A DNA stretch of 64,000 nucleotides from Rubricoccus marinus (GTDB lineage Bacteria; Bacteroidota; Rhodothermia; Rhodothermales; Rubricoccaceae). Position 1 is the stretch's first letter, and every line of letters starts with the position of its first letter. The stretch lies in assembly GCF_002257665.1 (NCBI RefSeq), contig NZ_MQWB01000010.1, positions 62,001 through 126,000 on the forward strand, given 5' to 3'. The notes beneath the pieces were generated by a model that saw only the letters and a program-made list of their open reading frames with translations, did no database searches and was not told the origin of the DNA. The translations under genes and the position numbers were made by a program. Shown piece after piece: positions 1 to 64,000 of this stretch.

Positions 1-1
1 C

Positions 2-502
2 CGGGGCCTGCTCGCGCTCGCCCGGCTCGACGCCAGCGTAGAGCCTCTCGCGGCCGAGCCCGTCGACCTCGCTCGGATCGCCCGTGAGGAGGCCGAGGCC
101 GCCCGCCCGCTCGCCGTCGCGCGGGGGCTCGCGCTCGGCGTCCACGCCGACGGCCCCGCCCCGTCCCGCGGCCACCCCGACCTCCTCCGCGAGGCCGTGC
201 GCACGCTCCTCGACAACGCGCTCAAATACACGCCCCGCGGCCATGTCGCCGTCGCCGCAGGCACGCGCGACGGCCACGCCTGGGTCGCCGTCGAGGACTC
301 TGGCCCCGGCATCGCGCCGGAGCACCGCGCCCACGCGACCGACCGGTTCTGGCGGGCCCCCGACGTCCAGCACGTGCCTGGCAGCGGCCTCGGCCTCGCC
401 CTCGCCGACCGCGTCGCCCGGTCCCACGGCGGTCGCCTCGACCTGGCCTCGGCGGACCCCCACGGCCTCCGCGTCGTCCTCTCCATCCCCACGACCCTGT
501 GA
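2..502 (+). CDS. Sensor histidine kinase, C-terminal part (gene starts left of window)
   Basis: Only the last 166 codons of this kinase are in the window; the frame is open to the left edge. They hold the HATPase_c ATP-binding domain of a two-component sensor kinase: the N box (LLDNALKYTP), the G1 box (EDSGPGI) and the G2 box (GSGLGLALA), followed by the usual short beta-strand tail. The order and spacing match an EnvZ/PhoR-type orthodox kinase. The His-box and any sensor or membrane segments lie outside the window, so the stimulus cannot be judged. A Crp/Fnr regulator begins 10 bases after the stop on the same strand. No response regulator follows, so its partner would have to lie upstream. 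Confidence 0.9.
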   Translation, partial: RGLLALARLDASVEPLAAEPVDLARIAREEAEAARPLAVARGLALGVHADGPAPSRGHPDLLREAVRTLLDNALKYTPRGHVAVAAGTRDGHAWVAVEDSGPGIAPEHRAHATDRFWRAPDVQHVPGSGLGLALADRVARSHGGRLDLASADPHGLRVVLSIPTTL

Positions 503-512
503 CGTTCGCCTC

Positions 513-1175
513 GTGACCGCCGCGCTCGACCCCGCCCTGTTCCCCTTTGCCGCCCGGCTCGGCGACGACGCCCGCGCGTCGATCGAGGCCGAGCTCCGCC
601 CGGTCCGGCTCGAACCCGGCGCGCCGATCTGCCTCGAGGGCGACCGGTGTCCGGCGCTCCCGTTCGTCGTCTCGGGCGAGGCCCGCGTCTACCGCACGAG
701 CGCCGCGGGCCGCGCGCTCACGCTCTACCGGATCGACCCCGGCGAGAGCTGCATCCTGACGGCCTCGTGCCTGCTCAGCGACCGCCCATTCCCGGCCTTC
801 GCCGAGGCGGAGACGCCCGTCGAGGCGCTCCTCCTCCCGGCCGACCTGTTCGTCCGCCTCTTCGCCCAGGCCGCCCCCCTCCGCGAGCACGTGTTCTCGC
901 TCCTGGCCCGCCGCCTCGGCGACGTCATCGAGCTCGTCGACGCCGTCGCGTTCCAGCGGGTCGACGAGCGGCTCGCGCGGCACCTCCTCGACCAGGCCGG
1001 CGCCGGCGGCAGCGTCGCGCGGACCCACGAGGCGCTCGCGGAGGCCCTCGGCACGTCCCGCGAGGTCGTCAGCCGCACGCTCAAGGAGTTCGAGCGGGGT
1101 GGGCTCGTCGCCCTCGCCCGCGGCACGGTCTCCGTCCTCGACGCCCCCGGCCTCCGCGCCTACGGCGCTGTGTGA
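513..1175 (+). CDS. Crp/Fnr-family transcriptional regulator
   Basis: The 220-residue protein has a cyclic-nucleotide-binding-like beta-roll (about residues 20-125) and a C-terminal winged helix-turn-helix (about 170-200) with the typical 'ALAEALGTSREVVSRTLKEFE' type recognition region, split here as ALAEALGTSREVV and SRTLKEFE. I place the start at the GTG at 513, because the frame upstream overlaps the kinase gene and loses family similarity. Two cysteines (about residues 80 and 86, CILTASC) sit in the sensor domain, but there is no N-terminal four-Cys cluster as in classical FNR. The ligand is unknown; redox, NO or a nucleotide are all possible. The nearby sulfide-oxidation locus and DUF2892 gene make a sulfur or redox role plausible, but this is inference. 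Confidence 0.88.
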   Translation: MTAALDPALFPFAARLGDDARASIEAELRPVRLEPGAPICLEGDRCPALPFVVSGEARVYRTSAAGRALTLYRIDPGESCILTASCLLSDRPFPAFAEAETPVEALLLPADLFVRLFAQAAPLREHVFSLLARRLGDVIELVDAVAFQRVDERLARHLLDQAGAGGSVARTHEALAEALGTSREVVSRTLKEFERGGLVALARGTVSVLDAPGLRAYGAV

Positions 1176-1240
1176 CCAGGGTCACGGACGGGGGACCTGC
1201 GCCGTCCCGATCCTACAGGCGCACCTCATCCCCCTCCGTC

Positions 1241-1444
1241 ATGAAGAAGAACATGGGCTCCATCGACCGCGGCCTACGCGCGGCCCTCGCCGTGCTCGTC
1301 GCCGTCCTGTATTTCACCGGCGTCATCAACGGCACGGCCGCCATCGTCTTGGGCGTCCTCGCGGTCGTTTTCCTGGCGACGAGCTTCGTCGGGACGTGCC
1401 CGCTCTACCTCCCGTTCGGGCTCTCGACGGTCCGTCGGAGCTAG
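1241..1444 (+). CDS. DUF2892 (YgaP-like) inner-membrane peptide
   Basis: This 67-residue protein starts with a charged KKNMGSIDRGLR segment followed by two closely spaced hydrophobic helices (about residues 14-30 and 33-50). It ends with GTCPLYLPFG, a pattern typical of DUF2892 (the transmembrane part of YgaP rhodanese). Such peptides are often found near sulfur-transfer or sulfide-oxidation genes and near Crp-type regulators, which fits here (Crp/Fnr gene 65 bases upstream, SQR locus 3 kb away). The ATG at 1241 gives the conserved N-terminus. Its stop codon (1442-1444) overlaps the in-frame end (1441-1443) of the opposite-strand methyltransferase reading frame, so the two genes converge tail to tail. 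Confidence 0.85.
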   Translation: MKKNMGSIDRGLRAALAVLVAVLYFTGVINGTAAIVLGVLAVVFLATSFVGTCPLYLPFGLSTVRRS

Positions 1445-1530
1445 CCGCTGGCGGGGCGCTCCCACACCAGCCGCACCACAGCCGACGCTCCGACGTGGTA
1501 GCGGCCCTCGGCGAGCTCGACGTCGACCTC

Positions 1531-2049
1531 CTACAGCAGCACCACGCCCGCCTCGGGGAAGTGCTCCGCCAGTTCGGCGGCCGTGACCATCGCGGCGGCC
1601 ACGGGCGGGCCGCCGTGCAGGCCCCGCTCGCGGTGCTCGGGGCGGTACCACTCGGCCACGACCACGCCGCCCGGCCGCACGACCCGCTGCAGGAGCGCGT
1701 AGAGCGCCGGCCGCTGACCCGGCGGGAGGTGCAAGAACGTCGCGACGGCGCCGTCCCACTGTCGGTCGGGTTCCCACGCCGTCACGTCGGCTTGGACCGC
1801 GTCCACGGCGTCGCCTCCCGGCAACCGCGCGGCCTTCGCAAGGCCCTCCGAGGACGAGTCCACGGCGGTCACCCGGCACCCCCTGCGGGCCAGGAACGCC
1901 GCGTTGCGCCCCTCGCCGGAGCCCAGTTCCACGACCGAGGACCCCGCCGGAAAGCGGTCGGCCTGCGAGGCCACGAAGGCGTTGGGCGCCTCGCCGTAGG
2001 CCCACCCGGGCTCGGCGTAGCGGTCGTTCCAGAAGTCGGCGTCAGGCAT
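1531..2049 (-). CDS. Class I SAM-dependent methyltransferase, C-terminus cut by an in-frame TAG
   Basis: Starting at the ATG at 2047-2049 (MPDADFWNDRYAEPGW), the protein has the N-terminal W-RY signature and glycine-rich motif I (VVELGSGEGRNAAFLA) of TehB-like/thiopurine-type class I methyltransferases. A motif II-like acidic strand (VTAVDSSSEGL) follows. The substrate is unknown. The reading frame stops at 1531-1533 (TAG) after VVLL. It then continues without further stops for 29 codons (EVDVELAEGRYHVG...VVRLVWERPASG) to a second TAG at 1441-1443. That tail looks like the normal last strands of the family, so I think the natural gene ended at 1441. The start overlaps the end of the upstream membrane-protein gene by 8 bases, so the two are probably co-transcribed. 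Confidence 0.8.
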   Translation of the reverse strand: MPDADFWNDRYAEPGWAYGEAPNAFVASQADRFPAGSSVVELGSGEGRNAAFLARRGCRVTAVDSSSEGLAKAARLPGGDAVDAVQADVTAWEPDRQWDGAVATFLHLPPGQRPALYALLQRVVRPGGVVVAEWYRPEHRERGLHGGPPVAAAMVTAAELAEHFPEAGVVLL

Positions 2050-2950
2050 GGTCGGGGGGGAGGGGCGAGTCGGGGAGGAGGGGGGTCCGGTCGTAGACCC
2101 ACGCGAGCGCGAGCACGAACGCCGTCGCGCCGACACCGAGCAGCACGCCGGGCACCGCCGGGGCCACGAGCGCGAGGCGCAAGATGACCGTCGCGAGCGC
2201 GAACCCGGCGTTGCGGAAGACGACGGCGTACGTCGACGTGTAGCGGAGCGAGACGAGGACGAGGAGGACGTCGGCGAAGATGAGCGCCGTGAAGACGGAG
2301 TCGAAGAACGGGTACGGGTCGGTCCCGCCGAGGTAGAGACAGGCGTCGTCCACGGCCGCGACGGCGATCGCGGCCAGCAGCGCCAGGGCCACGGCCTTCT
2401 TGGCGGCCACGAACCGGGCCTGCTCCCGCTCGTCGCTCGTGATCCTCCGGTGGCGCTGGAGCCGTCCGTACAGGATGACGCCCCCGAACACGGCCAGCGC
2501 CCCGGCGCCGTCGGCCAGCGCCTCCAGGATCGCCCCCTGCGCCGTCGCCCACTCGACCGGTTCGCCGAGGTGACCGAGCGCCTTGAAGGCGTCGCGCAGC
2601 AGGATCAGCGAGAACAGCTCGAACTGCTTGCCGACGGACCCCGCCACGGAGTCGGCCAGCGCCAGCACGAGCGCGACGGTCTCGACCAGCAGGAGCGCCG
2701 TGAACACGGTCCCGAGCGCGGCGAAGTGGCTCGTCGAGACGTGCTCGGCCAGACCGGCGGGGAGCAGACCCCGCCGCCGCAGCTCGACGGCCACGAGCGC
2801 CCCCACGAACACGAGCACCAGCCCGTCCGCCGTCCGCCGCCGCGTCCGCGCCGATTCCCACCCGTGCTCGACGCGGTCGAACACGCGAGCGGCCAGGCTC
2901 AGCGCCGGCCCCACCACGCGCGGGAGCCGAGGGGGGCCGACGGGCTCCAC
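2042..2950 (-). CDS. Multi-pass membrane protein, unrecognised
   Basis: This 302-residue protein has about six to seven hydrophobic segments. They include LVLVFVGALVAVEL, a long stretch around residues 75-105, VALALLAAIAVAAVDDACLYL, and two C-terminal helices with AFVLALAWVY near the end. I do not recognise the family; it resembles small uncharacterised ion-transporter-like membrane proteins. The start shown is GTG directly after the GntR stop, which would make GntR, this gene and the methyltransferase one - strand transcript. A later start is possible. A G-rich run on the + strand (2054-2085) lies in its last codons. Confidence 0.7.
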   Translation of the reverse strand: MEPVGPPRLPRVVGPALSLAARVFDRVEHGWESARTRRRTADGLVLVFVGALVAVELRRRGLLPAGLAEHVSTSHFAALGTVFTALLLVETVALVLALADSVAGSVGKQFELFSLILLRDAFKALGHLGEPVEWATAQGAILEALADGAGALAVFGGVILYGRLQRHRRITSDEREQARFVAAKKAVALALLAAIAVAAVDDACLYLGGTDPYPFFDSVFTALIFADVLLVLVSLRYTSTYAVVFRNAGFALATVILRLALVAPAVPGVLLGVGATAFVLALAWVYDRTPLLPDSPLPPDHA

Positions 2951-3769
2951 CTACGCGCCCTTGAACACGGGCTCGAACTCCCGGAGCGGCATCCCTAATT
3001 CGCCGTCGCCGCCGGCGGTCGCGTCCGGGCGGGCCAGCTCAAGGTCGAAGGCCACGCGGTCGGCCCGGTAGTACCGCCGCTGGTAGTACACGGCCCGCTC
3101 GCCCGCCGTGTAGCTCGTCCGCTCGACGAGCAGGACCGGGGCCCCCTCGGGCACGCCCAGAGGCCCGGCCTCGTCGGCGCGCGCCACGGCCGCCTCGATC
3201 CGGTACTGCCCGCGGAGCACGGGGATCTCGTAGTCCCGCTCCAAGACGCGGTAGATGGTCTCGGTCGTCAAGTCGTGCCCCTCCAGGAACTGCGCGTAGA
3301 ACGGCGGCAGCCACGTCCGGTCGAGCGCGACCGGCTTGCCGTCGCCCAGGCGGAGCCGGTCTAAGCGGACCGTGGGCGCGTCCGCGTCGACGCCCAGCGC
3401 CTCAGCGACGTAGTGCGGCGCCGGCTCCGGGGCCTGGTGGAGCACGCGGCTCGACGCCTTCAGCCCGGCCCGCTCCATGTCCTGCGCGAAGTCGGTCAGG
3501 CGCACGAGCCCCTGCGGCAGCGGCGGCGGCGCGACGAAGGAGCCGAGCCCCTGGCGGCGGTAGATCCGTCCCTCGTTCTCCAGCGTGCCCAGGGCGCGGC
3601 GGACCGTGATCCGGCTCACGCCCGAGAGCTCGCCCAGCTCGGCCTCGCTCGGGAGCTGGTCGTGAGCGGCCATCTCCCCGGCGCGGATGCGCTCGCGGAG
3701 CCAGTCCGAGAGCTGCTCGTGGCGGGGCGCACCCGGGCGGAACGAGGGGGAAGCAGAGCGGGCGGGCAT
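2951..3769 (-). CDS. GntR/HutC-family transcriptional regulator (HTH + UTRA)
   Basis: The 272-residue protein has an N-terminal GntR winged helix (about residues 17-82; LPSEAELGELSGVSRITVRRAL) and a C-terminal UTRA ligand-binding domain (about 95-245). The latter contains VALDRTWLPP and VERTSYTAGERAVYYQ-type elements. This is the HutC subfamily, whose members respond to small-molecule effectors. It is divergent from the DUF1641-SQR gene pair, with 121 bases between the starts and a good palindrome in that gap. It therefore probably controls that operon and itself. The effector is not predictable; a sulfur-related metabolite would fit the context, but that is inference. Confidence 0.9.
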   Translation of the reverse strand: MPARSASPSFRPGAPRHEQLSDWLRERIRAGEMAAHDQLPSEAELGELSGVSRITVRRALGTLENEGRIYRRQGLGSFVAPPPLPQGLVRLTDFAQDMERAGLKASSRVLHQAPEPAPHYVAEALGVDADAPTVRLDRLRLGDGKPVALDRTWLPPFYAQFLEGHDLTTETIYRVLERDYEIPVLRGQYRIEAAVARADEAGPLGVPEGAPVLLVERTSYTAGERAVYYQRRYYRADRVAFDLELARPDATAGGDGELGMPLREFEPVFKGA

Positions 3770-3801
3770 CGATCGGGGGAGGGCGTCCTCTAATCTAGGT
3801 C

Positions 3802-3831
3802 ATGACGGGTCTCTTGTTCAAGACCTGTCAT
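3802..3831. promoter_or_regulatory. Putative GntR operator palindrome in divergent promoter region
   Basis: Two 11-base arms, ATGACGGGTCT (3802-3812) and AGACCTGTCAT (3821-3831), are inverted copies matching at 10 of 11 positions and separated by 8 bases. The dyad lies between the divergent GntR and DUF1641 genes. A TTGACA hexamer (3838-3843) follows directly, so a regulator bound here could block a promoter. The size and symmetry suit a GntR/HutC dimer. Assignment to this regulator is inference from position. Confidence 0.6.
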
Positions 3832-3890
3832 AACGAGTTGACACAGGACGGGACGAGTCGTTTCTTAGCGGAAGCGCTTCGCCCCACCCC

Positions 3891-4712
3891 ATGCCCGACG
3901 CCGCCCCCAACGGTCACGCCACCCCGGCCCCGCCGGCCGACCCCCTCCTCGCCCGGCTCGACGCCATCGAGCGCCGCCTCGCCCGGATCGAGCCCGCCCT
4001 CGACGCGCTCGGCGACGCCCCCGGCCTCGCCTCGATGGCCGTCGACGTCGTCGACGAGCAGGCCGGACGGCTCCGCGACCGCGGCGTCGATCCCGAAGCC
4101 CGCCTGGTGCGGCTGCTCGAACTCACCGAGCGGCTCACGGCCGACGACACGATGGCCGCCATCGAGGGCGCGCTCGCGCTCGCCTCCGACGCGCCTGGTC
4201 TGGCCTCGATGGCCGTCGACATCGTCGACGAGCGTGCGGGCGCCCTCCGCGACCGCGGCGTCGACGTCCAGGCCCGCCTCGGTCGCGCCGGAGCCCTCCT
4301 GGAGCGGCTCTCCGACGACAAGACGATGGACGGCCTGGAGGCCGCGCTCGCCTTCGCCGACGGCCTCCCCGGCCTGGCCTCGATGGTGGTCGACATCGTC
4401 GACGAGCGCCTCGGCGCCCTCCGCGACCGCGGGATGGACCCGGCCGTCCTGCTCGCCCAGGGCGGCGAGGCCGCGGCGGCGCTGATCGAGTCCGGCGTCC
4501 TCGATCCCGAGTCCATCGCCGCCATCGGCGATACGGCCTCCGCCCTCCGCGCCGCGCGCCTGGACCCCCCGAAGAAGGTCGGCCTCCTGGGCCTCGCCGG
4601 TGCCTTGCGCGACGACGACGTCCAGCGGGCCGCCGGCTTCCTGGTCGCCGTCGCCCGTCACCTCGGCCAGTCGCTGGCCGCCCCGTCCCGCCTCCCCGCC
4701 CGCACCCGCTAG
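3891..4712 (+). CDS. DUF1641 protein, partner of sulfide:quinone oxidoreductase
   Basis: This 273-residue protein consists mainly of three tandem repeats of about 54 residues. Each opens with PGLASM(A/V)VD(I/V)VDE and G-LRDRG(V/M)D, at about residues 43, 97 and 150. Next comes a C-terminal glycine/alanine-rich helix region (KKVGLLGLAGALRDDDVQRAAGFL). That combination is typical of DUF1641, a family encoded beside sulfide:quinone oxidoreductases and some dehydrogenases; its biochemical role is not established. It lies 12 bases upstream of SQR on the same strand and downstream of the palindromic operator, so the two are probably one operon. The predicted structure is mostly helical and soluble. 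Confidence 0.8.
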   Translation: MPDAAPNGHATPAPPADPLLARLDAIERRLARIEPALDALGDAPGLASMAVDVVDEQAGRLRDRGVDPEARLVRLLELTERLTADDTMAAIEGALALASDAPGLASMAVDIVDERAGALRDRGVDVQARLGRAGALLERLSDDKTMDGLEAALAFADGLPGLASMVVDIVDERLGALRDRGMDPAVLLAQGGEAAAALIESGVLDPESIAAIGDTASALRAARLDPPKKVGLLGLAGALRDDDVQRAAGFLVAVARHLGQSLAAPSRLPARTR

Positions 4713-4724
4713 CCCCCGAACCCC

Positions 4725-5945
4725 ATGGAGACCCCCAACACCCACCACGAAGTCCTGATCGTCGGCGGCGGCTCGGCCGGCATCTCGGTCGCCTCGAAGC
4801 TGCTGCAGGCCGACAACCCGCCCTCGGTCACCGTCCTCGACCCGGCCGACAAGCACTACTACCAGCCGCTCTGGACGCTCGTCGGCGGCGGCGTCGTCCC
4901 GAAGGAGGAGTCCGAGCGGACGGAGGCCAGCGTGATCCCGACCGGCGCGACGTGGATCCAGGACGCGGCCACGGGCTTCGACCCGGAGAACAACACGGTC
5001 ACGACCGAGAAGAACGGGGCGCTCACCTACGACTACCTCGTCGTCTGCCCCGGCATCCAGATCAACTGGGACAGCATCGAGGGGCTCCGCGAGGGCCTCG
5101 GCACCAACGGCATCTGCTGCAACTACTCCTACGAGCACTGCGACTACACCTGGGAGACCGCCCAGCGCATCGCCGAGAAGCCCGGCCCGGTGACGGCGCT
5201 CTTCACGCAGCCGTCCAGCGCCGTCAAGTGCGGCGGCGCGCCGCAGAAGGTGATGTACCTCACGAGCGACCACCTCCGCCGGAGCGGCAAGCTCGACCAG
5301 GCCGACGTCGAGTTCTTCTCGCCGGGCCAAGTCATCTTCGGCGTCAAGGAGTTCGCCAAGACGCTCCACGAGGTCTTGGACCGCTACGGGATCGAGACCA
5401 ACTGGGGCCACGAGCTCGTCGCGATCCGTCCCGATACGCAAGAGGCCGTCTTCCAGGTGTCGGGCGGCGACGGCGCGCCGTCCGAGAAGGTGGTGAAGTT
5501 CGACATGCTCCACGCCGTGCCCCACATGGCCTCGCCGGACTTCCTGGCGAAGAGCCCGCTCGCCAACGAGGCCGGGTGGTGCGACGTCGACAAGCACACG
5601 CTCCAGCACGTCCGCTACGCCAACGTGTTCGGGCTCGGCGACGCGGGCTCGACGCCCAACGCGAAGACGGGCGCCGCCATCCGCAAGCAGTACCCGGTCG
5701 TGGCCGAGAACCTGCTCGCCGTCCGCGCCGGGCGGACCGACCTCTCGGACGACTACCACGGCTACGCCTCGTGCCCGCTCGTGACCGGCTACGGCCGCTT
5801 GATTCTGGCCGAGTTCGACTACGACGGCAACGTGGACTCCAGCTTCCCCTTCGACACCTCGAAGGAGCGGTACTCGATGTACGTGCTCAAGAAGGACCTG
5901 CTGCCGAACCTGTACTGGCACGGGATGCTTCAGGGACGCGCGTAG
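4725..5945 (+). CDS. sqr: Type II sulfide:quinone oxidoreductase (SQR)
   Basis: This 406-residue FAD enzyme should oxidise sulfide and pass electrons to the membrane quinone pool, forming a persulfide or polysulfide. It has the N-terminal dinucleotide-binding motif (VLIVGGGSAGIS, residues 10-21) and HYYQPLWTLVGGG. It also has the two redox cysteines of the type II (eukaryote-like) group: C169 in VKCGGAPQK and C350 in YASCPLVTGY. FGLGDAG is the second FAD contact, and the C-terminal SKERYSMYVLKKDLLPNLYW amphipathic region anchors it to the membrane. The tail and both Cys motifs closely resemble mitochondrial SQRDL, which separates it from type I SQR and NDH-2. It follows the DUF1641 gene and is closed by a terminator 27 bases downstream. 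Confidence 0.95.
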   Translation: METPNTHHEVLIVGGGSAGISVASKLLQADNPPSVTVLDPADKHYYQPLWTLVGGGVVPKEESERTEASVIPTGATWIQDAATGFDPENNTVTTEKNGALTYDYLVVCPGIQINWDSIEGLREGLGTNGICCNYSYEHCDYTWETAQRIAEKPGPVTALFTQPSSAVKCGGAPQKVMYLTSDHLRRSGKLDQADVEFFSPGQVIFGVKEFAKTLHEVLDRYGIETNWGHELVAIRPDTQEAVFQVSGGDGAPSEKVVKFDMLHAVPHMASPDFLAKSPLANEAGWCDVDKHTLQHVRYANVFGLGDAGSTPNAKTGAAIRKQYPVVAENLLAVRAGRTDLSDDYHGYASCPLVTGYGRLILAEFDYDGNVDSSFPFDTSKERYSMYVLKKDLLPNLYWHGMLQGRA

Positions 5946-5972
5946 CCCGCTCGAAACGACACTGACCGGAAA

Positions 5973-6016
5973 GGGGCCGGGCGACCATCGCGTCGCCCGG
6001 CCCCTCCTCTTGTTGG
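5973..6016 (+). terminator. Rho-independent terminator after sqr
   Basis: A perfect 12-bp stem, GGGGCCGGGCGA (5973-5984) with TCGCCCGGCCCC (5993-6004), encloses an 8-base loop and is followed by the T-rich CTCCTCTTGTTGG. It ends the DUF1641-SQR transcript. Confidence 0.85.
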
Positions 6017-6190
6017 CTGAGTCCAGAGTGGGGAGGGATGTGAACGCGCTGCCTCTGGCGGGGCGGGACCGGAGGAGGGGATGTACAGGCCGCGCGTGGC
6101 CTGCCGCGATGCCGGGCCGGTGGGCGAGCCCGTCAACGCGGCGGGCCGGAGCCCGTCTGGGAGTGGTCCCAGGCCGGGGCTCCGCACTCC

Positions 6191-9100
6191 GTGCCAGCCG
6201 GAAATCCCGTGGCCCCTTCTGCATCTCACGTCGCACCCCGCGCGACGGCACCCCCGGTCGATCAGCTCGACCTCTTCGCCCTTCTCGCGTCGCCACCACC
6301 GGCGACTCCTCACGTCGCGGACCTGAACGCTGCACCCGCCCGCCCGAGGGCGGCCGTAGCACCACGGCGCGCGGCCGTGCCTCGGCGCGATGCCGCGCCG
6401 AAGTGGCCGTTCGCAGATACCCCGCCTCTGGCGGTCGAGGTCGCCTCGGAGACCGCGGCCTCTGGCGCGCTCACCGCGAGCGTTTTCGACGCCTACCGCC
6501 CGAGCGTCCGGGTCCCCAGCGCGTGCCCGCATCCGACGCGGCTCGTCGAGTCGGCCGCGATGGCGGCGGCCACAGCGCCCCCGTGTGGCTACCGCCCAGT
6601 GCTGCCCGAGCACTTGGTGGCGGGGGGCCGCCTCTCCGACGCCCAACTCGAGACCGTCTGCCGGGCTGGCTCGGCGCATGCCGAGCACCTGCCCGGTGAG
6701 GGCGGCGCCTCTGGCGCGCGGCAAGGCTTCTTCCTGGGTGACGGAACCGGAGTCGGCAAGGGTAGGCAGAGTGCCGCGATCATCCTCGACAACATTCTCC
6801 AGGGCCGCCGCCGCGCCTTGTGGGTGAGCGAGAACCGCAACCTGATGCGCGACGCCGTCCGCGACTGGACGGCGCTCGGAGGCCCAGCGGACTTCGTGTT
6901 CGACCTCGGCGCGTGCAAGGGGCCGATCCAGCGCGCCGAGGGCATCTGCTTCGCGAGCTACGACACGCTCAAGGGCAAGCCCCGCGAACGCGACGGGCGG
7001 GAGTCCGGCATCGACCGCCTGGAGCAGGTCGTGGCCTGGCTCGCCGGTGGGGGAGAGGATGGTAGGCCATCCTCCGAGGCCGACTTCGAGGGCGTCATCG
7101 TCTTCGACGAGAGCCACAACATGCAGGCAGCCTTAGATCGCCCGGGCGCCAGAGGCGTTCAGAAAGCCTCACAGCGGGCGCTCGTCGGCGTGGAGCTACA
7201 AGAGCGGCTCCCGAGTGCCCGCGTCGTCTACGCCAGCGCGACGGGCGCTACGGAGGTCGCCAACCTCGCCTACGCTGCCCGCCTCGGGCTCTGGGGCCGG
7301 GGCACGCCCTTCCCGACCGTCGAGGCGTTCGTCGAGAAGGTGTCGGCGGGCGGCATCGCGGCGATGGAGCTCGTGGCGAAGGACCTCAAGTCGATGGGGC
7401 TCTACCTCGCCCGGTCCGTGTCCTACGACGGCGTCGACTACCGGACGCTCGTCCACGACCTGGAGGATCACCAAGCCCAGACCTACGACCGCTGCGCCGA
7501 AGCGTGGCAGGTCGTCCTCCAGAACATCCAGAGCGCGCTCGAGGTCACGAAGGCCGACAAGTGCGGCCGGGCGCGCGCCGCGGCCTACAGCCAGTTCTGG
7601 GGCGCCCACCAGCGGTTCTTCCTCCACGTGCTCGTGTCGATGAGCGCGCCGAGCCTCATCCGCGACATGGAGCGCCAGCTCGAAGACGGCCAGAGCTGCG
7701 TCGTGCAGCTCGTGTCCACGATGGAGGCGGCCACCGAGCGGGCCTATGCCAAGGCCGTCAAGAACGGCGAGGATCTCCGGGACCTCGACGTGACCCCGCG
7801 CGACCAGCTCCTGCAGTTCGTCGAGGCCAGCTTCCCAACGACCCTCTACGAGGAGTACCTCGACGACGAGGGCCGCGTCCGGTCCCGTCCGGTCAAGAAC
7901 GCAGCGGGGGACTTCGTCCAGTCGCCAGAGGCCATGGCGGCTCGGAACCGCCTGATGCTGGAGGTGGGAGCCGTGTCCGTCCCGCACGGCGTGCTCGACC
8001 AGGTCGTCGCCCACTTCGGCCCGGACGCCGTGGCCGAGGTGACGGGCCGAGGACGGCGGTTCGTCACGAAGACCGTCGATGGCACCCAGCAGGTGGTCGA
8101 GGAGCGCAGGACCCGGAGGACGTGCAACGCCGAGGCCGACGAGTTCATGGCGGGCAAGCGACGCGTCCTCGTTTTCAGCCAGGCCGGGGGCACCGGCCGG
8201 AGCTACCACGCCGACCTCGCGGCCGACAACCAGCAGCGCCGCGTCCTCTACTGCGTCGAGCCGGGCTGGAGCAGCGCGCGGTGCGTGCAGGGGATGGGCC
8301 GGGTCCACCGGGCCAACCAGGCGTGCCCGCCCGAGCTCGTGTTGGTCACGACGAACCTCAAGGCCCAGCGCCGCTTTCTGTCCACGATTGCCCGCCGCCT
8401 CGACCAACTCGGCGCGCTCACCAAGGGCCAGCGCCAGACGGCGAGCCAGGGCCTGCTCTCGTCCGAGTTCAACCTGGAGACGCCTCTGTCCCGTGCCTCC
8501 TTGCACAACTGGTTCGTGGACCTGTACCGGGGCGAGGGCCGGGCGGTCGCCTCGGGCGTCACGCCGGCGCTCGTGGAGGAGCAGATGGGCATCAAGGTGC
8601 TCGATGCCGACGGGCAACTCAACGTGAGCGCCGTCCCCGAGGTGCCGAAGTTCTTGAACCGCCTCCTCTCGCTCCAGACCGGCGCGATGGACGCCGTGTT
8701 CGACTCGTGGTATGGGTACCTCGAAGAAGCCACCGAGGCGGCGCGCGAGGCGGGAACGCTCGACGTGGGTGTCGAGACGATCCGGGCCGAGCGGACCGTC
8801 AAGACCGACGAGCGGCTGGTCTACACGCACCCCCGGTCCGGGGCGACGACGCAGGTCGTGACGCTCGAGCTCACACGCAGGACCGAGATCGTCGAATGGG
8901 ACGACATCTGGCGGTGGGCGAAAGAGGCGCAGGGGCTCGGGTCCTGGGCAGGGTTCGTCGTCAACCGGCGGAGCGGGCAGCCCTACGCGCTCTTCCGCGC
9001 CGGGAGCCGGACGACCGAGACCGGCCGCGTCGTCGGGCGCATCCGCCGCGTCGGCGTGCGATCCAACCGGCTCATGGACGAGACGGACTTGAACCGGGCA

Positions 9101-9658
9101 GGGGAGGAGGGAGGCCACCAGCCTGTCCCGACCGACGAGGCCCGGACGCTCTGGGCCGCTGGCGTCGAAGCGGCACCCGAGTTCTACACCGAGCCCGTCC
9201 ACCTCGTGACGGGCACCATCCTCCCCATCTGGGACCGGATCGCGGGGCACCCGAGGATCTACCGCGCGCAGACAGACGCGGGCGAGCGCATGATCGGCCG
9301 CGCCGTCATGCCGGAGCACCTGAGCGCGACGCTCAAGGCGCTGGGAGCCGCGGGCGACCACGTCGACATCACGCCCGACGCTCTGGCGGAGCGACTACTC
9401 GCCGGAGCCGAGGCCGACCTCGCAAACGGCTGGCAGCTTCGCCGCCGCCGCGTGGCGAACGAGCCCCGGATCGAACTCCTTGGCCCGGACCTGGCCGCGA
9501 TGCGCGAGCTAGAGGCCGATGGGGTCTTCGCCGAGGTCCACGCCTTCCGCACCCGATTCTTCGTCCCGACGGGCGAGAGGGCAGCGTACGTCCTCCGGGC
9601 GGTAACGGAGCACCGGCCCGTCGTGGAGATCCGCAACGCGATGCGGCGGGCCGCCTGA
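6191..9658 (+). CDS. Strawberry-notch family helicase-like protein
   Basis: This 1155-residue protein matches the bacterial strawberry-notch (Sno) group, SF2 helicase-like proteins usually found on plasmids, phages and integrative elements. After a low-complexity Pro/Ala-rich N-terminus (about 1-125) comes Walker A (GDGTGVGKGR, K190). The DESH box (306-309) and SAT-like ARVVYASATGAT motif III follow. The second RecA-like lobe has VLVFSQAGGTGRSYHADL and the arginine-finger-type motif VQGMGRVHRANQ. The last 350 residues resemble the Sno C-terminal region. Many relatives carry an N-terminal methylase or are longer; this one lacks a recognisable methylase. Its substrate is unknown. The start is GTG at 6191; a shorter form starting inside the low-complexity part is possible. 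Confidence 0.85.
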   Translation: MPAGNPVAPSASHVAPRATAPPVDQLDLFALLASPPPATPHVADLNAAPARPRAAVAPRRAAVPRRDAAPKWPFADTPPLAVEVASETAASGALTASVFDAYRPSVRVPSACPHPTRLVESAAMAAATAPPCGYRPVLPEHLVAGGRLSDAQLETVCRAGSAHAEHLPGEGGASGARQGFFLGDGTGVGKGRQSAAIILDNILQGRRRALWVSENRNLMRDAVRDWTALGGPADFVFDLGACKGPIQRAEGICFASYDTLKGKPRERDGRESGIDRLEQVVAWLAGGGEDGRPSSEADFEGVIVFDESHNMQAALDRPGARGVQKASQRALVGVELQERLPSARVVYASATGATEVANLAYAARLGLWGRGTPFPTVEAFVEKVSAGGIAAMELVAKDLKSMGLYLARSVSYDGVDYRTLVHDLEDHQAQTYDRCAEAWQVVLQNIQSALEVTKADKCGRARAAAYSQFWGAHQRFFLHVLVSMSAPSLIRDMERQLEDGQSCVVQLVSTMEAATERAYAKAVKNGEDLRDLDVTPRDQLLQFVEASFPTTLYEEYLDDEGRVRSRPVKNAAGDFVQSPEAMAARNRLMLEVGAVSVPHGVLDQVVAHFGPDAVAEVTGRGRRFVTKTVDGTQQVVEERRTRRTCNAEADEFMAGKRRVLVFSQAGGTGRSYHADLAADNQQRRVLYCVEPGWSSARCVQGMGRVHRANQACPPELVLVTTNLKAQRRFLSTIARRLDQLGALTKGQRQTASQGLLSSEFNLETPLSRASLHNWFVDLYRGEGRAVASGVTPALVEEQMGIKVLDADGQLNVSAVPEVPKFLNRLLSLQTGAMDAVFDSWYGYLEEATEAAREAGTLDVGVETIRAERTVKTDERLVYTHPRSGATTQVVTLELTRRTEIVEWDDIWRWAKEAQGLGSWAGFVVNRRSGQPYALFRAGSRTTETGRVVGRIRRVGVRSNRLMDETDLNRAGEEGGHQPVPTDEARTLWAAGVEAAPEFYTEPVHLVTGTILPIWDRIAGHPRIYRAQTDAGERMIGRAVMPEHLSATLKALGAAGDHVDITPDALAERLLAGAEADLANGWQLRRRRVANEPRIELLGPDLAAMRELEADGVFAEVHAFRTRFFVPTGERAAYVLRAVTEHRPVVEIRNAMRRAA

Positions 9659-9789
9659 GTGGCGCCGTTCCGGCGCCAAGGCGCCCGCTGTGAGGCGCCA
9701 GAGGCCCATGCCGGGGCCGCTCCCCTTTGGCGAGAAGCGGCTCCGGCACTCGGCCGGAGGTCGCTCGGAAATCCATCGCTCCGAGACTC

Positions 9790-10299
9790 ATGTCGAGATC
9801 CGTGCCTGGCCCTGGCGACTTTTGCCACGGGTGCAACCGCTTGCTCTGCCGGTGTCTGCCTGAGCCCGACGTCGACGCGCACTACGAGGCGTCGTACGAG
9901 GCTGGGCACGAGGCCTGCCTCGCCGACGGCTACTCCGAGCGCCCGATGACCGAGTGGGTCTACCAGACGGGCTCCCGCGCCAAGTGGGACGCCGAGGCGA
10001 AGTGCCTCCGGCATCACATGACGCCGCTTCGGTTCGCCAAGCTCACCTGGCGGCACCGCCACGCGAGCGACTGGGCCTACATCCTGTGGTTCGAGCGGCA
10101 GTACGGCTACGACCTGGAGGGCTACCTCGCGGGCTTCGACGACGCCGGCGCCGGTCTGCCGTCGGCCGTCTGTGACGAGCGCGCCCACGCGCGGGCTGAG
10201 GCCGCGCTGGATGCCTACGAGCCGGTGCCTGATCCAGAGCCCGAGCCCATCCAGTCGCCGCCCCAAGCGGTCGAGGTCGACGACTGGATGCCCTTCTAG
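9790..10299 (+). CDS. Hypothetical protein with a short N-terminal zinc-finger-like motif
   Basis: The ATG at 9790 gives a 169-residue protein that opens with four cysteines in CHGCNRLLCRC (C12, C15, C20, C22), a possible zinc knuckle. The middle is rich in aromatic and charged residues (WVYQTGSRAKWDAEAK, WRHRHASDWAYILWFE), and the end is an acidic Pro-rich tail (PEPEPIQ...VDDWMPF). I do not recognise the family. It lies 131 bases downstream of the strawberry-notch gene on the same strand and probably belongs to the same mobile block. Confidence 0.6.
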   Translation: MSRSVPGPGDFCHGCNRLLCRCLPEPDVDAHYEASYEAGHEACLADGYSERPMTEWVYQTGSRAKWDAEAKCLRHHMTPLRFAKLTWRHRHASDWAYILWFERQYGYDLEGYLAGFDDAGAGLPSAVCDERAHARAEAALDAYEPVPDPEPEPIQSPPQAVEVDDWMPF

Positions 10300-10386
10300 T
10301 CGCGCGCGCTAACCCGGCGCTGCGGTCCCCGCTGCTGGCGCCGCATCCGACACGAGGCCCGGTTCGATGCCGGGCTTCACTCCCGT

Positions 10387-10412
10387 CGCCAGAGGCCCGT
10401 GAGCCTCTGGCG
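10387..10412. repeat. Perfect hairpin made of two GCCTCTGGCG units
   Basis: CGCCAGAGGC (10387-10396) and GCCTCTGGCG (10403-10412) form a perfect 10-bp stem with a 6-base loop (CCGTGA) between two genes. There is no T tract, so this is not a standard terminator. A third unit follows at 10487. Confidence 0.75.
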
Positions 10413-10450
10413 CCACCACCCAAACCAGACCGGGGGAGGCCCCGATTCCT

Positions 10451-11419
10451 ATGGCACACCCTGCCCACACCCGTTCAAGCCCCAGAGCCTCTGGCGGCGT
10501 TCGCACCACAGCCGGGACGCACATTCCAGAGGCCGACATCCGCACCCGTCAGATCGCGCGCCAGGCCCGCTCCTGGCGCACGTTCGCGGGCGACCATTCC
10601 CGGATGCAGCCGGACACGCTGGACACTAAGGCCTTCAACGCCTGCGCCTTCAGCGTCCATCACCGCGCCTCATCCTTCGCCGTCCCCTCGAAGCTCGTCG
10701 GCACCTCGCGCCACCAGCCGCTTCTGCGGTCGCTCGCCGAGGACCCGGATGCGACCTGGCTCGCCCTCGACCTCGACGCCCGAGGCGACCACCTCGTCGC
10801 CTCGCACGTCGGTCGCGTGCTCGGCCGCGTCCAGCCCAAGCACCTCGGCTGGGTCCGCCCGCTCGTCCCGTTCGGGCTGGCGGTCTACCTCTCCCGCGTG
10901 ACGGGACGGGGCGAGCGCCGCGCCGAGAGTGGCGCGTTCTACCGACTCGGGTGCAACGTCGCCTTCGGACACGTCGGGGACGCCCTGGCGAGGCTCGCGA
11001 ACGCGTCCCACGGCGGAGACGGCGCGCCATCGGTGCACAGCCGCAGCCCGCTCCGGCTCGTCGTGCCAGGCGAACCCCGCGTCCGAACCGCCCCCGCCAG
11101 AGTCCCCGTCCTTCCCGAGGCCGCGTCGCTGACCGGAGACGCCGAGGACATCGTCTTGTGGCGCACGCTGGAAGGGGAGGCCCACGTCTCAGTCCCTCAC
11201 GTCGCTCGGCACTCGCCGACTGGGTTCGAATGGGGCTACGGCGGCTCCGGCCCGGCCGACCTCGCGCGGAGCATCCTTCTCGCGCTGCTCGACGAGCCGA
11301 CCGCTGACGCGCTCTACCAGCGGTTCAAGCAGGACGTCGTGACGACGGTCCCCGAGGCGGGCGGCGTCCTCCGGGCCGCTGACATTCGAGCGTGGGTCGA
11401 GCACGCGCGGACTTGCTGA
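10451..11419 (+). CDS. DUF6166 domain protein
   Basis: The 322-residue protein ends in a DUF6166 domain (about residues 225-322). Its hallmark is HSPTGFEWGYGGSGPADLAR, followed by LYQRFKQDVV. DUF6166 proteins are common on plasmids and phages and have no known activity. The first 220 residues are not recognised. They are basic and hold LDLDARGDHLVASHVGRVLGRV and a Pro/Arg-rich linker at 195-215. The ATG at 10451 lies just before two GCCTCTGGCG-like stretches in codons 12-16; a later start at about residue 52 is possible. It is part of the + strand accessory block. Confidence 0.7.
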   Translation: MAHPAHTRSSPRASGGVRTTAGTHIPEADIRTRQIARQARSWRTFAGDHSRMQPDTLDTKAFNACAFSVHHRASSFAVPSKLVGTSRHQPLLRSLAEDPDATWLALDLDARGDHLVASHVGRVLGRVQPKHLGWVRPLVPFGLAVYLSRVTGRGERRAESGAFYRLGCNVAFGHVGDALARLANASHGGDGAPSVHSRSPLRLVVPGEPRVRTAPARVPVLPEAASLTGDAEDIVLWRTLEGEAHVSVPHVARHSPTGFEWGYGGSGPADLARSILLALLDEPTADALYQRFKQDVVTTVPEAGGVLRAADIRAWVEHARTC

Positions 11420-11801
11420 GGAGATCTCGCCGCCGGAGGCTCCGCGCCGGGCCTCTGGCGGAAGAGGGATAGACGGAGCGGGGCTCCGACGTCACGCCCT
11501 CCCGGCGGCGACTCCGCGCCGCCGAGAGGAGGGGGGCGGGGTGGTGGCAGCGGTTTGTGGAAATCTAGGCGACGGCCGGACAGCGTCAAGGTCGTCGCCC
11601 CCGTGCTCGCGCTGCGACGAGCAAATCGGAAGACCGATTTCCCCGACGGTCCCTCCGCGCGAGGGCGCTCCACCTTGACTCAACCGCGCCGACAAGCGGC
11701 GCTGTCCGGCCTTACGCCTGCTGGCTTTTTAAGCCGCTGGCTAGCGGGGGCCACTCGGGTCCCCGGGCACGGTGGCTGTCACAGATCCCATAGGTCTCGT
11801 T
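11420..11801. other. Intergenic region with several stem-loops
   Basis: No gene is convincing in these 382 bases. They hold one GCCTCTGGCG unit (11451) and a CGGCGGCG...CGCCGCCG hairpin with a 6-base loop (11503-11524). A perfect 7-bp hairpin AAATCGG-AAGA-CCGATTT (11623-11640) is also present. The last could be a small regulatory or terminator-like structure ahead of the next gene. Confidence 0.5.
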
Positions 11802-12494
11802 ATGCCCCGCACGTACTCCCGTCCGCACTACGCCCAAGCCCGTACCTGGTACCGGTTCGCCTGCTGGCTCCGGCGCGCGTCCTGCCCCCAGTTCCATCCG
11901 CACCTGATGAAGGAGGACGCCCTGAGGGCAAGCTTTCGGCTCGGCAGCCGGTCGATCATCCTCCCATCGCGCCTCCAAGACTGCGAGGCCGCCGGGCTGG
12001 CCCGGCTCGCGAAGCGCGCGGAGGCGGGAGACACCTATCCGGAGCTCATCGCTCGGATCGCCCAGGTCGATCCCGACGACGCATCGGCCGACGAGGTCCA
12101 CCTCTTCCTCGAAGTGGCCGACCGGACGGGCACGCATACGGAGAAGCACCTCCTGGGCAAGCTGCCGCCGGAGGACGCGCTCTGGGTGGCACCCTTGATT
12201 CGGCTGGAAACGGACGCCTACGGGACCGGCCCGGTCCTGCGGTACCACGTCACCGGAGGCCAGAACGACGAAGTCCACATCGCAATCAGCCGGGCGCACG
12301 AGGCCGCATCGGCCTGGCTCGACTGGGCCGACGACCGGAAGGCCTGGGCCGAGGCCCACGCCGTCGCTGACGAGAGCCCGTACGCCTACCGGGCCACGTA
12401 CCGAGACACCGTCGCGCCGGGCGCGAGCTACGGAGCCTTGCTCTACGGCACCGACCCATACGCCGCCGGATACGGCGGCTGCGAGACCGAGTAG
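11802..12494 (+). CDS. Hypothetical protein of the accessory block
   Basis: The 230-residue protein (ATG at 11802; a GTG at 11772 would add 10 residues) is not recognised. It opens with an aromatic/basic segment (YAQARTWYRFACWLRRASC). The middle is a mixed alpha/beta region, and the end is Gly/Tyr-rich (GASYGALLYGTDPYAAGYGG). There are no membrane segments or signal peptide. It is followed 16 bases later by a strong terminator, so it is the last gene of its transcript. Confidence 0.55.
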   Translation: MPRTYSRPHYAQARTWYRFACWLRRASCPQFHPHLMKEDALRASFRLGSRSIILPSRLQDCEAAGLARLAKRAEAGDTYPELIARIAQVDPDDASADEVHLFLEVADRTGTHTEKHLLGKLPPEDALWVAPLIRLETDAYGTGPVLRYHVTGGQNDEVHIAISRAHEAASAWLDWADDRKAWAEAHAVADESPYAYRATYRDTVAPGASYGALLYGTDPYAAGYGGCETE

Positions 12495-12510
12495 CCCCGA
12501 GCGAGCCATC

Positions 12511-12548
12511 AGCCCGGCGACCGCGTGGGTCGCCGGGCTTCTTTTTTG
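12511..12548 (+). terminator. Rho-independent terminator
   Basis: AGCCCGGCGACC (12511-12522) pairs perfectly with GGTCGCCGGGCT (12528-12539) around a 5-base loop, and TCTTTTTTG follows. This is a strong intrinsic terminator separating the hypothetical gene from radC. Confidence 0.92.
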
Positions 12549-12685
12549 CCACAACAGCGAAAGGGCAGCCGCAGAGGCGCCCCCACCGACCGCACGGTGT
12601 GCGTCGGCCGACGGGGGCGCTCCCACCACGGCCGGACGTGCCCGTGCGGAGCGATCTGCGGACCCCAACGGCCGCCCCAATACTC

Positions 12686-13507
12686 ATGGTGAACCCCGAC
12701 GCCTCTTCGTTCCCAGCCGCTCTGACCGCGCTCAACCTCCGTGTGCTCCGCGACATCAAGGCCAAGATGCCGGGCGACGGCGACCGCACCCACGGTGCGC
12801 CCGCTGTGCCCCAGCCCGCCCTCAGCCGCCGCGAGCGCTACCACGCCCGGCGGCTCGCCGCAGGCGGGCGGCTCCGGCGCGTCGAGACCGACGCGCCCTG
12901 GTTCAACCGGCGGACCGTGCTCTACGGCTCCGTTGCCGAGCCCTCGGTGGCCGACCCTCGATCTGTCGTCCGAGAGCCCGCGCTTGCACTCCGTCAGACC
13001 GAGGTCCACATCGATGGCGCCGCTCGCGGTGCCTACCGCGACGCGCTGTTCTCCGGCGTCCCGATCTACACCACCCGGCTCGTTCGCGAGCGGACGTTCT
13101 CGTTCCCGACGCGCGACCAGGTCCGCTCGCCGGCCGATGCGGCGGCCGTCCTCGCCGAGTACTTCGCCGACCGCGACCGCGAGGAGTTCGTCGTCGTCTT
13201 CCTCGACACGGCGAACACGCTGACCGGGCTCCACGTGGCATCTGTCGGAGGGCTCGCGGCGTCGATCGTCGAGCCGAGGCAGGTGTTCAAGGCGGCCGTG
13301 CTGGCGAACGCCGCCGCCATCCTCGTGGCCCACCAGCACCCGTCTGGCAACCCGGAGCCGAGCCGGGAGGACGTGGCCGTGACGCGCCAGCTCGTCGAGG
13401 CGGGGAAGGTCATGGGCATCCCCGTCCACGACCACCTCATCATCACGGACCGCGGAGAGGACGGGCGGCCGTCCTACACGAGCCTCGCCGAGCGTGGGCT
13501 GGTGTAG
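12686..13507 (+). CDS. radC: RadC-like JAB-domain protein
   Basis: From the ATG at 12686 the protein has 273 residues. The C-terminal half (about 140-273) is a RadC/JAB metalloprotease-fold domain with its zinc and catalytic signature: E167 in REEF, the H-x-H-P-S-G-N-P segment at 216-223 (AHQHPSGNP) and D229. The N-terminal helix-hairpin-helix of chromosomal RadC is missing. It is replaced by about 110 unrecognised residues containing YHARRLAAGG, as in many plasmid- or phage-borne RadC proteins. The biochemical role of RadC proteins is still uncertain. It starts a new transcript after the terminator at 12511. Confidence 0.88.
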   Translation: MVNPDASSFPAALTALNLRVLRDIKAKMPGDGDRTHGAPAVPQPALSRRERYHARRLAAGGRLRRVETDAPWFNRRTVLYGSVAEPSVADPRSVVREPALALRQTEVHIDGAARGAYRDALFSGVPIYTTRLVRERTFSFPTRDQVRSPADAAAVLAEYFADRDREEFVVVFLDTANTLTGLHVASVGGLAASIVEPRQVFKAAVLANAAAILVAHQHPSGNPEPSREDVAVTRQLVEAGKVMGIPVHDHLIITDRGEDGRPSYTSLAERGLV

Positions 13508-13538
13508 GGGTGGGGGAGGGGGGACGCTGCCGGGCTCT

Positions 13539-13580
13539 CCCGGCGTGGGGGCGCCTCGCGGCGAACGCCCCCACGCCGGG
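13539..13580. repeat. Perfect 15-bp stem-loop downstream of radC
   Basis: CCCGGCGTGGGGGCG (13539-13553) is perfectly complementary to CGCCCCCACGCCGGG (13566-13580) with a 12-base loop. A run of three long G tracts (13507-13523) precedes it. There is no T tract after the stem, so an intrinsic terminator is possible but incomplete. Confidence 0.7.
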
Positions 13581-13609
13581 GGACCCCTCGAATCAGCCTC
13601 TTCGCTGCT

Positions 13610-13915
13610 ATGCCTGCACCTGCTCCTCCGAGCGAACGCTCGCGCACCGCCCGCTTCCTCCTCGGCCACGTCGTCGCCACGCCCGGCGCGCTCGACCTCG
13701 TCCGCACGCACGGGCTCGACGTGCTCGACCTCGTCCACCGCCACGCCTGTGGCGACTGGGGCGACGTCTCCGAGCACGACGCCCAGGCCAACGACCGCTC
13801 CGCCCAGAACGGCACCCGCGTCCTCTCGGCCTACGAGACCCGAGGCGGCAAGCTCTGGGTCATCACCGAGGCCGACCGCTCCGCCACGACGGTGCTCCTG
13901 CCCTCCGACTACTGA
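13610..13915 (+). CDS. Small conserved plasmid-associated protein
   Basis: This 101-residue protein belongs to a small family that recurs on plasmids and integrative elements and is often mislabelled 'type I restriction endonuclease subunit M'. Its marks are FLLGHVVATPGALDL (residues 16-30), a D-WGDVSEHDAQAND core and the closing GTRVLSAY...LWVITEADRS-TTVLLP. No function is established. It supports the view that 6-17 kb is plasmid- or element-derived. Confidence 0.75.
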   Translation: MPAPAPPSERSRTARFLLGHVVATPGALDLVRTHGLDVLDLVHRHACGDWGDVSEHDAQANDRSAQNGTRVLSAYETRGGKLWVITEADRSATTVLLPSDY

Positions 13916-13964
13916 TCCAGCGTGCCTCGTCGCGCTCCACTCACCCATCAAACCACGCCTCGCC

Positions 13965-14480
13965 ATGACCCGCATCGTCATCCTCCTCGCCCTCACGCTC
14001 GTCTCGCTCCTGGCTGCGCCCGCCGCCGCCGCCCAGGAGCCCTACACCCTCCCCAGCGCCACCGTCCAGGAGTGGCAGGACAAGCCGCTCACGTGGCGCA
14101 GCTACGGGCGAGGGGACCTCGCCCCAGGCGGCACGCTCTCGGCCACCGCCACGCTCTACGGCAACACCAGCCGCCACGACAGCGACGAGCGGTCATACAG
14201 CGTCGTGCTGGTCCAGGGCGAGGGCAACCGCGCGCCCATCACCGAAGACGCGAAGTATCTCGCCGAGATCATCGGCCGGGACCTCGGCGTGTCGCCGACG
14301 CGGCTGGCCTTCCTCTTCCGCTTCGCGGTTGCGCCGACGTGCGGCGCAGAGGACACCGACCGGCCGCTCACCATCCGGGCCACGTTCCGGCTCTCGTCGT
14401 CGGGCAACCTCGTCTCGCCCTCGTGGCGTGTGCTCTCGACCGAGGAGGTCGAGGACTACACCGACCGCCAGCTCCGGTAG
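13965..14480 (+). CDS. Secreted hypothetical protein
   Basis: The 171-residue protein has a clear signal peptide (TRIVILLALTLVSLLAAPAAAAQE, cleavage likely after AAA at about residue 24) and then a mostly beta-type region with no recognised domain. Two cysteines are absent from the signal region, so it is not a lipoprotein. It starts 49 bases after the plasmid-associated small gene and ends 5 bases before the next gene, suggesting one transcript. Confidence 0.6.
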   Translation: MTRIVILLALTLVSLLAAPAAAAQEPYTLPSATVQEWQDKPLTWRSYGRGDLAPGGTLSATATLYGNTSRHDSDERSYSVVLVQGEGNRAPITEDAKYLAEIIGRDLGVSPTRLAFLFRFAVAPTCGAEDTDRPLTIRATFRLSSSGNLVSPSWRVLSTEEVEDYTDRQLR

Positions 14481-14485
14481 CGACC

Positions 14486-15493
14486 ATGACCAGGCACGAC
14501 AAAAAGGTGGCGTGGAGCCGGTTCGTCTACGCGCTCACGCGGGCGTGCAGCGGTTTCTCGCGCCGGTTCGGCCACACTCCGGCCCAGGCGCGGGCGTTCG
14601 TGGCCGTGCTCGCGCTGCCGGCGCTCCGCGCCCGCGCAATCGCCGCTGCCGACGCGTGCGGCTACCGAGACCCGGCCGACCAGCTCTTCGCCATCGAGGC
14701 CGTCGCCTTCGTGCTGGCCGAGCGGTTCGACGAGTGGCACACGGCCGAGGCCGCGCACCCCGATCTCGGCGACGGCGACCCGGACAACCCGGTCGTGGCC
14801 GCGGTCTACCGCCACCGGCCGGGCCGGGGAGGGGAGACCGAGAGCCTGTACATCGCCACCTTCTCCGAGACCGTGAGCGGCTACGGCTGGGGACGGAGCC
14901 GGATGGGCGAGCTCGTCGGTTTCCGTCCGGTCTCGTCGGACCTCAGGGCCGTCACCGGCCCTCTCGACCCGCGCCGCATCGGGTTCGTCAACAACAGCCC
15001 TCGGACGCGCGCCAGCCGGGGCTTCTTCGCCCGGACGTGGATCAAGGCGCTCCTCCCGCCCGAGGCCCGGAGCGCCGTCGGTCAGGCGCGACGAGCGCGC
15101 CGCCGCCGCAAAGCTGCGCTGGCAGGCCTCCCGTCCCGCCTCGTCCGACTCGACGGCCAGCCTGGGCGGCCGACGCACAGCGTCCAGCCCGAGGGGCACG
15201 CCGAGCCCCTCCCCGAAGTCTTCCACGCGACGACCAAGCGGGACCTGTTCCTCGCCTCCCTCGACCCGGCCACGCTCGCGCTCATTGAGCACTACGTCGG
15301 CCGGGACGACTTCTGGCGGATCGCGACGGGAGACCTCTACCCCGACGAGCTCGCGGCCACGCTACGCGTACCTCGGGCGGGTCCGGGCGGAATCGAGGAG
15401 CCCGGCGGCATCGCCCGGCACCGCGCGCTCGCGCGTCACCGCGCCGAGCGCCAGCGTCGCGAGGCCCAGGGCCAGACCGCCCTGTTCGCCTAG
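14486..15493 (+). CDS. Hypothetical protein of the accessory block
   Basis: This 335-residue protein is not recognised. It begins with a helical basic region (DKKVAWSRFVYALTRACSGFSRRFG), continues with a helical domain (residues 35-95) and a beta region containing YIATFSETVSGYGWGRSRMGELVGFRP. The last third is very rich in Arg and Ala, as if it bound nucleic acid or were disordered. No catalytic motif is visible. It lies 5 bases downstream of the secreted-protein gene. Confidence 0.55.
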   Translation: MTRHDKKVAWSRFVYALTRACSGFSRRFGHTPAQARAFVAVLALPALRARAIAAADACGYRDPADQLFAIEAVAFVLAERFDEWHTAEAAHPDLGDGDPDNPVVAAVYRHRPGRGGETESLYIATFSETVSGYGWGRSRMGELVGFRPVSSDLRAVTGPLDPRRIGFVNNSPRTRASRGFFARTWIKALLPPEARSAVGQARRARRRRKAALAGLPSRLVRLDGQPGRPTHSVQPEGHAEPLPEVFHATTKRDLFLASLDPATLALIEHYVGRDDFWRIATGDLYPDELAATLRVPRAGPGGIEEPGGIARHRALARHRAERQRREAQGQTALFA

Positions 15494-15887
15494 CCGCATC
15501 GCGAGCGAGAGCCTCTGGCGCGAGATCGACCGGGGCCTCCTCGCTCGTAGCGACTCCGGCTCTGCCCGGCGCGCTTCTCCGCGTCCCGCTTCCGTCCAGC
15601 TCTGTCCACTCGCTGAGGCCGATGACGGCCCCCTCGCTCCCGACGCCTCCCGTTGCGCGAATGCTCGCGCAAAGCGCGTCGCGCCTCGCCCGCCCGGCTC
15701 CGCCTCCCCGGCATCCTGACACCCAGCCGCAGACCGCGAGCGGCCAGCGGCTGCCCCGTTCGGGGGAAGCATCGAATGCTCCCTCATGCGACGACCCGAC
15801 CCGCCAGGGCCGGTGGGCGGCGGCCGGAGGCGTCCGCCCGCCGACCCCGGCGGCTCTCTGATCTGTTCCGGCACCGCCAGCCGTCCC
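15494..15887. other. Intergenic region without a supported gene
   Basis: These 394 bases hold one GCCTCTGGCG unit (15511) and GC-rich sequence with open frames on both strands, but none shows family-like protein features. I see no clear terminator or promoter. Confidence 0.5.
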
Positions 15888-16751
15888 ATGAGCACCACCC
15901 CAGACGTTCCTATCGACGACCTCCCGGAGCGGTACCGCTCGCTCCTCGTTCGCTTCGACGCCGTCCGTCCTGACTGCGCCCGCGTCGCCCGGCTCGCGAT
16001 TGCGCGGGGAGAGCGCACCAGCCAACCCTATGACGCAGCCTTCCTGGCGTCGCTCGTCGAGCGCGCCGAGCGCCAGACGCCCGCAGACCCGTCTCAGCGC
16101 ACGCCAGTCAAGCCCGAGCCCTACACCGAAGCCGACCTCCGCCGCCACGTCGAGGGCACCTTCCGCCGCCCCGCAGGACTGTGGCACGCGCTGACCGAGT
16201 CTGAGCCCCACGTCGTTCCCACCGTGCTCGACCTCGTTGCCCAGCTCATCGGCCGCCTCGCCTCGTGGGGGCTCCACGGCCGCGACGTGCGTGCCTCGAC
16301 GCGCGGCCCCGAGGGCGAACAGCCACCCAGCGACTACGGCCGCGCCGTCGGCAAACTCACGACCGGCGCCGCCCGGCTGGCGAAGGACCTCGCTGACCAG
16401 AAAGCCGGTCGCGACTCCGATGGCACCGCGCGCCGTCTGGCCCGCGACCAGGCTGCGTTCGAGAGCGCCGTCCAAGCCGCGCGCAGGCTTCTGCGTGGTG
16501 GCCCGCTCGTGCTCCCGACCGCACCCGTCGAGCGCGTCGGCACCTACCGCTCCTGGTGGGCCGTCACCGGAGGCCCAGGCGCGCCGCGCGGAAAGCGGTT
16601 CGGCATCAAGCACGGCTCCGTCTCGAAGCGCTTCGCCGAGCGCGACGACGTGCTCGGTCCCTTCCCAACGAAGCGGGCGGCCACCGACGCGGCGAAGCGC
16701 GCTGTAGCCACTCCGGATGACTGCCGGATCGGCCTGTTCGCCAGTCCCTAG
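15888..16751 (+). CDS. Hypothetical protein, possibly DNA- or element-associated
   Basis: The ATG at 15888 gives a 287-residue protein with a predominantly helical N-terminal two thirds and a C-terminal basic part. That part contains RSWWAVTGG, GKRFGIKHGSVSKRFAERDDVLGPFPTKRAATDAAKRA; the ending looks like a short 'what is the margin/arm' type repeat found in plasmid proteins, but I cannot name a family. It has no signal or membrane segment. It is the last + strand gene of the accessory block. Confidence 0.55.
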   Translation: MSTTPDVPIDDLPERYRSLLVRFDAVRPDCARVARLAIARGERTSQPYDAAFLASLVERAERQTPADPSQRTPVKPEPYTEADLRRHVEGTFRRPAGLWHALTESEPHVVPTVLDLVAQLIGRLASWGLHGRDVRASTRGPEGEQPPSDYGRAVGKLTTGAARLAKDLADQKAGRDSDGTARRLARDQAAFESAVQAARRLLRGGPLVLPTAPVERVGTYRSWWAVTGGPGAPRGKRFGIKHGSVSKRFAERDDVLGPFPTKRAATDAAKRAVATPDDCRIGLFASP

Positions 16752-16859
16752 CGGTACGATCAGGCACCACCGGCGGCAGCGACTCGGGAACGGCCGCGGG
16801 CCTTATTACATGCGCCCGAACCGAGCGATGGCGTTCGAGCGATTCGTAGCGCGGGGCGC

Positions 16860-16877
16860 GCCTCTGGCGCCAGAGGC
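16860..16877. repeat. 18-bp perfect palindrome of two overlapping repeat units
   Basis: GCCTCTGGCGCCAGAGGC is its own reverse complement and consists of two GCCTCTGGCG units overlapping by two bases. It lies between the last accessory-block gene and the convergent vapC. The identical 18-mer recurs at 53693-53710. Confidence 0.8.
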
Positions 16878-16993
16878 TCAGTTCAGGATCGGGATGCTGA
16901 AGGAGTACCCCACGCTGTGGGTGCTCGGCACATTGGTTCGCGATCTGTCCATCGGTCCAGCCGACGCTCCGTCTCACCTACCTGTCTCGTCGG

Positions 16994-17401
16994 TCAGCAC
17001 GGCAACACGACCACCCCATAGAGCTCGAATACCCGGTCCGTCGTAACTACGAACAGTCCCTCGCAGAGCGCCTGGGCGATGATCAGACGGTCGTCCGGGT
17101 CCTTGTGCCCATCGTACTTCCGACTGTTCGCGTGGTCTACCTCCGAGAACTCTCCCTTTAGCAAGCCGTGCTCCGCGCGGACAGGGAGCTCCGTGAACAA
17201 GTCTCGCGCCGCCGGGAGTAAATTCGATGAGGGGGCTGTCAGCTTGCCAATAGCCACCTTGCGAGCGATCTCCCACACGCTGACCGGCGTGAAATACACC
17301 TCGTTGTCCGGGTCCTCAATCATTGCCCGTGCTGGGGGCGACAACACGCCAGGGTCGCTCAGCGCATAAATCAACGCGTAGGTGTCCAGAAGGAGACGCA
17401 T
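16994..17401 (-). CDS. VapC-type PIN-domain toxin without an adjacent antitoxin
   Basis: This 135-residue PIN protein would be a Mg2+-dependent ribonuclease toxin. It opens with the first catalytic aspartate in MRLLLDTYALIYAL (D7). FTPVSVWEIARKVAIGKL carries the conserved glutamate, and the distal acidic residues lie in HKDPDDRLIIAQAL and VTTDR. The ATG at 17399-17401 gives the standard VapC start. The gene upstream on the same strand (8 bases away) encodes a tandem DUF1508 protein rather than a VapB or Phd-like antitoxin. Either the antitoxin is encoded elsewhere, or the DUF1508 protein has taken that place. Confidence 0.88.
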   Translation of the reverse strand: MRLLLDTYALIYALSDPGVLSPPARAMIEDPDNEVYFTPVSVWEIARKVAIGKLTAPSSNLLPAARDLFTELPVRAEHGLLKGEFSEVDHANSRKYDGHKDPDDRLIIAQALCEGLFVVTTDRVFELYGVVVLPC

Positions 17402-17409
17402 TCCCTCGA

Positions 17410-17868
17410 TTAAGGCTGGATACCCGCTGCGAGGTCGCCCACCCTGCGTGCAGCTTGTACGCAGGCATCCTTGCTGGCATACCCGTCGGCCGATTCTGCT
17501 AAAACCTGACCATTCGCGGCTCTTAGCGACCAACGCCAGTCACCCGAACCAGAGAGGTACACGACGAAGGCAGGCGCTTCAATTTCGCTCCCCGAAACCA
17601 GGACAGGAGCTCCAGACACCGACGCCACGAAAGCCGCCACTGCGCGTTCAGCGGCCGCGCGGCTGCGAAACGTCTGCGCAGAGTCGGCAATGATCCTTCC
17701 GTTAAGAGCCACAAACCGCCATGTCGTGTCTCCCGAAAGCGTCTCGAACACGTCTACGCGAGGGTCCGGTGCGAGCGTCTCCTGGAGCTCTTCGGATGGA
17801 GGGACATACCATTCTCCCTTAAGCGGGCCGAGGGCACGGCGGTCTGAGCGGGGAGTGTCTGCGGACAT
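17410..17868 (-). CDS. Tandem DUF1508 (YegP-like) protein
   Basis: This 152-residue protein holds two DUF1508/YegP-like units of about 45 residues after a 35-residue leader. The units are WRFVALNGRIIADSAQTF-S-AAAERAVAAF and WRWSLRAANGQVLAESADGYASKDACVQAA. YegP domains are small alpha/beta folds of unknown function, typically with W-F-L-NG--I--S--Y. It is directly upstream of vapC and probably co-transcribed with it. Two further tandem DUF1508 proteins occur at 30888 and at the N-terminus of the subtilase at 33489. Confidence 0.82.
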   Translation of the reverse strand: MSADTPRSDRRALGPLKGEWYVPPSEELQETLAPDPRVDVFETLSGDTTWRFVALNGRIIADSAQTFRSRAAAERAVAAFVASVSGAPVLVSGSEIEAPAFVVYLSGSGDWRWSLRAANGQVLAESADGYASKDACVQAARRVGDLAAGIQP

Positions 17869-18302
17869 AAGCGTGCGGGGTTCCTTTCACACGCCTCTGT
17901 GATGCTCAAGGTCCTGGTATCACCGGCGCCCCGAACACCGGTTTCTCAGTGGCGGAAGTCGCCAGAGTCCTCTTCTCAATGACGGAGCCTGGTAGTACCC
18001 GTCCTCTGGCGCGCGTCAGTGCGGCGGCGAGCTACCGAACTGTCTCTGCTCACAAGGCAGATTCGCCCGCAGGCGGCTGCGATCCCGTGTAGACCTCACG
18101 CCGCCAGAGGCCTCTGGCGCTATACGAGGACGTTCACAAGCACATCAGCTCGCAAGAGGCAGGTGAAAGGCTACGCGCGTAGCTCCACAGCTACAGACGC
18201 ATCCGCGTACAGCTACAGCCGAGTCATACGTTGAGCCACGTCGCCTCTGGCGCCTCGCGCCTACTCTTCTCGACGGCTGCACACGCCCGCCACCACACCG
18301 CC
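17869..18302. other. Intergenic region with an 18-bp palindrome
   Basis: This 434-base divergent spacer separates the DUF1508-vapC transcript from the secretion operon. It carries the perfect palindrome CGCCAGAGGCCTCTGGCG (18102-18119), two units overlapping in the other phase from the one at 16860. A further unit lies at 18243, and a near copy (TCCTCTGGCG) at about 18003. I see no gene here; promoters for both directions must lie within it. Confidence 0.6.
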
Positions 18303-18719
18303 ATGACACGCCTCAGCCGACTCGCCGCCTTTACGCTCGCGTACTTCGCCGTCCTCGCCGGGTGCGACAGCCTCGGCCCGCCGCCGACGGCTCCGCCGAA
18401 CCCGGGCGGTGGCCCGCAGACCCGCGTCGTCCGGCTCACGCTCGACCCTGACACCGTGGCTGTGGGAGACACGACGCTGATCCATGTCGTCATCACGGAC
18501 AGCCTCGATACCCGGTTTCGATATCTATGGGGGATGCAAGAAAGCACAATGTTGCCTGTAGACGGCCGTCTCGACGGGCCCCGTATTCGGTTTATAGCTC
18601 CACGCACCTCAAATGAACCTGGTCGTGTGTCAAGCGCTGGGGCGAGCGTCCGCATCACGAACGACACGCCGGGTACGCGGAGCGTGGTCTACTCCTTTTC
18701 GATCCCAATTCTGAACTAA
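18303..18719 (+). CDS. Small secreted lipoprotein
   Basis: The 138-residue protein starts with a signal peptide ending in a lipobox (FAVLAGC, Cys at about residue 21). A Pro-rich linker (PPPTAPPNPGGG) and a compact beta domain follow, like the Ig/big-type modules of cell-surface proteins. It has no recognised activity. Its TAA stop overlaps the ATG of the 1702-residue gene (TAATG, 18717-18721), so the two are translationally coupled. It may assist or anchor that protein at the cell surface. Confidence 0.7.
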   Translation: MTRLSRLAAFTLAYFAVLAGCDSLGPPPTAPPNPGGGPQTRVVRLTLDPDTVAVGDTTLIHVVITDSLDTRFRYLWGMQESTMLPVDGRLDGPRIRFIAPRTSNEPGRVSSAGASVRITNDTPGTRSVVYSFSIPILN

Positions 18720-21700
18720 TGCGCCTCTTTACCCTCGCGTTGCTATTCGCCTCTGGCGTCGTCTCTTCCACCGTTTCGGCTCAGTCATCGTGGCGGCTCC
18801 CGCCGAGCATGCCCAACGACCGTCATTACGATGATCGGTTTCCATCCACCCGGCCAATGCTGTCAATGAGCGGGTTCAGTCGGACGGACGGGAAGGCCCA
18901 TGGTGTGAAGCAAGTGCTAGACCTTGCTTTTGGCGTGAGCACGGGTACGAGAGACGATGACACAAATCGTCTCTTCGAGCAAATTGCACGCGATGCGGGG
19001 GAAGACACATACCAGCACCCTGACATTGACCGCTGCAACACGACATGGGAACCGGAGTGCATTCTGGAAATGAATGGGGCACATCTGGAATCTCAGGCAT
19101 TTGTAGCGTTAATGACGTTTGTGATTTCGCTTAACGATGGGGACCGTCCTGGCGAGCCAAATCTCTTTACGGATACTGAGCTTGACCGTCTCAATGCTAG
19201 CTCGATAGTATTTCCTCGATTTGGGGACAACGGCAGGGTCGATCACATACTCGCCCGCCAGAGGCTCATGGCGACGCTCCGTCGCCTTGAGACGCTCGCG
19301 GGTGGGGACCGGGAGTTCATCGCCATCTACGATGACGAGCTGAGCCCGTTCAAGGCCTTCAAGTCCACTGCCGCCGTGGCACGTGCCCTCGACCTGTACT
19401 GGGCTCTGGAGAATGGCTACATCTGGGCGAATGCGAACGGCTACTCCAGCCTCGACTACCCCGTTAGCATGCTCCTCACTCGGAGTGAGACGGAGAAGTG
19501 GGCGGACGAGATTCAGTCCGGCGTCCAGCACATGTGGGGGGGGACCCTCAAAGATGGCGGATTCATCGCCGACATAAACAACCATGAGGTGCAGGCGGGC
19601 AACTGGCCCCTCCTGGGGTTCATGGGTGCCGCCTACGGCGTCCTAGGCCTGAAGGACGGGGCCTGCCTCTTCCACAGCGACGAGACCAATAACCGTCTCA
19701 CGGGCCCCTCAGACAGCACGACGGTCTCCTCAAAATCATCGACCTACCCTGGTCCTGAGAACCTCTCTGGATGCGAAGAGGTGCTGGACGTCGCTATACG
19801 CCACGCGAGCCGCAGCTACGGTACGTACTACGACTACCTCGGCTCCAAGAAGAAGCGGATGTACTACTGGGCCTTTCAAACCGCCGAAGGGGAGCGGTTG
19901 TGGGCCGAGGGCGCCTACTACTTCGAGTACATGCTCACCACTGTGCTTCCTTACTGGCACGCTATGCGCGCGGCGGGCGCTTTAAACCGCGTCGCGCCCG
20001 ATTACGACCCGACCGACCCCTTCACTGACCCCCGCGTGCTAAATCCTCTCCGCTGGCACGCGGACCTCGTCACACCCGACGCCCGGACGGTCCCCCTCGA
20101 CGACGGCAACCGTCTGCTCATGCTCTCGTCGAGCCTGTTGCGGTGGGCGCCAGAATACGGCACAGCCGACATCGGACAGAGGTACGCATGGATCCACGAC
20201 GCCACGACGCAGCAAGACGGCAACGCTGCCGACTGGCTCCACGTCCAGGAGATCGCCATTCCCCGCCTACAGCGGCCCACCAACGGCGCTACTCCCGGAC
20301 GTGTCGCCCCACCCACGAGCATTGCCAACCAAGCCGGTGACGAGCAGCAGGTCGTGCTCCGCTACTCCAGCCTTGACACGAACGGGCAGCCCACCAATGC
20401 GTGCCAAACGCCTATGCTCGACGGGACGAGAACGGGCGAGTGCCACTTCCTGCTACTCAATGGCGAGCACGGTGCAAACAAGGAGGAGAACCTCGTAGGG
20501 ATCCACGAAGCCACCAGCTCAGGGGAGGGGCACGAGCAGGCAGATCCCCTCCAACTGCTCTACTCCATCGACGACCATCACTACCTCGACGATACGGGCT
20601 ACACAAGTGCACCGGGATGGGGTGGCCTCGATGATCGGTACAGCAACGGTGAGTGGAGTTGGTACTACGACCACAGCGTGATGTGGGTTGGCGAATGCGA
20701 TAGCAACGGATCGTGCAACATCCACCTACCCAACGGAGGAGTTCAGCCGCCGTGGCAAAACGAGTCCAACACGAAAAAGAACTCCACCCAGCGCGGCGTA
20801 TTCCGGCTCTCGCCAAGCTCTGGGGGCGCCACAACCGGCGCTCAGCTCTCCGACGAAGGCCCTGTTGTGGCCCTTGGTGGCACCGTCGCTCTCCAGCATG
20901 AGCCGGATTGCTTCGTTGGGAGCGGCACTCACAGCTGCACGTTCGATAAGATGACCGCCGACGTGAGGCGAACGACGCTGTTTGTCAAAGGAGCGAACCC
21001 GTACCTCATAGATATCAACCGAGGTGTCGTCCCGCCGACGGGCAACTACGACCGCAGTGAAAGGCTGCGCTTCTACGCGAGCTACTTTATTGGCACGGAC
21101 CAAGAGCACCCTGCAGGCGGATTGGGTCCTGGCAACAACGGCTACGCGAACCTGACGCGATTTGACCAGATCGCAAGCGATCCGGAGCGCAGCTTGGAGC
21201 TGTACGTCTCCAACCTCGAAACGAGCGTGGACTACGTAGACGACTCGGCGCCTCCTCCTGCCCGAGCGCTCCGCCTCGCCCGTTTCATGCATTACTTCGG
21301 GGCGTTGCCGAGCGGGGATGCGGGAGATCCTGGCCTGAACTTTCCCAACGTTACAGCAAACCCCGAGCGCACCGGGAAGCCGGTGCCGCTGCTGACGGAG
21401 ACCTACATGAAGTCCCTCCCTGAGAGGATCGGGACGGACCACGAAACATTCGTTGCCTTCCTGGCTCCTTGCGAGTTGAGCCAGACGTGTGCCGGAGCGC
21501 GTCCAGCACACACGGCTCCAAGCCCCGGAGCTACCCTCTCGTCTCAGTATTATGCCCGTCCTACCAGCGGGGTGCTTGGTGAGGAGTACCTCGATGTTGT
21601 GGTCGTCCGCTCTGCGAGGGTCTATGCACAACCGTCGACGCGCGCCAGCGTCCAGCACGCTATCCCCGAAGCGGGAGGTCACGTCGTTACCCTACCCTCT

Positions 21701-23827
21701 GGCAATGACGAGGGGTTCGTCCGGTTCAGGAAGTACGGCTCGTACTACGCGACCGACCCGGGGAGTATCTACAACCTCACCGTAGACCCCGACGCCTTTC
21801 TCACGCCTCACCACGACGCATACCTCTTTGGCGGGAGCTACAGCAACGATGTGTTCGCAGGGGGCACGTACCTCGAAGAGGAAACCACGCTCACCGTCCC
21901 ACAGGGGGGCATCGTCCGCGTCGTGGATGACTTCTCGACGGGCGTGCTCGGAACCGTCCGCGTCTACGGTACCCTCATCGTTGAGCCGGGCGCGGTCCTC
22001 GATGGCGTGCGGCTTGACATCAAAAGTGGGGGGCGGGTCGAACTCCTCGCAGGCGCCGAGCTCCGCCCAGGCAGCAGCGGTACCACTACGGTCAACAGCG
22101 GCGGGACACTGGAGAGCTACGGGAGCGCGTCCGAACCCGTGCAGATCTTTGGCACGGGGTCCGTGTCCGGCCCAGCGCTTACCGTCTGGAGCGGGGGCAC
22201 CGTGAAGCTCCGTCACACCGTCGCGCAAAGTTTGGTCGGGCTCCGCGTCTACGGTGGCATTCTAAAGGGGGAGCATCTCGCCGTCCGCGGCTCGGCGCAA
22301 TCCGGTATCACGGTCATCAACGGGGGAGAGGTCTACCTCCAGAATGCGGAGGTCTCCGGTAGCCTCGGCGTCGGCTCCTCGCTGGGACACGGCATCAACG
22401 TCTCCGAAGGGGACCTTATCGGAGGATGGAACGGCACCGACGTTTACACCAATGCGGGCTTCCTCCCTCGCCCCTCCACGACGGCCCCGAGCGCGCTGAA
22501 AATCACCGGGAACCCGGGCTTCGGCATCCGGGCCGACTTCGGCTCGTGGGCGAACGTGGGCTGCCAGAACTGCTCGCCTCCCCCACGCAACTGCGGCGGT
22601 GGAGGCACAATCCCAGACGATCCTCCAGGAGCGTTCACGAAGGGGCCAACGCTCCCCCCGGGTCCGCTGTACGGTGGTCGGAACTCGGTTCACGGCAACG
22701 GGCTCGGCGCCTTCGAAATCAGAAACGAGTTCGGCGCTGTGGCCGAGAGCTCGTGGTGGGGGCAGTACCCTTCAAACGCAACGCATTTCGTGGAGGCAAC
22801 CGGAATGTGCAACGGAATCGGGCACCACCCCGAGCTCACCACCGAACCGGCTACTGGCTCCGGTCACCTCCTCGGAGCGGATGAAACTGCCTCGGCGGGT
22901 GCCAAACGGGAAGGCGCGGAACGTGTCCTCGAGGCGTCCACCCGTTTCAACCCCGCTGAGGTCCTCGCGAAGACCGCCGCGGCTGCCGCTCGGTCTTCCA
23001 GCGTAGAGCCTCACGAGCGGCAGCGCGAGGCTATGTACGAATCCGGCGTGAGCTCGGGGTCGGGCCGCGCCAGCGGCGTCAGCAATCCCAATCCGGCAGA
23101 CTCCTTGATGGCCGCCCTCGCACGGGAGTACGCGCTCGCAGCGAGGGCCATGCGGCGTGAGGACGGACCGCAGGTCACGGCCCGCGCTCTGCTCGTCGTA
23201 GCGCAAACCCCCACTCACCCGCTGCGACGCCTCGCTGGCGCCTTCCGAGTCCGTGACCTCGCGGCCTCTGGCGACAGCGAGACGGCCGTTCGAGAGGGGC
23301 GCCGCCTGCTAAACCAGAGCCCGTCCGGCACCGGGTGGTGGGACGACATGAGGCGCGAGACTGCGTGGGCGCTCCTGGGCGCCTACCTCACCAACGGCGA
23401 CGAGACCTCGACGGCTGACATGGAGCACGCCCGCAGCATCGTACGCTTGCTAAAACAACTTGGCGACACCGTAGCCCTCGCGGGCGAGCTCGATCTCCTC
23501 GTAGGCGAACCCGATACCCCAGGCTCCGACGATGCGCCTGTGGCGAAAAGCGAACAAACGCTGAAGGCCACCCTCAGCGTGGCGCCGAACCCATCGCGAG
23601 GTGCCGTCGAGATCCGACTCAGCGTCGCAGAGACCGCACCCGTGCGAGTCTCCGTTGTGGACCTCCTCGGCCGGGAGATCGCCGTCCTCACCGACGGCGA
23701 ACAAAGCCCCGGCGCCGTCCGGCTCCGCTTCGACGCGTCGTCGTACGGCTTGGCGCCCGGCATCTACGTCGCGCGCGCCGCAGTAGGGAAGGCCCTCGTC
23801 GTGCAACGCTTCACCGTCCTTCGATAG
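18719..23827 (+). CDS. Very large secreted protein: helical domain, beta-helix and type IX sorting domain
   Basis: The 1702-residue protein has a Sec signal peptide (about 1-21, ending VSAQ). Residues about 25-430 are largely helical and aromatic-rich, with YIWANANGYSSLDYPVSML; they faintly recall polysaccharide-lyase or toroid domains, but I see no firm active site. A beta-rich middle region follows. A right-handed beta-helix section with repeated short strands (GTVRVYGTLIVEPGAVLDGV, about 1065-1290) ends at an ESSWWGQY turn. Next come a helical repeat region (about 1460-1610) and the C-terminal sorting domain (VAPNPSRGAVEIRLS... GREIAVL... GLAPGIYVARA). It is probably exported by type IX secretion and kept on the surface. 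The function is unknown. The start overlaps the lipoprotein stop. Confidence 0.78.
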   Translation: MRLFTLALLFASGVVSSTVSAQSSWRLPPSMPNDRHYDDRFPSTRPMLSMSGFSRTDGKAHGVKQVLDLAFGVSTGTRDDDTNRLFEQIARDAGEDTYQHPDIDRCNTTWEPECILEMNGAHLESQAFVALMTFVISLNDGDRPGEPNLFTDTELDRLNASSIVFPRFGDNGRVDHILARQRLMATLRRLETLAGGDREFIAIYDDELSPFKAFKSTAAVARALDLYWALENGYIWANANGYSSLDYPVSMLLTRSETEKWADEIQSGVQHMWGGTLKDGGFIADINNHEVQAGNWPLLGFMGAAYGVLGLKDGACLFHSDETNNRLTGPSDSTTVSSKSSTYPGPENLSGCEEVLDVAIRHASRSYGTYYDYLGSKKKRMYYWAFQTAEGERLWAEGAYYFEYMLTTVLPYWHAMRAAGALNRVAPDYDPTDPFTDPRVLNPLRWHADLVTPDARTVPLDDGNRLLMLSSSLLRWAPEYGTADIGQRYAWIHDATTQQDGNAADWLHVQEIAIPRLQRPTNGATPGRVAPPTSIANQAGDEQQVVLRYSSLDTNGQPTNACQTPMLDGTRTGECHFLLLNGEHGANKEENLVGIHEATSSGEGHEQADPLQLLYSIDDHHYLDDTGYTSAPGWGGLDDRYSNGEWSWYYDHSVMWVGECDSNGSCNIHLPNGGVQPPWQNESNTKKNSTQRGVFRLSPSSGGATTGAQLSDEGPVVALGGTVALQHEPDCFVGSGTHSCTFDKMTADVRRTTLFVKGANPYLIDINRGVVPPTGNYDRSERLRFYASYFIGTDQEHPAGGLGPGNNGYANLTRFDQIASDPERSLELYVSNLETSVDYVDDSAPPPARALRLARFMHYFGALPSGDAGDPGLNFPNVTANPERTGKPVPLLTETYMKSLPERIGTDHETFVAFLAPCELSQTCAGARPAHTAPSPGATLSSQYYARPTSGVLGEEYLDVVVVRSARVYAQPSTRASVQHAIPEAGGHVVTLPSGNDEGFVRFRKYGSYYATDPGSIYNLTVDPDAFLTPHHDAYLFGGSYSNDVFAGGTYLEEETTLTVPQGGIVRVVDDFSTGVLGTVRVYGTLIVEPGAVLDGVRLDIKSGGRVELLAGAELRPGSSGTTTVNSGGTLESYGSASEPVQIFGTGSVSGPALTVWSGGTVKLRHTVAQSLVGLRVYGGILKGEHLAVRGSAQSGITVINGGEVYLQNAEVSGSLGVGSSLGHGINVSEGDLIGGWNGTDVYTNAGFLPRPSTTAPSALKITGNPGFGIRADFGSWANVGCQNCSPPPRNCGGGGTIPDDPPGAFTKGPTLPPGPLYGGRNSVHGNGLGAFEIRNEFGAVAESSWWGQYPSNATHFVEATGMCNGIGHHPELTTEPATGSGHLLGADETASAGAKREGAERVLEASTRFNPAEVLAKTAAAAARSSSVEPHERQREAMYESGVSSGSGRASGVSNPNPADSLMAALAREYALAARAMRREDGPQVTARALLVVAQTPTHPLRRLAGAFRVRDLAASGDSETAVREGRRLLNQSPSGTGWWDDMRRETAWALLGAYLTNGDETSTADMEHARSIVRLLKQLGDTVALAGELDLLVGEPDTPGSDDAPVAKSEQTLKATLSVAPNPSRGAVEIRLSVAETAPVRVSVVDLLGREIAVLTDGEQSPGAVRLRFDASSYGLAPGIYVARAAVGKALVVQRFTVLR

Positions 23828-23867
23828 GCGGTCCCACAGCCCTCCGTTCTCTACCTCGTTGATACCC

Positions 23868-25829
23868 GTGCGCCTCAGAAGCTCGCTTTGCCTCCTCGCC
23901 CTCGCTGTCCTCGTGGGTTGCGACACGTCCACGCCTGACGGCGATCTTTCAAGGGCGGAGCCCGCCGCTGTAAACCTCGATGCACACGGGTGGAGCGCCA
24001 TGAGCGCGCCAGTCTTGTGGGAAAAACTTCAGGTCGGCGGCGCCCAAGCGATCGTCGGATTCAAAGAGCCCGGGCGGGGACGTGGCGTCGTCAACAGACG
24101 CGTCGTCGTCTCCAGAGAGCGGGTGCATAGCGCCCTCCAGGCGCTCGGCGCCCACGCGGGGATCACCGTCGTAGACACGTTCTCGACCATCCCTGCAGCC
24201 GTGGTGACGCTCGATTTCCCCGAGTCCATCGAGGCCATCCGCGCGCTCCCCTTCATCGACTACGTCGAGCCCGCGTTCGACCCGGAAGGCGCAGAGGCTG
24301 CGAAGTCCGCCTCCAAGTCGAGCTGCGGGAGCTCCTCGTCGGGAGGATCGCCCCAAATGGACATGGCGACCACATCCTATGGAGACGTCCTGTACGCCCG
24401 CCTCCCCGACCTCGGCGTTACCTCCGCGTGGAACGTGGCGGACGGAGCGGGGGTGGAGGTCGCCGTGCTGGGGACGGGCGTGAGCTCCCGTGCGCCACAA
24501 GTTAACGGCGAGTTCGTCGGAGGCCAAAGCACGTCGCCGTCGCGGCAGATCTCGCGCACGTGGACGGGCAGTTGGTCCACGACTCCGGAATGGCACGACG
24601 ACTGCGGCCACGAAACCAAAATCATTGGGACGATCGCCGCTCCACGAGACGGTACATCCATGTCTGGGATCGCATACAACGCCTCCATTTACGCCATAAA
24701 GACAGACAACGACGTCATCCTCGGGTCCGTCTTTGGCGGCAACCTTGGGCGCGTCATCGACGGCATCGAGCTCGCGGCCCCCCGGAGCCCCATCGTCAAC
24801 ATGGCCTTCGGCACGAGAAGCCGGTACCAGAGCGTCACGGACGCCATCGAAGTCGCGTACGATACCTACGATACGTTGTTCGTCGGCGCCGCCGGGACGG
24901 GGATCTGCGAGGGCGACGGTGGACCGCTATTCCCCGCGCGGATGCCCGAGGTCGTCGCAGTGGCGCAACTCCTCGATGACGGGAGCGTGAAGTGCTGGGC
25001 ACCGCAGGTGTTCGCGATCCCCGTCGATCGAGCGTTCAGCCTTGATCCAGACGTCTATTCCAATCAGTTCGAGGCCTCTAGCGGGAGCTCATTCGCCACG
25101 GGGGTGTTTTCCGGAATGGCCGCGTTGCTCTTGGGCAAAGGCTACTCGCGCAGCCAGACAATCTATCGCCTCCGCGCGTCTACGTTCGCGCTCATTGGCA
25201 GTTACGACGATGTCCCCGACATCGCCCACGCGCTCGGACTGGTCTCACGTGCTAGCCTATCCGGTCCTTCTCTCGTCACTCGGACCGGTGGTTACACCTA
25301 TTCCGTGACGCAGGAGAACGCACCGGGCACGGCGTCGCTCGCGTACGCGTGGGCTCCCAATGGCGCCGCGTCGGCCATCACCACGGTCCAGTTCACGCGG
25401 CAACCGGGTCCGGATAGGCAGGTGAACGTGACCGCTGCCGTGACGCAGAACGACCCCTCGTTCGGAGAAGCCGAGCTCCCCAGCGCGACGGCCACCAAAG
25501 CCGTCACCGTACGGGGCCTCGGCACTACTATCTCCGGGCCCTCTTGCGTGGCACCTGGCGCGACCGCCCGTTACACGGCGACTCGTCAGAGCGGCACGGC
25601 TCCGTGGTCGGTCGCGATTCAAACCAACACGCCTTGCGAGGGCGATTTCAAAGAGACCTGCAACAGTTGGGAGGGGCTCCCGGCGCCCACGCTGCCGGGC
25701 ACCGAGGTGTACTACAAGGATATATCGCCCTCGCAGTCCTTCGCCGTCCGTTCTCGCGCGACAGACCCCGACATCAGCGCCACGTCGGTCGTGATCAACG
25801 TCAGCGTGTCACCCAACTGCCAGTTCTAA
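23868..25829 (+). CDS. Subtilase-like lipoprotein with degenerate catalytic residues
   Basis: I start at GTG 23868 (a TTG at 23859 is possible), giving 653 residues with lipobox AVLVGC. An I9-like propeptide region is followed by an S8 fold. The Asp motif reads VEVAVLGTGVSS with Gly202 in place of Asp. The His motif is CGHETKIIG (H248), the oxyanion Asn region reads VGAAGTG (Thr344 instead of Asn), and the Ser motif is SSGSSFATGVFSGMAALLL (S408). Loss of both Asp and the oxyanion Asn suggests a non-proteolytic or crippled subtilase. The last 200 residues are beta-sandwich-like. It lies 40 bases after the 1702-residue gene and shares a TAATG junction with the next gene. Confidence 0.8.
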   Translation: MRLRSSLCLLALAVLVGCDTSTPDGDLSRAEPAAVNLDAHGWSAMSAPVLWEKLQVGGAQAIVGFKEPGRGRGVVNRRVVVSRERVHSALQALGAHAGITVVDTFSTIPAAVVTLDFPESIEAIRALPFIDYVEPAFDPEGAEAAKSASKSSCGSSSSGGSPQMDMATTSYGDVLYARLPDLGVTSAWNVADGAGVEVAVLGTGVSSRAPQVNGEFVGGQSTSPSRQISRTWTGSWSTTPEWHDDCGHETKIIGTIAAPRDGTSMSGIAYNASIYAIKTDNDVILGSVFGGNLGRVIDGIELAAPRSPIVNMAFGTRSRYQSVTDAIEVAYDTYDTLFVGAAGTGICEGDGGPLFPARMPEVVAVAQLLDDGSVKCWAPQVFAIPVDRAFSLDPDVYSNQFEASSGSSFATGVFSGMAALLLGKGYSRSQTIYRLRASTFALIGSYDDVPDIAHALGLVSRASLSGPSLVTRTGGYTYSVTQENAPGTASLAYAWAPNGAASAITTVQFTRQPGPDRQVNVTAAVTQNDPSFGEAELPSATATKAVTVRGLGTTISGPSCVAPGATARYTATRQSGTAPWSVAIQTNTPCEGDFKETCNSWEGLPAPTLPGTEVYYKDISPSQSFAVRSRATDPDISATSVVINVSVSPNCQF

Positions 25830-26347
25830 TGCGAAACCAGCCTGCATTCTCTACGCGCACGCTCCTCCTTGCCCTGCTGCTCGCGCCCGTCGGAGCGTTT
25901 GCCCAGGAAAGCATCATCGTTCTCGCCACGCCAACGCAGACGGAAGCGGCCGGCCCCGGAGGGGGCGCGGTGGCTCCGGGGAGTATTGGAAACGTGGCGC
26001 TCCAGGGGACCGCCTCGGGAGTGGGGTATGTCGTCTTCGCCGCTGGGGCCTACGGGCTTATCGCCGTTTTAGACCCCGAAGCGGTCAACGACGACGGCCC
26101 CTCCGCGCGCGCGCTGCTCGTAGCGGCTCTTGGCGGCGCCGCTGGGGCGGGCGTCGGGGCGTACCTCGGAGGCGGTCGTCGGGGGAATGCCTGGGTCGAC
26201 ATCGGTGGAACGCTCCTGGCAAGTGGGGGCTACACGCTCCTTTTGCTCGCCCTTGACTCCGTGACCGACGCCACGGCCCCTGCCGTCATCGGATTGCCCA
26301 TCATCAGCGTCGGCGTGAGCGTCGCCCTGGATCGGTTCGCACGGTAG
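25829..26347 (+). CDS. Small membrane protein of the secretion operon
   Basis: The 172-residue protein has an N-terminal signal (LLLALLLAPVGAFAQ) and then about four hydrophobic, Gly/Ala-rich segments (GVGYVVFAAGAYGLIAVL, ALLVAALGGAAGAGVGAYLGG, and two more). Its ATG overlaps the stop of the subtilase-like gene (TAATG, 25827-25831). I do not recognise the family; it may be an outer-membrane or inner-membrane partner of the secreted proteins. Confidence 0.6.
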   Translation: MRNQPAFSTRTLLLALLLAPVGAFAQESIIVLATPTQTEAAGPGGGAVAPGSIGNVALQGTASGVGYVVFAAGAYGLIAVLDPEAVNDDGPSARALLVAALGGAAGAGVGAYLGGGRRGNAWVDIGGTLLASGGYTLLLLALDSVTDATAPAVIGLPIISVGVSVALDRFAR

Positions 26348-26358
26348 GGGAGATGTCC

Positions 26359-26976
26359 TCAGTCGATCCATCCCCGTCGCGCGGCGATTCGCGCCAGCTC
26401 GGCGCCCGTCCGGATCCCCAGCTTCGAGAAAACCCGGCCACGGTACGTCGAAACAGTGGAGGGCGCGATTCCGAGTGCGCGTGACGCCTCCTCACGGCTC
26501 TCCCCGCGAGCCAAGCACCGAGCGACTTGAATCTCCCGCGGCGTGAGGACCCCTTCGCGTCGCCCCTCTGCGCGCTCGGCCAGCACCTCCGCTAAGTCCG
26601 CCGGGATCACGCGCCGACCGCTGGCGGCCCTCCGCACCGCTGCCGGGAGCACGTCGGGCGCCTCGTTCTTATCGACGTACCCCACGCCACCCGCTTGAAG
26701 CACCTGGAGCCCGAGCTCGCGCGAGGGGTGCGCGGACAAAACCAGAACGGGGAGGTCCGGCCGTTCCACTCGCAGACGGGCGACGACCTCCAAGCCGCCG
26801 AGGCCCGGCATCGAGAGGTCAACGACCGCCACGTCCAACGCGAGCGCGCGCGACAGCGAGAGCGCCTCCTCACCGTTCTCCGCCTCGCCTACCACCTCGA
26901 TGCCCTCGTCATTGAGCGCCTCGCGTACGCCACGGCGCACAAAGGGGTGATCATCGGCGATAAGAACGCGGATCAT
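26359..26976 (-). CDS. NarL/FixJ-type response regulator
   Basis: This 205-residue protein has a receiver domain (IRVLIADDHPFVRRG; D8, D9, phospho-acceptor D53 in VVDLSMPG, Lys in YVDKNE) and a C-terminal LuxR-type HTH. The HTH reads LTPREIQVARCLARGESREEASRALGIAPSTVSTYRGRVFSKL, split here by family positions. Its start overlaps the stop of the partner kinase gene by 4 bases (26973-26976), so they form one two-component operon. It converges with the secretion operon, ending 11 bases from it. Control of that operon is possible but not shown. Confidence 0.92.
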   Translation of the reverse strand: MIRVLIADDHPFVRRGVREALNDEGIEVVGEAENGEEALSLSRALALDVAVVDLSMPGLGGLEVVARLRVERPDLPVLVLSAHPSRELGLQVLQAGGVGYVDKNEAPDVLPAAVRRAASGRRVIPADLAEVLAERAEGRREGVLTPREIQVARCLARGESREEASRALGIAPSTVSTYRGRVFSKLGIRTGAELARIAARRGWID

Positions 26977-28115
26977 TGTGAGGGGGCGCTCGGATCACCA
27001 AATGGAAGGGAAATGCCCACCCGCGTGCCCCAACCCGATGACGCGATAACGCTCAGCTCACCTCCCCATACCCGAGCCCGCTCTGTCATCCCTATCAGAC
27101 CGAGCGCGCCGCACCGGACCTTCTCCGGTTCAAAGCCTTTACCGTCGTCGGTAACAACGATGTCCACCCCTTTTCTCCCACGCGAGAGGCGAACCGCGAC
27201 GCTAGAGGCGTCGGCGTGCTGAGCCACATTGGTGAGGGCCTCCTGCACGATGCGAAACGCCGCCGTGGCGTGATCCGCTACCAGAAGAGCCTCGGCCGAA
27301 CACGACAGCGTGGACTCCACCTCGCACGCGACGCCCGTCCTCTCCTCGAACCTCCTGGCGACCTCACGGAGGGCACCCGAAAGGCCCAACTCGTCGAGTT
27401 CAGGGGGGCGGAGGTTAGCCGCGAGGTCTCTGACGTTCTGAAGCGCCCGAGCTGCCAGCGTGTCGAACTCTTCCAGCCGGCGATCGAGAATACCGGGGTC
27501 CAATAGGTCGAGCCCCCCCGCACGCCGCCGCAGATACCGGGCGTCGAACCGAAGCGCCGTTAGCACCTGTCCGAGGTCGTCGTGGAGGTCGCGCGCAACG
27601 CGCGTCCGTTCCGCTTCCCGCTCGGACTGCGCGCGCCCAGCGAGGGCGCGCAGCAAGGCGATCGATCGAACCGCTTCGAGGCGCGCCTGCTCGCGGACCG
27701 TCACGTCGAGGGCCACCCCGATAACTCTCGTCAGCTCCCCACTCAAGCTCCCGAAAGAGGGCTCGTACGTGGTCTCGAACGTGCGCTCCCCTGAAGGAGT
27801 CGACACCCTCGACGTCGCGACAAACGCCTCGCCGGCCAGCGCACGCCGGACAGCTGTCAGCACCTCGGGAGCGTCCGCGTAGAGCGCGAACACGGAGCGC
27901 CCGACGGGATTTGACTCCCGGGACCGCAGCGGCGCACGTCCCGAACCGGTGGATGAGAGGATCACCCCCGCGGGGTCGAGCTCAAAAACGACGACGGGGA
28001 TCGATCCTGCTACGGCTGATAGCAAGCCGCCTGAGGCCACCGGCGATGTCGGAGCACAAGGGGTGATGCGAGCGGCCGACGGCCACCGATCATGTGAGAG
28101 GGCGTGCGATGCCAT
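26973..28115 (-). CDS. PAS-domain sensor histidine kinase (HisKA_3)
   Basis: The 380-residue kinase has no membrane segment and so is probably cytosolic. A PAS/PAC sensor (about residues 30-145; VVVFELDPAGVILSSTGSG) precedes the HisKA_3 dimerisation helix with phospho-acceptor H178 in RVARDLHDDLGQ. A NarX/DesK-type HATPase_c domain follows (EALTNVAQHADA, VTDDGKGF, GALGLIGMTER). The sensed signal is unknown. It overlaps the response regulator by 4 bases. The ATG at 28115 is the only good start. Confidence 0.9.
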   Translation of the reverse strand: MASHALSHDRWPSAARITPCAPTSPVASGGLLSAVAGSIPVVVFELDPAGVILSSTGSGRAPLRSRESNPVGRSVFALYADAPEVLTAVRRALAGEAFVATSRVSTPSGERTFETTYEPSFGSLSGELTRVIGVALDVTVREQARLEAVRSIALLRALAGRAQSEREAERTRVARDLHDDLGQVLTALRFDARYLRRRAGGLDLLDPGILDRRLEEFDTLAARALQNVRDLAANLRPPELDELGLSGALREVARRFEERTGVACEVESTLSCSAEALLVADHATAAFRIVQEALTNVAQHADASSVAVRLSRGRKGVDIVVTDDGKGFEPEKVRCGALGLIGMTERARVWGGELSVIASSGWGTRVGISLPFGDPSAPSQ

Positions 28116-28118
28116 CGG

Positions 28119-28709
28119 CTAGCGCAACAGCTTGGGATCGGACGGGGCGATGAGGCGCGCGTCGCCCGCCGCCCGCCCACGGAGTTCGTAGCGGAGCCGG
28201 TCGATCCGAACCGCAGCACTCTCTCCACCGGGCACCCAGTCGGTGTGTCCACCCGCTTTGCTCGCGTCGCCAGAGCCATCCCCAGGAACAGCATCGTAGT
28301 CGTACTCGATGATCTCCGTGCAGGACGTTGGAGTGCAGTGGGTTTCTCTGTGAACGGAGGTCGGACCGTCCGTCGTCGAGCCCCCATCGGGGGTCTCGTC
28401 AGCTTCCTCCGCGTCTCCGAGGAATCTCGAGTACTGCGGCACCCCGCGGGACAGTCCCGTCACTCGCACGACCTCACGGTTGGGGGCCGAGAGGAGAACG
28501 TGGTGGCGTCCATCGTTCATCAAAGCGCTCGATAGCCGCACCCTTCCGGCGGTGAACTCGACGCGGTCTCCAGGCTCGAGAGGCAGCGGGTAGAACCGGA
28601 CGTCAATGGCCCCGGCGCCCAAAGACACGACGGTCGGCTCGGAGATGTCCGGGGAGGCGCAGGCGGCGAAGCCCATGAGTGCGCCGAAAAGCAGCACGAA
28701 GCGAGGCAT
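28119..28709 (-). CDS. Secreted lipoprotein between two signalling operons
   Basis: Starting at ATG 28707-28709, this 196-residue protein has a signal peptide with lipobox (MGFAACASPD). It continues as an unrecognised beta-rich domain with an acidic linker (GDAEEADETPDGGSTTDGP) and two cysteines in HCTPTSCTE. It lies 3 bases upstream of the sensor-kinase gene on the same strand, so it may be co-transcribed and could present a signal, but this is inference. Confidence 0.65.
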   Translation of the reverse strand: MPRFVLLFGALMGFAACASPDISEPTVVSLGAGAIDVRFYPLPLEPGDRVEFTAGRVRLSSALMNDGRHHVLLSAPNREVVRVTGLSRGVPQYSRFLGDAEEADETPDGGSTTDGPTSVHRETHCTPTSCTEIIEYDYDAVPGDGSGDASKAGGHTDWVPGGESAAVRIDRLRYELRGRAAGDARLIAPSDPKLLR

Positions 28710-28825
28710 ATTCGAGGGGCGGGTGGGACCCTCGCATGTTGCCCGAGCACCGCGGTTGGCACATAGGCGTCCGCTCCCGATTGGGCTGGAGGTTCCTCTA
28801 CTTCCCCCGGGTCCCGCCGTCGTCG

Positions 28826-29437
28826 CTACGGCGCGTGGGGGCCGATGCCGTTCTCCCACGCCCACGCCATTGCCTCACGACTCGACGTTGCTCCCACCTT
28901 CTCGTATACCCCCGTGAGGGTGTTGCGGACCGTGCTCTCGGAGACGAAGAGCGTGTCCGCGATGTCCGCGTTTGAGAGCCCCTTCGCTAGGAGTCGAAGC
29001 ATGTCTCGTTCCCGCTCGGTAAGGCTTCCAATCGGGTGCATCGGGTCGTTTGGCACGACGTGCCACCTTCCCTGACCACTCGCCACCGCCTTCACGGCGG
29101 CGATTAACTCCTGTTCTGGCGTGTCCTTCGTGATGTACCCCGCAGCTCCGGCATCGAGCATCGCGCGGATGAAACCGCGCCCGTCGTGGGCGGAGAAGGC
29201 GAGGATGCGGGCTGAGGAGCCTTTAAGGGCCTGTGCCACGTCTGCACCAGACCGATCCCCGTCGTTGAGGTCCACATCCAGAACGACCACGTCCGGCGAT
29301 ACGGATCGAGCAAAGCGCAGAGCCTCCGTCACACTCGCCGCTTCTGCCACGACCTCGATGCCGGGGTCGGTTTCGAGCGAACGACGTACCCCTGCACGGA
29401 GCATGGGGTGGTCATCGACGAGGAGGACACGGATCAT
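28826..29437 (-). CDS. NarL/FixJ-type response regulator (second pair)
   Basis: The 203-residue regulator has a receiver domain (IRVLLVDDHPMLRAG; D8, D9, phospho-acceptor D54 in VVVLDVDLND, Lys in YITKDT) and a LuxR-type HTH (LTERERDMLRLLAKGLSNADIADTL). It overlaps the downstream end of its kinase gene by 4 bases (29434-29437). The region upstream of the receiver tail is unremarkable. It belongs to the second of two similar operons lying side by side, probably of common origin though clearly diverged. Confidence 0.92.
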   Translation of the reverse strand: MIRVLLVDDHPMLRAGVRRSLETDPGIEVVAEAASVTEALRFARSVSPDVVVLDVDLNDGDRSGADVAQALKGSSARILAFSAHDGRGFIRAMLDAGAAGYITKDTPEQELIAAVKAVASGQGRWHVVPNDPMHPIGSLTERERDMLRLLAKGLSNADIADTLFVSESTVRNTLTGVYEKVGATSSREAMAWAWENGIGPHAP

Positions 29438-30495
29438 GCTGCCAACCGCATTGAGCCGCGCGCCTCCACGGCTCCGATAGGGATCGTGAGCCGTACTTCG
29501 GTACCGGACCGACCAGGACCCCGCCCAACCGCAAGCGATCCACTCAGCGCACTCGCGCGCTCCGCCATCCCCGCCAGTCCAAAATGGCCCTCGCGCACAA
29601 GTCTGTCTGGAGCACCCGTGCTGAACCGCTCGTCAATCCCCACGCCGTCGTCGCGGATGATGAGCTCGGCCGCGTCGGCCGTGCACTGGACGAACACCCA
29701 CGCGGTCTGCGCCTGCCCATGCTTGGCTGCGTTCGTGAGCGCTTCCTGCGCAACCCGGTACACCGCCAACTCTGCGCCTGTAGAGAGGTTCAGCCCCTCC
29801 GCACGGACGCGCACGGCCAATGGAGTCGGGGCCGTCTCCCAGCGTGCGGCGAGATCCTCCAGGGCTGGGCCTAGGCCGAAGCGGTCAAGAGCAGGGGGGC
29901 GGAGAGCCGCCGCGACAGACCGCACCTCTTTGGCTACGCTGCGAAGTCGCTCTCGCAGTTCAGGCGCCGATTCAAAATCCGAACGCGCGAGCAGGGAGAG
30001 TTGCTGAAGCGGGCCGTCGTGCAACTCGCGGGCAAGACTCGCCCGCTCAGCCTCGCGCGATTTGGACTCGTACCGTGCGATTTGGCGGTACATCGTCGCC
30101 TTGCGACGCGCCGACACCGCCGCGAAGGCGGCAATCGAAAGTAACACTGCCAGAAGCCCTCCACCGATGACTGCTGCCAAGGGAACGTCTTGCTGGAACG
30201 TCATCAAAAGGGCTCCCTCGTTAACCCCGATCCCGATGGCGTCCACATCGGCGGCAGCGGCATGCCGCTCTACAATCGAATACAGCGCGCCAATCGTAGT
30301 CGTCTCCAAACGGAGTGGGGCGGTTTCGCCACCAGGCGAGAGTTGAATCCATGGATCTGCGCCTGCACTCTCCCATACCTCGTAAAGAAGCGCGTCCGTT
30401 CCCGAGCCGTCGAGCCTGTCAACGCGCAGTTCGCCACCCGCGGTCGGTCGGGCTTCTTGAAGAGGATTCATACGTTTAGGGATAGACAGACACAT
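29434..30495 (-). CDS. Membrane sensor histidine kinase (HisKA_3, second pair)
   Basis: The 353-residue kinase has an N-terminal region of about 100 residues that may lie outside the membrane. One clear membrane helix follows (about 104-128, PLAAVIGGGLLAVLLSIAAF), then HisKA_3 with H159 in ARELHDGPLQQL, and HATPase_c (EALTNAAKHGQA, IRDDGVGI, FGLAGMAERA). Because only one helix is visible, the topology of the sensor is uncertain. An internal ATG at 30469-30471 is an alternative start that would remove eight residues. It overlaps its response regulator by 4 bases. Confidence 0.9.
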   Translation of the reverse strand: MCLSIPKRMNPLQEARPTAGGELRVDRLDGSGTDALLYEVWESAGADPWIQLSPGGETAPLRLETTTIGALYSIVERHAAAADVDAIGIGVNEGALLMTFQQDVPLAAVIGGGLLAVLLSIAAFAAVSARRKATMYRQIARYESKSREAERASLARELHDGPLQQLSLLARSDFESAPELRERLRSVAKEVRSVAAALRPPALDRFGLGPALEDLAARWETAPTPLAVRVRAEGLNLSTGAELAVYRVAQEALTNAAKHGQAQTAWVFVQCTADAAELIIRDDGVGIDERFSTGAPDRLVREGHFGLAGMAERASALSGSLAVGRGPGRSGTEVRLTIPIGAVEARGSMRLAA

Positions 30496-30609
30496 GGTAA
30501 CCCCATGTAGTTTTCTGACGCTTGGCTACCTCCGTGGAGCACAGGGCGTGCCATCATTCTGGCTCTCGGTGGGTTGAGGAGGCGCCGTGGCGCAATAGAG
30601 CGTGGGCTA

Positions 30610-30653
30610 TTTCTAGAGCGGGCTCCAGAAAGATTTGGACTGGGCTCTAGAAA
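30610..30653. promoter_or_regulatory. Inverted and direct copies of GCTCTAGAAA in a divergent spacer
   Basis: TTTCTAGAGC (30610-30619) and GCTCTAGAAA (30644-30653) are perfect inverted 10-mers. GCTCCAGAAA (30622-30631) is a near copy in direct orientation between them. They lie in the 392-base spacer between the sensor-kinase operon and the DUF1508/peroxidase cluster, where a regulator could act on either. No gene is apparent in the rest of the spacer. Confidence 0.5.
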
Positions 30654-30887
30654 GCCCAGGGGCGGCTGAGTCTAGGCTTGAAGCGCTTTCCCCGAGCCCC
30701 TCGATATCCGTCTCACGCAGCCGCTCTTACCCATGTGCAGTAGATCGCGTCTGCTTTGCAATCGCCGCACGCGCTAGAGTTGAAAGGCGGTGAATCACTC
30801 TGAGGGCCTCTTTGGCTTCAAACCGGTTGATCCTTCCGTCCCAAGGCTTCACTGCCATGCGGACACCAACATCATTCTTACGACATC

Positions 30888-31304
30888 ATGGCTGGATTCC
30901 TCTTTAGAACAAACGCTCTCGGTAAGCACTACTGGATCCTCCGAGACGGGAACAACGAGACCATTGCGGACGCCCAGCAAGGTGATGGTTACGAGAACGA
31001 ACGCGACGCGAAGCATGGCGCCGACGTGTTCACGAACCTGGGCCACGACGCTCCCCGCCGAGAGATTTCAGAGGGTACCTCAACGGGCGCCAATCCTGAG
31101 TTCGAGTACTTCGAGAGCGCCAGGAACAAGCAGTGGTACTGGCGTTTCCGTGCCAAGAACGGCCGCGTGGTCGCCGACGGCTCCGAGGGATACGGCTCTC
31201 GCTCCAACGTGACGCGTGCGATCGACAACGTCCAAACCGAGCTCACGAAGCTTCGCGACGTCGGTGGCTCCGAAACTCCACCGAGCGACAGCCCCTACGC
31301 CTGA
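30888..31304 (+). CDS. Tandem DUF1508 (YegP-like) protein
   Basis: This 138-residue protein contains two DUF1508-like units: HYWILRDGNNETIADAQQGDGY-NERDAKHGADVF and WYWRFRAKNGRVVADGSEGY-SRSNVTRAIDNV, separated by a 30-residue linker. The domain has no established activity. It starts a four-gene + strand cluster (peroxidase, subtilase with the same N-terminal domain, alpha/beta hydrolase). The shared domain suggests that this protein and the subtilase bind the same partner or each other. Confidence 0.82.
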   Translation: MAGFLFRTNALGKHYWILRDGNNETIADAQQGDGYENERDAKHGADVFTNLGHDAPRREISEGTSTGANPEFEYFESARNKQWYWRFRAKNGRVVADGSEGYGSRSNVTRAIDNVQTELTKLRDVGGSETPPSDSPYA

Positions 31305-31424
31305 AGACGTGCGGTACCGCATCAGGCCTCGCAGTCGCCCGTCTCAACCGCGAGATGTTGCCTGGGCCGCGTCAGGCCAGGACCAATGCTCCCTAAACCG
31401 CTGACCCACGCATCCTCGAACGCT

Positions 31425-33371
31425 ATGCCAACCATTGACCCCAATACTCAGTTCGTACTCCATGGACGCGTCGTCTCCGATGGGAGTGGTGTATCGGGCC
31501 TCAGCGTACAGGCGTTCGACTACGACTTCGGCCGCCCTGTAGACGATCTCGGCACCACGACGACCGGTGACGACGGAGCGTTTGAAATTACGTTCCGCCA
31601 GAGTGCTGCGGGATCACGGTCCGAGGGCACTCCTGAACCCTTCGTCGTCATCCACGACGCTGAGGGCACCCTTCTCGCGCAGACACGATGGATCCGGCTG
31701 GACACTGAGACCACTCTCGATCTTGACGACATCCACGTCGTCGTGAAAAGCCCTGTTGAGGATCCTTCCAGCGCTCCGATAGGGGGTGATCCCGGCGTCA
31801 CACCCGGAACGGCCCCCGAACCCAAGGACCCATCGTCTAAACCCGGTGGAGCGACCCATCATGGGTCCAAGTCTCGCGACTTCGTCGCACCCCGTTCTCC
31901 GTTCTATCGAGGCCCATTCGGTCGACTGTTCCGGGAGTTACCAGCATGGATTCCCCCGGGAGCGACGGACGAAGAAAAGGCCGCTGTCGTCGCGGCCCTC
32001 GCTGCGACAATGGTTGAGGAGGAAGGTGATACAGAGACGGGAGACCACCCCAACATCCCTGCGGCCTACACGTACTTCGGGCAGTTCGTCGACCACGACA
32101 TCACTTTCGATCCAGCGTCCTCTCTTACCAAGCAAAACGACCCGGACCGCCTGATCAACTTTCGGTCCCCCGCCTTCGACCTCGACAACCTGTATGGCGG
32201 CGGACCCGACGACGAGCCCTTCCTCTACGACCGAAACAGTCGCGATCACTTCTTAATCGGGAAAGGGCGACGCCAGCGGACCAGCGATGACGGCGCGATC
32301 GATCTCGTCGCTCTTCCAAAGACGTCCGAAGATGACCTCCCACGAAACGAGCAGGGGAGAGCCCTCATCGGAGACCCTCGGAACGACGAGAACCTGATTG
32401 TTTCGCAACTCCAACTCGCGTTCCTCAAGTTTCACAACGCTACGCTCGATGCAGTCAAGGAGCGGCTTAGTCTAACTGGCCGAGAAGCCTTCTTTCGAGC
32501 CCAGCAGATTGTCCGTTGGCATTATCAGTGGATCGTGCTCTTCGACTTTCTCCCCCGGATCGTCGGCGAGGATATGGCTCAGGCCGTTTTGACGCCCCGC
32601 GGGGAACGCAAGGACGATGTGGCCCGCGCTGAGGCCAAGCCGTTCACGATCGATCTGCGTCACTACAACCCAAAGGAGTCGGCGTTCATGCCGGTCGAGT
32701 TCTCCGCCGCCGCGTACCGGTTTGGTCACAGCCTCGTCCGTGGCGACTACGACCTCAACCGGGTTGTTCGTCGCGTACCCATCTTCAGGCCACCGTCGCA
32801 GAACCCGGGGCCTCTGGCGGACCTTCGAGGCGGCCGTCCGCTGCCCGGGCTGTGGTCCTTGGACTGGCGCCGGTTCCTCGATCTTGACGCCGGCACACCC
32901 GCTCAGCGTGCCCGCCTCGTCGATACCCGCCTGAGCCGCGGGCTGGCGGCGATCCCCTCCGGTCCAGGCAAGGAGAACCCCCTCGCACTTCTCAACCTCG
33001 TACGAGGATGGCGTTTGGGCCTTCCCAGCGGCCAAGCTGTCGCGCAAGCCATGGGCACGACGGTTCTCTCGAACGAGGACCTCGGCCTCGACATCGCTGA
33101 GGTGGGACACGAGGCGCCTCTGTGGTTTTACGTCCTGAAGGAGGGAGAACTCCTCCATGATGGTTTGCACATGGGTCCGGTCGGAGGGCGCATCGTCGGC
33201 GAGGTTTTCGTTGGCCTAGCAGCCGCAGACTCCTCCAGCTTTCTCAATCAGGCCCCCACCTGGACGCCAGGAACCGCGTTCCCAGACGGGCCGCTCATCG
33301 AGCCTCTTGGAGAAGGGTTTCAACTCCGGGACGTCCTCCGCTTCGTCGGCTTGGATGGTGAGCCATTCTAG
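31425..33371 (+). CDS. Animal-type haem peroxidase with N-terminal beta-sandwich domain
   Basis: From ATG 31425 the protein has 648 residues. Residues about 10-110 look like a transthyretin/carboxypeptidase-regulatory-like beta-sandwich (FVLHGRVVSDGSGVSGLSVQ). A Pro/Ser-rich linker leads to a haem peroxidase domain of the cyclooxygenase/peroxinectin group. Its distal His lies in TYFGQFVDHD (H224), the distal Arg region in IGDPRNDEN, and the proximal His in AYRFGHSLV (H435). There is no signal peptide. Such enzymes use H2O2 to make hypohalous acids or oxidise organic substrates. A longer start at 31386 is possible. It lies in the DUF1508-subtilase-hydrolase cluster. Confidence 0.88.
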   Translation: MPTIDPNTQFVLHGRVVSDGSGVSGLSVQAFDYDFGRPVDDLGTTTTGDDGAFEITFRQSAAGSRSEGTPEPFVVIHDAEGTLLAQTRWIRLDTETTLDLDDIHVVVKSPVEDPSSAPIGGDPGVTPGTAPEPKDPSSKPGGATHHGSKSRDFVAPRSPFYRGPFGRLFRELPAWIPPGATDEEKAAVVAALAATMVEEEGDTETGDHPNIPAAYTYFGQFVDHDITFDPASSLTKQNDPDRLINFRSPAFDLDNLYGGGPDDEPFLYDRNSRDHFLIGKGRRQRTSDDGAIDLVALPKTSEDDLPRNEQGRALIGDPRNDENLIVSQLQLAFLKFHNATLDAVKERLSLTGREAFFRAQQIVRWHYQWIVLFDFLPRIVGEDMAQAVLTPRGERKDDVARAEAKPFTIDLRHYNPKESAFMPVEFSAAAYRFGHSLVRGDYDLNRVVRRVPIFRPPSQNPGPLADLRGGRPLPGLWSLDWRRFLDLDAGTPAQRARLVDTRLSRGLAAIPSGPGKENPLALLNLVRGWRLGLPSGQAVAQAMGTTVLSNEDLGLDIAEVGHEAPLWFYVLKEGELLHDGLHMGPVGGRIVGEVFVGLAAADSSSFLNQAPTWTPGTAFPDGPLIEPLGEGFQLRDVLRFVGLDGEPF

Positions 33372-33488
33372 AGGTTGGGCTTCGGCCTCGATCATATGGT
33401 CACAGATCAATGCGAAGTGGCTTGGCGGCTATAGATCCCGTTGGAGCTCGCTTTACCCACCTGATGGTGGCTCAACACATCTCTCTCC

Positions 33489-35396
33489 GTGTCACTACGC
33501 ATTCACAAGACCGACCCCAACACGTTTGCATGGCGCCTTGTCGGACCTGAAGGGCGCATCCTAGCGCTATCCACGCACACGTACCACGACTCTGACTCGG
33601 CTGCCGAAGACGCTGATCGTTTCAGGCGTCACGGAACAGACGAGACCGGCACCACCGGGGCATTCCGTGTCGAAGGACGCGACGGAGCGTTTCGGTGGTT
33701 TTACTCCGACGGCAGTGGCCGCCTTGCTCGGAGTCCGGATCCTCTAGAGTCCGAGGAAGCTGCTGTGGCAGCCTACACGCACGTCCAAACGGTCTTGAAG
33801 GGAGAGTCCCGGCCGCGACAAACATCGCAAGGTTTTGACCCGGAGATCCTTAACCATTCGCTCATCACTGTGCCGCTCCTTGAGCGGTTCGAGCAAGGGC
33901 GAGCCAACGAGTTGCACCGCGTCATCGTCGAACTCAACCACAACTACAGGCGCGAGCTCAGCGGTGCGCACAAAGATGTTAAAAGGTGGATCAAAGACAT
34001 CATCAAGAGTCGCACCGGACGGGACGACAACGCATCTGCTACGGCCCCTGCGCCATCGCACCGTCGCGCACGCCTGCTCAAGGCGCAGTCCAAGCTCAGC
34101 TACCGATACGTTGTCGCAGATCTCACGCGCGCGATGGTCCGCGAGTTGGTCACCCAAGACGGTGAAAATGCGTCCCAAGCTCCTTCAGAAGTTGTAGAGA
34201 ACGCGGTCCCACCGGGACGGGCCATCTACCGCGTGTGGCCCGATTTCAAAGTCCGGCCTCTTCTCCACTACAGTGCGCGTACGGTCAAGGCGGATGCCGC
34301 ACAGAAGGCGTTTGGCGCAGCAGGAAAGGGAGTCGTCTGGGCCGTAGTGGACTCCGGCGTCGATGGTGCTCACCCGCACCTCAAGAGCGCGACGATTCTT
34401 CCTGCCGGGTTGGCTCATAAGGACTTCGTCGACACAGAACGCAAGGGCGCCCCGATCGACCCATTCGGTCACGGCTCTCACGTCGCCGGAATCATCGCTG
34501 GATCGGTTGCCGACGACACGGTCGACGACGACGAGCGTCCGCTCCACCAACTTCAGCAAGAAGCTGACCCTGACGGCGAGCCTCGCTACCGCGCCCGCCC
34601 GGTCGGTGCCATCAGCGGCGTTGCTCCAGACTGCACCGTTCTCAGTGTTCGCGTCCTCGATGCGGATGGCAACGGCCACGCTAGCGACGTTATCGCCGCG
34701 CTCCAGTACGTCGGCTCTCTGAACAAAGGAGGGCGGGACCTTCGGGTCCACGGCGTCAACCTCAGCGTCGGCTATGACTTTGACCCGGAGTGGTATGCGT
34801 GCGGCCACAGTCCACTCTGCCAGGAGGTAGACCTGCTCGTCCGCTCTGGCGTTGTGGTCGTGGCCGCCGCCGGCAACACAGGCCATGGGACAGCCTACGC
34901 AGACGCACGGCAATCAAAAACCGGAATCGACCTCACAATCAACGACCCTGGAAACGCCGAGAAGGCTATTACGGTCGGGTCGACGCACCGCGCGGAGCCT
35001 CACCGGTATGGCGTGTCCTACTTCTCATCCAAAGGGCCTACTGGGGACGGCCGTGCCAAGCCAGACCTCGTTGCTCCCGGTGAGCGCGTGCTCTCGTGTG
35101 CTGCCGGCAGCAAGCGGGATGCGGCAGAGCGCAAGATCGCCCGCATGGCTTCGCGAGAGGAGGGCCCCAGCGCGTGGCCGACAACCTGCCACTACGTCGC
35201 CGATAGCGGCACCAGCATGGCCGCACCTCACGTCTCCGGGGCCATCGCCGCTTTTCTCTCTGTGCGCCGCGAGTTCATCGGCCGGTCCGAAGATGTCAAG
35301 GCGCTCTTTCTGCGCACTGCAACTGATTTGGGACGGGATCCCTACTTCCAGGGAGCCGGCCTCGCCGACCTCATGCGCGCACTTCAAGCTGTCTAA
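33489..35396 (+). CDS. Subtilase (S8) with N-terminal tandem DUF1508 domain
   Basis: The 635-residue protein begins with two DUF1508-like units (WRLVGPEGRILALSTHTY..., about 1-50; FRWFYSDGSGRLAR..., about 58-103). A helical linker (about 115-235) follows, then an S8 peptidase domain with a complete catalytic set: D288 in VVDSGVDG, H328 in FGHGSHVAG, oxyanion N463 in AAAGNTGHG and S576 in SGTSMAAPHVSG. No signal peptide is visible, so it should act in the cytosol. The cytosolic location and fused DUF1508 module fit a regulated protease inside a multi-gene system. It ends 3 bases before the hydrolase gene. Confidence 0.9.
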   Translation: MSLRIHKTDPNTFAWRLVGPEGRILALSTHTYHDSDSAAEDADRFRRHGTDETGTTGAFRVEGRDGAFRWFYSDGSGRLARSPDPLESEEAAVAAYTHVQTVLKGESRPRQTSQGFDPEILNHSLITVPLLERFEQGRANELHRVIVELNHNYRRELSGAHKDVKRWIKDIIKSRTGRDDNASATAPAPSHRRARLLKAQSKLSYRYVVADLTRAMVRELVTQDGENASQAPSEVVENAVPPGRAIYRVWPDFKVRPLLHYSARTVKADAAQKAFGAAGKGVVWAVVDSGVDGAHPHLKSATILPAGLAHKDFVDTERKGAPIDPFGHGSHVAGIIAGSVADDTVDDDERPLHQLQQEADPDGEPRYRARPVGAISGVAPDCTVLSVRVLDADGNGHASDVIAALQYVGSLNKGGRDLRVHGVNLSVGYDFDPEWYACGHSPLCQEVDLLVRSGVVVVAAAGNTGHGTAYADARQSKTGIDLTINDPGNAEKAITVGSTHRAEPHRYGVSYFSSKGPTGDGRAKPDLVAPGERVLSCAAGSKRDAAERKIARMASREEGPSAWPTTCHYVADSGTSMAAPHVSGAIAAFLSVRREFIGRSEDVKALFLRTATDLGRDPYFQGAGLADLMRALQAV

Positions 35397-35399
35397 CCA

Positions 35400-36710
35400 A
35401 TGAATCACATCGCCGATTTCCCCTTCTTTCCTCTCCATGTCGACCGCGACGCGCAACTCCTGAAGCCCGAGGAGGAAGCCGCGTTTCTCTCTCATCTCAA
35501 CGAGTCGCACGTCCAGAACCTTCTTGTACTCTCGCACGGCTGGAACAACGATCTAGAGGAGGCTCGCACGCTTTACTCCGAACTCCTCGCCAACCTTCGC
35601 GCCACTCTAGAGGCAGAAGACACGTATGCCTTGGGTGGAAGCACAGCAGTACTCGGTGTGTACTGGCCGTCCAAGCGTTTTGCTCCTCCCTCGAAGATCT
35701 CAGGTGGGGCAGCGTCTATCGGTGGCGATGCCTCCTCCGACGATGTACAACGCGCGTTAAACACCCTTGCCGACACGCTGGGTCCAGATGCGGCGGAAGC
35801 GCTAAGAAAGGCTGCAGACCTAAGCCTGGATCTCGACGAACGCCAGGTGCAAAACGAGTTCGTCGATGCCATCCGGAAGGCGCTGCCGGACTCTGCGACC
35901 GAGGGCTCCGACCCCATTCCGCCCCGTCTCCGATCAGCATCGGGCTTCGAAGTATTAGGCCTGCTAGCCCCGCCTCCTCCGCCACCTCCAGCCTCTGGCG
36001 GGACAGGAGGAGCCACCTCCTTCTCGCCGCTATCCGTGCGGGACCCTTCCGGCGGAGCCGCAGGGATTGGCGATACGCTCCGGGGCATCCGCGCCGCCGC
36101 CCTTCGGCTCGCAAACCTCACGACTTACTACACCATGAAGGAGCGTGCTGGCAACGTTGGGAAACACGCACTTGCCCCTGTGCTGAATCGCCTTGCTGCC
36201 GCACACCCAGCTCTCCGCATTCATCTCTGTGGGCACAGCTTTGGGGGACGCGTCGTGACTGCGGCAGCATCCGCCGTCGCCGAACCTGTAAGCTCGCTCG
36301 TGCTGCTCCAGGCAGCTTTCTCTCACAACGGGTTCTCTGCCGACTTCGGGACTGGAAAGCCTGGAGCGTTTCGGAACGTCCTTGATGACCATAAAGTGAG
36401 CGGGTCGATCGTCATCACGCATACCTCCAACGACAGGGCGGTGGGGCTCGCGTACCCCCTCGCGTCACGGCTAGCGGGTCAGGCCGCCAGCTCATTCGGT
36501 GGTCCCGAGGACCGCTTCGGAGGAATTGGCCGCAACGGCGCTCAGCGCACAGATGAGGCTCAACACCAGCGGTTGCTGCCGACAGGGCAGGCGTACTCGT
36601 TCTCCGAAGGGGGGCTCTACAACCTCCGCGCGGATGACCACATCACCGACCATAGCGACGTGACAGGCCGTGAGGTTGCCGCAGCTCTCGTTGCTGCCAT
36701 GGGCGCTTAA
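35400..36710 (+). CDS. Alpha/beta-hydrolase (serine esterase/lipase-like)
   Basis: The 436-residue protein has an alpha/beta-hydrolase core split by a long insertion (about 95-230, with a poly-Pro stretch). LLVLSHGWNND (residues 41-51) gives the oxyanion-side strand, and IHLCGHSFGGRVV the nucleophile elbow with Ser280. A likely acid is in ITHTSNDRAVG, and the catalytic His is probably in DDHITDHSDV. The fold and motif resemble cytosolic esterase/lipase-like proteins that accompany proteases in some conflict systems. The gene lies 3 bases after the subtilase gene and closes the cluster. Confidence 0.82.
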   Translation: MNHIADFPFFPLHVDRDAQLLKPEEEAAFLSHLNESHVQNLLVLSHGWNNDLEEARTLYSELLANLRATLEAEDTYALGGSTAVLGVYWPSKRFAPPSKISGGAASIGGDASSDDVQRALNTLADTLGPDAAEALRKAADLSLDLDERQVQNEFVDAIRKALPDSATEGSDPIPPRLRSASGFEVLGLLAPPPPPPPASGGTGGATSFSPLSVRDPSGGAAGIGDTLRGIRAAALRLANLTTYYTMKERAGNVGKHALAPVLNRLAAAHPALRIHLCGHSFGGRVVTAAASAVAEPVSSLVLLQAAFSHNGFSADFGTGKPGAFRNVLDDHKVSGSIVITHTSNDRAVGLAYPLASRLAGQAASSFGGPEDRFGGIGRNGAQRTDEAQHQRLLPTGQAYSFSEGGLYNLRADDHITDHSDVTGREVAAALVAAMGA

Positions 36711-36719
36711 AGGACGCTT

Positions 36720-36742
36720 GCTCACACCCTTACTGTGTGAGC
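36720..36742. promoter_or_regulatory. 8-bp inverted repeat between two clusters
   Basis: GCTCACAC (36720-36727) and GTGTGAGC (36735-36742) form a perfect inverted repeat with a 7-base spacer. It lies 9 bases after the hydrolase stop and about 100 bases before the first TIR gene. It could be a weak terminator or an operator for the TIR operon. Confidence 0.45.
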
Positions 36743-36843
36743 GGTAAGGTCAGCACGCGGGGAAACCACTCAAGTGCGTCTGTCATGTGACAAAGCGTGG
36801 CGCACGAGACGAGATATGTTCGTCGGCTACTCGAAAGAAATCA

Positions 36844-37380
36844 ATGGCATCCTACCTATCCGACACGTCCCTGCGGGCGCGGAGCATCAAGCGCTACGAC
36901 CCCGACCTCAAGCTGGAGTCGTCGCCGGGCACCTCCTACAGCTCCGTCTTCCTCTCGCACAGCCACCTCGATAAGGATCTCGTCGAAGGGCTCGTGGACC
37001 GGCTCGCTCGCCTGGGCGTCCGGGTTTACGTCGACTGGAAGGACGCGACGCTTCCCGCATCGCCGTCACGTGACACCGTCGAGACGATCAAGAAGCAGAT
37101 CGTCGCCAACGACGTGTTCATGCTCCTCGCCACCGACCGCGCCCTGGAGTCGAAGTGGGTTCCCTGGGAGCTCGGCGTCGCCGACCAGGCGAAGGGCTAC
37201 GACCGGATCGTCGTGGTCCCCGTCACTCGCAACGGCACATACTTGGGAAGCGAGTACGTCCGGGTGTACCGTCAGCTCCGCGAAGAACTCGGTTCGCTGA
37301 AGATCTTCGGCCCCGGCGGCTCCGGGACCGGCTCCGCGGCCAGCAACTACCTGCGTGGCAAGGCGGCAATCTTCGGGTAG
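36844..37380 (+). CDS. TIR-domain protein (first of the cluster)
   Basis: The 178-residue protein is essentially one TIR domain after a 30-residue leader. SVFLSHSHLDKDLVEGLVDRL is box 1 with its following helix (about residues 34-54), VRVYVDWKDATL the BB-loop side, and ESKWVPWELGVAD the segment with the likely catalytic glutamate E109 (W-x3-E). With that Glu it could be an NAD+-using enzyme, as in many bacterial TIRs. The ATG at 36844 gives the cleanest start. It heads a five-gene + strand set with short gaps (44, 4, 11 and 22 bases). Confidence 0.88.
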   Translation: MASYLSDTSLRARSIKRYDPDLKLESSPGTSYSSVFLSHSHLDKDLVEGLVDRLARLGVRVYVDWKDATLPASPSRDTVETIKKQIVANDVFMLLATDRALESKWVPWELGVADQAKGYDRIVVVPVTRNGTYLGSEYVRVYRQLREELGSLKIFGPGGSGTGSAASNYLRGKAAIFG

Positions 37381-37424
37381 ACCACGGCCAGACCGCCCCC
37401 AATCGCAAGACTACCCCCCAACCA

Positions 37425-38015
37425 ATGCGCCGCACGTTCTTCAGCTTTCATTACGACCGCGACCACTGGCGGGCGTGGCAGGTCCGCAACTCCTGGGTCA
37501 CGAAAGGGGACCGGGAGTCCAGGGGCTTCTTCGACAGTTCCGTCTTCGAGTCCAAGAAGCGGACGAGCGACGCCGCCCTCAAGGAGTTCCTCCGCACCGG
37601 GCTCAAGAACTGCGGAGTGACGTGCGTCCTGGCGGGAAGCCAGACCGCGCACCGCCGCTGGGTCCGCTACGAGCTCGTCCGCAGCTTCATGGCCGGGAAG
37701 GGGATTCTCTGCGCCAAGATCCACCGACGTAAGAACAGCGCGGGCGCCGTAGATACCGCCGGTCCCAATCCGCTGGATCAGCTCGCGTTCGTTGTCACTG
37801 GCGACCGCATCTCGTTCAAGGAGATGAAGAACGGCACGTGGGTTCCCTACACCGACGCCCCCAGCTTAGCCCGACGAGAGGTCCCGTACGCGCTCGGCAG
37901 CAAGACCAACCACACCTTCGCTACCCTGTTTTCGACCTATGACTATGTGACCGAGGACGGGTACAACAACCTCGGCCGCTGGATCGAGACTGCCGCCCGT
38001 CAAGCCGGACGCTAA
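37425..38015 (+). CDS. ThsB-like TIR protein (Thoeris signal-synthase family, DUF1863)
   Basis: The 196-residue protein opens with RRTFFSFHYDRDHWRAWQVRN, the signature of the ThsB/DUF1863 (MTH538-like) TIR-related family. It continues with the expected glutamate in RRWVRYELVRSF (E83). In Thoeris systems ThsB senses phage and makes a cyclic-ADP-ribose-type signal that activates ThsA. No ThsA (SIR2-SLOG or Macro-TM) gene is adjacent; instead a SLOG protein and a SEFIR protein follow. It starts 44 bases after the first TIR gene and ends 4 bases before the third. Confidence 0.88.
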   Translation: MRRTFFSFHYDRDHWRAWQVRNSWVTKGDRESRGFFDSSVFESKKRTSDAALKEFLRTGLKNCGVTCVLAGSQTAHRRWVRYELVRSFMAGKGILCAKIHRRKNSAGAVDTAGPNPLDQLAFVVTGDRISFKEMKNGTWVPYTDAPSLARREVPYALGSKTNHTFATLFSTYDYVTEDGYNNLGRWIETAARQAGR

Positions 38016-38019
38016 CCCC

Positions 38020-39192
38020 ATGCCCGTCCCGTCCCCTTATCAGGTCGTCCTCCTGGGCCAAACGCGCCCGGCCGTCCGCGACGCGCTCCGCAAGACGCTA
38101 GTCGCGCGGATGCGCGAGATGGACCTCGACGTGGACGCACACGTCGTCTTCCTCGATGCCTCCGACGCCCGCGCGCTGACCCAGGCTGGTCCGGCCGTCT
38201 GCGCCTTTGTTGGGGGCTACAGCTACGACGCGATGGACGCCGCCACCGTCGCCTGGCTCGTGGACGACGCTGTGCTGATACTCCCGCTCGTCGAATCGCT
38301 GGACGGGTACAAGAGCCAGGTGCCTAAATCCCTCCGGCCGATCCACGGGAAGGTTCTCTCCGACACGGCCGAGTCTGTCGAGTCCGCCGTCGGCCTCATT
38401 ATGGAGGGGCTTGGGCTGCTCCGCCGCACCCGACGCCTGTTCATCAGCTACCGGCGCACCGAGGCGTCCGACGCCGCCCACCAGCTCTACGACCTCCTCG
38501 ACGACCGAGGTTTCGACGTCTTCCTCGACACCCGCAAGGTCCGACCCGGCGACCCGTTCCAGGAAGAGCTTCTCCACCGCCTCAGCGATTCCGACGTTCT
38601 CATCATCCTCGACACCGACGGGTTCCTAGAGAGCGAGTGGACGCGGGAGGAACTGGCCCAGGCGCAAGCGATGGCGCTCGGCATCCTCCAGGTCCAGTGG
38701 CCTGGCGTCGGCCGTCCCGCCTACGCCGCGCTCTGCACCGTCGTCCCGCTCGACGCCGCCGACCTTGACGGGAAGCGCCTCACCGACGACGCCCTCCACC
38801 GGGTCGGGCACCAGACCGAGACGCTCCGCGCGCGGTCCATCGCCGCGCGCTACACCAGCCTCGTCGGGTCCTTCGACGCCATCGCCGAACAAGAGGGGGT
38901 CCCATCGACCGTCCAGCCAACTCGGTACCTCGAACTCGCGCCACCTGGGAAGGACCCCGTCGCGGTCATCCCGACGGTCGGCGTCCCCGAGACGCTCTCC
39001 TACCAGGACGTCGAGGCGCTGCTCTCTCGCCTCGCCTCGGACGGGGCGGCGGCCCCCTCCCGCGCCGTCATTCTCTACGACCCGGTCCCCGTCCGGCCCC
39101 GCTGGAAGCAGCACCTCGACTGGCTCGACGGCCACCTTCCGGTCCAGACCGTCACGGTGTCTGGTGCCGAGGCGTGGCTCCGCTCGCTCTGA
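38020..39192 (+). CDS. TIR-domain protein with unknown N- and C-terminal domains
   Basis: The 390-residue protein has a central TIR domain (about 137-235): LFISYRRTEASDAAHQLYDLL, GFDVFLDTRKVRPGDPF, and SEWTREELAQAQ with the likely catalytic E211. The first 130 residues form a Rossmann-like alpha/beta region (YQVVLLGQTRPAVRDAL, CAFVGGYSYDAMD). The last 150 (AVIPTVGVPETLSYQDVEALL, VILYDPVPVRPRWKQHLDWL) form another unrecognised region. The TIR core may be the effector or signal synthase and the flanks sensor or assembly parts. It is tightly packed between the ThsB-like and SLOG genes. Confidence 0.82.
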   Translation: MPVPSPYQVVLLGQTRPAVRDALRKTLVARMREMDLDVDAHVVFLDASDARALTQAGPAVCAFVGGYSYDAMDAATVAWLVDDAVLILPLVESLDGYKSQVPKSLRPIHGKVLSDTAESVESAVGLIMEGLGLLRRTRRLFISYRRTEASDAAHQLYDLLDDRGFDVFLDTRKVRPGDPFQEELLHRLSDSDVLIILDTDGFLESEWTREELAQAQAMALGILQVQWPGVGRPAYAALCTVVPLDAADLDGKRLTDDALHRVGHQTETLRARSIAARYTSLVGSFDAIAEQEGVPSTVQPTRYLELAPPGKDPVAVIPTVGVPETLSYQDVEALLSRLASDGAAAPSRAVILYDPVPVRPRWKQHLDWLDGHLPVQTVTVSGAEAWLRSL

Positions 39193-39203
39193 CCCCGCCT
39201 GCG

Positions 39204-39791
39204 ATGCCCGACCTGACCCCCATTTTTCTCTCCGCAAGCGTCCCCGATCCGGATCGCCACCCCCGGTACTTCGAGACCGCCGACTTCGTCGCCATCCGGG
39301 AGGCCGTCCGCGCCCTCGCGGCCTTCGTGCTCCCTCGCGCCCGACTCGTGTGGGGCGGCCACCCCGCCATCACGCCGATCATCCGGGCCGTCGCGGAGGC
39401 GGTGGACCTCGACGTGCAGGAGCACGTCGTGCTCTACCAGTCCGACTTCTTCCGCGACGTCTTTCCGCAAGACAACGATGCGTTCGCTCGTATCCAAGTC
39501 ACCGAACGGCTGGCGACACGCGACGAGAGCCTGCGGCTGATGCGCGACGAGATGCTCGGGGCCTACCCATTCTCGACGGCCCTCTTCATTGGGGGCATGG
39601 AGGGAGTCGAGGACGAGGCCGAGCTGTTCCTCCGGCGCCACCCCCACGCCGCTTTCGTCCCCGTCGCGACAACCGGGGCAGCCGCGCGCATCCTCTACGA
39701 CCGACACGCCGCCCGCCTACGTCTGTCCGACGCTCTCGCTGACCAATACGCCTACGGTGCGCTTTTCCGCGACCTCGTCCGCCTAGGCTAA
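39204..39791 (+). CDS. SLOG-superfamily protein (nucleotide-ligand sensor-like)
   Basis: This 195-residue Rossmann-like protein matches the stand-alone SLOG group found with TIR genes. It has the N-terminal FLSASVPDPDRHPRYFETADF segment and VLPRARLVWGGHPAITPII with the glycine turn expected to hold a nucleotide ligand. ALFIGGMEGVEDEAELF is a second strand-turn. SLOG domains in conflict systems bind or process NAD-derived or nucleotide signals. It may read a signal made by the neighbouring TIR proteins, which is inference. It starts 11 bases after the TIR gene and ends 22 bases before the SEFIR gene. Confidence 0.78.
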   Translation: MPDLTPIFLSASVPDPDRHPRYFETADFVAIREAVRALAAFVLPRARLVWGGHPAITPIIRAVAEAVDLDVQEHVVLYQSDFFRDVFPQDNDAFARIQVTERLATRDESLRLMRDEMLGAYPFSTALFIGGMEGVEDEAELFLRRHPHAAFVPVATTGAAARILYDRHAARLRLSDALADQYAYGALFRDLVRLG

Positions 39792-39813
39792 CGCGAGTAG
39801 TCACCCGCACCCA

Positions 39814-41283
39814 ATGTCTGACGCCGACGACCGCCCCCAGGGACCGCGCACGTTCCTCTCTTACAGTTGGAGCAGCCCAGAGCACGAGGACTGGGTGCTC
39901 CGTCTCGCAGGCGACCTCGTAGACCTCGACGTCGACGTCGTCCTCGACAAGTGGGACCTTCAAGATGGCGACGACCCGTTCCCGTTCATGGAGCGAATCG
40001 TCACCGATCCCGACCTGAAAAAGGTCGTCCTGATCTGCGACCGCGAGTACGTCCGCAAGGCCGACGCCCGCGAGGGCGGGGTCGGCGCCGAAGCTCAGAT
40101 CCTCACCCCGGAACTGTACCGGGCCGCCCAGGCTGATCCCGAAGCCCCCGGTCACGAGAAGGCCGAAACGCGCAAATTCGTTGCCGTCGTCCGCGAGCCT
40201 GCTCCTCCTTGGGAGCGCTCGGCGCCCGCCTTCTACGGCGGCCGAATCCACATCGACATGGCCGACGACGAGGGCTATGGTGACGCCCTCACCCGCCTCT
40301 CGCGCTGGATCTACGACAAGCCGCTCCATGTGCGGCCCCCGCGCGGCAAGGCCCCCGCCTTCGTTACTGACGGTGACGCCCCGAGTACCAGCACGTCCGT
40401 TCGCCAGCGCCACGCGATAAAGGCCCTCCGCGAAGGCCGCCGCGAGGCGGATGGGGCCGTCGACGACTACTTCGAGACGCTCGCCGGGAACCTGCCCCGC
40501 TTCGACCTCGACCCCGAGGATGACCGCCCGACCCAGGCCGCCGTCGTGGAGCGTGCAGACCAGCTTCGACCCGTCCGGGACGAGGTGCTCGATGTCGTCA
40601 AGGCGCTCGTCCGCTACCGGCCGGAGCCTGAGGGGTGGGAGCCGGTCCACCTGTTCTTCCAGCGGTGCCTCCCTCTGCTGGACCCGCTCGTGCTCAACTC
40701 CCGAGTCAACACGTGGTCCCGCGACCACTTCCGTCTCGTCGTTCCCGAGCTGTTCCTCTACGCCCTCGCCGCGCTCCTCCAGCGGCGCCGGTACGAGAAC
40801 GCGGCGTACATGCTCTCCGAGCCGTTCACGCTCCCCGAGAGCGGCCGAGGCAGCGGGCTTGTGCCGTTCACATACCTCCAGCAGGGGTCGGAGGCTCTCC
40901 AGCGGCATTATCAGGACCAAAACGAGCGGTGGATCAGTTATCAGGGGACATGGATCCACGGCCGCGCCGACTCCACGGGCGTTCCCTTCGATGCCGTCAT
41001 GCAGGCGGATCTCGTCCTGGCCCTCCGCGCTGAAGAAAGTGACTTCGGCTACTGGTGGCCGAGTACGCTCGTGTACAAAGAGCGGCGGCCTGGGCCGTTC
41101 GACGTGTTTGCCCGGTCCGCCTCGGCGGAGCACTTCGAGCGCTTGATGCCCGTGCTCGGCGTCTCCTCCGCCGAAGAACTCCGCCAGCGAGCGGACGGGA
41201 TGGGCCGAGACGGTTGGATTCACGACCACCACGTCCACGTCCCCGGTCTCATCGGCAGTGAGCACCTCGCGTCGCAACCCTAA
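39814..41283 (+). CDS. SEFIR-domain protein with large unknown C-terminal part
   Basis: The 489-residue protein starts with a SEFIR domain (about 10-150), a TIR relative: RTFLSYSWSSPEHEDWVLRLA, VDVVLDKWDLQDGDD, KKVVLICDREYVRKAD-REGGVGAE-QILT, then the strand RKFVAVVRE. Residues 160-489 form a mainly helical region with no recognised domain (PVHLFFQRCLPLLDPL, VPELFLYALAALLQRRR, and others). It could be a ligand-binding or target-recognition part. In bacteria SEFIR occurs in defence-type clusters. It closes the five-gene set, 56 bases before the AbiEi-like gene. Confidence 0.82.
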   Translation: MSDADDRPQGPRTFLSYSWSSPEHEDWVLRLAGDLVDLDVDVVLDKWDLQDGDDPFPFMERIVTDPDLKKVVLICDREYVRKADAREGGVGAEAQILTPELYRAAQADPEAPGHEKAETRKFVAVVREPAPPWERSAPAFYGGRIHIDMADDEGYGDALTRLSRWIYDKPLHVRPPRGKAPAFVTDGDAPSTSTSVRQRHAIKALREGRREADGAVDDYFETLAGNLPRFDLDPEDDRPTQAAVVERADQLRPVRDEVLDVVKALVRYRPEPEGWEPVHLFFQRCLPLLDPLVLNSRVNTWSRDHFRLVVPELFLYALAALLQRRRYENAAYMLSEPFTLPESGRGSGLVPFTYLQQGSEALQRHYQDQNERWISYQGTWIHGRADSTGVPFDAVMQADLVLALRAEESDFGYWWPSTLVYKERRPGPFDVFARSASAEHFERLMPVLGVSSAEELRQRADGMGRDGWIHDHHVHVPGLIGSEHLASQP

Positions 41284-41310
41284 GCACTCGTTTTCACTGC
41301 AAGAGTCATT

Positions 41311-41326
41311 TTCACCGAGCGGTGAA
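41311..41326. promoter_or_regulatory. TTCACC-N4-GGTGAA operator-like dyad upstream of abiEi-like gene
   Basis: TTCACC (41311-41316) and GGTGAA (41321-41326) form a perfect dyad. TTTTCAC (41291-41297) and GGTGAAA (41339-41345, covering the GTG start) are further half-sites. Known AbiEi antitoxins repress their own operon by binding inverted repeats, so this is a good candidate autoregulatory site. Confidence 0.5.
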
Positions 41327-41339
41327 GTAGCTTGCCAGG

Positions 41340-42428
41340 GTGAAAGAACATGAACTCGCCTCCACGATCCTGAGCCGCCTTGGCGCCCTCCTGAGCCAGG
41401 TGCCGTCGGTGCGCTCGGTCGATTCTCAGCCCGAGGCACTAGGCGGAGAGGCAGGACGCGCCGACGGCGCTCTCGCGGTCACGCTCGTTGGGGGCGCGGT
41501 CCACACACTCGTCGTCGAGGCCAAGGGCAACGCCCAGCCACGCAACGTGCGCGACGCCGCCCGCAGGCTCACGGCCCACATCAACGCGCTCCGCTCGGAC
41601 GGCGTGCCCCACCCGTCGGCCATCTTGGGCGCTCCCTACGTCTCGGAGCGGTCCGCCGCCGTCCTCGCAGAGCATGGCGTCGGCCACCTCGACCTCGCCG
41701 GAAACGCCCGCCTCGCCTTCGGCCCCGTCTACGTCGAGCGGTCCGGTCTCGCCAACCCCCACGCCGTCGAGCGCCCGTACACCTCGCTCTTCGCGCCCAA
41801 AACCTCGCGTGTCGCCCGCGCCCTCCTCGCCCACCCCGCCCGCGTCTGGCGACTCCAAGAACTCGCCGACGAACTCGACGTCAGCCTCGGCCTCGTCGCC
41901 AAGGCCAAGGCCTCACTCCTCGACGGCGAGTACGCCCGAGACTCGCCCGACGGGCTCGCTCTCGCCGACCCCAACGGCCTCCTCAACGCTTGGCTCGCCG
42001 CCGACCGTCGCCGACCGAAGCCTCGTGGCTACTACTCGCTCGACTCTGTCTCGGAGGCCGAGCGCCGCATCGCGGACGCCGCTCGGGCCTCGGGCGCCCG
42101 CGCTGCGCTCACGTCATTCTCTGGCGCTGAGCGTGTCGCTCCCCACGTCCGTTACTCCCACGCCAGCATCCTCATCGAGGCAGACGCGCTGAAGGACGTC
42201 GCTGAGCGTGCAGGTCTCAGGCCCGTGGAGACAGGCGCGAACGTCCGGCTCCACGAGCCCTACGACAACGGCGCCTTCTACGGTGCCCATGATGTCGATG
42301 GTGTACCAGTCGTTCACCCGGTCCAGCTCGTCCTTGACCTAGCACGTGAGAAGGGAAGGGGAGAGGAGGCCGCCGACTTCCTCCGCCGCCACGCTCTCGC
42401 GCCCGCCTGGGCCGACCTCCGCCGTTGA
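41340..42428 (+). CDS. AbiEi-family antitoxin/transcription regulator-like protein
   Basis: The 362-residue protein resembles AbiEi-type antitoxins of the longer PF09952-like group. It has an N-terminal restriction-endonuclease-like fold (VVEAKGNAQPRNVRDAARRL, about 58-77), then a winged-helix region (WRLQELADELDVSLGLVAKAKASL, about 160-185), and a C-terminal alpha/beta domain ending with VHPVQLVLDL. Type IV antitoxins repress their operon and counter the nucleotidyltransferase toxin without binding it. It starts at GTG 41340, and its stop overlaps the TTG start of the next gene (42425-42428), as in abiE operons. Here two further genes follow. Confidence 0.78.
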   Translation: MKEHELASTILSRLGALLSQVPSVRSVDSQPEALGGEAGRADGALAVTLVGGAVHTLVVEAKGNAQPRNVRDAARRLTAHINALRSDGVPHPSAILGAPYVSERSAAVLAEHGVGHLDLAGNARLAFGPVYVERSGLANPHAVERPYTSLFAPKTSRVARALLAHPARVWRLQELADELDVSLGLVAKAKASLLDGEYARDSPDGLALADPNGLLNAWLAADRRRPKPRGYYSLDSVSEAERRIADAARASGARAALTSFSGAERVAPHVRYSHASILIEADALKDVAERAGLRPVETGANVRLHEPYDNGAFYGAHDVDGVPVVHPVQLVLDLAREKGRGEEAADFLRRHALAPAWADLRR

Positions 42429-43279
42429 AGACGACCGAATTCGACTACCCCTCCCGCGCCGTCGAAGCCACACGCCGCGTGCTCTTGGAACTGGCGCGCG
42501 TGCTCGGTGAGTATGGCGACCACATCGTCTTAGTCGGCGGCTGGGTCCCCGAACTTCTCGCTCCCGGCGCAGGCCACGTCGGCTCGACCGACGTTGACCT
42601 CGCGCTCGACCACGTCGCGCTCTCGGACACGGGCTACGCCCGCCTCCGCGACCTCCTGGAGAACGCGGGCTACCGGAACGACCCCGACCCAGCCCGCCAG
42701 TTCGTGTTCTACCGCGACGTGACTCTCGGCGACGGCGGCACGCCGGACCCCGTTGTCGTCGAACTCGACCTCCTCGCGGCCGAGTACGGCGGGACGGGCC
42801 GGAACCGCCGCTCCCAGGCGGTGCAGGGCACGCGCCCGCGCAAAGCCAGGGGCGCTGACTTGGCTTTCGAGCGAGATCTCACGGTCGAGGTCGCCCTCGA
42901 CGGTGCCCTACCTGACGGGCGCCTTGCCCGCTCTCAAATTCGTGTGGCTGGTCCCGTCCCGTTCCTCGTCACCAAGGCCGCTGCCCTCGCCCTCCGCGAC
43001 AAGCCGAAGGACGCCTACGACGTCTGGTTTCTTCTCCGCCACCACCCGGCAGGCCTCGACGGACTGGCGGCGGCCATCGCCGAGCAGGCAGGCCACGGCC
43101 TCGTGCAAGAAGCCCTCGGCCGTCTCGGCGACGCTTTCGCATCTGTCGACCACCACGGCCCCGTCGACGTTGCCGGCTTCCTCAGCCTCAATCCGGGCAC
43201 AGACGAGTACGATCAGGTCCGGCAGGATGCGTTCCAGCGCGTAGCGACTCTCCTCTCGCGAATCGATCCCACGTCATGA
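42425..43279 (+). CDS. AbiEii/AbiGii-like nucleotidyltransferase (toxin)
   Basis: The 284-residue protein has the nucleotidyltransferase motif of the AbiEii/AbiGii family: HIVLVGGWVPELLAP (about 37-51) followed by STDVDLALD with the two metal-binding aspartates. VVELDLLAAE and VRLLVPFLVTKAAALALRDKPKDAYDVWFLL-type segments follow (FLVTKAAALALRDKPKDAYD is seen). These enzymes are proposed to transfer nucleotides to tRNA or protein and stop growth. The start codon is TTG, overlapping the upstream stop. The stop TGA overlaps the Argonaute ATG (43276-43279). So toxin and pAgo are translationally coupled. Confidence 0.8.
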   Translation: MKTTEFDYPSRAVEATRRVLLELARVLGEYGDHIVLVGGWVPELLAPGAGHVGSTDVDLALDHVALSDTGYARLRDLLENAGYRNDPDPARQFVFYRDVTLGDGGTPDPVVVELDLLAAEYGGTGRNRRSQAVQGTRPRKARGADLAFERDLTVEVALDGALPDGRLARSQIRVAGPVPFLVTKAAALALRDKPKDAYDVWFLLRHHPAGLDGLAAAIAEQAGHGLVQEALGRLGDAFASVDHHGPVDVAGFLSLNPGTDEYDQVRQDAFQRVATLLSRIDPTS

Positions 43280-45657
43280 GCATTATCCTCAACGCAGCCC
43301 CCCTCTCGTTCGACCGCGACACGATCGACATCGGCTACCTCCCGGACGAGGGTAAGGAGGCCTCCGCAGCCCTACGTGAGGAGTACAGAGACACCCACGT
43401 ATTCCGCTTTGACCGTCGAGAGGGCCTGATCGCCAACGTCGGCGTTGCCGGGGCGGCCCCTCTCGGAGATACTAAAGCCCAGCGGCTCGACGAAAATCTC
43501 TACCTCGCGAGTCGAGTAATCCAGAGCCAGATCGTCTCGTGGCTCAAAGGGCGCTACACCGTCCTCCGCCGCCGCAACCCCGTCATCTTCTGGGCCTCTG
43601 CTCAGCGTCACCAACTCCTAAGTAGGGCCGTCCAAGATGTCGCCCAAAAGCGAAACGCGGAAATCAGTCCGCTCTCCGGTTTGGACGTGTACGTCCGGTT
43701 CCGGCTCGACACCCGCCTGCTCTACCCAAAGGGCAACAAACCGACACCGTACCTCGGCCTCCTAATCGACCTCAATACGTCCAACGTGATGGACATCCCC
43801 GTCAGCGAGTTGATGAGCCGGGGGCTAGATCCGCGTGGGATGTACGTGGGGCAGCGTTCGAAGGAACGAGACGACTTCCTGCTCCCCCGATTCGAGACGC
43901 TCGGTCGTGTCCGAGACGTGCGAGACGGACGCCTCCTCCTCACAGACCAGAAGCAGGGAGATGGTGACAGCGGCGGCCTTGCCGAACAGATCGAGGCGAG
44001 GTCGGCTCTCGTTGAGCCCCGGTCCGAGAACCTAGCCGCCGCGATTCACACCGTCTACGGTCGAGACGCACGTGCCATCGGGGACCGGTTGCACACGCTC
44101 AGGCGCTCTTATGCGACCGCCACGGGGCAACTGGGTCATCTGGAGGACACCCTCGCAGGCCTACGAGACCACGTTGCGCTGAACGTGGGTGGGGCGACCG
44201 CCCGCGTCGGAGATTTCCTCGAACGTGGAGACGGCCTCTTTCCCCTTATGATCTCGACGAGTCGCCCGACGTGCCTGTTCGGACCTCAAGGGCGAAAGAC
44301 CGGGCAACACCCTGATGATGGTGTCAGCAAGTACGGGCCGTTCCAGTACATGCTGCACGAGGCGAACGAGCCCCTCGTCGTCGTCGTCTGCGAGGCGAGC
44401 GAGCGCGTCCGCGTCGAGCAGTTCGTCGACGAACTTCGAGACGGGTTCCCCACCTCGGAATGGGAGGGGGCAACCAAGAACGCCCAGGTCCGCCGCGAGA
44501 ACCCATATGCGGGAGGGCTCCTCGGCAAGTACCACCTCCGGCGAGTGAGGTACGAGTACGAGGAGATGCCGGACGGGCGACCGGAGACGTACCGTGCTGC
44601 TATCGGGCGAGTCCTCGGGAGGCTCCCGAGGCGCCCTGACCTCGCTATTGTCCAAACCAGGACCGAATACAGGGGACTCAAGGGGGACGCCAATCCCTAT
44701 TTCGTTGCGAAGTCCGAGTTCATGACGAAGGGGGTCCCGGTCCAGGCCGTCACGTCGGAGAAGGTCGAGGCCGCACCACGGCAGATCCCGTACATCCTCA
44801 ATAATGTCGGGCTCGCTTCCTACGCTAAGCTCGGCGGCACGCCGTGGGTCATCAGCACCCGCAACCCCAGCAGCCGTGAGGTCGTCATCGGCATCGGGTA
44901 CACCGAGTCGTTCGAGCGCCGCCTCGGCCCCCGCAAGCGGTACGTGGGCATCACCACCTTCTTCCAGGGCAATGGGCGCTACCTCGCGTGGGACGTCACG
45001 CGAGAAGTCGAATTCGAGGGGTACGCCGAGGCCCTTCTCGACAGCCTCCGCAACACCATCCGCTATGTCGAGACGGAGAACGAGTGGGAGCCGGGCGATC
45101 GCGTCCGCCTTGTGTTCCACGTCTACAAACCGCTGAAACGGACCGAGATCGAGGCGGTCCGGGGCGTCGTTGATGACCTCCTGCAGGACCGGTACGCAGT
45201 GGAGTTTGCGTTCCTCAACCTTACCACCTTCCACGCATTTCGGCTCTTCGACCCCGACAAGGCGGGCGTCCCGTACTACCCCCCGGGCCGTCGGGGGAAA
45301 GTCATGAAAGGCCCCGGCGTCCCCGATAGAGGGCTGTGCTTCCAACTCGATCCCCGGACTGCGCTTCTCCAACTCGTCGGACCCCGCGAGTTGAAGACCG
45401 ACCTCGACGGTGCCCCCGAGCCCATGCTCATCGAGATCCATCCGGACTCGGATGTCGACGACCTCACCTACCTCGTCCGCCAGGTCTTCCACTTCTCCTT
45501 CCTCTCGTGGCGGAGCTTCTTCCCATCGGGAGAGCCTGTGACCATCCTCTACTCGCGGTGGATCGCTCAGCGGCTCGCCGACCTCCGGCCCGTCACGGGC
45601 TGGGACCCCGGCGCCGTCACGCTCGGGGCACTGCGAGGCAGCAAGTGGTTCTTATGA
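43276..45657 (+). CDS. Long-B prokaryotic Argonaute, catalytically inactive
   Basis: This 793-residue protein has the layout of long-B prokaryotic Argonautes: N, L1/PAZ-like, L2, MID and PIWI. The MID region shows NPYFVAKSEFMTKGVPVQ and the strong signature ASYAKLGGTPWVIS (about 515-527). In PIWI the strand that should carry the first catalytic Asp reads VVIGIGYTES, with Gly541. The region of the third acidic residue reads RLVFHVYKPL, without Asp. The C-terminal FHFSFLSWRSFFPSGEPVTI matches the long-B group. It should be guide-loaded and target-sensing but unable to cut, acting through the nuclease encoded next (4-nt overlap at 45654-45657). Confidence 0.9.
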   Translation: MSIILNAAPLSFDRDTIDIGYLPDEGKEASAALREEYRDTHVFRFDRREGLIANVGVAGAAPLGDTKAQRLDENLYLASRVIQSQIVSWLKGRYTVLRRRNPVIFWASAQRHQLLSRAVQDVAQKRNAEISPLSGLDVYVRFRLDTRLLYPKGNKPTPYLGLLIDLNTSNVMDIPVSELMSRGLDPRGMYVGQRSKERDDFLLPRFETLGRVRDVRDGRLLLTDQKQGDGDSGGLAEQIEARSALVEPRSENLAAAIHTVYGRDARAIGDRLHTLRRSYATATGQLGHLEDTLAGLRDHVALNVGGATARVGDFLERGDGLFPLMISTSRPTCLFGPQGRKTGQHPDDGVSKYGPFQYMLHEANEPLVVVVCEASERVRVEQFVDELRDGFPTSEWEGATKNAQVRRENPYAGGLLGKYHLRRVRYEYEEMPDGRPETYRAAIGRVLGRLPRRPDLAIVQTRTEYRGLKGDANPYFVAKSEFMTKGVPVQAVTSEKVEAAPRQIPYILNNVGLASYAKLGGTPWVISTRNPSSREVVIGIGYTESFERRLGPRKRYVGITTFFQGNGRYLAWDVTREVEFEGYAEALLDSLRNTIRYVETENEWEPGDRVRLVFHVYKPLKRTEIEAVRGVVDDLLQDRYAVEFAFLNLTTFHAFRLFDPDKAGVPYYPPGRRGKVMKGPGVPDRGLCFQLDPRTALLQLVGPRELKTDLDGAPEPMLIEIHPDSDVDDLTYLVRQVFHFSFLSWRSFFPSGEPVTILYSRWIAQRLADLRPVTGWDPGAVTLGALRGSKWFL

Positions 45658-46925
45658 GCTCCCAATCCGAGTCGCCGCCGGGTCCCCCACCCGACGCCTT
45701 GGTTGACCCCATCGCAGACCGGAGGCAGATCTTGCGTGCCGTCGTGGAGGGGGGCTTCGAGGGGGCCAGCCGCCAGTCCCACGGTTTGGTGCTCCGGCTC
45801 CTCCACATGTCGCTGCCCCCAGACGACCTGCTCCGGAGACCGTTCGATACGGATGGGGCCGTGAGCGCACTCTCCTACGAGGGCTACCCTCCGATTGCCT
45901 ACCTCGGGTTTGCGATCGGTGCGGGTGCAGCGGATGCTCAGGCGAAGGCGCAGTTCGCGGAGAGGCTCCGGAGTATGATCGAGCGGGACGGGACGATCCT
46001 CTCAGCCCTGATCGCCGACGATGCGGCCTTGCTTGGCGTCGCCGACGGCCTCTCTTCCCTCGAAGGCGAGGCCTCCAGTGACCTCGCTGTGGGCCTCGCG
46101 AACGCGGCGTCTGCGGCGTCTGGAATGGGCCGTCTCCGAGCCCTCGCGCTTGACTTGATCGAACCAAGGGGGCGACTGTCGGTCCGTGTTGGTACAGACT
46201 CCTTGAACGCAGCCACGACGGACCTCGCGCTTCGCCGACCATGGCCGCGCGCCTACGAGAGCGTGCCCCCTCTTGCGAACGACGAGCGCGTACGTCTCCT
46301 TGCCCGTGTGGTATCGGAGCCTGCCCCAGGTCCCGGTGACCTCGAGCGCGCTTCCGCGTGGCTCGTCGCGCTTGACTCGCTCGTCTCAGAGGCCGCTAGC
46401 GGAGCGGTGCCGACGACGCGCGACGTGGTCAGGCTGCTCAACCGTACACAGGGGGCAATGAAGAGGTGGGTATGGGAGGAAAAGCCCCGGCGGAGCGGGA
46501 CTGCCCCAGCTCGGTGGCTCATTGACAACGAGTACCACGTGCAGGACTTCCTCTACGCTGTCTTGTACCCGCTGTTTGGGGCCGAAGTGCTCGAGGAGCA
46601 GTACATCAAGGGGTTCGGCTTTACCCAGCCCCGGTACGACCTGTCCATAGAAGACCTCTCTCTCATCATTGAGGTCAAATTTGCCCGCACCAAGAAGGAT
46701 TTCAACAAGTTCGAAGAGCAGATCGCGGGGGACCTGGGTCTCTACTTCGGGCCACAAAGTCCCTACGAGGCCCTCGTCGCCTACGTCTACGACGACTGCA
46801 ATACCCATTACCCTGAGCTGTACGACGCATTCCGAGACGCGCTTCTCAAACGCGACGACCGAATTGTAGATGTCGTCGTCGTCCGCCGACCGAGCATGAT
46901 TCCGAGCCGGTCCGCCAGAGGCTGA
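45654..46925 (+). CDS. PD-(D/E)XK nuclease, pAgo-associated effector
   Basis: The 423-residue protein has a helical N-terminal region (about 20-270) of unknown fold and a C-terminal PD-(D/E)XK-type nuclease domain: EYHVQDFLYAVLYPLFG (helix with E293), RYDLSIED (D329) and LSLIIEVKFARTKKD (E340-V-K342). This matches the layout of nucleases encoded with inactive long-B Argonautes (BPAN type), which degrade DNA when the Argonaute is triggered. Its ATG overlaps the pAgo stop, indicating tight coupling. It ends 24 bases before the convergent helicase gene. I infer, but cannot prove, that it is the killing effector of this operon. Confidence 0.85.
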   Translation: MSSQSESPPGPPPDALVDPIADRRQILRAVVEGGFEGASRQSHGLVLRLLHMSLPPDDLLRRPFDTDGAVSALSYEGYPPIAYLGFAIGAGAADAQAKAQFAERLRSMIERDGTILSALIADDAALLGVADGLSSLEGEASSDLAVGLANAASAASGMGRLRALALDLIEPRGRLSVRVGTDSLNAATTDLALRRPWPRAYESVPPLANDERVRLLARVVSEPAPGPGDLERASAWLVALDSLVSEAASGAVPTTRDVVRLLNRTQGAMKRWVWEEKPRRSGTAPARWLIDNEYHVQDFLYAVLYPLFGAEVLEEQYIKGFGFTQPRYDLSIEDLSLIIEVKFARTKKDFNKFEEQIAGDLGLYFGPQSPYEALVAYVYDDCNTHYPELYDAFRDALLKRDDRIVDVVVVRRPSMIPSRSARG

Positions 46926-46949
46926 CGTCAAATACAACCCCACCGGCGC

Positions 46950-49481
46950 TCACGACCGGGGCTGGAGCTTCGGGGGCCGGAAGCAGTCACGGAAAAGGTT
47001 GTCTATATCCAACTGGTGAGTATCGAGCCACTCCTGCACACGGAGTTCCGTGACGGACCCCGGCTCACTCGTGGAGAACTCGGCAAAGAACGCCCGCACT
47101 TTCTCCACGAGACGCCGCAGTCCTCGTTTCGTGATGACACTCACGTCGTGGGTGAAGGCGCCCGCACTTTCGAGCTGATGCGTTGGGTGGACCATTAAAT
47201 AGACCGCGCTCCGCCCTTCGTAGTGCCTCTCGAACCAAGCGCAGGAACGGTTCATCTGTTCGGCTTCCCGTTTGTTGATAGCCGTCCTTCCGAGGAGAAC
47301 CTCGCTCTTGCACTCGATCACGGCATAGGCCCCCGCTCGGAGAGCCCACAGGTTGTCCGGTCCTTCTTTCCACTCCTTGTCAGGCCGTTGGGAAGAGAGA
47401 CCGAGTGCGTTGGCGAGGTCGTCCAGGGCCGCCTCGAACGGCTCCGCACGCACACCGAAGACGATGTCGGCCAACAGGCTCTCAACGGCCACACGCAACC
47501 CCTCCCGTGTCCCCTGCCCGTCAGCCCACGCGAGAATGGCGACCGCTCGGCTTTGGTTGATCGCCGTGAGCGATTCGACGACCATCCCAGTGCTCGGCTT
47601 CAGCAGGTATGTGTTCTTCTTGTGCGCAATGATCTGCATTTTGTTTGACTCGACGCGCTCACGCGGGTACAGGTAACGGGCAATCTGCTGGAGGTACCAC
47701 CCCCGCGAGAACTCGTCGGCCACGTGCTCGTCGATCAACGCTTGGGTCGTTTGGCAGGCACCGGCTACGTCCCCACTGCGGTACAGACGTTCCGCCTCGG
47801 CTTCGATCGAGAACACGTCGAGGGACCTGTCATCGCGATCCTCGGATTGAGCCTCGTCCATCTGCTCAGCGTAGTACGCCTTCCACGCCTCGTCCCGGCT
47901 CAGGCACTGCTGGCCCAGGCTGGCAAACGCCTCGGCGGGGTCCGTCCCGTCCCTGATCTCGTCCTGGGCAAACTCGGCCACCTTCATTCCGATCTCAATC
48001 TGATCCCGCGTCTGCGACGACAGGTACTGCCGGGCCCTCGGCAGGCGGACGCTCTTCACCAAGTCCGGCCCAGTAAAAACGATGACACAGTAGTCTTTTT
48101 CTCCTCGAACGGCCCGCCCCATCCCCTGCTCAATCTTTTGAGCCGTCCGGATGAGCGACGACTCGCTCCCAGGGCGGCAAGACTCCTCGTACTGTACAGC
48201 GAGGCTCTCCGCCTGGGGGGCCGAGTCCAACACCAGGACGCGGCACGTGGCGTCGGGAAGGTCAACCCCATCGTATCTGTTGGCGAGGGCGAGCGTGGTT
48301 TCGTACTTCCCCTCTCGGACTTTCCTGACCTCGCTTTCAATGGTTGCCGTCTGAGGAACGGTCGCGCCGTACTTCTCCCACACGAGCGTCTTGCTGAAGC
48401 TTGGGGCAACAGCTACGACTCCGTAGGACCGATGCGCGTCCGGTTTTGCGAACCGCCTGACGACGTAGTCACGGTCGAGAGAGGGGTCGATCAATGACGG
48501 GATCAGGATCATCTTTTCGCCCGACCAACGCTCGCCTTCGTACGTGAGCGGACTCCGGACTACCTCCGGTGACAGTCCCAAACCTTGGACGAGGAAGGCG
48601 TCGTTCGCGAGCGTAGCCGACATGAACACGCGGCGCTCCGCTCGCGCGTAGGTGCCAAACCGGTCAAGGGGGGGGACGTGCGGAATGATTTCCAGATGGC
48701 TCCCGGAAATCACACAGGCGCACTCCTCGATCTCGTCCTTGATGAGTGGCCAGGCAAACTTTACATCTTTCGATTTAGCATGATTGGCACGTGCGAGAAT
48801 ATCGACCACCTCATCTCGACGGTCTCGCCAGGCCCAATAGGGTACAGGCAGAAATGCGCCGACGTCCCCGCTCTGGATGTCTGCAAAGGTGCCAGCCCCC
48901 TGCTGCTTCAACGGTTCCTCGAAGAGATGAACGATCTCCTGGTAGGCCCCCTGCTCGCGGGAAAGCGTAATCTGCACGGCGCTGCGGACCGCGTCAATGC
49001 AAGCATGGGCGTCGTCGAGGAGGACCGTCCCGGCCTCCTCAGAGTCCGAGTCTAGACCAAACCGAGTGAGTCCGTTGAAGAGCTTCTGGACGGAGGTGAC
49101 GAGAATCGCCTCGCTGCTCGAGAACTCGACTGGAACTTCAGGGGTAGCTGTACACACCCGAATCCCGAACTGACGGGCCTGCTCGCAAGTCTGTGATGCT
49201 AAGAAGTTGTTCGGGCACAGGTAAACCGCTGGCCCTGACCCTTCGTTGAGACGGGCTTGGAGCATGAGCAACCCAATCAGCGTCTTGCCCTGCCCGGTGT
49301 GGAGCTTGACAATCAGATCCTTTTCGTCTCGGCGATTCGAGTGCCAGTCCGATAGAATCGCTGTTTGAGCCGGTCGCAAAGGACCCTTGTCGCTCGCGCG
49401 GTCTAGGGTGTCGTAGAGCTGAATGGGGTCTACAGGACGGTTGTGAGCCGCTTTCTGAAGACGTTTGCTGAAGTCAACCAA
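46950..49481 (-). CDS. DEAD/DEAH-type helicase with C-terminal nuclease-like domain
   Basis: The 843-residue protein is an SF2 helicase of the DinG/XPD-like sort. It has a Q-motif-like PAQTAI, Walker A LHTGQGKT (K66), DDAH box (156-159), SAT-like MSATLAND, and the VI motif EQGMGRAVRG. The C-terminal 180 residues contain GPDNLWALRAGAYAVIECKSEV. This resembles a PD-(D/E)XK nuclease core (D in PDN, E and K in IECK) and would make it a helicase-nuclease. No iron-sulfur Cys set is evident. It is convergent with the pAgo operon and may be an independent defence gene or part of the same island. Confidence 0.75.
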   Translation of the reverse strand: MVDFSKRLQKAAHNRPVDPIQLYDTLDRASDKGPLRPAQTAILSDWHSNRRDEKDLIVKLHTGQGKTLIGLLMLQARLNEGSGPAVYLCPNNFLASQTCEQARQFGIRVCTATPEVPVEFSSSEAILVTSVQKLFNGLTRFGLDSDSEEAGTVLLDDAHACIDAVRSAVQITLSREQGAYQEIVHLFEEPLKQQGAGTFADIQSGDVGAFLPVPYWAWRDRRDEVVDILARANHAKSKDVKFAWPLIKDEIEECACVISGSHLEIIPHVPPLDRFGTYARAERRVFMSATLANDAFLVQGLGLSPEVVRSPLTYEGERWSGEKMILIPSLIDPSLDRDYVVRRFAKPDAHRSYGVVAVAPSFSKTLVWEKYGATVPQTATIESEVRKVREGKYETTLALANRYDGVDLPDATCRVLVLDSAPQAESLAVQYEESCRPGSESSLIRTAQKIEQGMGRAVRGEKDYCVIVFTGPDLVKSVRLPRARQYLSSQTRDQIEIGMKVAEFAQDEIRDGTDPAEAFASLGQQCLSRDEAWKAYYAEQMDEAQSEDRDDRSLDVFSIEAEAERLYRSGDVAGACQTTQALIDEHVADEFSRGWYLQQIARYLYPRERVESNKMQIIAHKKNTYLLKPSTGMVVESLTAINQSRAVAILAWADGQGTREGLRVAVESLLADIVFGVRAEPFEAALDDLANALGLSSQRPDKEWKEGPDNLWALRAGAYAVIECKSEVLLGRTAINKREAEQMNRSCAWFERHYEGRSAVYLMVHPTHQLESAGAFTHDVSVITKRGLRRLVEKVRAFFAEFSTSEPGSVTELRVQEWLDTHQLDIDNLFRDCFRPPKLQPRS

Positions 49482-49541
49482 GGGAGGGCGCGGAGATTGT
49501 GACTGAGACGCGGCCTTTAAGGTCGCACCCCGTGGCCAGCG

Positions 49542-50597
49542 TTACCCGTATGGCACGTCGAGCCGGGAAGCGGCCTGCTCTTTAGCGCGCTCGCCCCGCC
49601 GGTCATATCCCGCCGTCGTCGTCGGGCTCGCGTGTCCGGCGAGCTGCTGCGCGACGGAGAGGTCGGCGCCCTCGTCGAGCAGGTCGCCGACGTAGCTCCG
49701 CCTGAGGTCGTGCGGGCTGAACACCTTCACACCGGCCTCGGCGGCGCGCGTTCTGAGCACGTGGTAGACCGCCTGCCCCGTGATCGACGCGGCCGCGCGG
49801 TCAAGCCGGCCGCCCCGGCGCGCCCGGACGAAGAGCGGCGTGTCACTATATATAGGTGAGAGGAGGGAGGGCTCGTCGCGGGCATCGACGAGTCTCTCTA
49901 CTCGGATCGCGAGGTAGTCCCGAAGGGCGTGGAACGCCCCCGGTGGAATCGGCACCACGCGCTCCTTGTTGCCCTTGCCGCGCACGACGACCCGCCGCTG
50001 CACGAGGTCGAGGTCGCCGACCATGAGCGTCGCCAGTTCGTCGCGCCTGAGCCCGCACCCGTAGCCCAGCGCCACGAGCGCCGCGTCGCGTTGTCCTTTC
50101 TCCGTGACGATCGGCGCGTCACCTTTCCGGGGCGAAACCGGGGTCAGACACGCCTCGATGAGCGCCCGCAGTTCGCCTCTGGCGAGCGACCGTCCCGTGG
50201 CCGCCGCCGCGCTCGAGCCCTTAACGGCACGGACCGCCGCGGCGCGGTGGTAATGCTCGGTCTCCATGAGCCCGAGCTCCCACGCCTCGCGGAGCACTCC
50301 GCGGAGCGCGGAGAGCGTCTTGTTGACGGTCGTGTACTTGAACCGCTCCGCCAAGGCGGCCCGGACGGCCTTCGCGTGCTCGGCCCGGAACGACCACCAC
50401 GGGAACGCCTCCGGCGCCAGAGGCGGGTCGGCGTCGGGCACACAGATCGCCGCGACCGTCGCGAGCGCGCCGCGCATGGTCCGGCGAGATCCCGGCGCGA
50501 GCCGCGCGAGGTAGACCGTCGCCGGGTTGGGGCCGGGCCGGGGGCTTTCGACCTCGACGGCCGAGAGAGTTGGGACGGGAAGGGTCGGCTCGTTCAT
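49542..50597 (-). CDS. Tyrosine recombinase/integrase
   Basis: The 351-residue protein has an N-terminal SAM-like core-binding domain and a catalytic domain with the full set of tyrosine-recombinase residues: R184 in GCGLRRDEL, K209 in RGKGNKERV, H296 and R299 in PHDLRRSY, H322 in LAGHASPTTTAGYDRR, and nucleophile Y331. It is of the XerC/D-like integrase type. It lies beside the helicase and pAgo operon and may have mobilised the defence island. I cannot recognise att sites. Two GCCTCTGGCG units (50175, 50415) fall inside it. Confidence 0.9.
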   Translation of the reverse strand: MNEPTLPVPTLSAVEVESPRPGPNPATVYLARLAPGSRRTMRGALATVAAICVPDADPPLAPEAFPWWSFRAEHAKAVRAALAERFKYTTVNKTLSALRGVLREAWELGLMETEHYHRAAAVRAVKGSSAAAATGRSLARGELRALIEACLTPVSPRKGDAPIVTEKGQRDAALVALGYGCGLRRDELATLMVGDLDLVQRRVVVRGKGNKERVVPIPPGAFHALRDYLAIRVERLVDARDEPSLLSPIYSDTPLFVRARRGGRLDRAAASITGQAVYHVLRTRAAEAGVKVFSPHDLRRSYVGDLLDEGADLSVAQQLAGHASPTTTAGYDRRGERAKEQAASRLDVPYG

Positions 50598-50704
50598 TCC
50601 GTTATTGCAATTTCACTTCATTCACTGGCCGATGCCGCCGAGCGGTCGGAGGGTCGCGTCGCGGAAGCTACGCCTATCGAGAACCGTCATTCTCATAAGT
50701 CATA

Positions 50705-50755
50705 TCTGACCCGTCAGAAACAGCTCGCGCCCGATACACCCCGCCTATCGGGCGC
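50705..50755. repeat. Two inverted repeats upstream of the integrase
   Basis: TCTGAC-CC-GTCAGA (50705-50718) is a nearly perfect short dyad. GCGCCCGATA (50727-50736) with TATCGGGCGC (50746-50755) is a perfect 10-bp stem around a 9-base loop. They lie between the divergent integrase and vapB genes. They may be an operator or part of a recombination site. Confidence 0.5.
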
Positions 50756-50863
50756 CAGAAAGGGAGCACCAGCGGCGCGCTCAGTAAGCACGCCCACGCA
50801 CCACACCACACGATGCGCTCCAGTGCGTACGTTGGATGACTGAATCCACACGCCCCTGATCCC

Positions 50864-51112
50864 ATGCGCCTCACCGTCACCGTTCCCGACGACGTCGCCG
50901 ACCAGGCGAGACAGCTCGCCACCGAGTCGGAGCGCTCCGTCTCATCCGTCGTCGCCGAGGCCATCGCGGGGCACGTCGCGACCGAGCGCCGCCGCCGCGC
51001 CTTCGGGGCCATCGACGCGCTCGTCGGCTCCGCGGCTCCCGATCCAAACGGCGCCGCGCAGTTCGACGCTGAGCTCGACGCGCTCCGCGCGGGCTCCGAC
51101 CGCGAGCTCTGA
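50864..51112 (+). CDS. VapB-like antitoxin (ribbon-helix-helix)
   Basis: This 82-residue protein opens with MRLTVTVPDDVADQARQLA and SERSVSSVVAEAI, a ribbon-helix-helix DNA-binding fold as in VapB/CopG antitoxins. Its C-terminal tail probably binds the toxin. The TGA stop shares one base with the ATG of the PIN toxin (51110-51114), so the pair is coupled. It likely represses its own promoter, for which the dyads at 50705-50755 are candidates. Confidence 0.85.
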   Translation: MRLTVTVPDDVADQARQLATESERSVSSVVAEAIAGHVATERRRRAFGAIDALVGSAAPDPNGAAQFDAELDALRAGSDREL

Positions 51113-51540
51113 TGGAGACGAGCACCACCAGCGACACTGTGCTCGGTTTCGACACCGGGTTCTTCCAGCGCCTCTACGCACGCGACGCCCAGGCGACGAC
51201 CGCCTGGGACGACGTACGTGCCGAGCGCGCCGTCGGCGCCATCTCCTGCATCACGCTCTTCGAACTCGAGCGCCTCGGCCTTCGGGGCGGCGTCCTGCCC
51301 CGCGACGTGGCCGAAGGGCTCGTCCGCTCGCTCCCCGTCACGTGCCGCGTCGTATGGCTCGGGGCGGACGACGGGGCCGACCGGCTCCACCGTGCCGTCC
51401 GACTCGCACACGGAAACGGGCTCGCGATGGCCGACGCGATCATCCTCACCTCGCTCCTCGACGCCGGCGCGACAACCGTCTACACGACGGACTCCGACTT
51501 CGAGCGCTACGACGGCCCCGTGCACGTCGTTCAGCTTTAG
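51112..51540 (+). CDS. VapC-type PIN-domain toxin
   Basis: The 142-residue PIN protein has its first catalytic Asp in LGFDTGFF, the conserved glutamate in SCITLFELERLGLRGG, and the distal acidic residues in LAMADAIILTSLL and VYTTDSDFERY. As a VapC it should cleave tRNA or rRNA when not bound by its antitoxin. It is encoded directly downstream of VapB with a one-base overlap, the standard arrangement. Confidence 0.85.
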   Translation: METSTTSDTVLGFDTGFFQRLYARDAQATTAWDDVRAERAVGAISCITLFELERLGLRGGVLPRDVAEGLVRSLPVTCRVVWLGADDGADRLHRAVRLAHGNGLAMADAIILTSLLDAGATTVYTTDSDFERYDGPVHVVQL

Positions 51541-51553
51541 CCACTCTGGTCTC

Positions 51554-51895
51554 ATGCTCGACTACAGAGGCTACCACGCCAAGGTGGAGTACCGCCCCGA
51601 CGACACCCTTCTCTTCGGTCGCGTCCTCGACCTCGGGGACACGGTCGTGTTCGAGGCCGAGCGCGCCGCCGACATCCAAGCCGCCTTCCAGGGCGCCGTC
51701 GACGACTACCTCGACTTCTGCGCCGAGATCGGCAAGGACCCCGACCGCCCGTTCAGCGGCCGGTTCAACGTCCGGCTCACGCCCGACCTCCATCGTGCCG
51801 CAGCCGTCGCGGCCGAGGCGGGGTCTGAGAGCCTGAACCACTTCGTCCGAACGGCCGTCGCTCATGAGGTCGAGCGGCGGAGCGTAGCCGCATAG
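51554..51895 (+). CDS. HicB-like antitoxin without visible HicA
   Basis: The 113-residue protein has a HicB-like N-terminal half (YHAKVEYRPDDTLLFGRVLDLGDTVVFEAE, here split by position) with a following ADIQAAFQGAVDDYLDFCAEIGK helix. Its RHH-like C-terminal part is RFNVRLTPDLHRAAAVAAEAGSESLNHFV. HicB normally pairs with the small toxin HicA. No HicA-like ORF (about 60-80 residues with a lone His) is seen upstream or downstream, so it may be solitary. It lies 13 bases after vapC. Confidence 0.8.
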   Translation: MLDYRGYHAKVEYRPDDTLLFGRVLDLGDTVVFEAERAADIQAAFQGAVDDYLDFCAEIGKDPDRPFSGRFNVRLTPDLHRAAAVAAEAGSESLNHFVRTAVAHEVERRSVAA

Positions 51896-51927
51896 GCGGC
51901 CACCACTGCGCAGCCTCTTCCCTACCC

Positions 51928-52377
51928 ATGTCGACGAAAGCCACAATCGCCCACGGCCCCACGTTCCATCTCTACCACGAGATCGGCGACGACCGCTACG
52001 TCTATCTCGAAGTCGAGGGCGTACCGTTCCAGGCCAGCTACGACCGTGTCGTCGTGCCGGTCCCGGTCCACGTGTGGGAGCACGCCCGCCAGTTCTCCGG
52101 CGTCGACCTCTCGCTCGCCGACGCGACCGACGATGAGCTCCGGGCCGAGGTCGAGGCGTACGTGGACGAGCGGATCGCGCGCTACGAGGCGGCCACGAAC
52201 GACCGCGAGCGCGCCTTCGCGAGCGTCATCGGGTCTATCGGATATGGTCCCGCCGACGCGCCCCGCGAGGAGCAGGTGGCGCACGGGATGGAGGGGCGGT
52301 TGCGGCGCCGGGCGTACGAGCGGGAGGTCCGCGCGGCCATCGAACAGCTCATCACGACGGATCACTCGGCCGCCTGA
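51928..52377 (+). CDS. Hypothetical protein
   Basis: This 149-residue protein of unknown family begins with TKATIAHGPTFHLYHEIGDD and contains a beta region followed by a helical acidic part (ATDDELRAEVEAYVDERIARYEAATND). It has no signal peptide or membrane segment. It follows the HicB-like gene by 32 bases and may be co-transcribed with the toxin-antitoxin genes. Confidence 0.55.
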   Translation: MSTKATIAHGPTFHLYHEIGDDRYVYLEVEGVPFQASYDRVVVPVPVHVWEHARQFSGVDLSLADATDDELRAEVEAYVDERIARYEAATNDRERAFASVIGSIGYGPADAPREEQVAHGMEGRLRRRAYEREVRAAIEQLITTDHSAA

Positions 52378-52427
52378 GGTTGTCCCCCTGAGGCGCGGGT
52401 TCGAGCCACGCTTCGACGGCTCCGTCC

Positions 52428-52464
52428 GGGGGACCTTCGGGATACGTGCAAAATGTCATCATAG
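52428..52464. repeat. Candidate terminal inverted repeat of the outer Tn3-family element
   Basis: Sequence beginning GGGGGACCTTCGGGATACG directly follows the stop of the truncated Tn3 transposase and has the GGGG-start form of Tn3-family terminal repeats. Its partner would lie right of the window, so it cannot be confirmed. Confidence 0.4.
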
Positions 52465-53333
52465 CGGTGGCGGCTCCTCGGTCAGCCCGAGCGGACGCGG
52501 CACGAGCGGCGGAGGCGCACCGTCCATGTCGAGCACGTACTCCCCGAACCGCTTGACCCGCGACGTCCCGTACGGGCTCAGCCGCGCGACCTGGCCTGGC
52601 GTGACCGCCCAGCCCTCGGCGACGAGCCCAGTCAGTGCGTCGCTCATGTCGGCCACGTTCTGGAGCATGATGGCCGACGCCACGAGGTCGGTGTACTTGA
52701 CCCGCTTCTCCCGCTCCACAGGGTCCCCGGTCGGAATCGACTCACCCCCGAACCGGATCCACTCGGTGAACCCGTTGTACGCCTCGACCTTGGTGGTCGC
52801 CGCTCGGATGCTCCGCCTCAGCGGCAGGTCGGTCACGTAGTCCAGCAGGAACAGCGTGCGGACGACACGGCCGAGCTCGCGGAACGCCCGGTAGAGCGCG
52901 TTCTTCCGCGCCTGCGTCCCCAGCCGCCGGAGCAGCATCGAGGGGAGCACGGCTCCGGCCTGGACCGAGAGCGCGACCTGCATCAGGTCGGCCCAGTGGC
53001 GCTCGATGAGCTTCCAGTCGACCGTCCGCGTGAACAGCGCGTCGAGGTGGCGGTAGCTCGCCTCCGCGTCGGGCCGGTAGAATGCCACGTCGTCCCAGGT
53101 CCGCATCCGGGGCATGAGCCGGATGCCGAGCAAGTGCGCCAGTCCAAACACAGGCTCCGACTGCCCGTGCGTGTCGGCGTGGACGGTATCGGGCTGGAGG
53201 ACCGAGTCGTTTCTCAGGAGCCCGTCCAGGATGTAGACGGCCTCCCAGACGCCGCAGGCCACGAAGTGCGAGAACAGCGCGATGTAGGTGTCGGAGACGT
53301 GGTGATAAGCCATGCCGCCATACACCCCGTGCC
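52459..53333 (-). pseudogene. tnpA: Tn3-family transposase, 3' part (split by transposon insertion)
   Basis: This segment encodes the C-terminal 291 residues of a Tn3-family transposase (YGGMAYHHVSDTYIALFSHF, then the DDE-domain part QPDTVHADTHGQSEPVFGLAHLLG). The gene is interrupted at 53333, where the left terminus of another Tn3-family element begins. Its 5' part resumes on the same strand at 62616 with the same reading frame. Joining the two across one copy of the GTGCC duplication restores ...ERSVRHGVYGGMAYHH... without a frameshift. So it was intact before the insertion, which is recent enough that both pieces remain open. Confidence 0.9.
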
Positions 53334-53378
53334 GGGGTCCGACAAGTATCGGAACAGGATTGTCCGGTAGGCCGGCCT
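53334..53378. repeat. Left terminal inverted repeat of the inner Tn3-family element
   Basis: The repeat begins GGGGTCCGACAAGTAT and pairs with the right terminus at 62571-62615, with about four mismatches over 45 bases. The GGGG terminus is characteristic of the Tn3 family. Confidence 0.9.
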
Positions 53379-53571
53379 AACCGGCGGATCGGCTCGCCAC
53401 CACCCGTCTTCGGCGCGTCGGGTTGCCGAATCGGGTGGGGCGCCATCGTTACTGGCGCGAGGGCGCCGCCTCATGCTGGTCTTGAATCAGATGGATGTGG
53501 ACCCTGAGTCAGCCTTGCCTGCCGATAGCGCATGCATTATGGTGCCCTCACTGATGCCGGCTCTCCGAAAG

Positions 53572-55023
53572 TCAGCGGAGCACCGCAAAGCGGGCGGCTA
53601 CCAAGATGTCCCTGCCTACCATGGCTCGCACGACGTACGTCCCAGGCGCGAGCGTGGGCACCGCAAGCCGGTGATCGCCCCGGCCTCTGGCGCCAGAGGC
53701 GAGCACCGCCACCTCCCGGCCCCGCGCGTCGAACACGGCCACCCGCACCGATGCCTCCGGCGACGCCAGCACGAGGCGCGCCTCCGCCCCTCCATTCGAC
53801 GGGTTCGGCGCCACCGTCAACTCCACGCCGGAGGCCTCCGGCGCGCGTGGGGCCGACGCCGTGACCGCCCACGGCCGCCCCACCGGCTCCGCCGTCCGCC
53901 ACAGCCCCCGCCTTGTCGCGAGGTAGAGCCGCCCCGTCCGGTCCAGCGCCATCTCCTCCGGCTTCTCCCCGTCGTAGCCGCCCGTCCCCTCCGCCCGCTC
54001 CCACGTCGCGCCCCCGTCCCGGGAGCGGAGGAGCACGCCGGGGTCCGGCGGGGGGCCCGCCGTGCTCGCCACGCTCGCCCACACCTCGACGGCGCCTTCC
54101 CCCGCGACGGGGCTCGCGTCGACGGCCAGCGCCCGGGCGTAGATCGGGTACGCCAGCCCGTACGCCCCGTCCTCCGCGCTCAGCACCTCCGACCACGTCG
54201 CGCCCCCGTCGTCGGAGCGGGCGACGAACCCCCGCCGCGGGGCGAACGCCGCGCCGGAGGCGTAGACCGCGCCGCCGTAGGGGTGCGCGGGGTCGGGGGC
54301 GACCGAGAGCGCGCTGGCGATGTAGCCGCCCTGGGCGTAGAGCCCCGTCGGCTCCCACGACTCCCCCGCGTCGGTGGAGCCGACGACGCCGTTGTAGACG
54401 CCGACGAAGAGCCGTCCGGTAGGGATGGAGTCCGAGGGCGGGAGCTCGGCGATGGCGCGCCCCTCGCCGAGCGTGCTCCGGCGGGTGGTCCACGTCCCCC
54501 ACTCGCCGTCCTCCGCCGAGCGCCAAGACTCCGGCCCCTCGAGGGCGAAGAGGACGGGGCCGCCGAAGCGGCCGCGGAAGGCGGGGAGGTCGGCCTCGAA
54601 GAGGACGCGGGGGCTGAGCCCGAGGCCGACGTCCTTCCTCCACGTCCGCCCCCCGTCGGTGGAGCGGTCGAGGTCGGTGGGGCCGAAGAGGGCGCCGAGG
54701 ACGAGCGCTCCGGTAGAGGTCACGAGGAGGTCCTCGCCGGTGCAGGGTCCGATCCCACACAGCGGCACCCACGTCCCCGCCTCAGGGGCGAACCGGTTCG
54801 GCTCCCCGAACACGGCGAGGAGGGTGTCGCCCTCGGGGGCAGCGGCGGGAATCCACGCGAGGCCCACGAACGTCCCGCCCCACCGGGGGTGGTCTGGAAT
54901 CCGCTCCCACGCGGGGCCGCCCTGTGCCGCCAGTAGCTGCGGGCAGAGCGCCAGCAGCGTTAGGGCAAGGATGGCAGTGAATCGCAATTCTGCGGCTCGG
55001 GCGGAACGTGCAGAAAACGTCAT
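53572..55023 (-). CDS. Secreted Asp-box (BNR) protein with type IX sorting domain
   Basis: The 483-residue protein has a signal peptide (about residues 15-33, ending LLAAQ). A beta-propeller-like region is built from Asp-box repeats (STDGGRTW, STDAGESW, SDDGGATW, SRDGGATW), as in sialidases and cell-surface proteins, but I see no full sialidase active site. The C-terminus is a sorting domain (VAPNPSNGGAEARLV... LAPGTYVVRA). Its ATG directly follows the stop of the metalloprotease gene (TAGATG), so both are one transcript. The palindromic 18-mer at 53693 lies within it. Confidence 0.8.
   Translation of the reverse strand: MTFSARSARAAELRFTAILALTLLALCPQLLAAQGGPAWERIPDHPRWGGTFVGLAWIPAAAPEGDTLLAVFGEPNRFAPEAGTWVPLCGIGPCTGEDLLVTSTGALVLGALFGPTDLDRSTDGGRTWRKDVGLGLSPRVLFEADLPAFRGRFGGPVLFALEGPESWRSAEDGEWGTWTTRRSTLGEGRAIAELPPSDSIPTGRLFVGVYNGVVGSTDAGESWEPTGLYAQGGYIASALSVAPDPAHPYGGAVYASGAAFAPRRGFVARSDDGGATWSEVLSAEDGAYGLAYPIYARALAVDASPVAGEGAVEVWASVASTAGPPPDPGVLLRSRDGGATWERAEGTGGYDGEKPEEMALDRTGRLYLATRRGLWRTAEPVGRPWAVTASAPRAPEASGVELTVAPNPSNGGAEARLVLASPEASVRVAVFDARGREVAVLASGARGRGDHRLAVPTLAPGTYVVRAMVGRDILVAARFAVLR
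53693..53710. repeat. 18-bp perfect palindrome GCCTCTGGCGCCAGAGGC
   Basis: This is identical to the palindrome at 16860-16877, here inside the sorting-domain region of the secreted Asp-box gene. It shows that the repeat occurs in coding sequence of a transposon passenger as well as between genes. Confidence 0.8.
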
Positions 55024-58000
55024 CTATCGGGTGACGGTGAACCGCCGGGCGTGAGTCTCCGTCCGCCCGTCGGCGGTCTCCACAGTGAGGCGGAGGACGT
55101 AGACCCCGGGGGCGAGCCCAGCCGGGATCTCTACAGTCTGTGCCCCGGAACCGCGCACAGGCGAGCCAAGGGCTCCCACCTCGCGGCCGAGCACGTCGAA
55201 GACCCCGAGTTGCGCCGTGGCCCCATCCAGTACCACGAAGGAGACGTGCGCGCCGCCGCGCGTGGGGTTCGGGCGGACAGGGCTGAGCGACGCCTCAGTC
55301 GCCTGGACCTCAAGAGCGGACGGCGCCGCAGCCTCCGCTGTGGCGCCCTTCGTCGAAGGCTCCACGCCGAGCGAGGAGAGGTACGCAGCGGCGAGGTCAG
55401 CCTCGATGGCCCCCTGCTCGTGCTCCCGCAGCGTTTCCAGGGCGGCCTGCGCGCCCCTCTCGTCGCCCAGGTCCGAGAGGAGATACACGCGGGCGGTGAG
55501 GGCAGCGGCGCGGTCGTCTAGGTCGCCGCCCATGAGGTCCTCGGTCAGCCGCAGCGCGCCGTCCACGTCGCCGTCACGGTGGAGTAGCCCGACCAAGGCC
55601 TTCTGCGCGGCGCGGCGCACTGGATCGGCCCTATGCCGGGCGTACGCCTCCACGGCCTCGCGGGCACCGGGCGCGTCTCGCCGGGCCATGCTCGCCGCGA
55701 GCGTGACGGCGGGGGCGGCCTCCCGTCCGCCCGCCGCGACCGCGGCGGCGATGTCGGCGAGCGCGGAGGCCGGGTCCTCGAACGCGGCGCCCTCCGCGCG
55801 CCCCAGGGGAGATGGCGAGGCGGCGCTAGCCCGAGCGCCCGCACCGGACGACTTCATCGACGGGGCCTGGCTCACGCACGCAGCGTTGGGGTTCACGTAC
55901 GGGTCTTCAAGCAGCCATTTCGACTCGTCGACGTAGCCGCCGTTGAGCTCGCTCGTCGCGAACGGCGGGGTCGGGCTCCCCCACCAGTCGCACACGGCGA
56001 CGACGGAGGTCCCGCTGCCGCGCGCGCGCACGTCGAACCCGGTGTTGCCGACGAACCGGTTGCGGCGGAAGTTCTCGTTGGTGACGGAACCGGCGCTGAC
56101 GGAGCCCCCCGTCTTCGCGAAAACGCCCCCGTCAAGGTTGCTGTCGGCGCTGTTGAACCCGTTGTTGTGGTGCCCCCCGTAGCGGGGGTAGTAGTACTCG
56201 GCGAACCGGAGCTCCGCGTTCGACACGGCGGCAACGCCCACTCCGGCGTTATCGAAGAACTCGTTGCCTCGGTTCGACCCGATGATCGGGTGGACCCAGG
56301 CGTCGGTGTTGTACCCGGCCACGAGTCCGTGCCTAGCCACCCCTAACACCCTGTTCTGTACGAGGCGCGTTGCCGCGTAGTTGTCGAGCACGATGCCGTC
56401 GAACGTGAGGTCGAGGAGGTCGTTGTCGCGGATCTCGGACTCGGAGCTCGCGCCGACGACCTTGATTCCGATGGCCTTGCCAGGAGCGGCTGTCCTGCGG
56501 ATCGTGGTCCCTACGACCGACGCGTTTCCGCTATCGATCCAGACCGCCGCGCCGGGGTTGGTCACGCCCCAAGATGCATCCCCTACGTCTAGAATCGAGC
56601 TGTTCGAGATCGTCGCGTCCGAGGTGGAGGACGCGACGAGGACGCCGTGCCATCCCGCTGCGGGGTCCGCGGCCTCGAACGTCGCCCCGTCGGCGTCGAG
56701 CGTACCGAAGACGATCAGCCTCGAGTCAGGGCCGAATCGGAGGACGACCCCTGGCTCGACCGTCAGGGTCGTGAACGAGTCGACGAAGAGGTCGCCCTCG
56801 AACGTAACCGTGACCCCCTGGCGGATGGTGAGGTGGGACCCGTTGTCGACGCGGAGCTCGTTGAAGGTGAGGTTGTCGGTCCGGCTCGTGATCGTCCAGT
56901 CCTTCCTCACCCGAGCGATGGGCTCCGAAGTGTAGTCGGTGCTGAAGTCGAACGTGATCCCGTTCCCGGTTCCCTGCCGGATATCGTCGATGGCGAAGTA
57001 CCCGAGATTGAGGATCTCGTCCGGAACGAGGTCCAGGCTCCCGTACCCGTAGACGTTGGGGACCGTCCACGGGGTCAGCTGCCGGTCCACGCCTGGGCGC
57101 CAGAGGTCCCCCTCGTGGTCCCCCTCGTCGAGGTCATTGTCCGAAGGCACCATGTCACGAGACCAGCTATTGTCAAATCCGGATCCGGATCCCGCATACG
57201 CCGCCCTCTCGATCATGAGCCCCGTTACGGGGAGGCCCCACTGCGTCGTGGTGCACCCGTTAGCGCCAGCGTAGGAACGGGGGTGGCGCTCTCCGAAGTA
57301 CGTCGTGCGCTGGACGTTCGAGATGTAGAGCCCTTGCTCCCCGTTCCCGTACCTAGGCGCGGACGTGGGGAGGGTACCGAGACCGAGCCGGTAGCAGCCG
57401 CCCGTAGTGAAGAGGTCGCTCACCGAGTACGTCCCCGAAGACGTGAGACTCTGGCACTGGATCCACTTCGACGAGCCCTGGAGGCCGAACTTGAGGTTGA
57501 TCACCTCCCTCTCAAACGCCGACAGCAACGGCGCGACGGCTTCGTACCGCCTAGACCTCGAATCCGTCGAGACCATGAGCCCGAACCCGTTCTGGTCTCT
57601 GTTCGCGCTCTCAGAAGACGTCTCGCTAGAGGGTACGCGGTTATCTCGGAAGTATGCGAGGTGAGGCCCCCACGTGTCGTGCCCAAACTCGTGAGCCCAG
57701 AGGTCCACGTTGTCTTTGATTCGATCGATAGACTGCCAGTCATTCCACGAACCGGACTTCCCGTTGTCCACCTTCACTCCATACACGCTCGGGTCCGACT
57801 CGAAGAACCCGATGTTCGAAACTCCTCCTCTTGGACAGGAGTAGCCCTGGGTAGATGAATATGTCCCCGCCCAGCCATTCACGCAGTTTCTATCGCCCTG
57901 GCCGAAACCCCTGATAACAAAGAAAAGGTGGTCTAGGTATCCGTCCCCGTTCTCGTCGTAGTCGCCGAAGTTGACCCCCTCTACGTCCCTCAAGTGGTCC

Positions 58001-58485
58001 ATCGCCTCCCGTGCGAGCATACCCTCATCGAGGTCGCCTAATACACCCCCATTTCGGTTTATGGGCCTGAGGTAAGCAGCTTGTGGGCTTGAGGTCGTGT
58101 ACGAGTACACATCCCCATACATTCGAAAAGCTCCTCCCGACTGGTCGGAGAGGTACCTCGTCAGCGAACGGGCGGGGACCGGCCCCGTCTTAGATGAAGC
58201 GAGGTACTCGCTCGATTCCGGCGGGAGTGCCATAGACGACTGCCAGCCGTCTGGGTGGCAGACGTAATCCCTGTTGTCGTCGGCGAACTTCACGAAGATG
58301 ATCGCCGCCCGGAAGTCACCTGTAACGGGTACCGTGGCTGCTGCGCTTGAAGCCACTCCAACAGGCTGATCGGGATGTCCCTCGGAGCAGACCGCCTGAA
58401 GAGGTTCTCCTGAGTTCGTCTGCGCGAGTGGAGACGAACACAGGACGAGAGCGCAGAAAGCGAGGAGTACGTAGGACCGTGTCAT
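55024..58485 (-). CDS. Secreted M6-like metalloprotease with beta-helix and sorting domain
   Basis: The 1153-residue protein has a signal peptide (LLAFCALVLCSSPLAQ). An M6/immune-inhibitor-A-like metalloprotease domain follows, with ADYDENGDGYLDHLFFVIRG-type strand (DYDENGDGYLDHLF is seen) and the zinc motif LWAHEFGHD (H265, E266, H269). A right-handed beta-helix (about 545-830) ends with CDWWGSP. Next come a helical repeat region (about 880-1050) and the C-terminal sorting domain (VRPNPTRGGAHVSFV... GLAPGVYVLRL). It should be exported by type IX secretion and may degrade host or prey proteins; the substrate is unknown. It is a passenger of the Tn3-family element. Confidence 0.85.
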   Translation of the reverse strand: MTRSYVLLAFCALVLCSSPLAQTNSGEPLQAVCSEGHPDQPVGVASSAAATVPVTGDFRAAIIFVKFADDNRDYVCHPDGWQSSMALPPESSEYLASSKTGPVPARSLTRYLSDQSGGAFRMYGDVYSYTTSSPQAAYLRPINRNGGVLGDLDEGMLAREAMDHLRDVEGVNFGDYDENGDGYLDHLFFVIRGFGQGDRNCVNGWAGTYSSTQGYSCPRGGVSNIGFFESDPSVYGVKVDNGKSGSWNDWQSIDRIKDNVDLWAHEFGHDTWGPHLAYFRDNRVPSSETSSESANRDQNGFGLMVSTDSRSRRYEAVAPLLSAFEREVINLKFGLQGSSKWIQCQSLTSSGTYSVSDLFTTGGCYRLGLGTLPTSAPRYGNGEQGLYISNVQRTTYFGERHPRSYAGANGCTTTQWGLPVTGLMIERAAYAGSGSGFDNSWSRDMVPSDNDLDEGDHEGDLWRPGVDRQLTPWTVPNVYGYGSLDLVPDEILNLGYFAIDDIRQGTGNGITFDFSTDYTSEPIARVRKDWTITSRTDNLTFNELRVDNGSHLTIRQGVTVTFEGDLFVDSFTTLTVEPGVVLRFGPDSRLIVFGTLDADGATFEAADPAAGWHGVLVASSTSDATISNSSILDVGDASWGVTNPGAAVWIDSGNASVVGTTIRRTAAPGKAIGIKVVGASSESEIRDNDLLDLTFDGIVLDNYAATRLVQNRVLGVARHGLVAGYNTDAWVHPIIGSNRGNEFFDNAGVGVAAVSNAELRFAEYYYPRYGGHHNNGFNSADSNLDGGVFAKTGGSVSAGSVTNENFRRNRFVGNTGFDVRARGSGTSVVAVCDWWGSPTPPFATSELNGGYVDESKWLLEDPYVNPNAACVSQAPSMKSSGAGARASAASPSPLGRAEGAAFEDPASALADIAAAVAAGGREAAPAVTLAASMARRDAPGAREAVEAYARHRADPVRRAAQKALVGLLHRDGDVDGALRLTEDLMGGDLDDRAAALTARVYLLSDLGDERGAQAALETLREHEQGAIEADLAAAYLSSLGVEPSTKGATAEAAAPSALEVQATEASLSPVRPNPTRGGAHVSFVVLDGATAQLGVFDVLGREVGALGSPVRGSGAQTVEIPAGLAPGVYVLRLTVETADGRTETHARRFTVTR

Positions 58486-58647
58486 TGGAGAGCAAAGGGG
58501 AGGGGAGAAATCTCCTCGAGCACGGGCCAGCTCGAAGCGTCGAAGTAACCATACGGCTCCAGGCTTACAATACCAAGCAAAGGAAGTATCACCGGCCTCC
58601 CAAGGACACCATCACGTCGCTGTGGGTACGTCGTTCGCATCTCCAGC

Positions 58648-59349
58648 TCAGCCGCTTATCTCTGCACGTTCGCCCTCGATGCGGCGGAGGTGGGCCTTGA
58701 CCGTGTTGTAGGCGAGCCCCGTCCGACGCGCCATCTCCGCCTTCGCTTCGCCCCCGTCGAGCATCTCCTCCAGCGCCGCCCGGTGCGCGTCGAACGTCGA
58801 CGGCCGTCCGAGCACCTTCCCCTCAGCCCGCGCCCGCTCCAATCCAGCGATCGTCCGTCGGCTGATCTTCTGGGCCTCGTACTCGGCGAAGTAGCTCAGC
58901 ACGCCCAGGAGCACGTGGGACACCAGCTCGTTCTCGGTCGAGAGGTACGGCTCGGTGTACGACCGGAACCGGACGCCGAGCGCCTCGAGCTGCTGGAGGT
59001 AGGCGACCGTCTTCCGGATCCCCTCGCGGCTGAACCGGTCCAGGCTCCAGAACACGAGCGTGTCGAACTCCCGCCGCTCGGCGGCCTCGAAGACGTCGGC
59101 GAATGCCGAGCGCTCGCGGCGCCCCTTCCGCCCGGACTCACGGTCGACGAACTCCCGGAGCGTGCCGTCAGGCCGCGCGAGGTCGTAGCCCTCCTGCTCC
59201 AGGAAGCGGCGGAGTTGGAGCCGCTGGTTCTCTTCCGTCTGGTCGCCGTCGCGCTTGGAGACGCGCAGGTAGAGCGCCGCCCGCTTCTTTGGTGGGAGCG
59301 GAGCTGGTGATGGGTCGGTGGGCACGGGCGGGACGGGTGAGGCGAGCAC
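58648..59349 (-). CDS. tnpR: Serine recombinase/resolvase of the Tn3-family element
   Basis: The 233-residue serine recombinase has a nucleophile Ser in YLRVSKRDGDQTEENQ (S31), the LVFWSLDRFSREG segment, and a C-terminal helix-turn-helix (AEMARRTGLAYNTVKAHLR). It should resolve cointegrates at a res site. The start shown is GTG. The divergent arrangement with the transposase is as in Tn3 itself. The first 20 residues are Pro-rich and unlike the family, so a later start may be used. Confidence 0.9.
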   Translation of the reverse strand: MLASPVPPVPTDPSPAPLPPKKRAALYLRVSKRDGDQTEENQRLQLRRFLEQEGYDLARPDGTLREFVDRESGRKGRRERSAFADVFEAAERREFDTLVFWSLDRFSREGIRKTVAYLQQLEALGVRFRSYTEPYLSTENELVSHVLLGVLSYFAEYEAQKISRRTIAGLERARAEGKVLGRPSTFDAHRAALEEMLDGGEAKAEMARRTGLAYNTVKAHLRRIEGERAEISG

Positions 59350-59370
59350 GTTATATATGGGCCGCTCGCC
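59341..59370. promoter_or_regulatory. Candidate res site I / divergent promoter of the Tn3-family element
   Basis: GGCGAGC (59341-59347) and GCTCGCC (59364-59370) flank the AT-rich core ACGTTATATATGGGCC in an otherwise GC-rich region. The 30-bp dyad with a TATA-rich centre is like a resolvase crossover site. It lies between the resolvase and the transposase start, where Tn3-family res sites are found. Confidence 0.5.
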
Positions 59371-59517
59371 GGGGTGTCAACAACCACTCGTTTCTTGCCG
59401 CCCCCCGCGACGCCGACCAAACCGGCCCGTACGGCGCGCAGAGCGGCACGGCTGGAGTACCCCTTTCCTGACACCCCCGACCCGCTACCGCCCGCCTCCG
59501 GCGGCGGGGTCTGCGCT

Positions 59518-62500
59518 ATGCCCGTCGAGTTCCTCTCCGACGACCAGGCCGCCCGCTACGGCCACTACACCGAGACGCCTTCGGCCGAGCAGCTCGCCCG
59601 GTCCTTCTACCTCTCCGACGCCGACCGAGCCGCGGCCTGCGAGCGGCGAGCCGACCACAACCGGCTCGGGTTCGCCGTCCAGCTCGGGACGGTTCGGTTC
59701 CTCGGCACGTTCCTCTCCGACTTGCGCGAGGTCCCACCCGTCGTCGTCCGCACCGTAGCCGACGCCCTGGGCGTCGAGGACGCGGAGGACGCGTTCGCCC
59801 GGTACCTCCGCCGGGCGTCCGCCCGGCGCGAGCACGCCGCCGAGATCCAGCGCCGCTACGGGTACGCCCCGTTCGCCGACCCGTCGGAGTCGTTCCGCCT
59901 CGTGCGCTGGCTCTACGCGCGGGCATGGCTGGCCCACGAGCGGCCGTCGGTGCTCTTCGACCTCGCGACGGCCCGGCTCGTCGAGCGGAAGGTGCTCCTC
60001 CCCGGCGTGACCGTGCTCGCGCGTCTTGTGGCCCGCGTCCGTGCCCGTGCTGCCGAGCGACTCTACGAGGCCCTCGCTCAGATCCCGGACGCTGGCGAGC
60101 GTGCTCGGCTCGAGGCCCTACTCGCCGTCCCGGAGGGCGACCGCACGAGCCGACTCGAAAAGCTCCGCCGGGCGCCGACTCGGATCAGCGGTCCGGCCCT
60201 CGTCCGCGCCCTCGCGCGCGTCGAGGACGCCAGATCGCTCGGGGACTACACGGGTCGGCTCGCTGCCTCCGGCGTCCCTCGCGCGCGCCGCGATGCCCTC
60301 GCCCGGTACGCGGCCTCGGCGTGGGCCGGTACGATCGGCCAGATGCTTGGCGCACGCCGGACAGCGACCCTTGTCGCTTTCGCCGAGCACGCGCAGGGCT
60401 CGACGCTCGACGACGCGCTCGACCTCATCGGGCTCCTCGTGGACGACTTCTTCCGGAGCGCAGAGCGGCGGGGTAACCGCGAGCGGATCCAGCGGCAGGC
60501 CGAGTACGATCGCGCCTCGCTCCGGCTCCGCGCCGCCGTTGACGTCTTGATTCAGGCCGCCCGGTCCGGCCGCGAGCGACCCGAAGAGCATCTCTTGGAG
60601 GACGTCTTCGCCGTGGTCGGGCTCGACGCACTCGCCGAGGCCTCCGCCACCGTTGGAGAGGTCGCACGTGAGGGCGCGGCCCCGTTCCGCGAGCACCTCG
60701 TGGCCCCTGGCGGACCGTCCGTCACGTGCTCCCCCCGCTCCTACGCACGGTGGAGGTGGGCGGGGTCCGCTCGGCTCGGCCGCTCCTGGACGCCGTGGAC
60801 TTCCTACGCGCCCTGGAGCAGCGCTCGGGGCGACCGCCGATGAGCGAGGCCCCGCTCGGCGTGGTCACGCCCGCGTGGGCGCCGCTCGTACACGAGGGCG
60901 GGGGCGGCCCGAAGCGGAAGCCGTACACCCTCTGCGTCCTCGACGAGCTCGTCCGCGCACTCCGACGGCGGGACGTGTTTGTGCCGGAGAGCACGCGCTG
61001 GGACGACCCGCGTCGGAAGCTCCTGCGGGGCGAGGACTGGACGCGCGCCCGGCCTTCGGTTTGCCGCGCGCTCGGGCTCTCCCCGGACGCGGTCGGCGAG
61101 ATCGTCACGCTCCAGACCGAGCTCGACGCGGCGTACCGGCGGACAGCGGCGGGCCTGGAGGCGAACGACGCGCTTCGTATCGAGCGGGAGAAGGGGCGAG
61201 ACCGGCTCGTCGTGACCCCGCTCGACAAGCTCGACGAGCCCGAGAGTCTGGTAGCCCTCCGCGAGGCCGTCCAGGCGCGGATGCCCCGCGTCGAGCTGCC
61301 GGAGCTGCTCCTGGAGGTCGAGGCGTGGACCGACTTCGCGGGCGCGTTTACGCACGCGAGCGAGGGCGCGGCCCGGGCCTCCGGGATGACGCTGAGCGTG
61401 TGCGCGGCGCTCGTTTCCGAGGCCTGCAACGTCGGGCTCCGACCGCTGACCCGGGACGGGACGCCCGCCCTCACCGCGCGGCGGCTCTCGTGGGTCTTGC
61501 AGAACTACGTCCGGGCAGAGACGCTTGTGGACGCCAACGCCCGGCTCGTCGACTACCAAGCCACGATCCCGCTCGCGCAAGTCTGGGGCGGGGGCGAAGT
61601 AGCCTCGGCCGACGGACTCCGCTTCGTCGTCCCCGTCCGCACGCTCAACGCCGGGCCGAACCCGAAGTACTTCAACCGCGGGCGGGGCGTCACCTACTAC
61701 AACTTCACGAGCGACCAGCTCACGGGCTTCCACGGCGTCGTGGTCCCCGGCACGCTGCGGGACTCGCTCTACGTCCTCTCCGGGCTCCTCGAGCACCGGA
61801 CGAGCCTCCAGCCCACAGAGGTCGTCACCGACACCGCCGCCTACAGCGACGTCGTCTTCGGGCTTTTCCGGCTCCTCGGCTACCAGTTCAGCCCGCGGCT
61901 CGCCGACCTCGGTGACGCCCGGCTCTGGCGGATGGACCGCGCGGTCGACTACGGCCCGCTCGGCGGTGTGGCCCGCCAGCGGGTCAAGACGGACCTCATC
62001 CGGGAGAGTTGGGACGACCTGCTCCGGGTGGCGGGCTCGCTCAAGACCGGGGCCGTCGGGGCGCACGAGGTGATGCGCGTGCTCCAGCGCGGGGGGCGGC
62101 CGTCCACGCTCGCGAAGGCGGTCGGCGAGGTCGGCCGTGCGGCGAAGACGCTCTTCCTGCTCGCCTACGTCGACGACGAGGCGTACCGCCGCCGGGTGCT
62201 CACGCAGCTCAACCGGCAGGAGAGCCGGCACGCGCTCGCGCGGACCGTCTTCCACGGCCGCCGCGGCGAGGTCCGCAAGCGGTACCGGGAGGGCCAAGAG
62301 GACCAGCTCTCGGCGCTCGGCCTCGTCACGAACGCGGTCGTGCTGTGGAACACGCGGTACCAGCAGGCCGCGCTCGACACGCTCCGGGCGGAGGGCGCCG
62401 AGGTGTGGGACGAGGACGTGGCCCGGCTCTCGCCGCTGGGCTCGGAGCACATCGGGATGCTCGGGCGGTACCACTTCGAGCTGCCGCGGGAGGTCACGCG

Positions 62501-62552
62501 CGGCGAGCTCCGACCGCTCCGGGACCCGTCGGCGCCCGAGGACGGGTGGTAG
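59518..62552 (+). pseudogene. tnpA: Tn3-family transposase with a single-base frameshift
   Basis: The reading frame starts at ATG 59518 with a DUF4158-like N-terminus (MPVEFLSDDQAARYGHYTET). It continues past FREHLVA and goes out of frame near 60700. The remainder, from about 60700 (WRTVRHVLPPLLRTVEV) to 62552, is in the frame one base back. It carries the DDE region (YFNRGRGVTYYNFTSDQ, VTDTAAYSDVVFGLFRLLG, LARTVFHGRRGEVRKRY). A one-base loss, likely in the C4 run at 60704-60707, explains the break. Both parts together give about 1010 residues, normal for the family. It could be a genuine mutation, a sequencing error or, less likely, programmed frameshifting. Confidence 0.88.
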
Positions 62553-62570
62553 CCAGCCGGCCCGCGCCTC

Positions 62571-62615
62571 AGGTCGACCTACCGGACAATTCTGTTCCAA
62601 TACTTGTCGGACCCC
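62571..62615. repeat. Right terminal inverted repeat of the inner Tn3-family element
   Basis: This is the complement of the left terminus at 53334-53378 with about four mismatches, ending in GGACCCC. The next five bases, GTGCC, duplicate those before the left end. Confidence 0.9.
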
Positions 62616-64000
62616 GTGCCGGACGCTCCGCTCGCCCAAGAGCCCGTTCTCGACGAGCGGGACGTGGGTGCCGTCGGCGATGGCCGCGCGTCCCGAGCCC
62701 CAGTGGAAGGGAAGCTCGAAGCGGGTGTACTCGGCGACGACATCGCGGAGGGCGGCCTCCAACGAGTCGGTCGTGACGTGCTGGCGGTTAGTGAGTTCGA
62801 GCGCACGCGGGGTCGCGGAGTCGCCGTCGCCGACGTTGCTCGCTCGGGCGTGCCGCGAGAGCTGGGTCGGTCCGAGCCCGGTCCCATACCCGAACACGGC
62901 GAGCAGGTACCGCCGCTCGGGGGCGACGAGCTTCGGGTCGTTCCCCGACGGCGGGCCGAAGTGGCGAGCGAAGCCCGACCATGCGGCCGTGTTCTTGAGC
63001 ACGTCGAGCAGGTGCCGTTCGGGTATCCGCGCGCCGAGCGCCTCCTTGAGCGTGTCGGTCCCCTCGGGCACGAGCTCGGCCGACATCCGCTTGAGGTGGG
63101 GCTTCCCGGCCGCATCGATGGACAGCTCGGCGTTGTTGGGGAAGGCTCCGTCGTCCCGCTCGGCCGCGACTGTGAGTTGGTCACGGAGCCCGACAACGAA
63201 CTCGGCGGCCGTCGTGGGCAGTTCGAGCGCTTCGCAGTACGCAGGCAGCCGGACCTCGCACTCATCCCAGGGCAGGAGCTGCTCGCGGTAGTCAGCGAAG
63301 GCTTGGGAGCTGGGGACGAAGAGGTCGCCCGAACGGAGGGCGTCGGCAACGTGGCTGAGCACGGCCACTTCGAGTTCGCGTCGCCCGAGCACGACCTCCC
63401 CAGGACGGCCGCCGTCCTCGCGGGTCTCGACGAACGCTCGCCAGCGCAGGCTCAGGAAGCTCAAGTCGACTTCGTCGGGGAAATGGTCCCGGCGTGCCGT
63501 CCGGTGCTCCCGGACGTAGTCGAGTGCTCGGACGAGCGAACGGTCCTGCGTGGCGGGCTGCGGCTCAAGCAGGTCCAAGAGGTCGAAGAGCGCTGAGCGG
63601 TGCGCGCGGTGGGCGTCCCAAAGCAGCGGGAGGTAGTTGCCCGAGTGGTAGAGCGCGACCATCCGGTACTTCTCCCGCAGCTCGTCCGCGCCGCCGTAGG
63701 CCTCGAGCACCCGGCGGACTCGGCGTCCGAGTATCTCGTCAGGGCTCTCACTTTCGGCTTCCCCCAGCACGTCGGCGAAGGCGGTCAGCATCTCCTCCTC
63801 GATCTCGCGGTGGCGTTCGTGGAGCCGGGCGAGCGCCTGCTTGGCCCGGTTGTGCGTCCGCCGCATCCGCCGGAGGTACATCTCGGCCAAGTCGTCGCGG
63901 GCGGTGACCTGGGCGTCGTGGACGAAGCAGACGAGCAGCGCACGTCGGTGGGCGTCATCCGCCAGTCCTTTCACGTCGCCGACTTCGAGCGCTCGCGCCT
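62616..64000 (-). pseudogene. tnpA: Tn3-family transposase, 5' part (split; runs off the window)
   Basis: The reading frame enters from the right edge with EVGDVKGLADDAHRRALL and runs through AKQALARLHERHREIEEEM, VRRVLEAYGGADELREKYR and PFHWGSGRAAIADGTHVPLV. It then hits the right end of the inner Tn3-family element after SVRHG. It is the N-terminal and central part of the same transposase whose last 291 codons are at 52459-53333. The true start lies beyond the window. The open frame continuing leftward past 62616 crosses into antisense of the inner transposase and is not coding. Confidence 0.88.

Follow-up and report, generated by a model that had tools for sequence, protein, structure and literature searches.

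Four consecutive genes of Rubricoccus marinus, located in a stretch of 64,000 nucleotides of contig NZ_MQWB01000010.1 that we analysed (the window), encode a DUF1508 protein, a haem peroxidase, a subtilisin-like protease and an alpha/beta hydrolase. This arrangement raises the question whether the four genes form one conserved, lethal effector system, as the original prediction proposed, or whether a smaller core can be recognized. The reading frames were confirmed in position and strand, together with the intactness of the catalytic residues, which are invariant in the alignments described below, and the predicted lack of signal peptides agrees with hydropathy analysis, which detected neither a signal-like N-terminus nor a transmembrane stretch in any of the four proteins. 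The locus comprises the following features:

30888..31304, + strand: gene 1, stand-alone tandem DUF1508 protein (UPF0339/YegP/HVO_2922-like), 138 aa, identified by PF07411
31386..33371, + strand: gene 2, animal-type haem peroxidase, 661 aa, cytosolic by sequence, identified by PF03098
33489..35396, + strand: gene 3, S8 subtilase, putative zymogen, 635 aa, identified by PF00082
33489..33818, + strand: DUF1508-like tandem module at the N-terminus of the protease, from hhalign (E 0.001)
35400..36710, + strand: gene 4, alpha/beta hydrolase with lipase-like fold and S280-D345-H418, from domain match, fold and alignment
35673..36125, + strand: insertion in the hydrolase (residues 92-242), candidate lid or gate and cleavage region, from alignment and low pLDDT
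36720..36742, + strand: hairpin with a perfect 8-bp stem between the hydrolase and a TIR gene, may mark where the unit ends, from sequence and RNA fold

No island-flanking repeats or tRNA were found. Comparison with other genomes revealed that the four genes are not one conserved unit: the core is a cassette of S8 protease and hydrolase, and the peroxidase and the tandem DUF1508 protein are accessories that are attached only here and there. Co-conservation, which had been expected for all four genes, thus holds for the S8 and hydrolase genes but not for the set of four. In the 12 loci examined (the window, L001, L002, L006, L007, L008, L009, L018, L021, L036, L038 and L040), these two genes are adjacent, on the same strand and in the same order, with the hydrolase 3 bp downstream of the protease in the window and with a broken S8 gene in L021. 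Because the window copy was the only hydrolase of this family among 345 genomes of the phylum and no S8 relative besides the window protein was found among 60 relatives of the genome, conservation was judged from other phyla. Besides the window genome, the pair occurs in Chloroflexota, Acidobacteriota, Pseudomonadota and Actinomycetota, and thus spans at least four named phyla. Inheritance of one operon among close relatives was rejected as an explanation for the adjacency, because the loci span phyla and their S8 proteins are 43–59% identical to the window protein. The evolutionary distances of both proteins are correlated (Mantel r 0.79; 0.50 with p 0.005 when near-duplicates were excluded), and we regard a functional pairing of protease and hydrolase as highly probable.

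The partners of both families vary. A protease is encoded nearby in 21 of 22 intact hydrolase loci, and in nine loci the hydrolase family adjoins clan-CD caspase-fold proteases (CHAT, C25, C11); one hydrolase-family locus in Nostoc contains an nSTAND1-WD40 gene. In a single case, Methylorubrum CM4, the S8 subfamily is paired with an Avs1a/LmuA-type MBL beside PycC, E2 and PycTIR of a Pycsar operon. Since relatives of the hydrolase are found with caspase-fold proteases and the S8 subfamily with an MBL, the pair can be viewed as a subtilase version of known protease-hydrolase conflict pairs. TPR-S and vWA genes are located up to 7 kb from the pair in L040. For the window pair, no neighbour was identified as a sensor NTPase. 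The pair might alternatively serve housekeeping or nutrient recycling through intracellular proteolysis and ester hydrolysis, as could be deduced from the metabolic neighbours in L001 and L007, where no conflict gene is in view, and from the plasmid copies, which are annotated merely as S8 peptidase and hypothetical protein. We consider this rather improbable, given the sporadic distribution of the hydrolase (1 of 345, 4 of 301 and 6 of 297 genomes), the many plasmid-borne copies and the exchange of partners with CHAT, C25 and MBL proteins beside STAND and Pycsar genes. Phage records and viral contigs yielded no useful match to the hydrolase. The lack of signal peptides would also be compatible with an antibacterial payload of protease, lipase and peroxidase that is delivered by a contractile injection system or a comparable apparatus, and such a function would suit the genes of the peptidoglycan-hydrolase type in the vicinity of the pair in L018, L009 and L040 and the tyrosinase in L036. 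However, the window genome contains no match to the phage-tail sheath family PF04984, for which reason eCIS cargo was dropped for this genome, and six of ten other hydrolase-bearing genomes likewise lack a sheath homologue, making delivery by such a system very unlikely.

Gene 2 encodes a member of the animal haem peroxidase family (PF03098, E 1.4e-20, 73.8 bits with a cut-off of 25), gave no NCBIfam match and matched lactoperoxidase and peroxinectin structures in a profile search. Both haem histidines are present as predicted: the distal His237 in GQFVDHD and the proximal His448 in RFGHS do not vary in an alignment of seven sequences, nor do Arg332, Glu335 and Asn537. The protein has the fold family, the haem histidines and the catalytic Arg and Asn in common with animal haem peroxidases, but is bacterial and without signal peptide, and it is ~37–42% identical to other bacterial members. 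A transthyretin-like stretch at the N-terminus (E 0.013, sub-threshold) had not been noted before. The assignment of gene 1 as a tandem DUF1508 protein was corroborated by PF07411, which matches two stretches with E 1.7e-19 and 69.9 bits (gathering cut-off 22), placing it in the same family and tandem-domain class as UPF0339/DUF1508 proteins such as YegP and HVO_2922 (PDB 6q2z, 3bid). Its closest plasmid homologue, a YegP protein of Spirosoma with 49% identity, adjoins a peroxidase. The postulated fusion of the same tandem module to the protease falls below the Pfam threshold (E 0.1–0.2, 11.9–12.9 bits, cut-off 22), but is supported by profile comparison with hhalign (E 0.001, in register across both repeats), by a shuffle test against the Spirosoma DUF1508 protein (z 5.5) and by the order beta-beta-beta-alpha / beta-beta-alpha predicted for residues 1–104 in a low-confidence model. 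None of the other S8 relatives aligned has a counterpart of this fusion, which also sets the window protein apart from the other UPF0339/DUF1508 relatives examined, and because it was found in no other relative, a sensing or targeting role of the shared domain is still hypothetical. Our literature search retrieved nothing relevant on DUF1508 with subtilases or peroxidases and only incidental mentions of HVO_2922/UPF0339/YegP.

It is conceivable, yet unlikely, that all four genes constitute one integrated, dedicated system, with the DUF1508 proteins as sensors of the trigger and a threefold effector in which protease, hydrolase and peroxidase work in concert. Their common strand, their short gaps (81, 117 and 3 bp), their similar GC3 (0.65–0.75, lower than in the TIR/pAgo block) and the presence of DUF1508 both as a free protein and on the protease are in line with such a system, as are the adjacency of peroxidase and DUF1508 in Spirosoma (peroxidase-DUF1508-E1) and the proximity of peroxidase and hydrolase in Nostoc (peroxidase-hydrolase-C25-CHAT/STAND). 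On the other hand, a second locus with all four genes was not found, none of the aligned relatives shares the S8 fusion, and 25 other genomic peroxidase regions, several of them on short contigs, contained no S8, hydrolase or DUF1508 gene. No homologue of gene 2 adjoined any other S8-hydrolase pair examined; the peroxidase located 6 kb from the pair in S. medicae is of another type and part of a P450-peroxidase unit on the opposite strand. In most cases the neighbours of the peroxidase are unrelated, and it cannot be maintained as a co-conserved partner.

Within the S8-hydrolase core, gene 3 is a Peptidase_S8 protein (PF00082, E 1.8e-44), and the predicted triad D288/H328/S576 as well as the oxyanion residue N463 are invariant in an alignment of 12 sequences, one of which is partial and lacks the D288 region. 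The DUF1508-like tandem (residues 1–105) is followed by a subtilisin-type propeptide (about 115–251), a domain absent from the original prediction, and by the catalytic domain (279–624). A model of gene 3, weak with a mean pLDDT of 47 and built from a small alignment, matched unprocessed pro-subtilisins including the propeptide, with Z 17.4 for ProN-Tk-SP over residues 115–626, and on the basis of this modelled fold gene 3 is a zymogen with a subtilisin-type propeptide. Propeptides of subtilisins also have a role in ordinary folding, which counts against a reading in terms of activation. In the hydrolase, the previously recognized S280 as well as D345 and H418 are invariant among 19 aligned sequences. 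Foldseek returned no match with E under 0.001, and because the Nir2 DDHD domain, a Bacillus lipase and Tle3 tied at Z 13–14, we do not claim a specific substrate. The hydrolase also contains an insertion of about 150 residues that had escaped earlier notice, with low-confidence model stretches at 95–109 and 193–227. Its length is 124–158 residues in 18 of the 19 sequences and 21 residues in L002; it could be the gate on which the protease acts, although such gating cannot be universal, as L002 keeps the pair without the insertion.

These properties are consistent with a mechanism in which an intracellular S8 protease would be made as a zymogen next to a hydrolase with a long insertion ahead of its catalytic serine region. 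Upon a trigger, possibly phage infection, the protease would mature and clip the insertion, and the unmasked hydrolase might damage membrane lipids or other acyl esters, whereby the infected cell would be stopped or killed. In R. marinus, the cassette may have acquired the haem peroxidase as an oxidant output, and the tandem DUF1508, stand-alone and on the protease, may sense the trigger or tether the protease. In favour of this reading, the peroxidase lies near the hydrolase in Nostoc, and both co-occur by genome (3/10 versus 23/~595, p 0.005). We see an even chance that the core is such a proteolytically triggered two-gene conflict cassette of the abortive-infection type with peroxidase and DUF1508 as add-ons; activation of the hydrolase by the protease could equally prove right or wrong, and an antiphage role is about evenly poised as well. 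In a quite improbable variant, the S8 zymogen would activate the hydrolase, the freed fatty acids would be oxidized to toxic or signalling lipids by the peroxidase or, at a related locus, by a peroxidase-P450 pair, and DUF1508 would sense or dock. Such a cascade, if true, would parallel the lipase-oxygenase alarm pathways of animals.

The adjacent TIR/pAgo block is probably a separate acquisition. The first TIR gene follows gene 4 on the same strand after 76 bp, as would be expected if genes 1–4 and the TIR/SLOG/SEFIR/pAgo block were one defence system, but at the boundary GC3 rises abruptly from 0.65 to 0.84 (0.80–0.88 within the block), and the hairpin, which is not a canonical terminator because it lacks a T run, lies between them. 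Furthermore, none of the other S8-hydrolase pairs was seen to have a TIR or pAgo gene as neighbour, and the only TIR observed near the S8 subfamily belongs to the Pycsar operon in CM4, where the S8 partner is the MBL, so that we consider a joint system highly improbable. The different GC3 and the separating hairpin thus weaken the argument from proximity to the TIR/pAgo island, whereas the lethal-effector reading for which it had been advanced is still the best one, because the hydrolase family adjoins caspase-like proteases and STAND/CHAT genes elsewhere.

Among known systems, an alpha/beta-hydrolase gene has been reported to adjoin the caspase domains of VMAP systems in every case (Kaur et al. 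2020, PMC7159879). The window pair shares with these MoxR-vWA/VMAP pairs a peptidase gene beside an alpha/beta-hydrolase gene, a likeness in the arrangement of the genes. It differs in that the peptidase is a putative S8 zymogen outside the caspase superfamily and in the additional peroxidase and DUF1508 genes. Among the part of the window genes that was scanned, no VMAP or MoxR-vWA core was seen. An S8 protease with an antiphage association is also known from IetAS, but there its partner is an AAA ATPase instead of a hydrolase; gene 3 matches the PADLOC 'subtilase' model (E 6.9e-53) and is weakly similar to IetS (NF042956, 37.9 bits, far below the cut-off of 900). For DUF1508 and for bacterial cytosolic animal-type peroxidases, the locus provides a first functional lead. 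Protease-activated pro-nucleases have been demonstrated, and further enzyme classes with insertions that block the active site were suggested (Tuck et al. 2025, PMC12799240), for which the S8-hydrolase pair is a candidate. As in Hachiman, Avs, Lamassu and canu, whose nucleases are gated, a protease gene lies beside an insertion-bearing hydrolase with varying partners, and in CM4 the S8 subfamily itself is paired with an MBL of their type. In contrast, those systems combine trypsin or caspase with an MBL pro-nuclease, whereas the window combines S8 with a lipase-fold alpha/beta hydrolase. Should the hydrolase indeed be activated by its protease, the range of proteolytic activation in bacterial immunity would widen to include a novel protease family as well as an effector of the membrane type.

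All four open reading frames that the original prediction had combined into one lethal-effector cluster near a TIR/pAgo block were found as described:

30888-31304, + strand, gene 1, DUF1508 protein
31386-33371, + strand, gene 2, haem peroxidase
33489-35396, + strand, gene 3, S8 protease
35400-36710, + strand, gene 4, alpha/beta hydrolase
36787-45657, dense block of ThsB-like TIRs, an SLOG (LD_cluster3) protein, a bSEFIR protein, two further ORFs and a pAgo matching pAgo_II

The proposed protein assignments were likewise borne out: gene 1 encodes a tandem DUF1508 protein, gene 2 encodes an An_peroxidase whose two haem histidines, and additionally the catalytic Arg/Asn, are conserved in a seven-sequence alignment, the triad of gene 3 is intact, and gene 4 is a Ser280 hydrolase (triad S280-D345-H418) with a lipase/esterase-like fold. 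Hydropathy shows no signal-like stretch and no membrane segment in any of the proteins, in agreement with the claimed lack of signal peptides. Conservation gives no support to the four genes as one system, which is possible but rather doubtful in the form originally drawn; what is conserved instead is a unit of two genes, S8 then hydrolase. Besides the window, an S8 gene directly followed by the hydrolase was found in Anaerolineales (L001), Acidobacteria (L002), Rhodococcus (L006, L009, L021), Rhizobium (L007, L018) and Sinorhizobium (L008), and in the Chloroflexota (L036) and Acidobacteriota (L038, L040) samples, and matches to both lie side by side on many further Rhizobium plasmids. The hydrolase is rare (1/345, 4/301 and 6/297 genomes in three samples), and the protein distances of the partners correlate across pairs. 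We consider it very likely that the pair is a functional unit. Other genes differ among these loci: peptidoglycan-hydrolase-type genes (L009:5268-9739; L018:11652-12818; L040:10840-11484), a tyrosinase (L036:3002-3778) or TPR-S and vWA genes (L040) lie nearby. Two copies are decayed: the S8 gene that precedes the hydrolase in R. rhodochrous seems broken (L021:6357-8324), and the hydrolase of Rhodococcus DK176 is interrupted by an IS5 element (L112:8953-9408).

The peroxidase appears only loosely linked to the pair. Gene 2-type peroxidases occur in 4/340, 10/294 and 13/301 genomes of three samples, several plasmid copies sit among metabolic genes, and neither the S8 family nor the hydrolase nor a tandem DUF1508 was found near the peroxidase in 25 fetched regions. 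Three exceptions suggest a loose association of peroxidase and DUF1508 as accessory genes with such systems. In Nostoc, a peroxidase precedes the hydrolase at a distance of about 0.9 kb; on a Spirosoma plasmid (L013:7749-11587), a haem peroxidase is followed by a tandem DUF1508 protein, the nearest relative of gene 1 among plasmid homologues, and then by a ThiF protein with matches to PADLOC E1-E2 models; and on a Palleronia plasmid (L045:5900-11533), the peroxidase stands between an S8 peptidase outside the gene 3 subfamily and a protein that carries a C1 peptidase annotation. The peroxidase was present in 3/10 hydrolase-carrying genomes vs 23/~595 (p 0.005, uncontrolled for genome size). Plasmids of Mesorhizobium (L044:7725-13397) and Paroceanicella (L046:7869-13261) share another order: peroxidase, a ~135-aa protein that matches no Pfam family, a larger protein (in one case TPR-like) and a YcaO protein.

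Pfam gives the N-terminal module of gene 3 only a weak DUF1508 match, but in a profile alignment both repeats are covered in register, and the module aligns with the DUF1508 protein of Spirosoma clearly better than shuffled sequences do; a tandem DUF1508 is thus probable. The sole other DUF1508 gene of the genome, also tandem (17410-17868, - strand, 152 aa), lies 13 kb upstream of the cluster and adjoins a PIN-like ORF.

GC3 is 0.65-0.75 in genes 1-4 vs 0.80-0.88 in the downstream TIR, SLOG, SEFIR and pAgo genes, with a hairpin between the two groups. Both were probably acquired separately, within a single variable region. Upstream of gene 1, beyond a gap of 390 bp, lie two divergent histidine kinase-response regulator pairs (26359-30495, - strand; identified by eye from translations).

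Two features were not part of the original prediction, a propeptide in the protease and an insertion in the hydrolase. Gene 3 looks like a zymogen, because its modelled structure matches unprocessed pro-subtilisins over a span that takes in the propeptide as well as the catalytic domain (ProN-Tk-SP, Z 17.4, residues 115-626); the model has low confidence (mean pLDDT 47), and the match is believable because secondary-structure order and sequence family agree. In gene 4, ~150 extra residues separate the catalytic helix from the second strand region; a model of decent quality (pLDDT 77) shows part of them as disordered. The most economical mechanism, which we propose at even chances, is that the S8 protease would activate the hydrolase. 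Its chief difficulty is the Acidobacteria pair L002, in which the insertion, 124-158 residues long in 18/19 sequences, is nearly absent.

The hydrolase family adjoins caspase-fold proteases instead of S8 in nine loci: C25 followed by CHAT-nSTAND1-WD40 in Nostoc (L019), C25 in Sinorhizobium terangae (L020), C11 in L037, CHAT and C25 in L039, and CHAT in L035, L042, Planktothrix (L109), Bradyrhizobium (L110) and Gemmobacter (L111). No protease lies beside the L041 hydrolase. On Methylorubrum CM4 pCMU01 (L022:1380-8055), an S8 of the gene 3 subfamily comes immediately after the Pycsar cyclase PycC, E2 and PycTIR and is followed by an MBL protein that matches Avs1a and LmuA. Caspase domains in VMAP systems are always accompanied by an alpha/beta-hydrolase gene (Kaur et al. 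2020, PMC7159879). Gated MBL nucleases are activated by trypsin or caspase partners, and other enzyme classes were suggested to be under such protease control (Tuck et al. 2025, PMC12799240); by our analysis, the S8-hydrolase pair fits this suggestion. We found no published description of the pair in literature that mostly excludes subscription journals. The pair very probably represents an already known type of conflict machinery, with S8 as a new protease partner.

What the first reader, a model, noticed from the sequence alone, without database searches (positions are those of the whole stretch)
53572..58485. Tn3-family element carries type IX-secreted protease and Asp-box protein as cargo
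The passengers are a 1153-aa M6-like metalloprotease (HEFGH) with beta-helix and sorting domain and a 483-aa Asp-box protein with sorting domain, joined as TAGATG. Tn3 passengers are usually resistance or catabolic genes. Mobile secreted surface or exo-proteins would be unusual, and would let cells acquire extracellular functions that need a resident type IX machine.
Basis: partly seen in the sequence, partly recalled or inferred. Interest (0 to 1): 0.7.

Follow-up and report, generated by a model that had tools for sequence, protein, structure and literature searches.

The report
Jumping gene carrying secreted surface-protein genes
A Tn3-type transposon on a plasmid of a marine Rhodothermales bacterium really does carry two genes for exported proteins (a protease-like protein and an Asp-box protein, both with type IX secretion tags), and a sister transposon has the same backbone with different exported-protein genes in the same slot, so outer-surface functions appear to be exchangeable transposon cargo in this lineage.

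Summary
Confirmed and extended. The two genes lie inside a TIR-bounded Tn3-family element, window 53334-62615 (9,282 bp), with 38-bp TIRs (36/38) and a perfect 5-bp duplication GTGCC. It is inserted in the transposase gene of an older Tn3, whose reading frame reopens when the insert is removed. The contig closes into a ~139-kb plasmid with a RepA gene. The element's own tnpA has a one-base frameshift, so this copy probably cannot move by itself. One passenger has an M6-like HEFGH domain, a beta-helix and a sorting tail; the other has Asp-box repeats and a tail. The exact pair was found once, but the kind recurs. A relative (Rubrivirga MAG) has the same TIR (3 mismatches), tnpR (90% DNA identity) and tnpA (85%), with a wholly different cargo: an S1-like lipoprotein and a sorting-tailed YWTD-propeller protein. 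A distinct Tn3 in another family carries PD40 lipoproteins and a sorting-tailed S8-like protein lacking recognisable catalytic motifs. All seven passengers look exported. T9SS-bearing Hymenobacter Tn3s carried no tailed cargo (0 of 8). Precedent: Tn3-family TnXax1 carries type III effectors in Xanthomonas. Verdict: new variant of a known kind. Inter-host transfer and function are not shown, and the sample is small.

The parts
53329..53333 (.). left copy of the 5-bp target-site duplication, GTGCC
53334..53371 (+). left terminal inverted repeat, GGGGTCCGACAAGTATCGGAACAGGATTGTCCGGTAGG
   Evidence: 36 of 38 identical to the right one; these are the only two copies in the genome at up to 3 mismatches
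53372..53423 (-). about 50 bp next to the left repeat resembling the 3' tail of a related tnpA plus spacer (an IRR-type end used as left end)
   Evidence: 84-86% alignment over ~90 bp with tnpA-side ends of this element and two G049 ends; the G049 C341 left end lacks it
53572..55023 (-). passenger 2: exported Asp-box (BNR) protein with C-terminal T9SS sorting domain, 483 aa
   Evidence: tail modelled as a 7-strand sandwich, pLDDT about 75-83, with weak fold matches to T9SS substrate tails 8gl6_D and 8glk_D
55024..58485 (-). passenger 1: exported M6-like metallopeptidase domain (HEFGH at residue 265) + beta-helix + helical region + T9SS sorting domain, 1153 aa; its TAG abuts the ATG of passenger 2
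58648..59349 (-). tnpR, serine resolvase
   Evidence: PF00239 E 3e-28; 90% DNA identity to the G049 element
59350..59517 (.). tnpR-tnpA intergenic region, presumed res site and promoters
   Evidence: inferred from Tn3 organisation; MPVEFLSDDQ start of TnpA at about 59518; not tested
59518..62552 (+). tnpA of the carrier (DUF4158 + DDE_Tnp_Tn3) split by a one-base deletion near 60707 into ORFs 59374-60843 and 60726-62552
62578..62615 (-). right terminal inverted repeat
62616..62620 (.). right copy of the target-site duplication, GTGCC
52459..53333 (-). C-terminal part of the older Tn3 transposase gene that was the target
   Evidence: PF01526 330 bits; frame joins the N-terminal part when one TSD copy and the insert are removed
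62621..64000 (-). N-terminal part of the same older transposase gene (continues to about C10:126,895, beyond the window)

Best explanation
A 9.3-kb Tn3-family transposon, on a ~139-kb plasmid of a Rubricoccaceae (Rhodothermales) bacterium, carries a two-gene cassette for proteins exported by the Sec pathway and then by the resident type IX secretion system. Shown by sequence: the TIRs, the target duplication, insertion into an older Tn3 transposase gene, tnpR and tnpA, sorting tails on both passengers, and a sister element with the same backbone but another exported-protein cargo in the same slot. Inferred: TnpA moves everything between the TIRs by copy-paste cointegration and TnpR resolves it; this copy probably needs TnpA in trans because its tnpA is frameshifted; cargo changes by capturing DNA between tnpR and a second end, since the left end here carries a tnpA-tail scar; and the two coupled genes give an exported metallopeptidase-like protein and an Asp-box propeller-like partner placed outside the cell by the host's SprA machine.
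For: TIRs and TSD. Empty site restores the target frame. Circular contig with RepA_C. Backbone 85-92.5% identical in G049 C341/C551 with no DNA similarity in the cargo slot, filled there by an S1-like lipoprotein and a sorting-tailed YWTD protein. G052 element with 37/40 TIRs holding a sorting-tailed S8-like protein. Seven of seven passengers have hydrophobic export N-termini. Tail density in G000 (at least 107 in 4.43 Mb) predicts 0.35 tails in 14.4 kb of cargo; 4 seen, and all three elements have one (P about 0.001; about 0.01 without the window itself). SprA in the host. Hymenobacter control 0 of 8, arsenic genes by one plasmid Tn3.
Against: Only three resolved cargo-bearing elements are known, so the association rests on small numbers and a post hoc test. 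The G049 element is split over contigs of a MAG whose TIR ends show no matching TSD. A G046 Tn3 has no cargo. The carrier tnpA is frameshifted. The exact pair is in no other Tn3. The M6 assignment is far below the curated cut-off, and one tail is just below its cut-off. GldM was not recognised in most of these genomes.
Confidence: 0.75

Rival explanations
1. Chance capture: Tn3 elements pick up whatever lies beside them, and in a lineage with over a hundred sorting-tailed genes some cargo will have tails; no special link to type IX secretion.
For: Tails are abundant in the host. The Asp-box relative is chromosomal in a sister species. Only three elements are known.
Against: About 0.35 tails expected, 4 seen; all passengers look exported; same slot refilled on the same backbone. 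No such cargo in Hymenobacter, also T9SS hosts.
Confidence: 0.35
2. Relict: the frameshift is real and the element is immobile, so the cargo is now simply part of the plasmid.
For: One-base deletion relative to the 85%-identical G049 tnpA; the two reading frames cover complementary parts of the Tn3 profile.
Against: Perfect TSD and near-identical TIRs indicate transposition recent enough to leave both intact; tnpR and both passengers are open; a one-base difference can be a sequencing error; Tn3 ends can be used by TnpA in trans.
Confidence: 0.4
3. The passengers are one form of a swappable two-gene effector module: a variable N-terminal domain on a beta-helix/helical/T9SS platform plus an Asp-box partner, used against neighbouring cells or prey, and merely spread by Tn3.
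For: The platform recurs with a different N-terminal domain, followed by Asp-box genes, in G033 (S8 protease with HGT and GTSAS motifs) and G046 (no recognised domain, 4-bp gene overlap). The G046 copy is near a CD-NTase gene and recombinases.
Against: Only three copies at 23-28% identity; no immunity gene recognised; exported proteases are commonly nutritional; N-domains might be inherited rather than swapped.
Confidence: 0.15
4. Assembly artefact joining a transposon and chromosomal genes.
For: The genome is a draft in 15 contigs.
Against: Perfect TSD, restored target frame, circular contig, and the same layout in an independent MAG.
Confidence: 0.02

Closest known systems
TnXax1 and related Tn3-family elements of Xanthomonas (PMC6304161, citing Ferreira et al. 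2015)
   Same: Tn3-family transposon whose passengers include substrates of a resident secretion system (type III effectors XopE2, XopE3, XopAI), on plasmid and chromosome, with cargo reassortment
   Different: type III instead of type IX system; tnpS/tnpT recombinases instead of a serine tnpR; plant pathogens; passenger families unrelated
Classical Tn3-type transposons (serine resolvase, GGGG-starting 38-bp TIR, 5-bp TSD)
   Same: all structural hallmarks: TIR, TSD, DDE_Tnp_Tn3 tnpA, serine tnpR
   Different: passengers are exported surface or exo-proteins rather than resistance or catabolic genes; tnpA is frameshifted in this copy
Mobile insertion cassettes: Tn3-TIR-flanked effector genes without transposase (PMC6304161)
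   Same: cargo between Tn3 ends, probably needing TnpA in trans
   Different: here tnpR and a nearly complete tnpA remain in the element
Chromosomal T9SS cargo proteases and Asp-box proteins of Rhodothermales
   Same: same domains and tails; M6-like relatives at 30-35% across the catalytic part with HE[FL]GHD conserved; Asp-box relative at 58%
   Different: those are not between transposon ends; the M6-like domain was not found elsewhere in the host's own family

Membership tests
Tn3 family transposon | about 38-bp TIRs beginning GGGG | tested here: met
   36/38 identical, 53334-53371 and 62578-62615
Tn3 family transposon | 5-bp target duplication | tested here: met
   GTGCC on both sides
Tn3 family transposon | DDE_Tnp_Tn3 transposase | tested here: met
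   PF01526 487 bits, cut-off 24
Tn3 family transposon | one intact tnpA reading frame in this copy | tested here: not met
   split by a one-base deletion near 60707; sequencing error not excluded
Tn3 family transposon | co-resident resolvase | tested here: met
   PF00239 99 bits
Tn3 family transposon | replicative transposition through a resolved cointegrate | not testable with these tools
   needs a mating-out assay
T9SS type A cargo (passenger 1) | C-terminal sorting domain TIGR04183 | tested here: met
   24.1 bits, cut-off 23
T9SS type A cargo (passenger 2) | C-terminal sorting domain TIGR04183 | tested here: inconclusive
   21.4 bits, cut-off 23; 82.5 bits with a lineage-built profile; 7-strand model with weak matches to T9SS substrate tails
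T9SS type A cargo | N-terminal export signal | tested here: met
   hydrophobic-run heuristic only
T9SS type A cargo | host encodes the SprA translocon | tested here: met
   G000:C1:2014074-2021660, 1396 bits, cut-off 200
T9SS type A cargo | secretion depends on T9SS | not testable with these tools
   wet-lab assay needed
M6 metallopeptidase | score over the curated M6 model cut-off | tested here: not met
   TIGR03296 31.1 bits against 110.8: call it M6-like only
M6 metallopeptidase | HExxH zinc motif | tested here: met
   HEFGHD at 265; MAHE[LF]GHD in all 8 aligned homologues, with a conserved downstream His
Asp-box (BNR) protein | PF02012 over cut-off | tested here: met
   38.7 bits, cut-off 27
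TnXax1 | tnpS/tnpT recombinase pair | tested here: not met
   serine resolvase only
Mobile insertion cassette | no transposition genes inside | tested here: not met
   tnpR and frameshifted tnpA present

The most novel reading that the evidence does not exclude
Rhodothermales harbour a class of Tn3-family transposons whose passenger slot is specialised for exported, mostly type IX-tagged proteins, usually a peptidase-fold protein plus a beta-propeller. The cassette is exchanged wholesale on a conserved tnpA-tnpR backbone, so surface and exo-protein repertoires move between cells that share the secretion machine.
Probability: 0.35. Interest if true: 0.7.

Novelty: new variant of a known kind. 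Interest (0 to 1): 0.55.

Why it matters
If general, type IX cargo genes can spread as transposon passengers, as type III effectors do in Xanthomonas. The outer-surface repertoire of a strain would then depend partly on Tn3 traffic and plasmids rather than descent. It also gives a tractable case of a Tn3 backbone with its whole cargo slot replaced, and a left end that may record how the cargo was captured.

Tried and rejected
Plasmid collection with the M6-like protein: no match. Viral contigs by TIR pattern and by the protein: nothing. PDB sequence search for both passengers: nothing. Structure predictions from single sequences: only the Asp-box tail and part of the beta-helix reached useful confidence, so no fold claim for the catalytic or Asp-box parts. 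A third Tn3 tnpA on the plasmid (C10:132,563-135,526) lies by a 226-aa sorting-tailed gene, but its second TIR was not found, so it is not counted. TIRs of the outer, interrupted Tn3: not found. I considered 'peptidase plus propeller' as a strict rule and weakened it: the G052 S8-like protein has GTAAA where subtilases have GTS and no HGT motif in its S8 domain, so it is probably not catalytic. The G046 Tn3 has a tailed gene nearby but outside its TIRs. Phylum-wide sampling added little: Tn3 is rare (16 of 394 genomes, mostly a family without T9SS tails).

Full report
OBSERVATION. Both genes are present, intact and abutting. A Tn3 search of the host genome found four places on one contig, C10: a transposase on the right of the passengers, a C-terminal piece at 52459-53325, an N-terminal piece at about 62613-63005, and a third transposase beyond the window. 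The 81-nt inverted repeat 53333-53413 / 62536-62616 contains 38-bp TIRs, 36/38 identical, and each is followed outside by GTGCC. Joining the flanks with one GTGCC gives one open transposase frame running through the junction (...ERSVRHGVYGGMAYHHVSD...). So a 9,282-bp element, 53334-62615, jumped into an older Tn3 transposase gene, with both passengers inside. The TIR occurs nowhere else in this genome at up to 3 mismatches.

ANATOMY. Left to right: IRL, a short tnpA-tail scar, the Asp-box gene (-), the M6-like gene (-), tnpR (-), tnpA (+), IRR. tnpA is split by one missing base near 60707 relative to the relative's gene; the two halves match positions 2-364 and 373-954 of the Tn3 transposase model. 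The contig's ends overlap by 232 bp and it encodes a RepA_C replication protein, so it is a circular plasmid of about 139.26 kb.

PASSENGERS. The 1153-aa protein has an export N-terminus, HEFGHDTWGPH at residue 265, a beta-helix, a helical stretch and a T9SS tail. It is only M6-like: 31 bits against a cut-off of 110.8. Eight aligned homologues from other families of the order (30-35% identical across the catalytic part) keep HE[FL]GHD and a later His. The 483-aa protein has Asp-box repeats and a tail just under NCBI's cut-off but strong with a lineage-built profile; its modelled tail is a 7-strand sandwich with weak matches to the RemA and NucA tails bound to the T9SS.

RELATIVES OF THE CARGO. 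The closest Asp-box relative (58%) is chromosomal in G046, same genus. The C-terminal platform of passenger 1 recurs strongly only in G033, with a Peptidase_S8 domain (HGT, GTSAS present), and in G046, with no recognised N-domain; each is followed at once by Asp-box genes with tails. The pair is therefore one form of a small two-gene family with differing N-terminal domains that also exists outside Tn3.

RELATIVES OF THE CARRIER. Tn3 transposases are rare here: 8 of 244 genomes of the class, all in the window's order. The Rubrivirga MAG G049 has the same TIR with 2-3 mismatches, a 90%-identical tnpR and an 85%-identical tnpA, and no DNA similarity between IRL and tnpR. In that slot lie an S1-like lipoprotein (SHC and GDSG present; Trypsin_2 below cut-off) and a sorting-tailed protein matching LDL-receptor-type YWTD propellers. 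Its ends are on separate contigs without matching TSDs, so its integrity is inferred. G052, another family, has a 9.2-kb element with 37/40 TIRs holding two PD40 lipoproteins, a sorting-tailed S8-like protein, a tyrosine recombinase and tnpA; that S8-like protein lacks recognisable HGT and GTS motifs in its S8 domain. G046 has a 4.1-kb Tn3 without cargo.

IS IT MORE THAN CHANCE? At least 107 tails in 4.43 Mb predict 0.35 tails in 14.4 kb of cargo; four were seen and each of the three elements has at least one (P about 0.0012; 0.010 leaving the window out). This is suggestive, post hoc and based on few elements. Among eight TIR-bounded Tn3 elements of Hymenobacter, a genus taken from general knowledge to have T9SS, none carries a tailed gene; one Hymenobacter plasmid Tn3 lies beside arsenic genes.

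CAPTURE. About 50 bp inside the left repeat align with the tnpA-side end of the transposon (84-86%), ending in the same EDGW reading, while the G049 left end lacks this. The simplest inference is that this left end came from another Tn3 copy and the DNA between it and tnpR became cargo.

MECHANISM. TnpA and TnpR roles are taken from established Tn3 biology. Export follows from the tails and the host's SprA; GldM was not recognised by its model in most of these genomes, probably divergence, so the complete machine was not mapped. Function of the passengers is inferred from domains only.

KNOWN WORK. Tn3-family TnXax1 carries type III effector genes and a lytic transglycosylase in Xanthomonas, and most TAL-effector genes identified there lie between Tn3 repeats (PMC6304161). 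Searches of the held literature found nothing on Tn3 and type IX cargo. Hence a new variant of a known kind.

Noticed in passing
L048:5000-9526 (C10:131,000-135,526): A third Tn3 transposase on the plasmid follows a tyrosine recombinase and a 226-aa sorting-tailed protein, with a PD40 lipoprotein upstream; the same order (PD40, tailed protein, tyrosine recombinase, tnpA) as the G052 element. Its second TIR was not found.
   Followed up: partly
L043:5751-12073 (G033) and L042:6503-10668 (G046): Two-gene T9SS modules sharing the beta-helix/helical/tail platform with different N-terminal domains (S8 protease; unknown), each followed by Asp-box genes with tails.
   Followed up: partly
window 38020-46925: Cluster on the same plasmid with TIR and SEFIR domain proteins, an AbiEi/AbiEii-like pair and a Piwi-domain protein: looks like a defence island.
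   Followed up: no
window 50864-51540: Ribbon-helix-helix plus PIN-domain pair, a VapBC-like toxin-antitoxin, near the interrupted Tn3.
   Followed up: no
window 18719-25829: 1702-aa sorting-tailed protein followed directly by an S8 protease gene, again an exported pair, outside any recognised transposon.
   Followed up: no
window 31386-33371: Animal haem peroxidase-like protein on a bacterial plasmid.
   Followed up: no
L042:14316-15518: CD-NTase (DncV-like) gene near the G046 copy of the two-gene module, with recombinase genes around: the module may sit in a genomic island.
   Followed up: no
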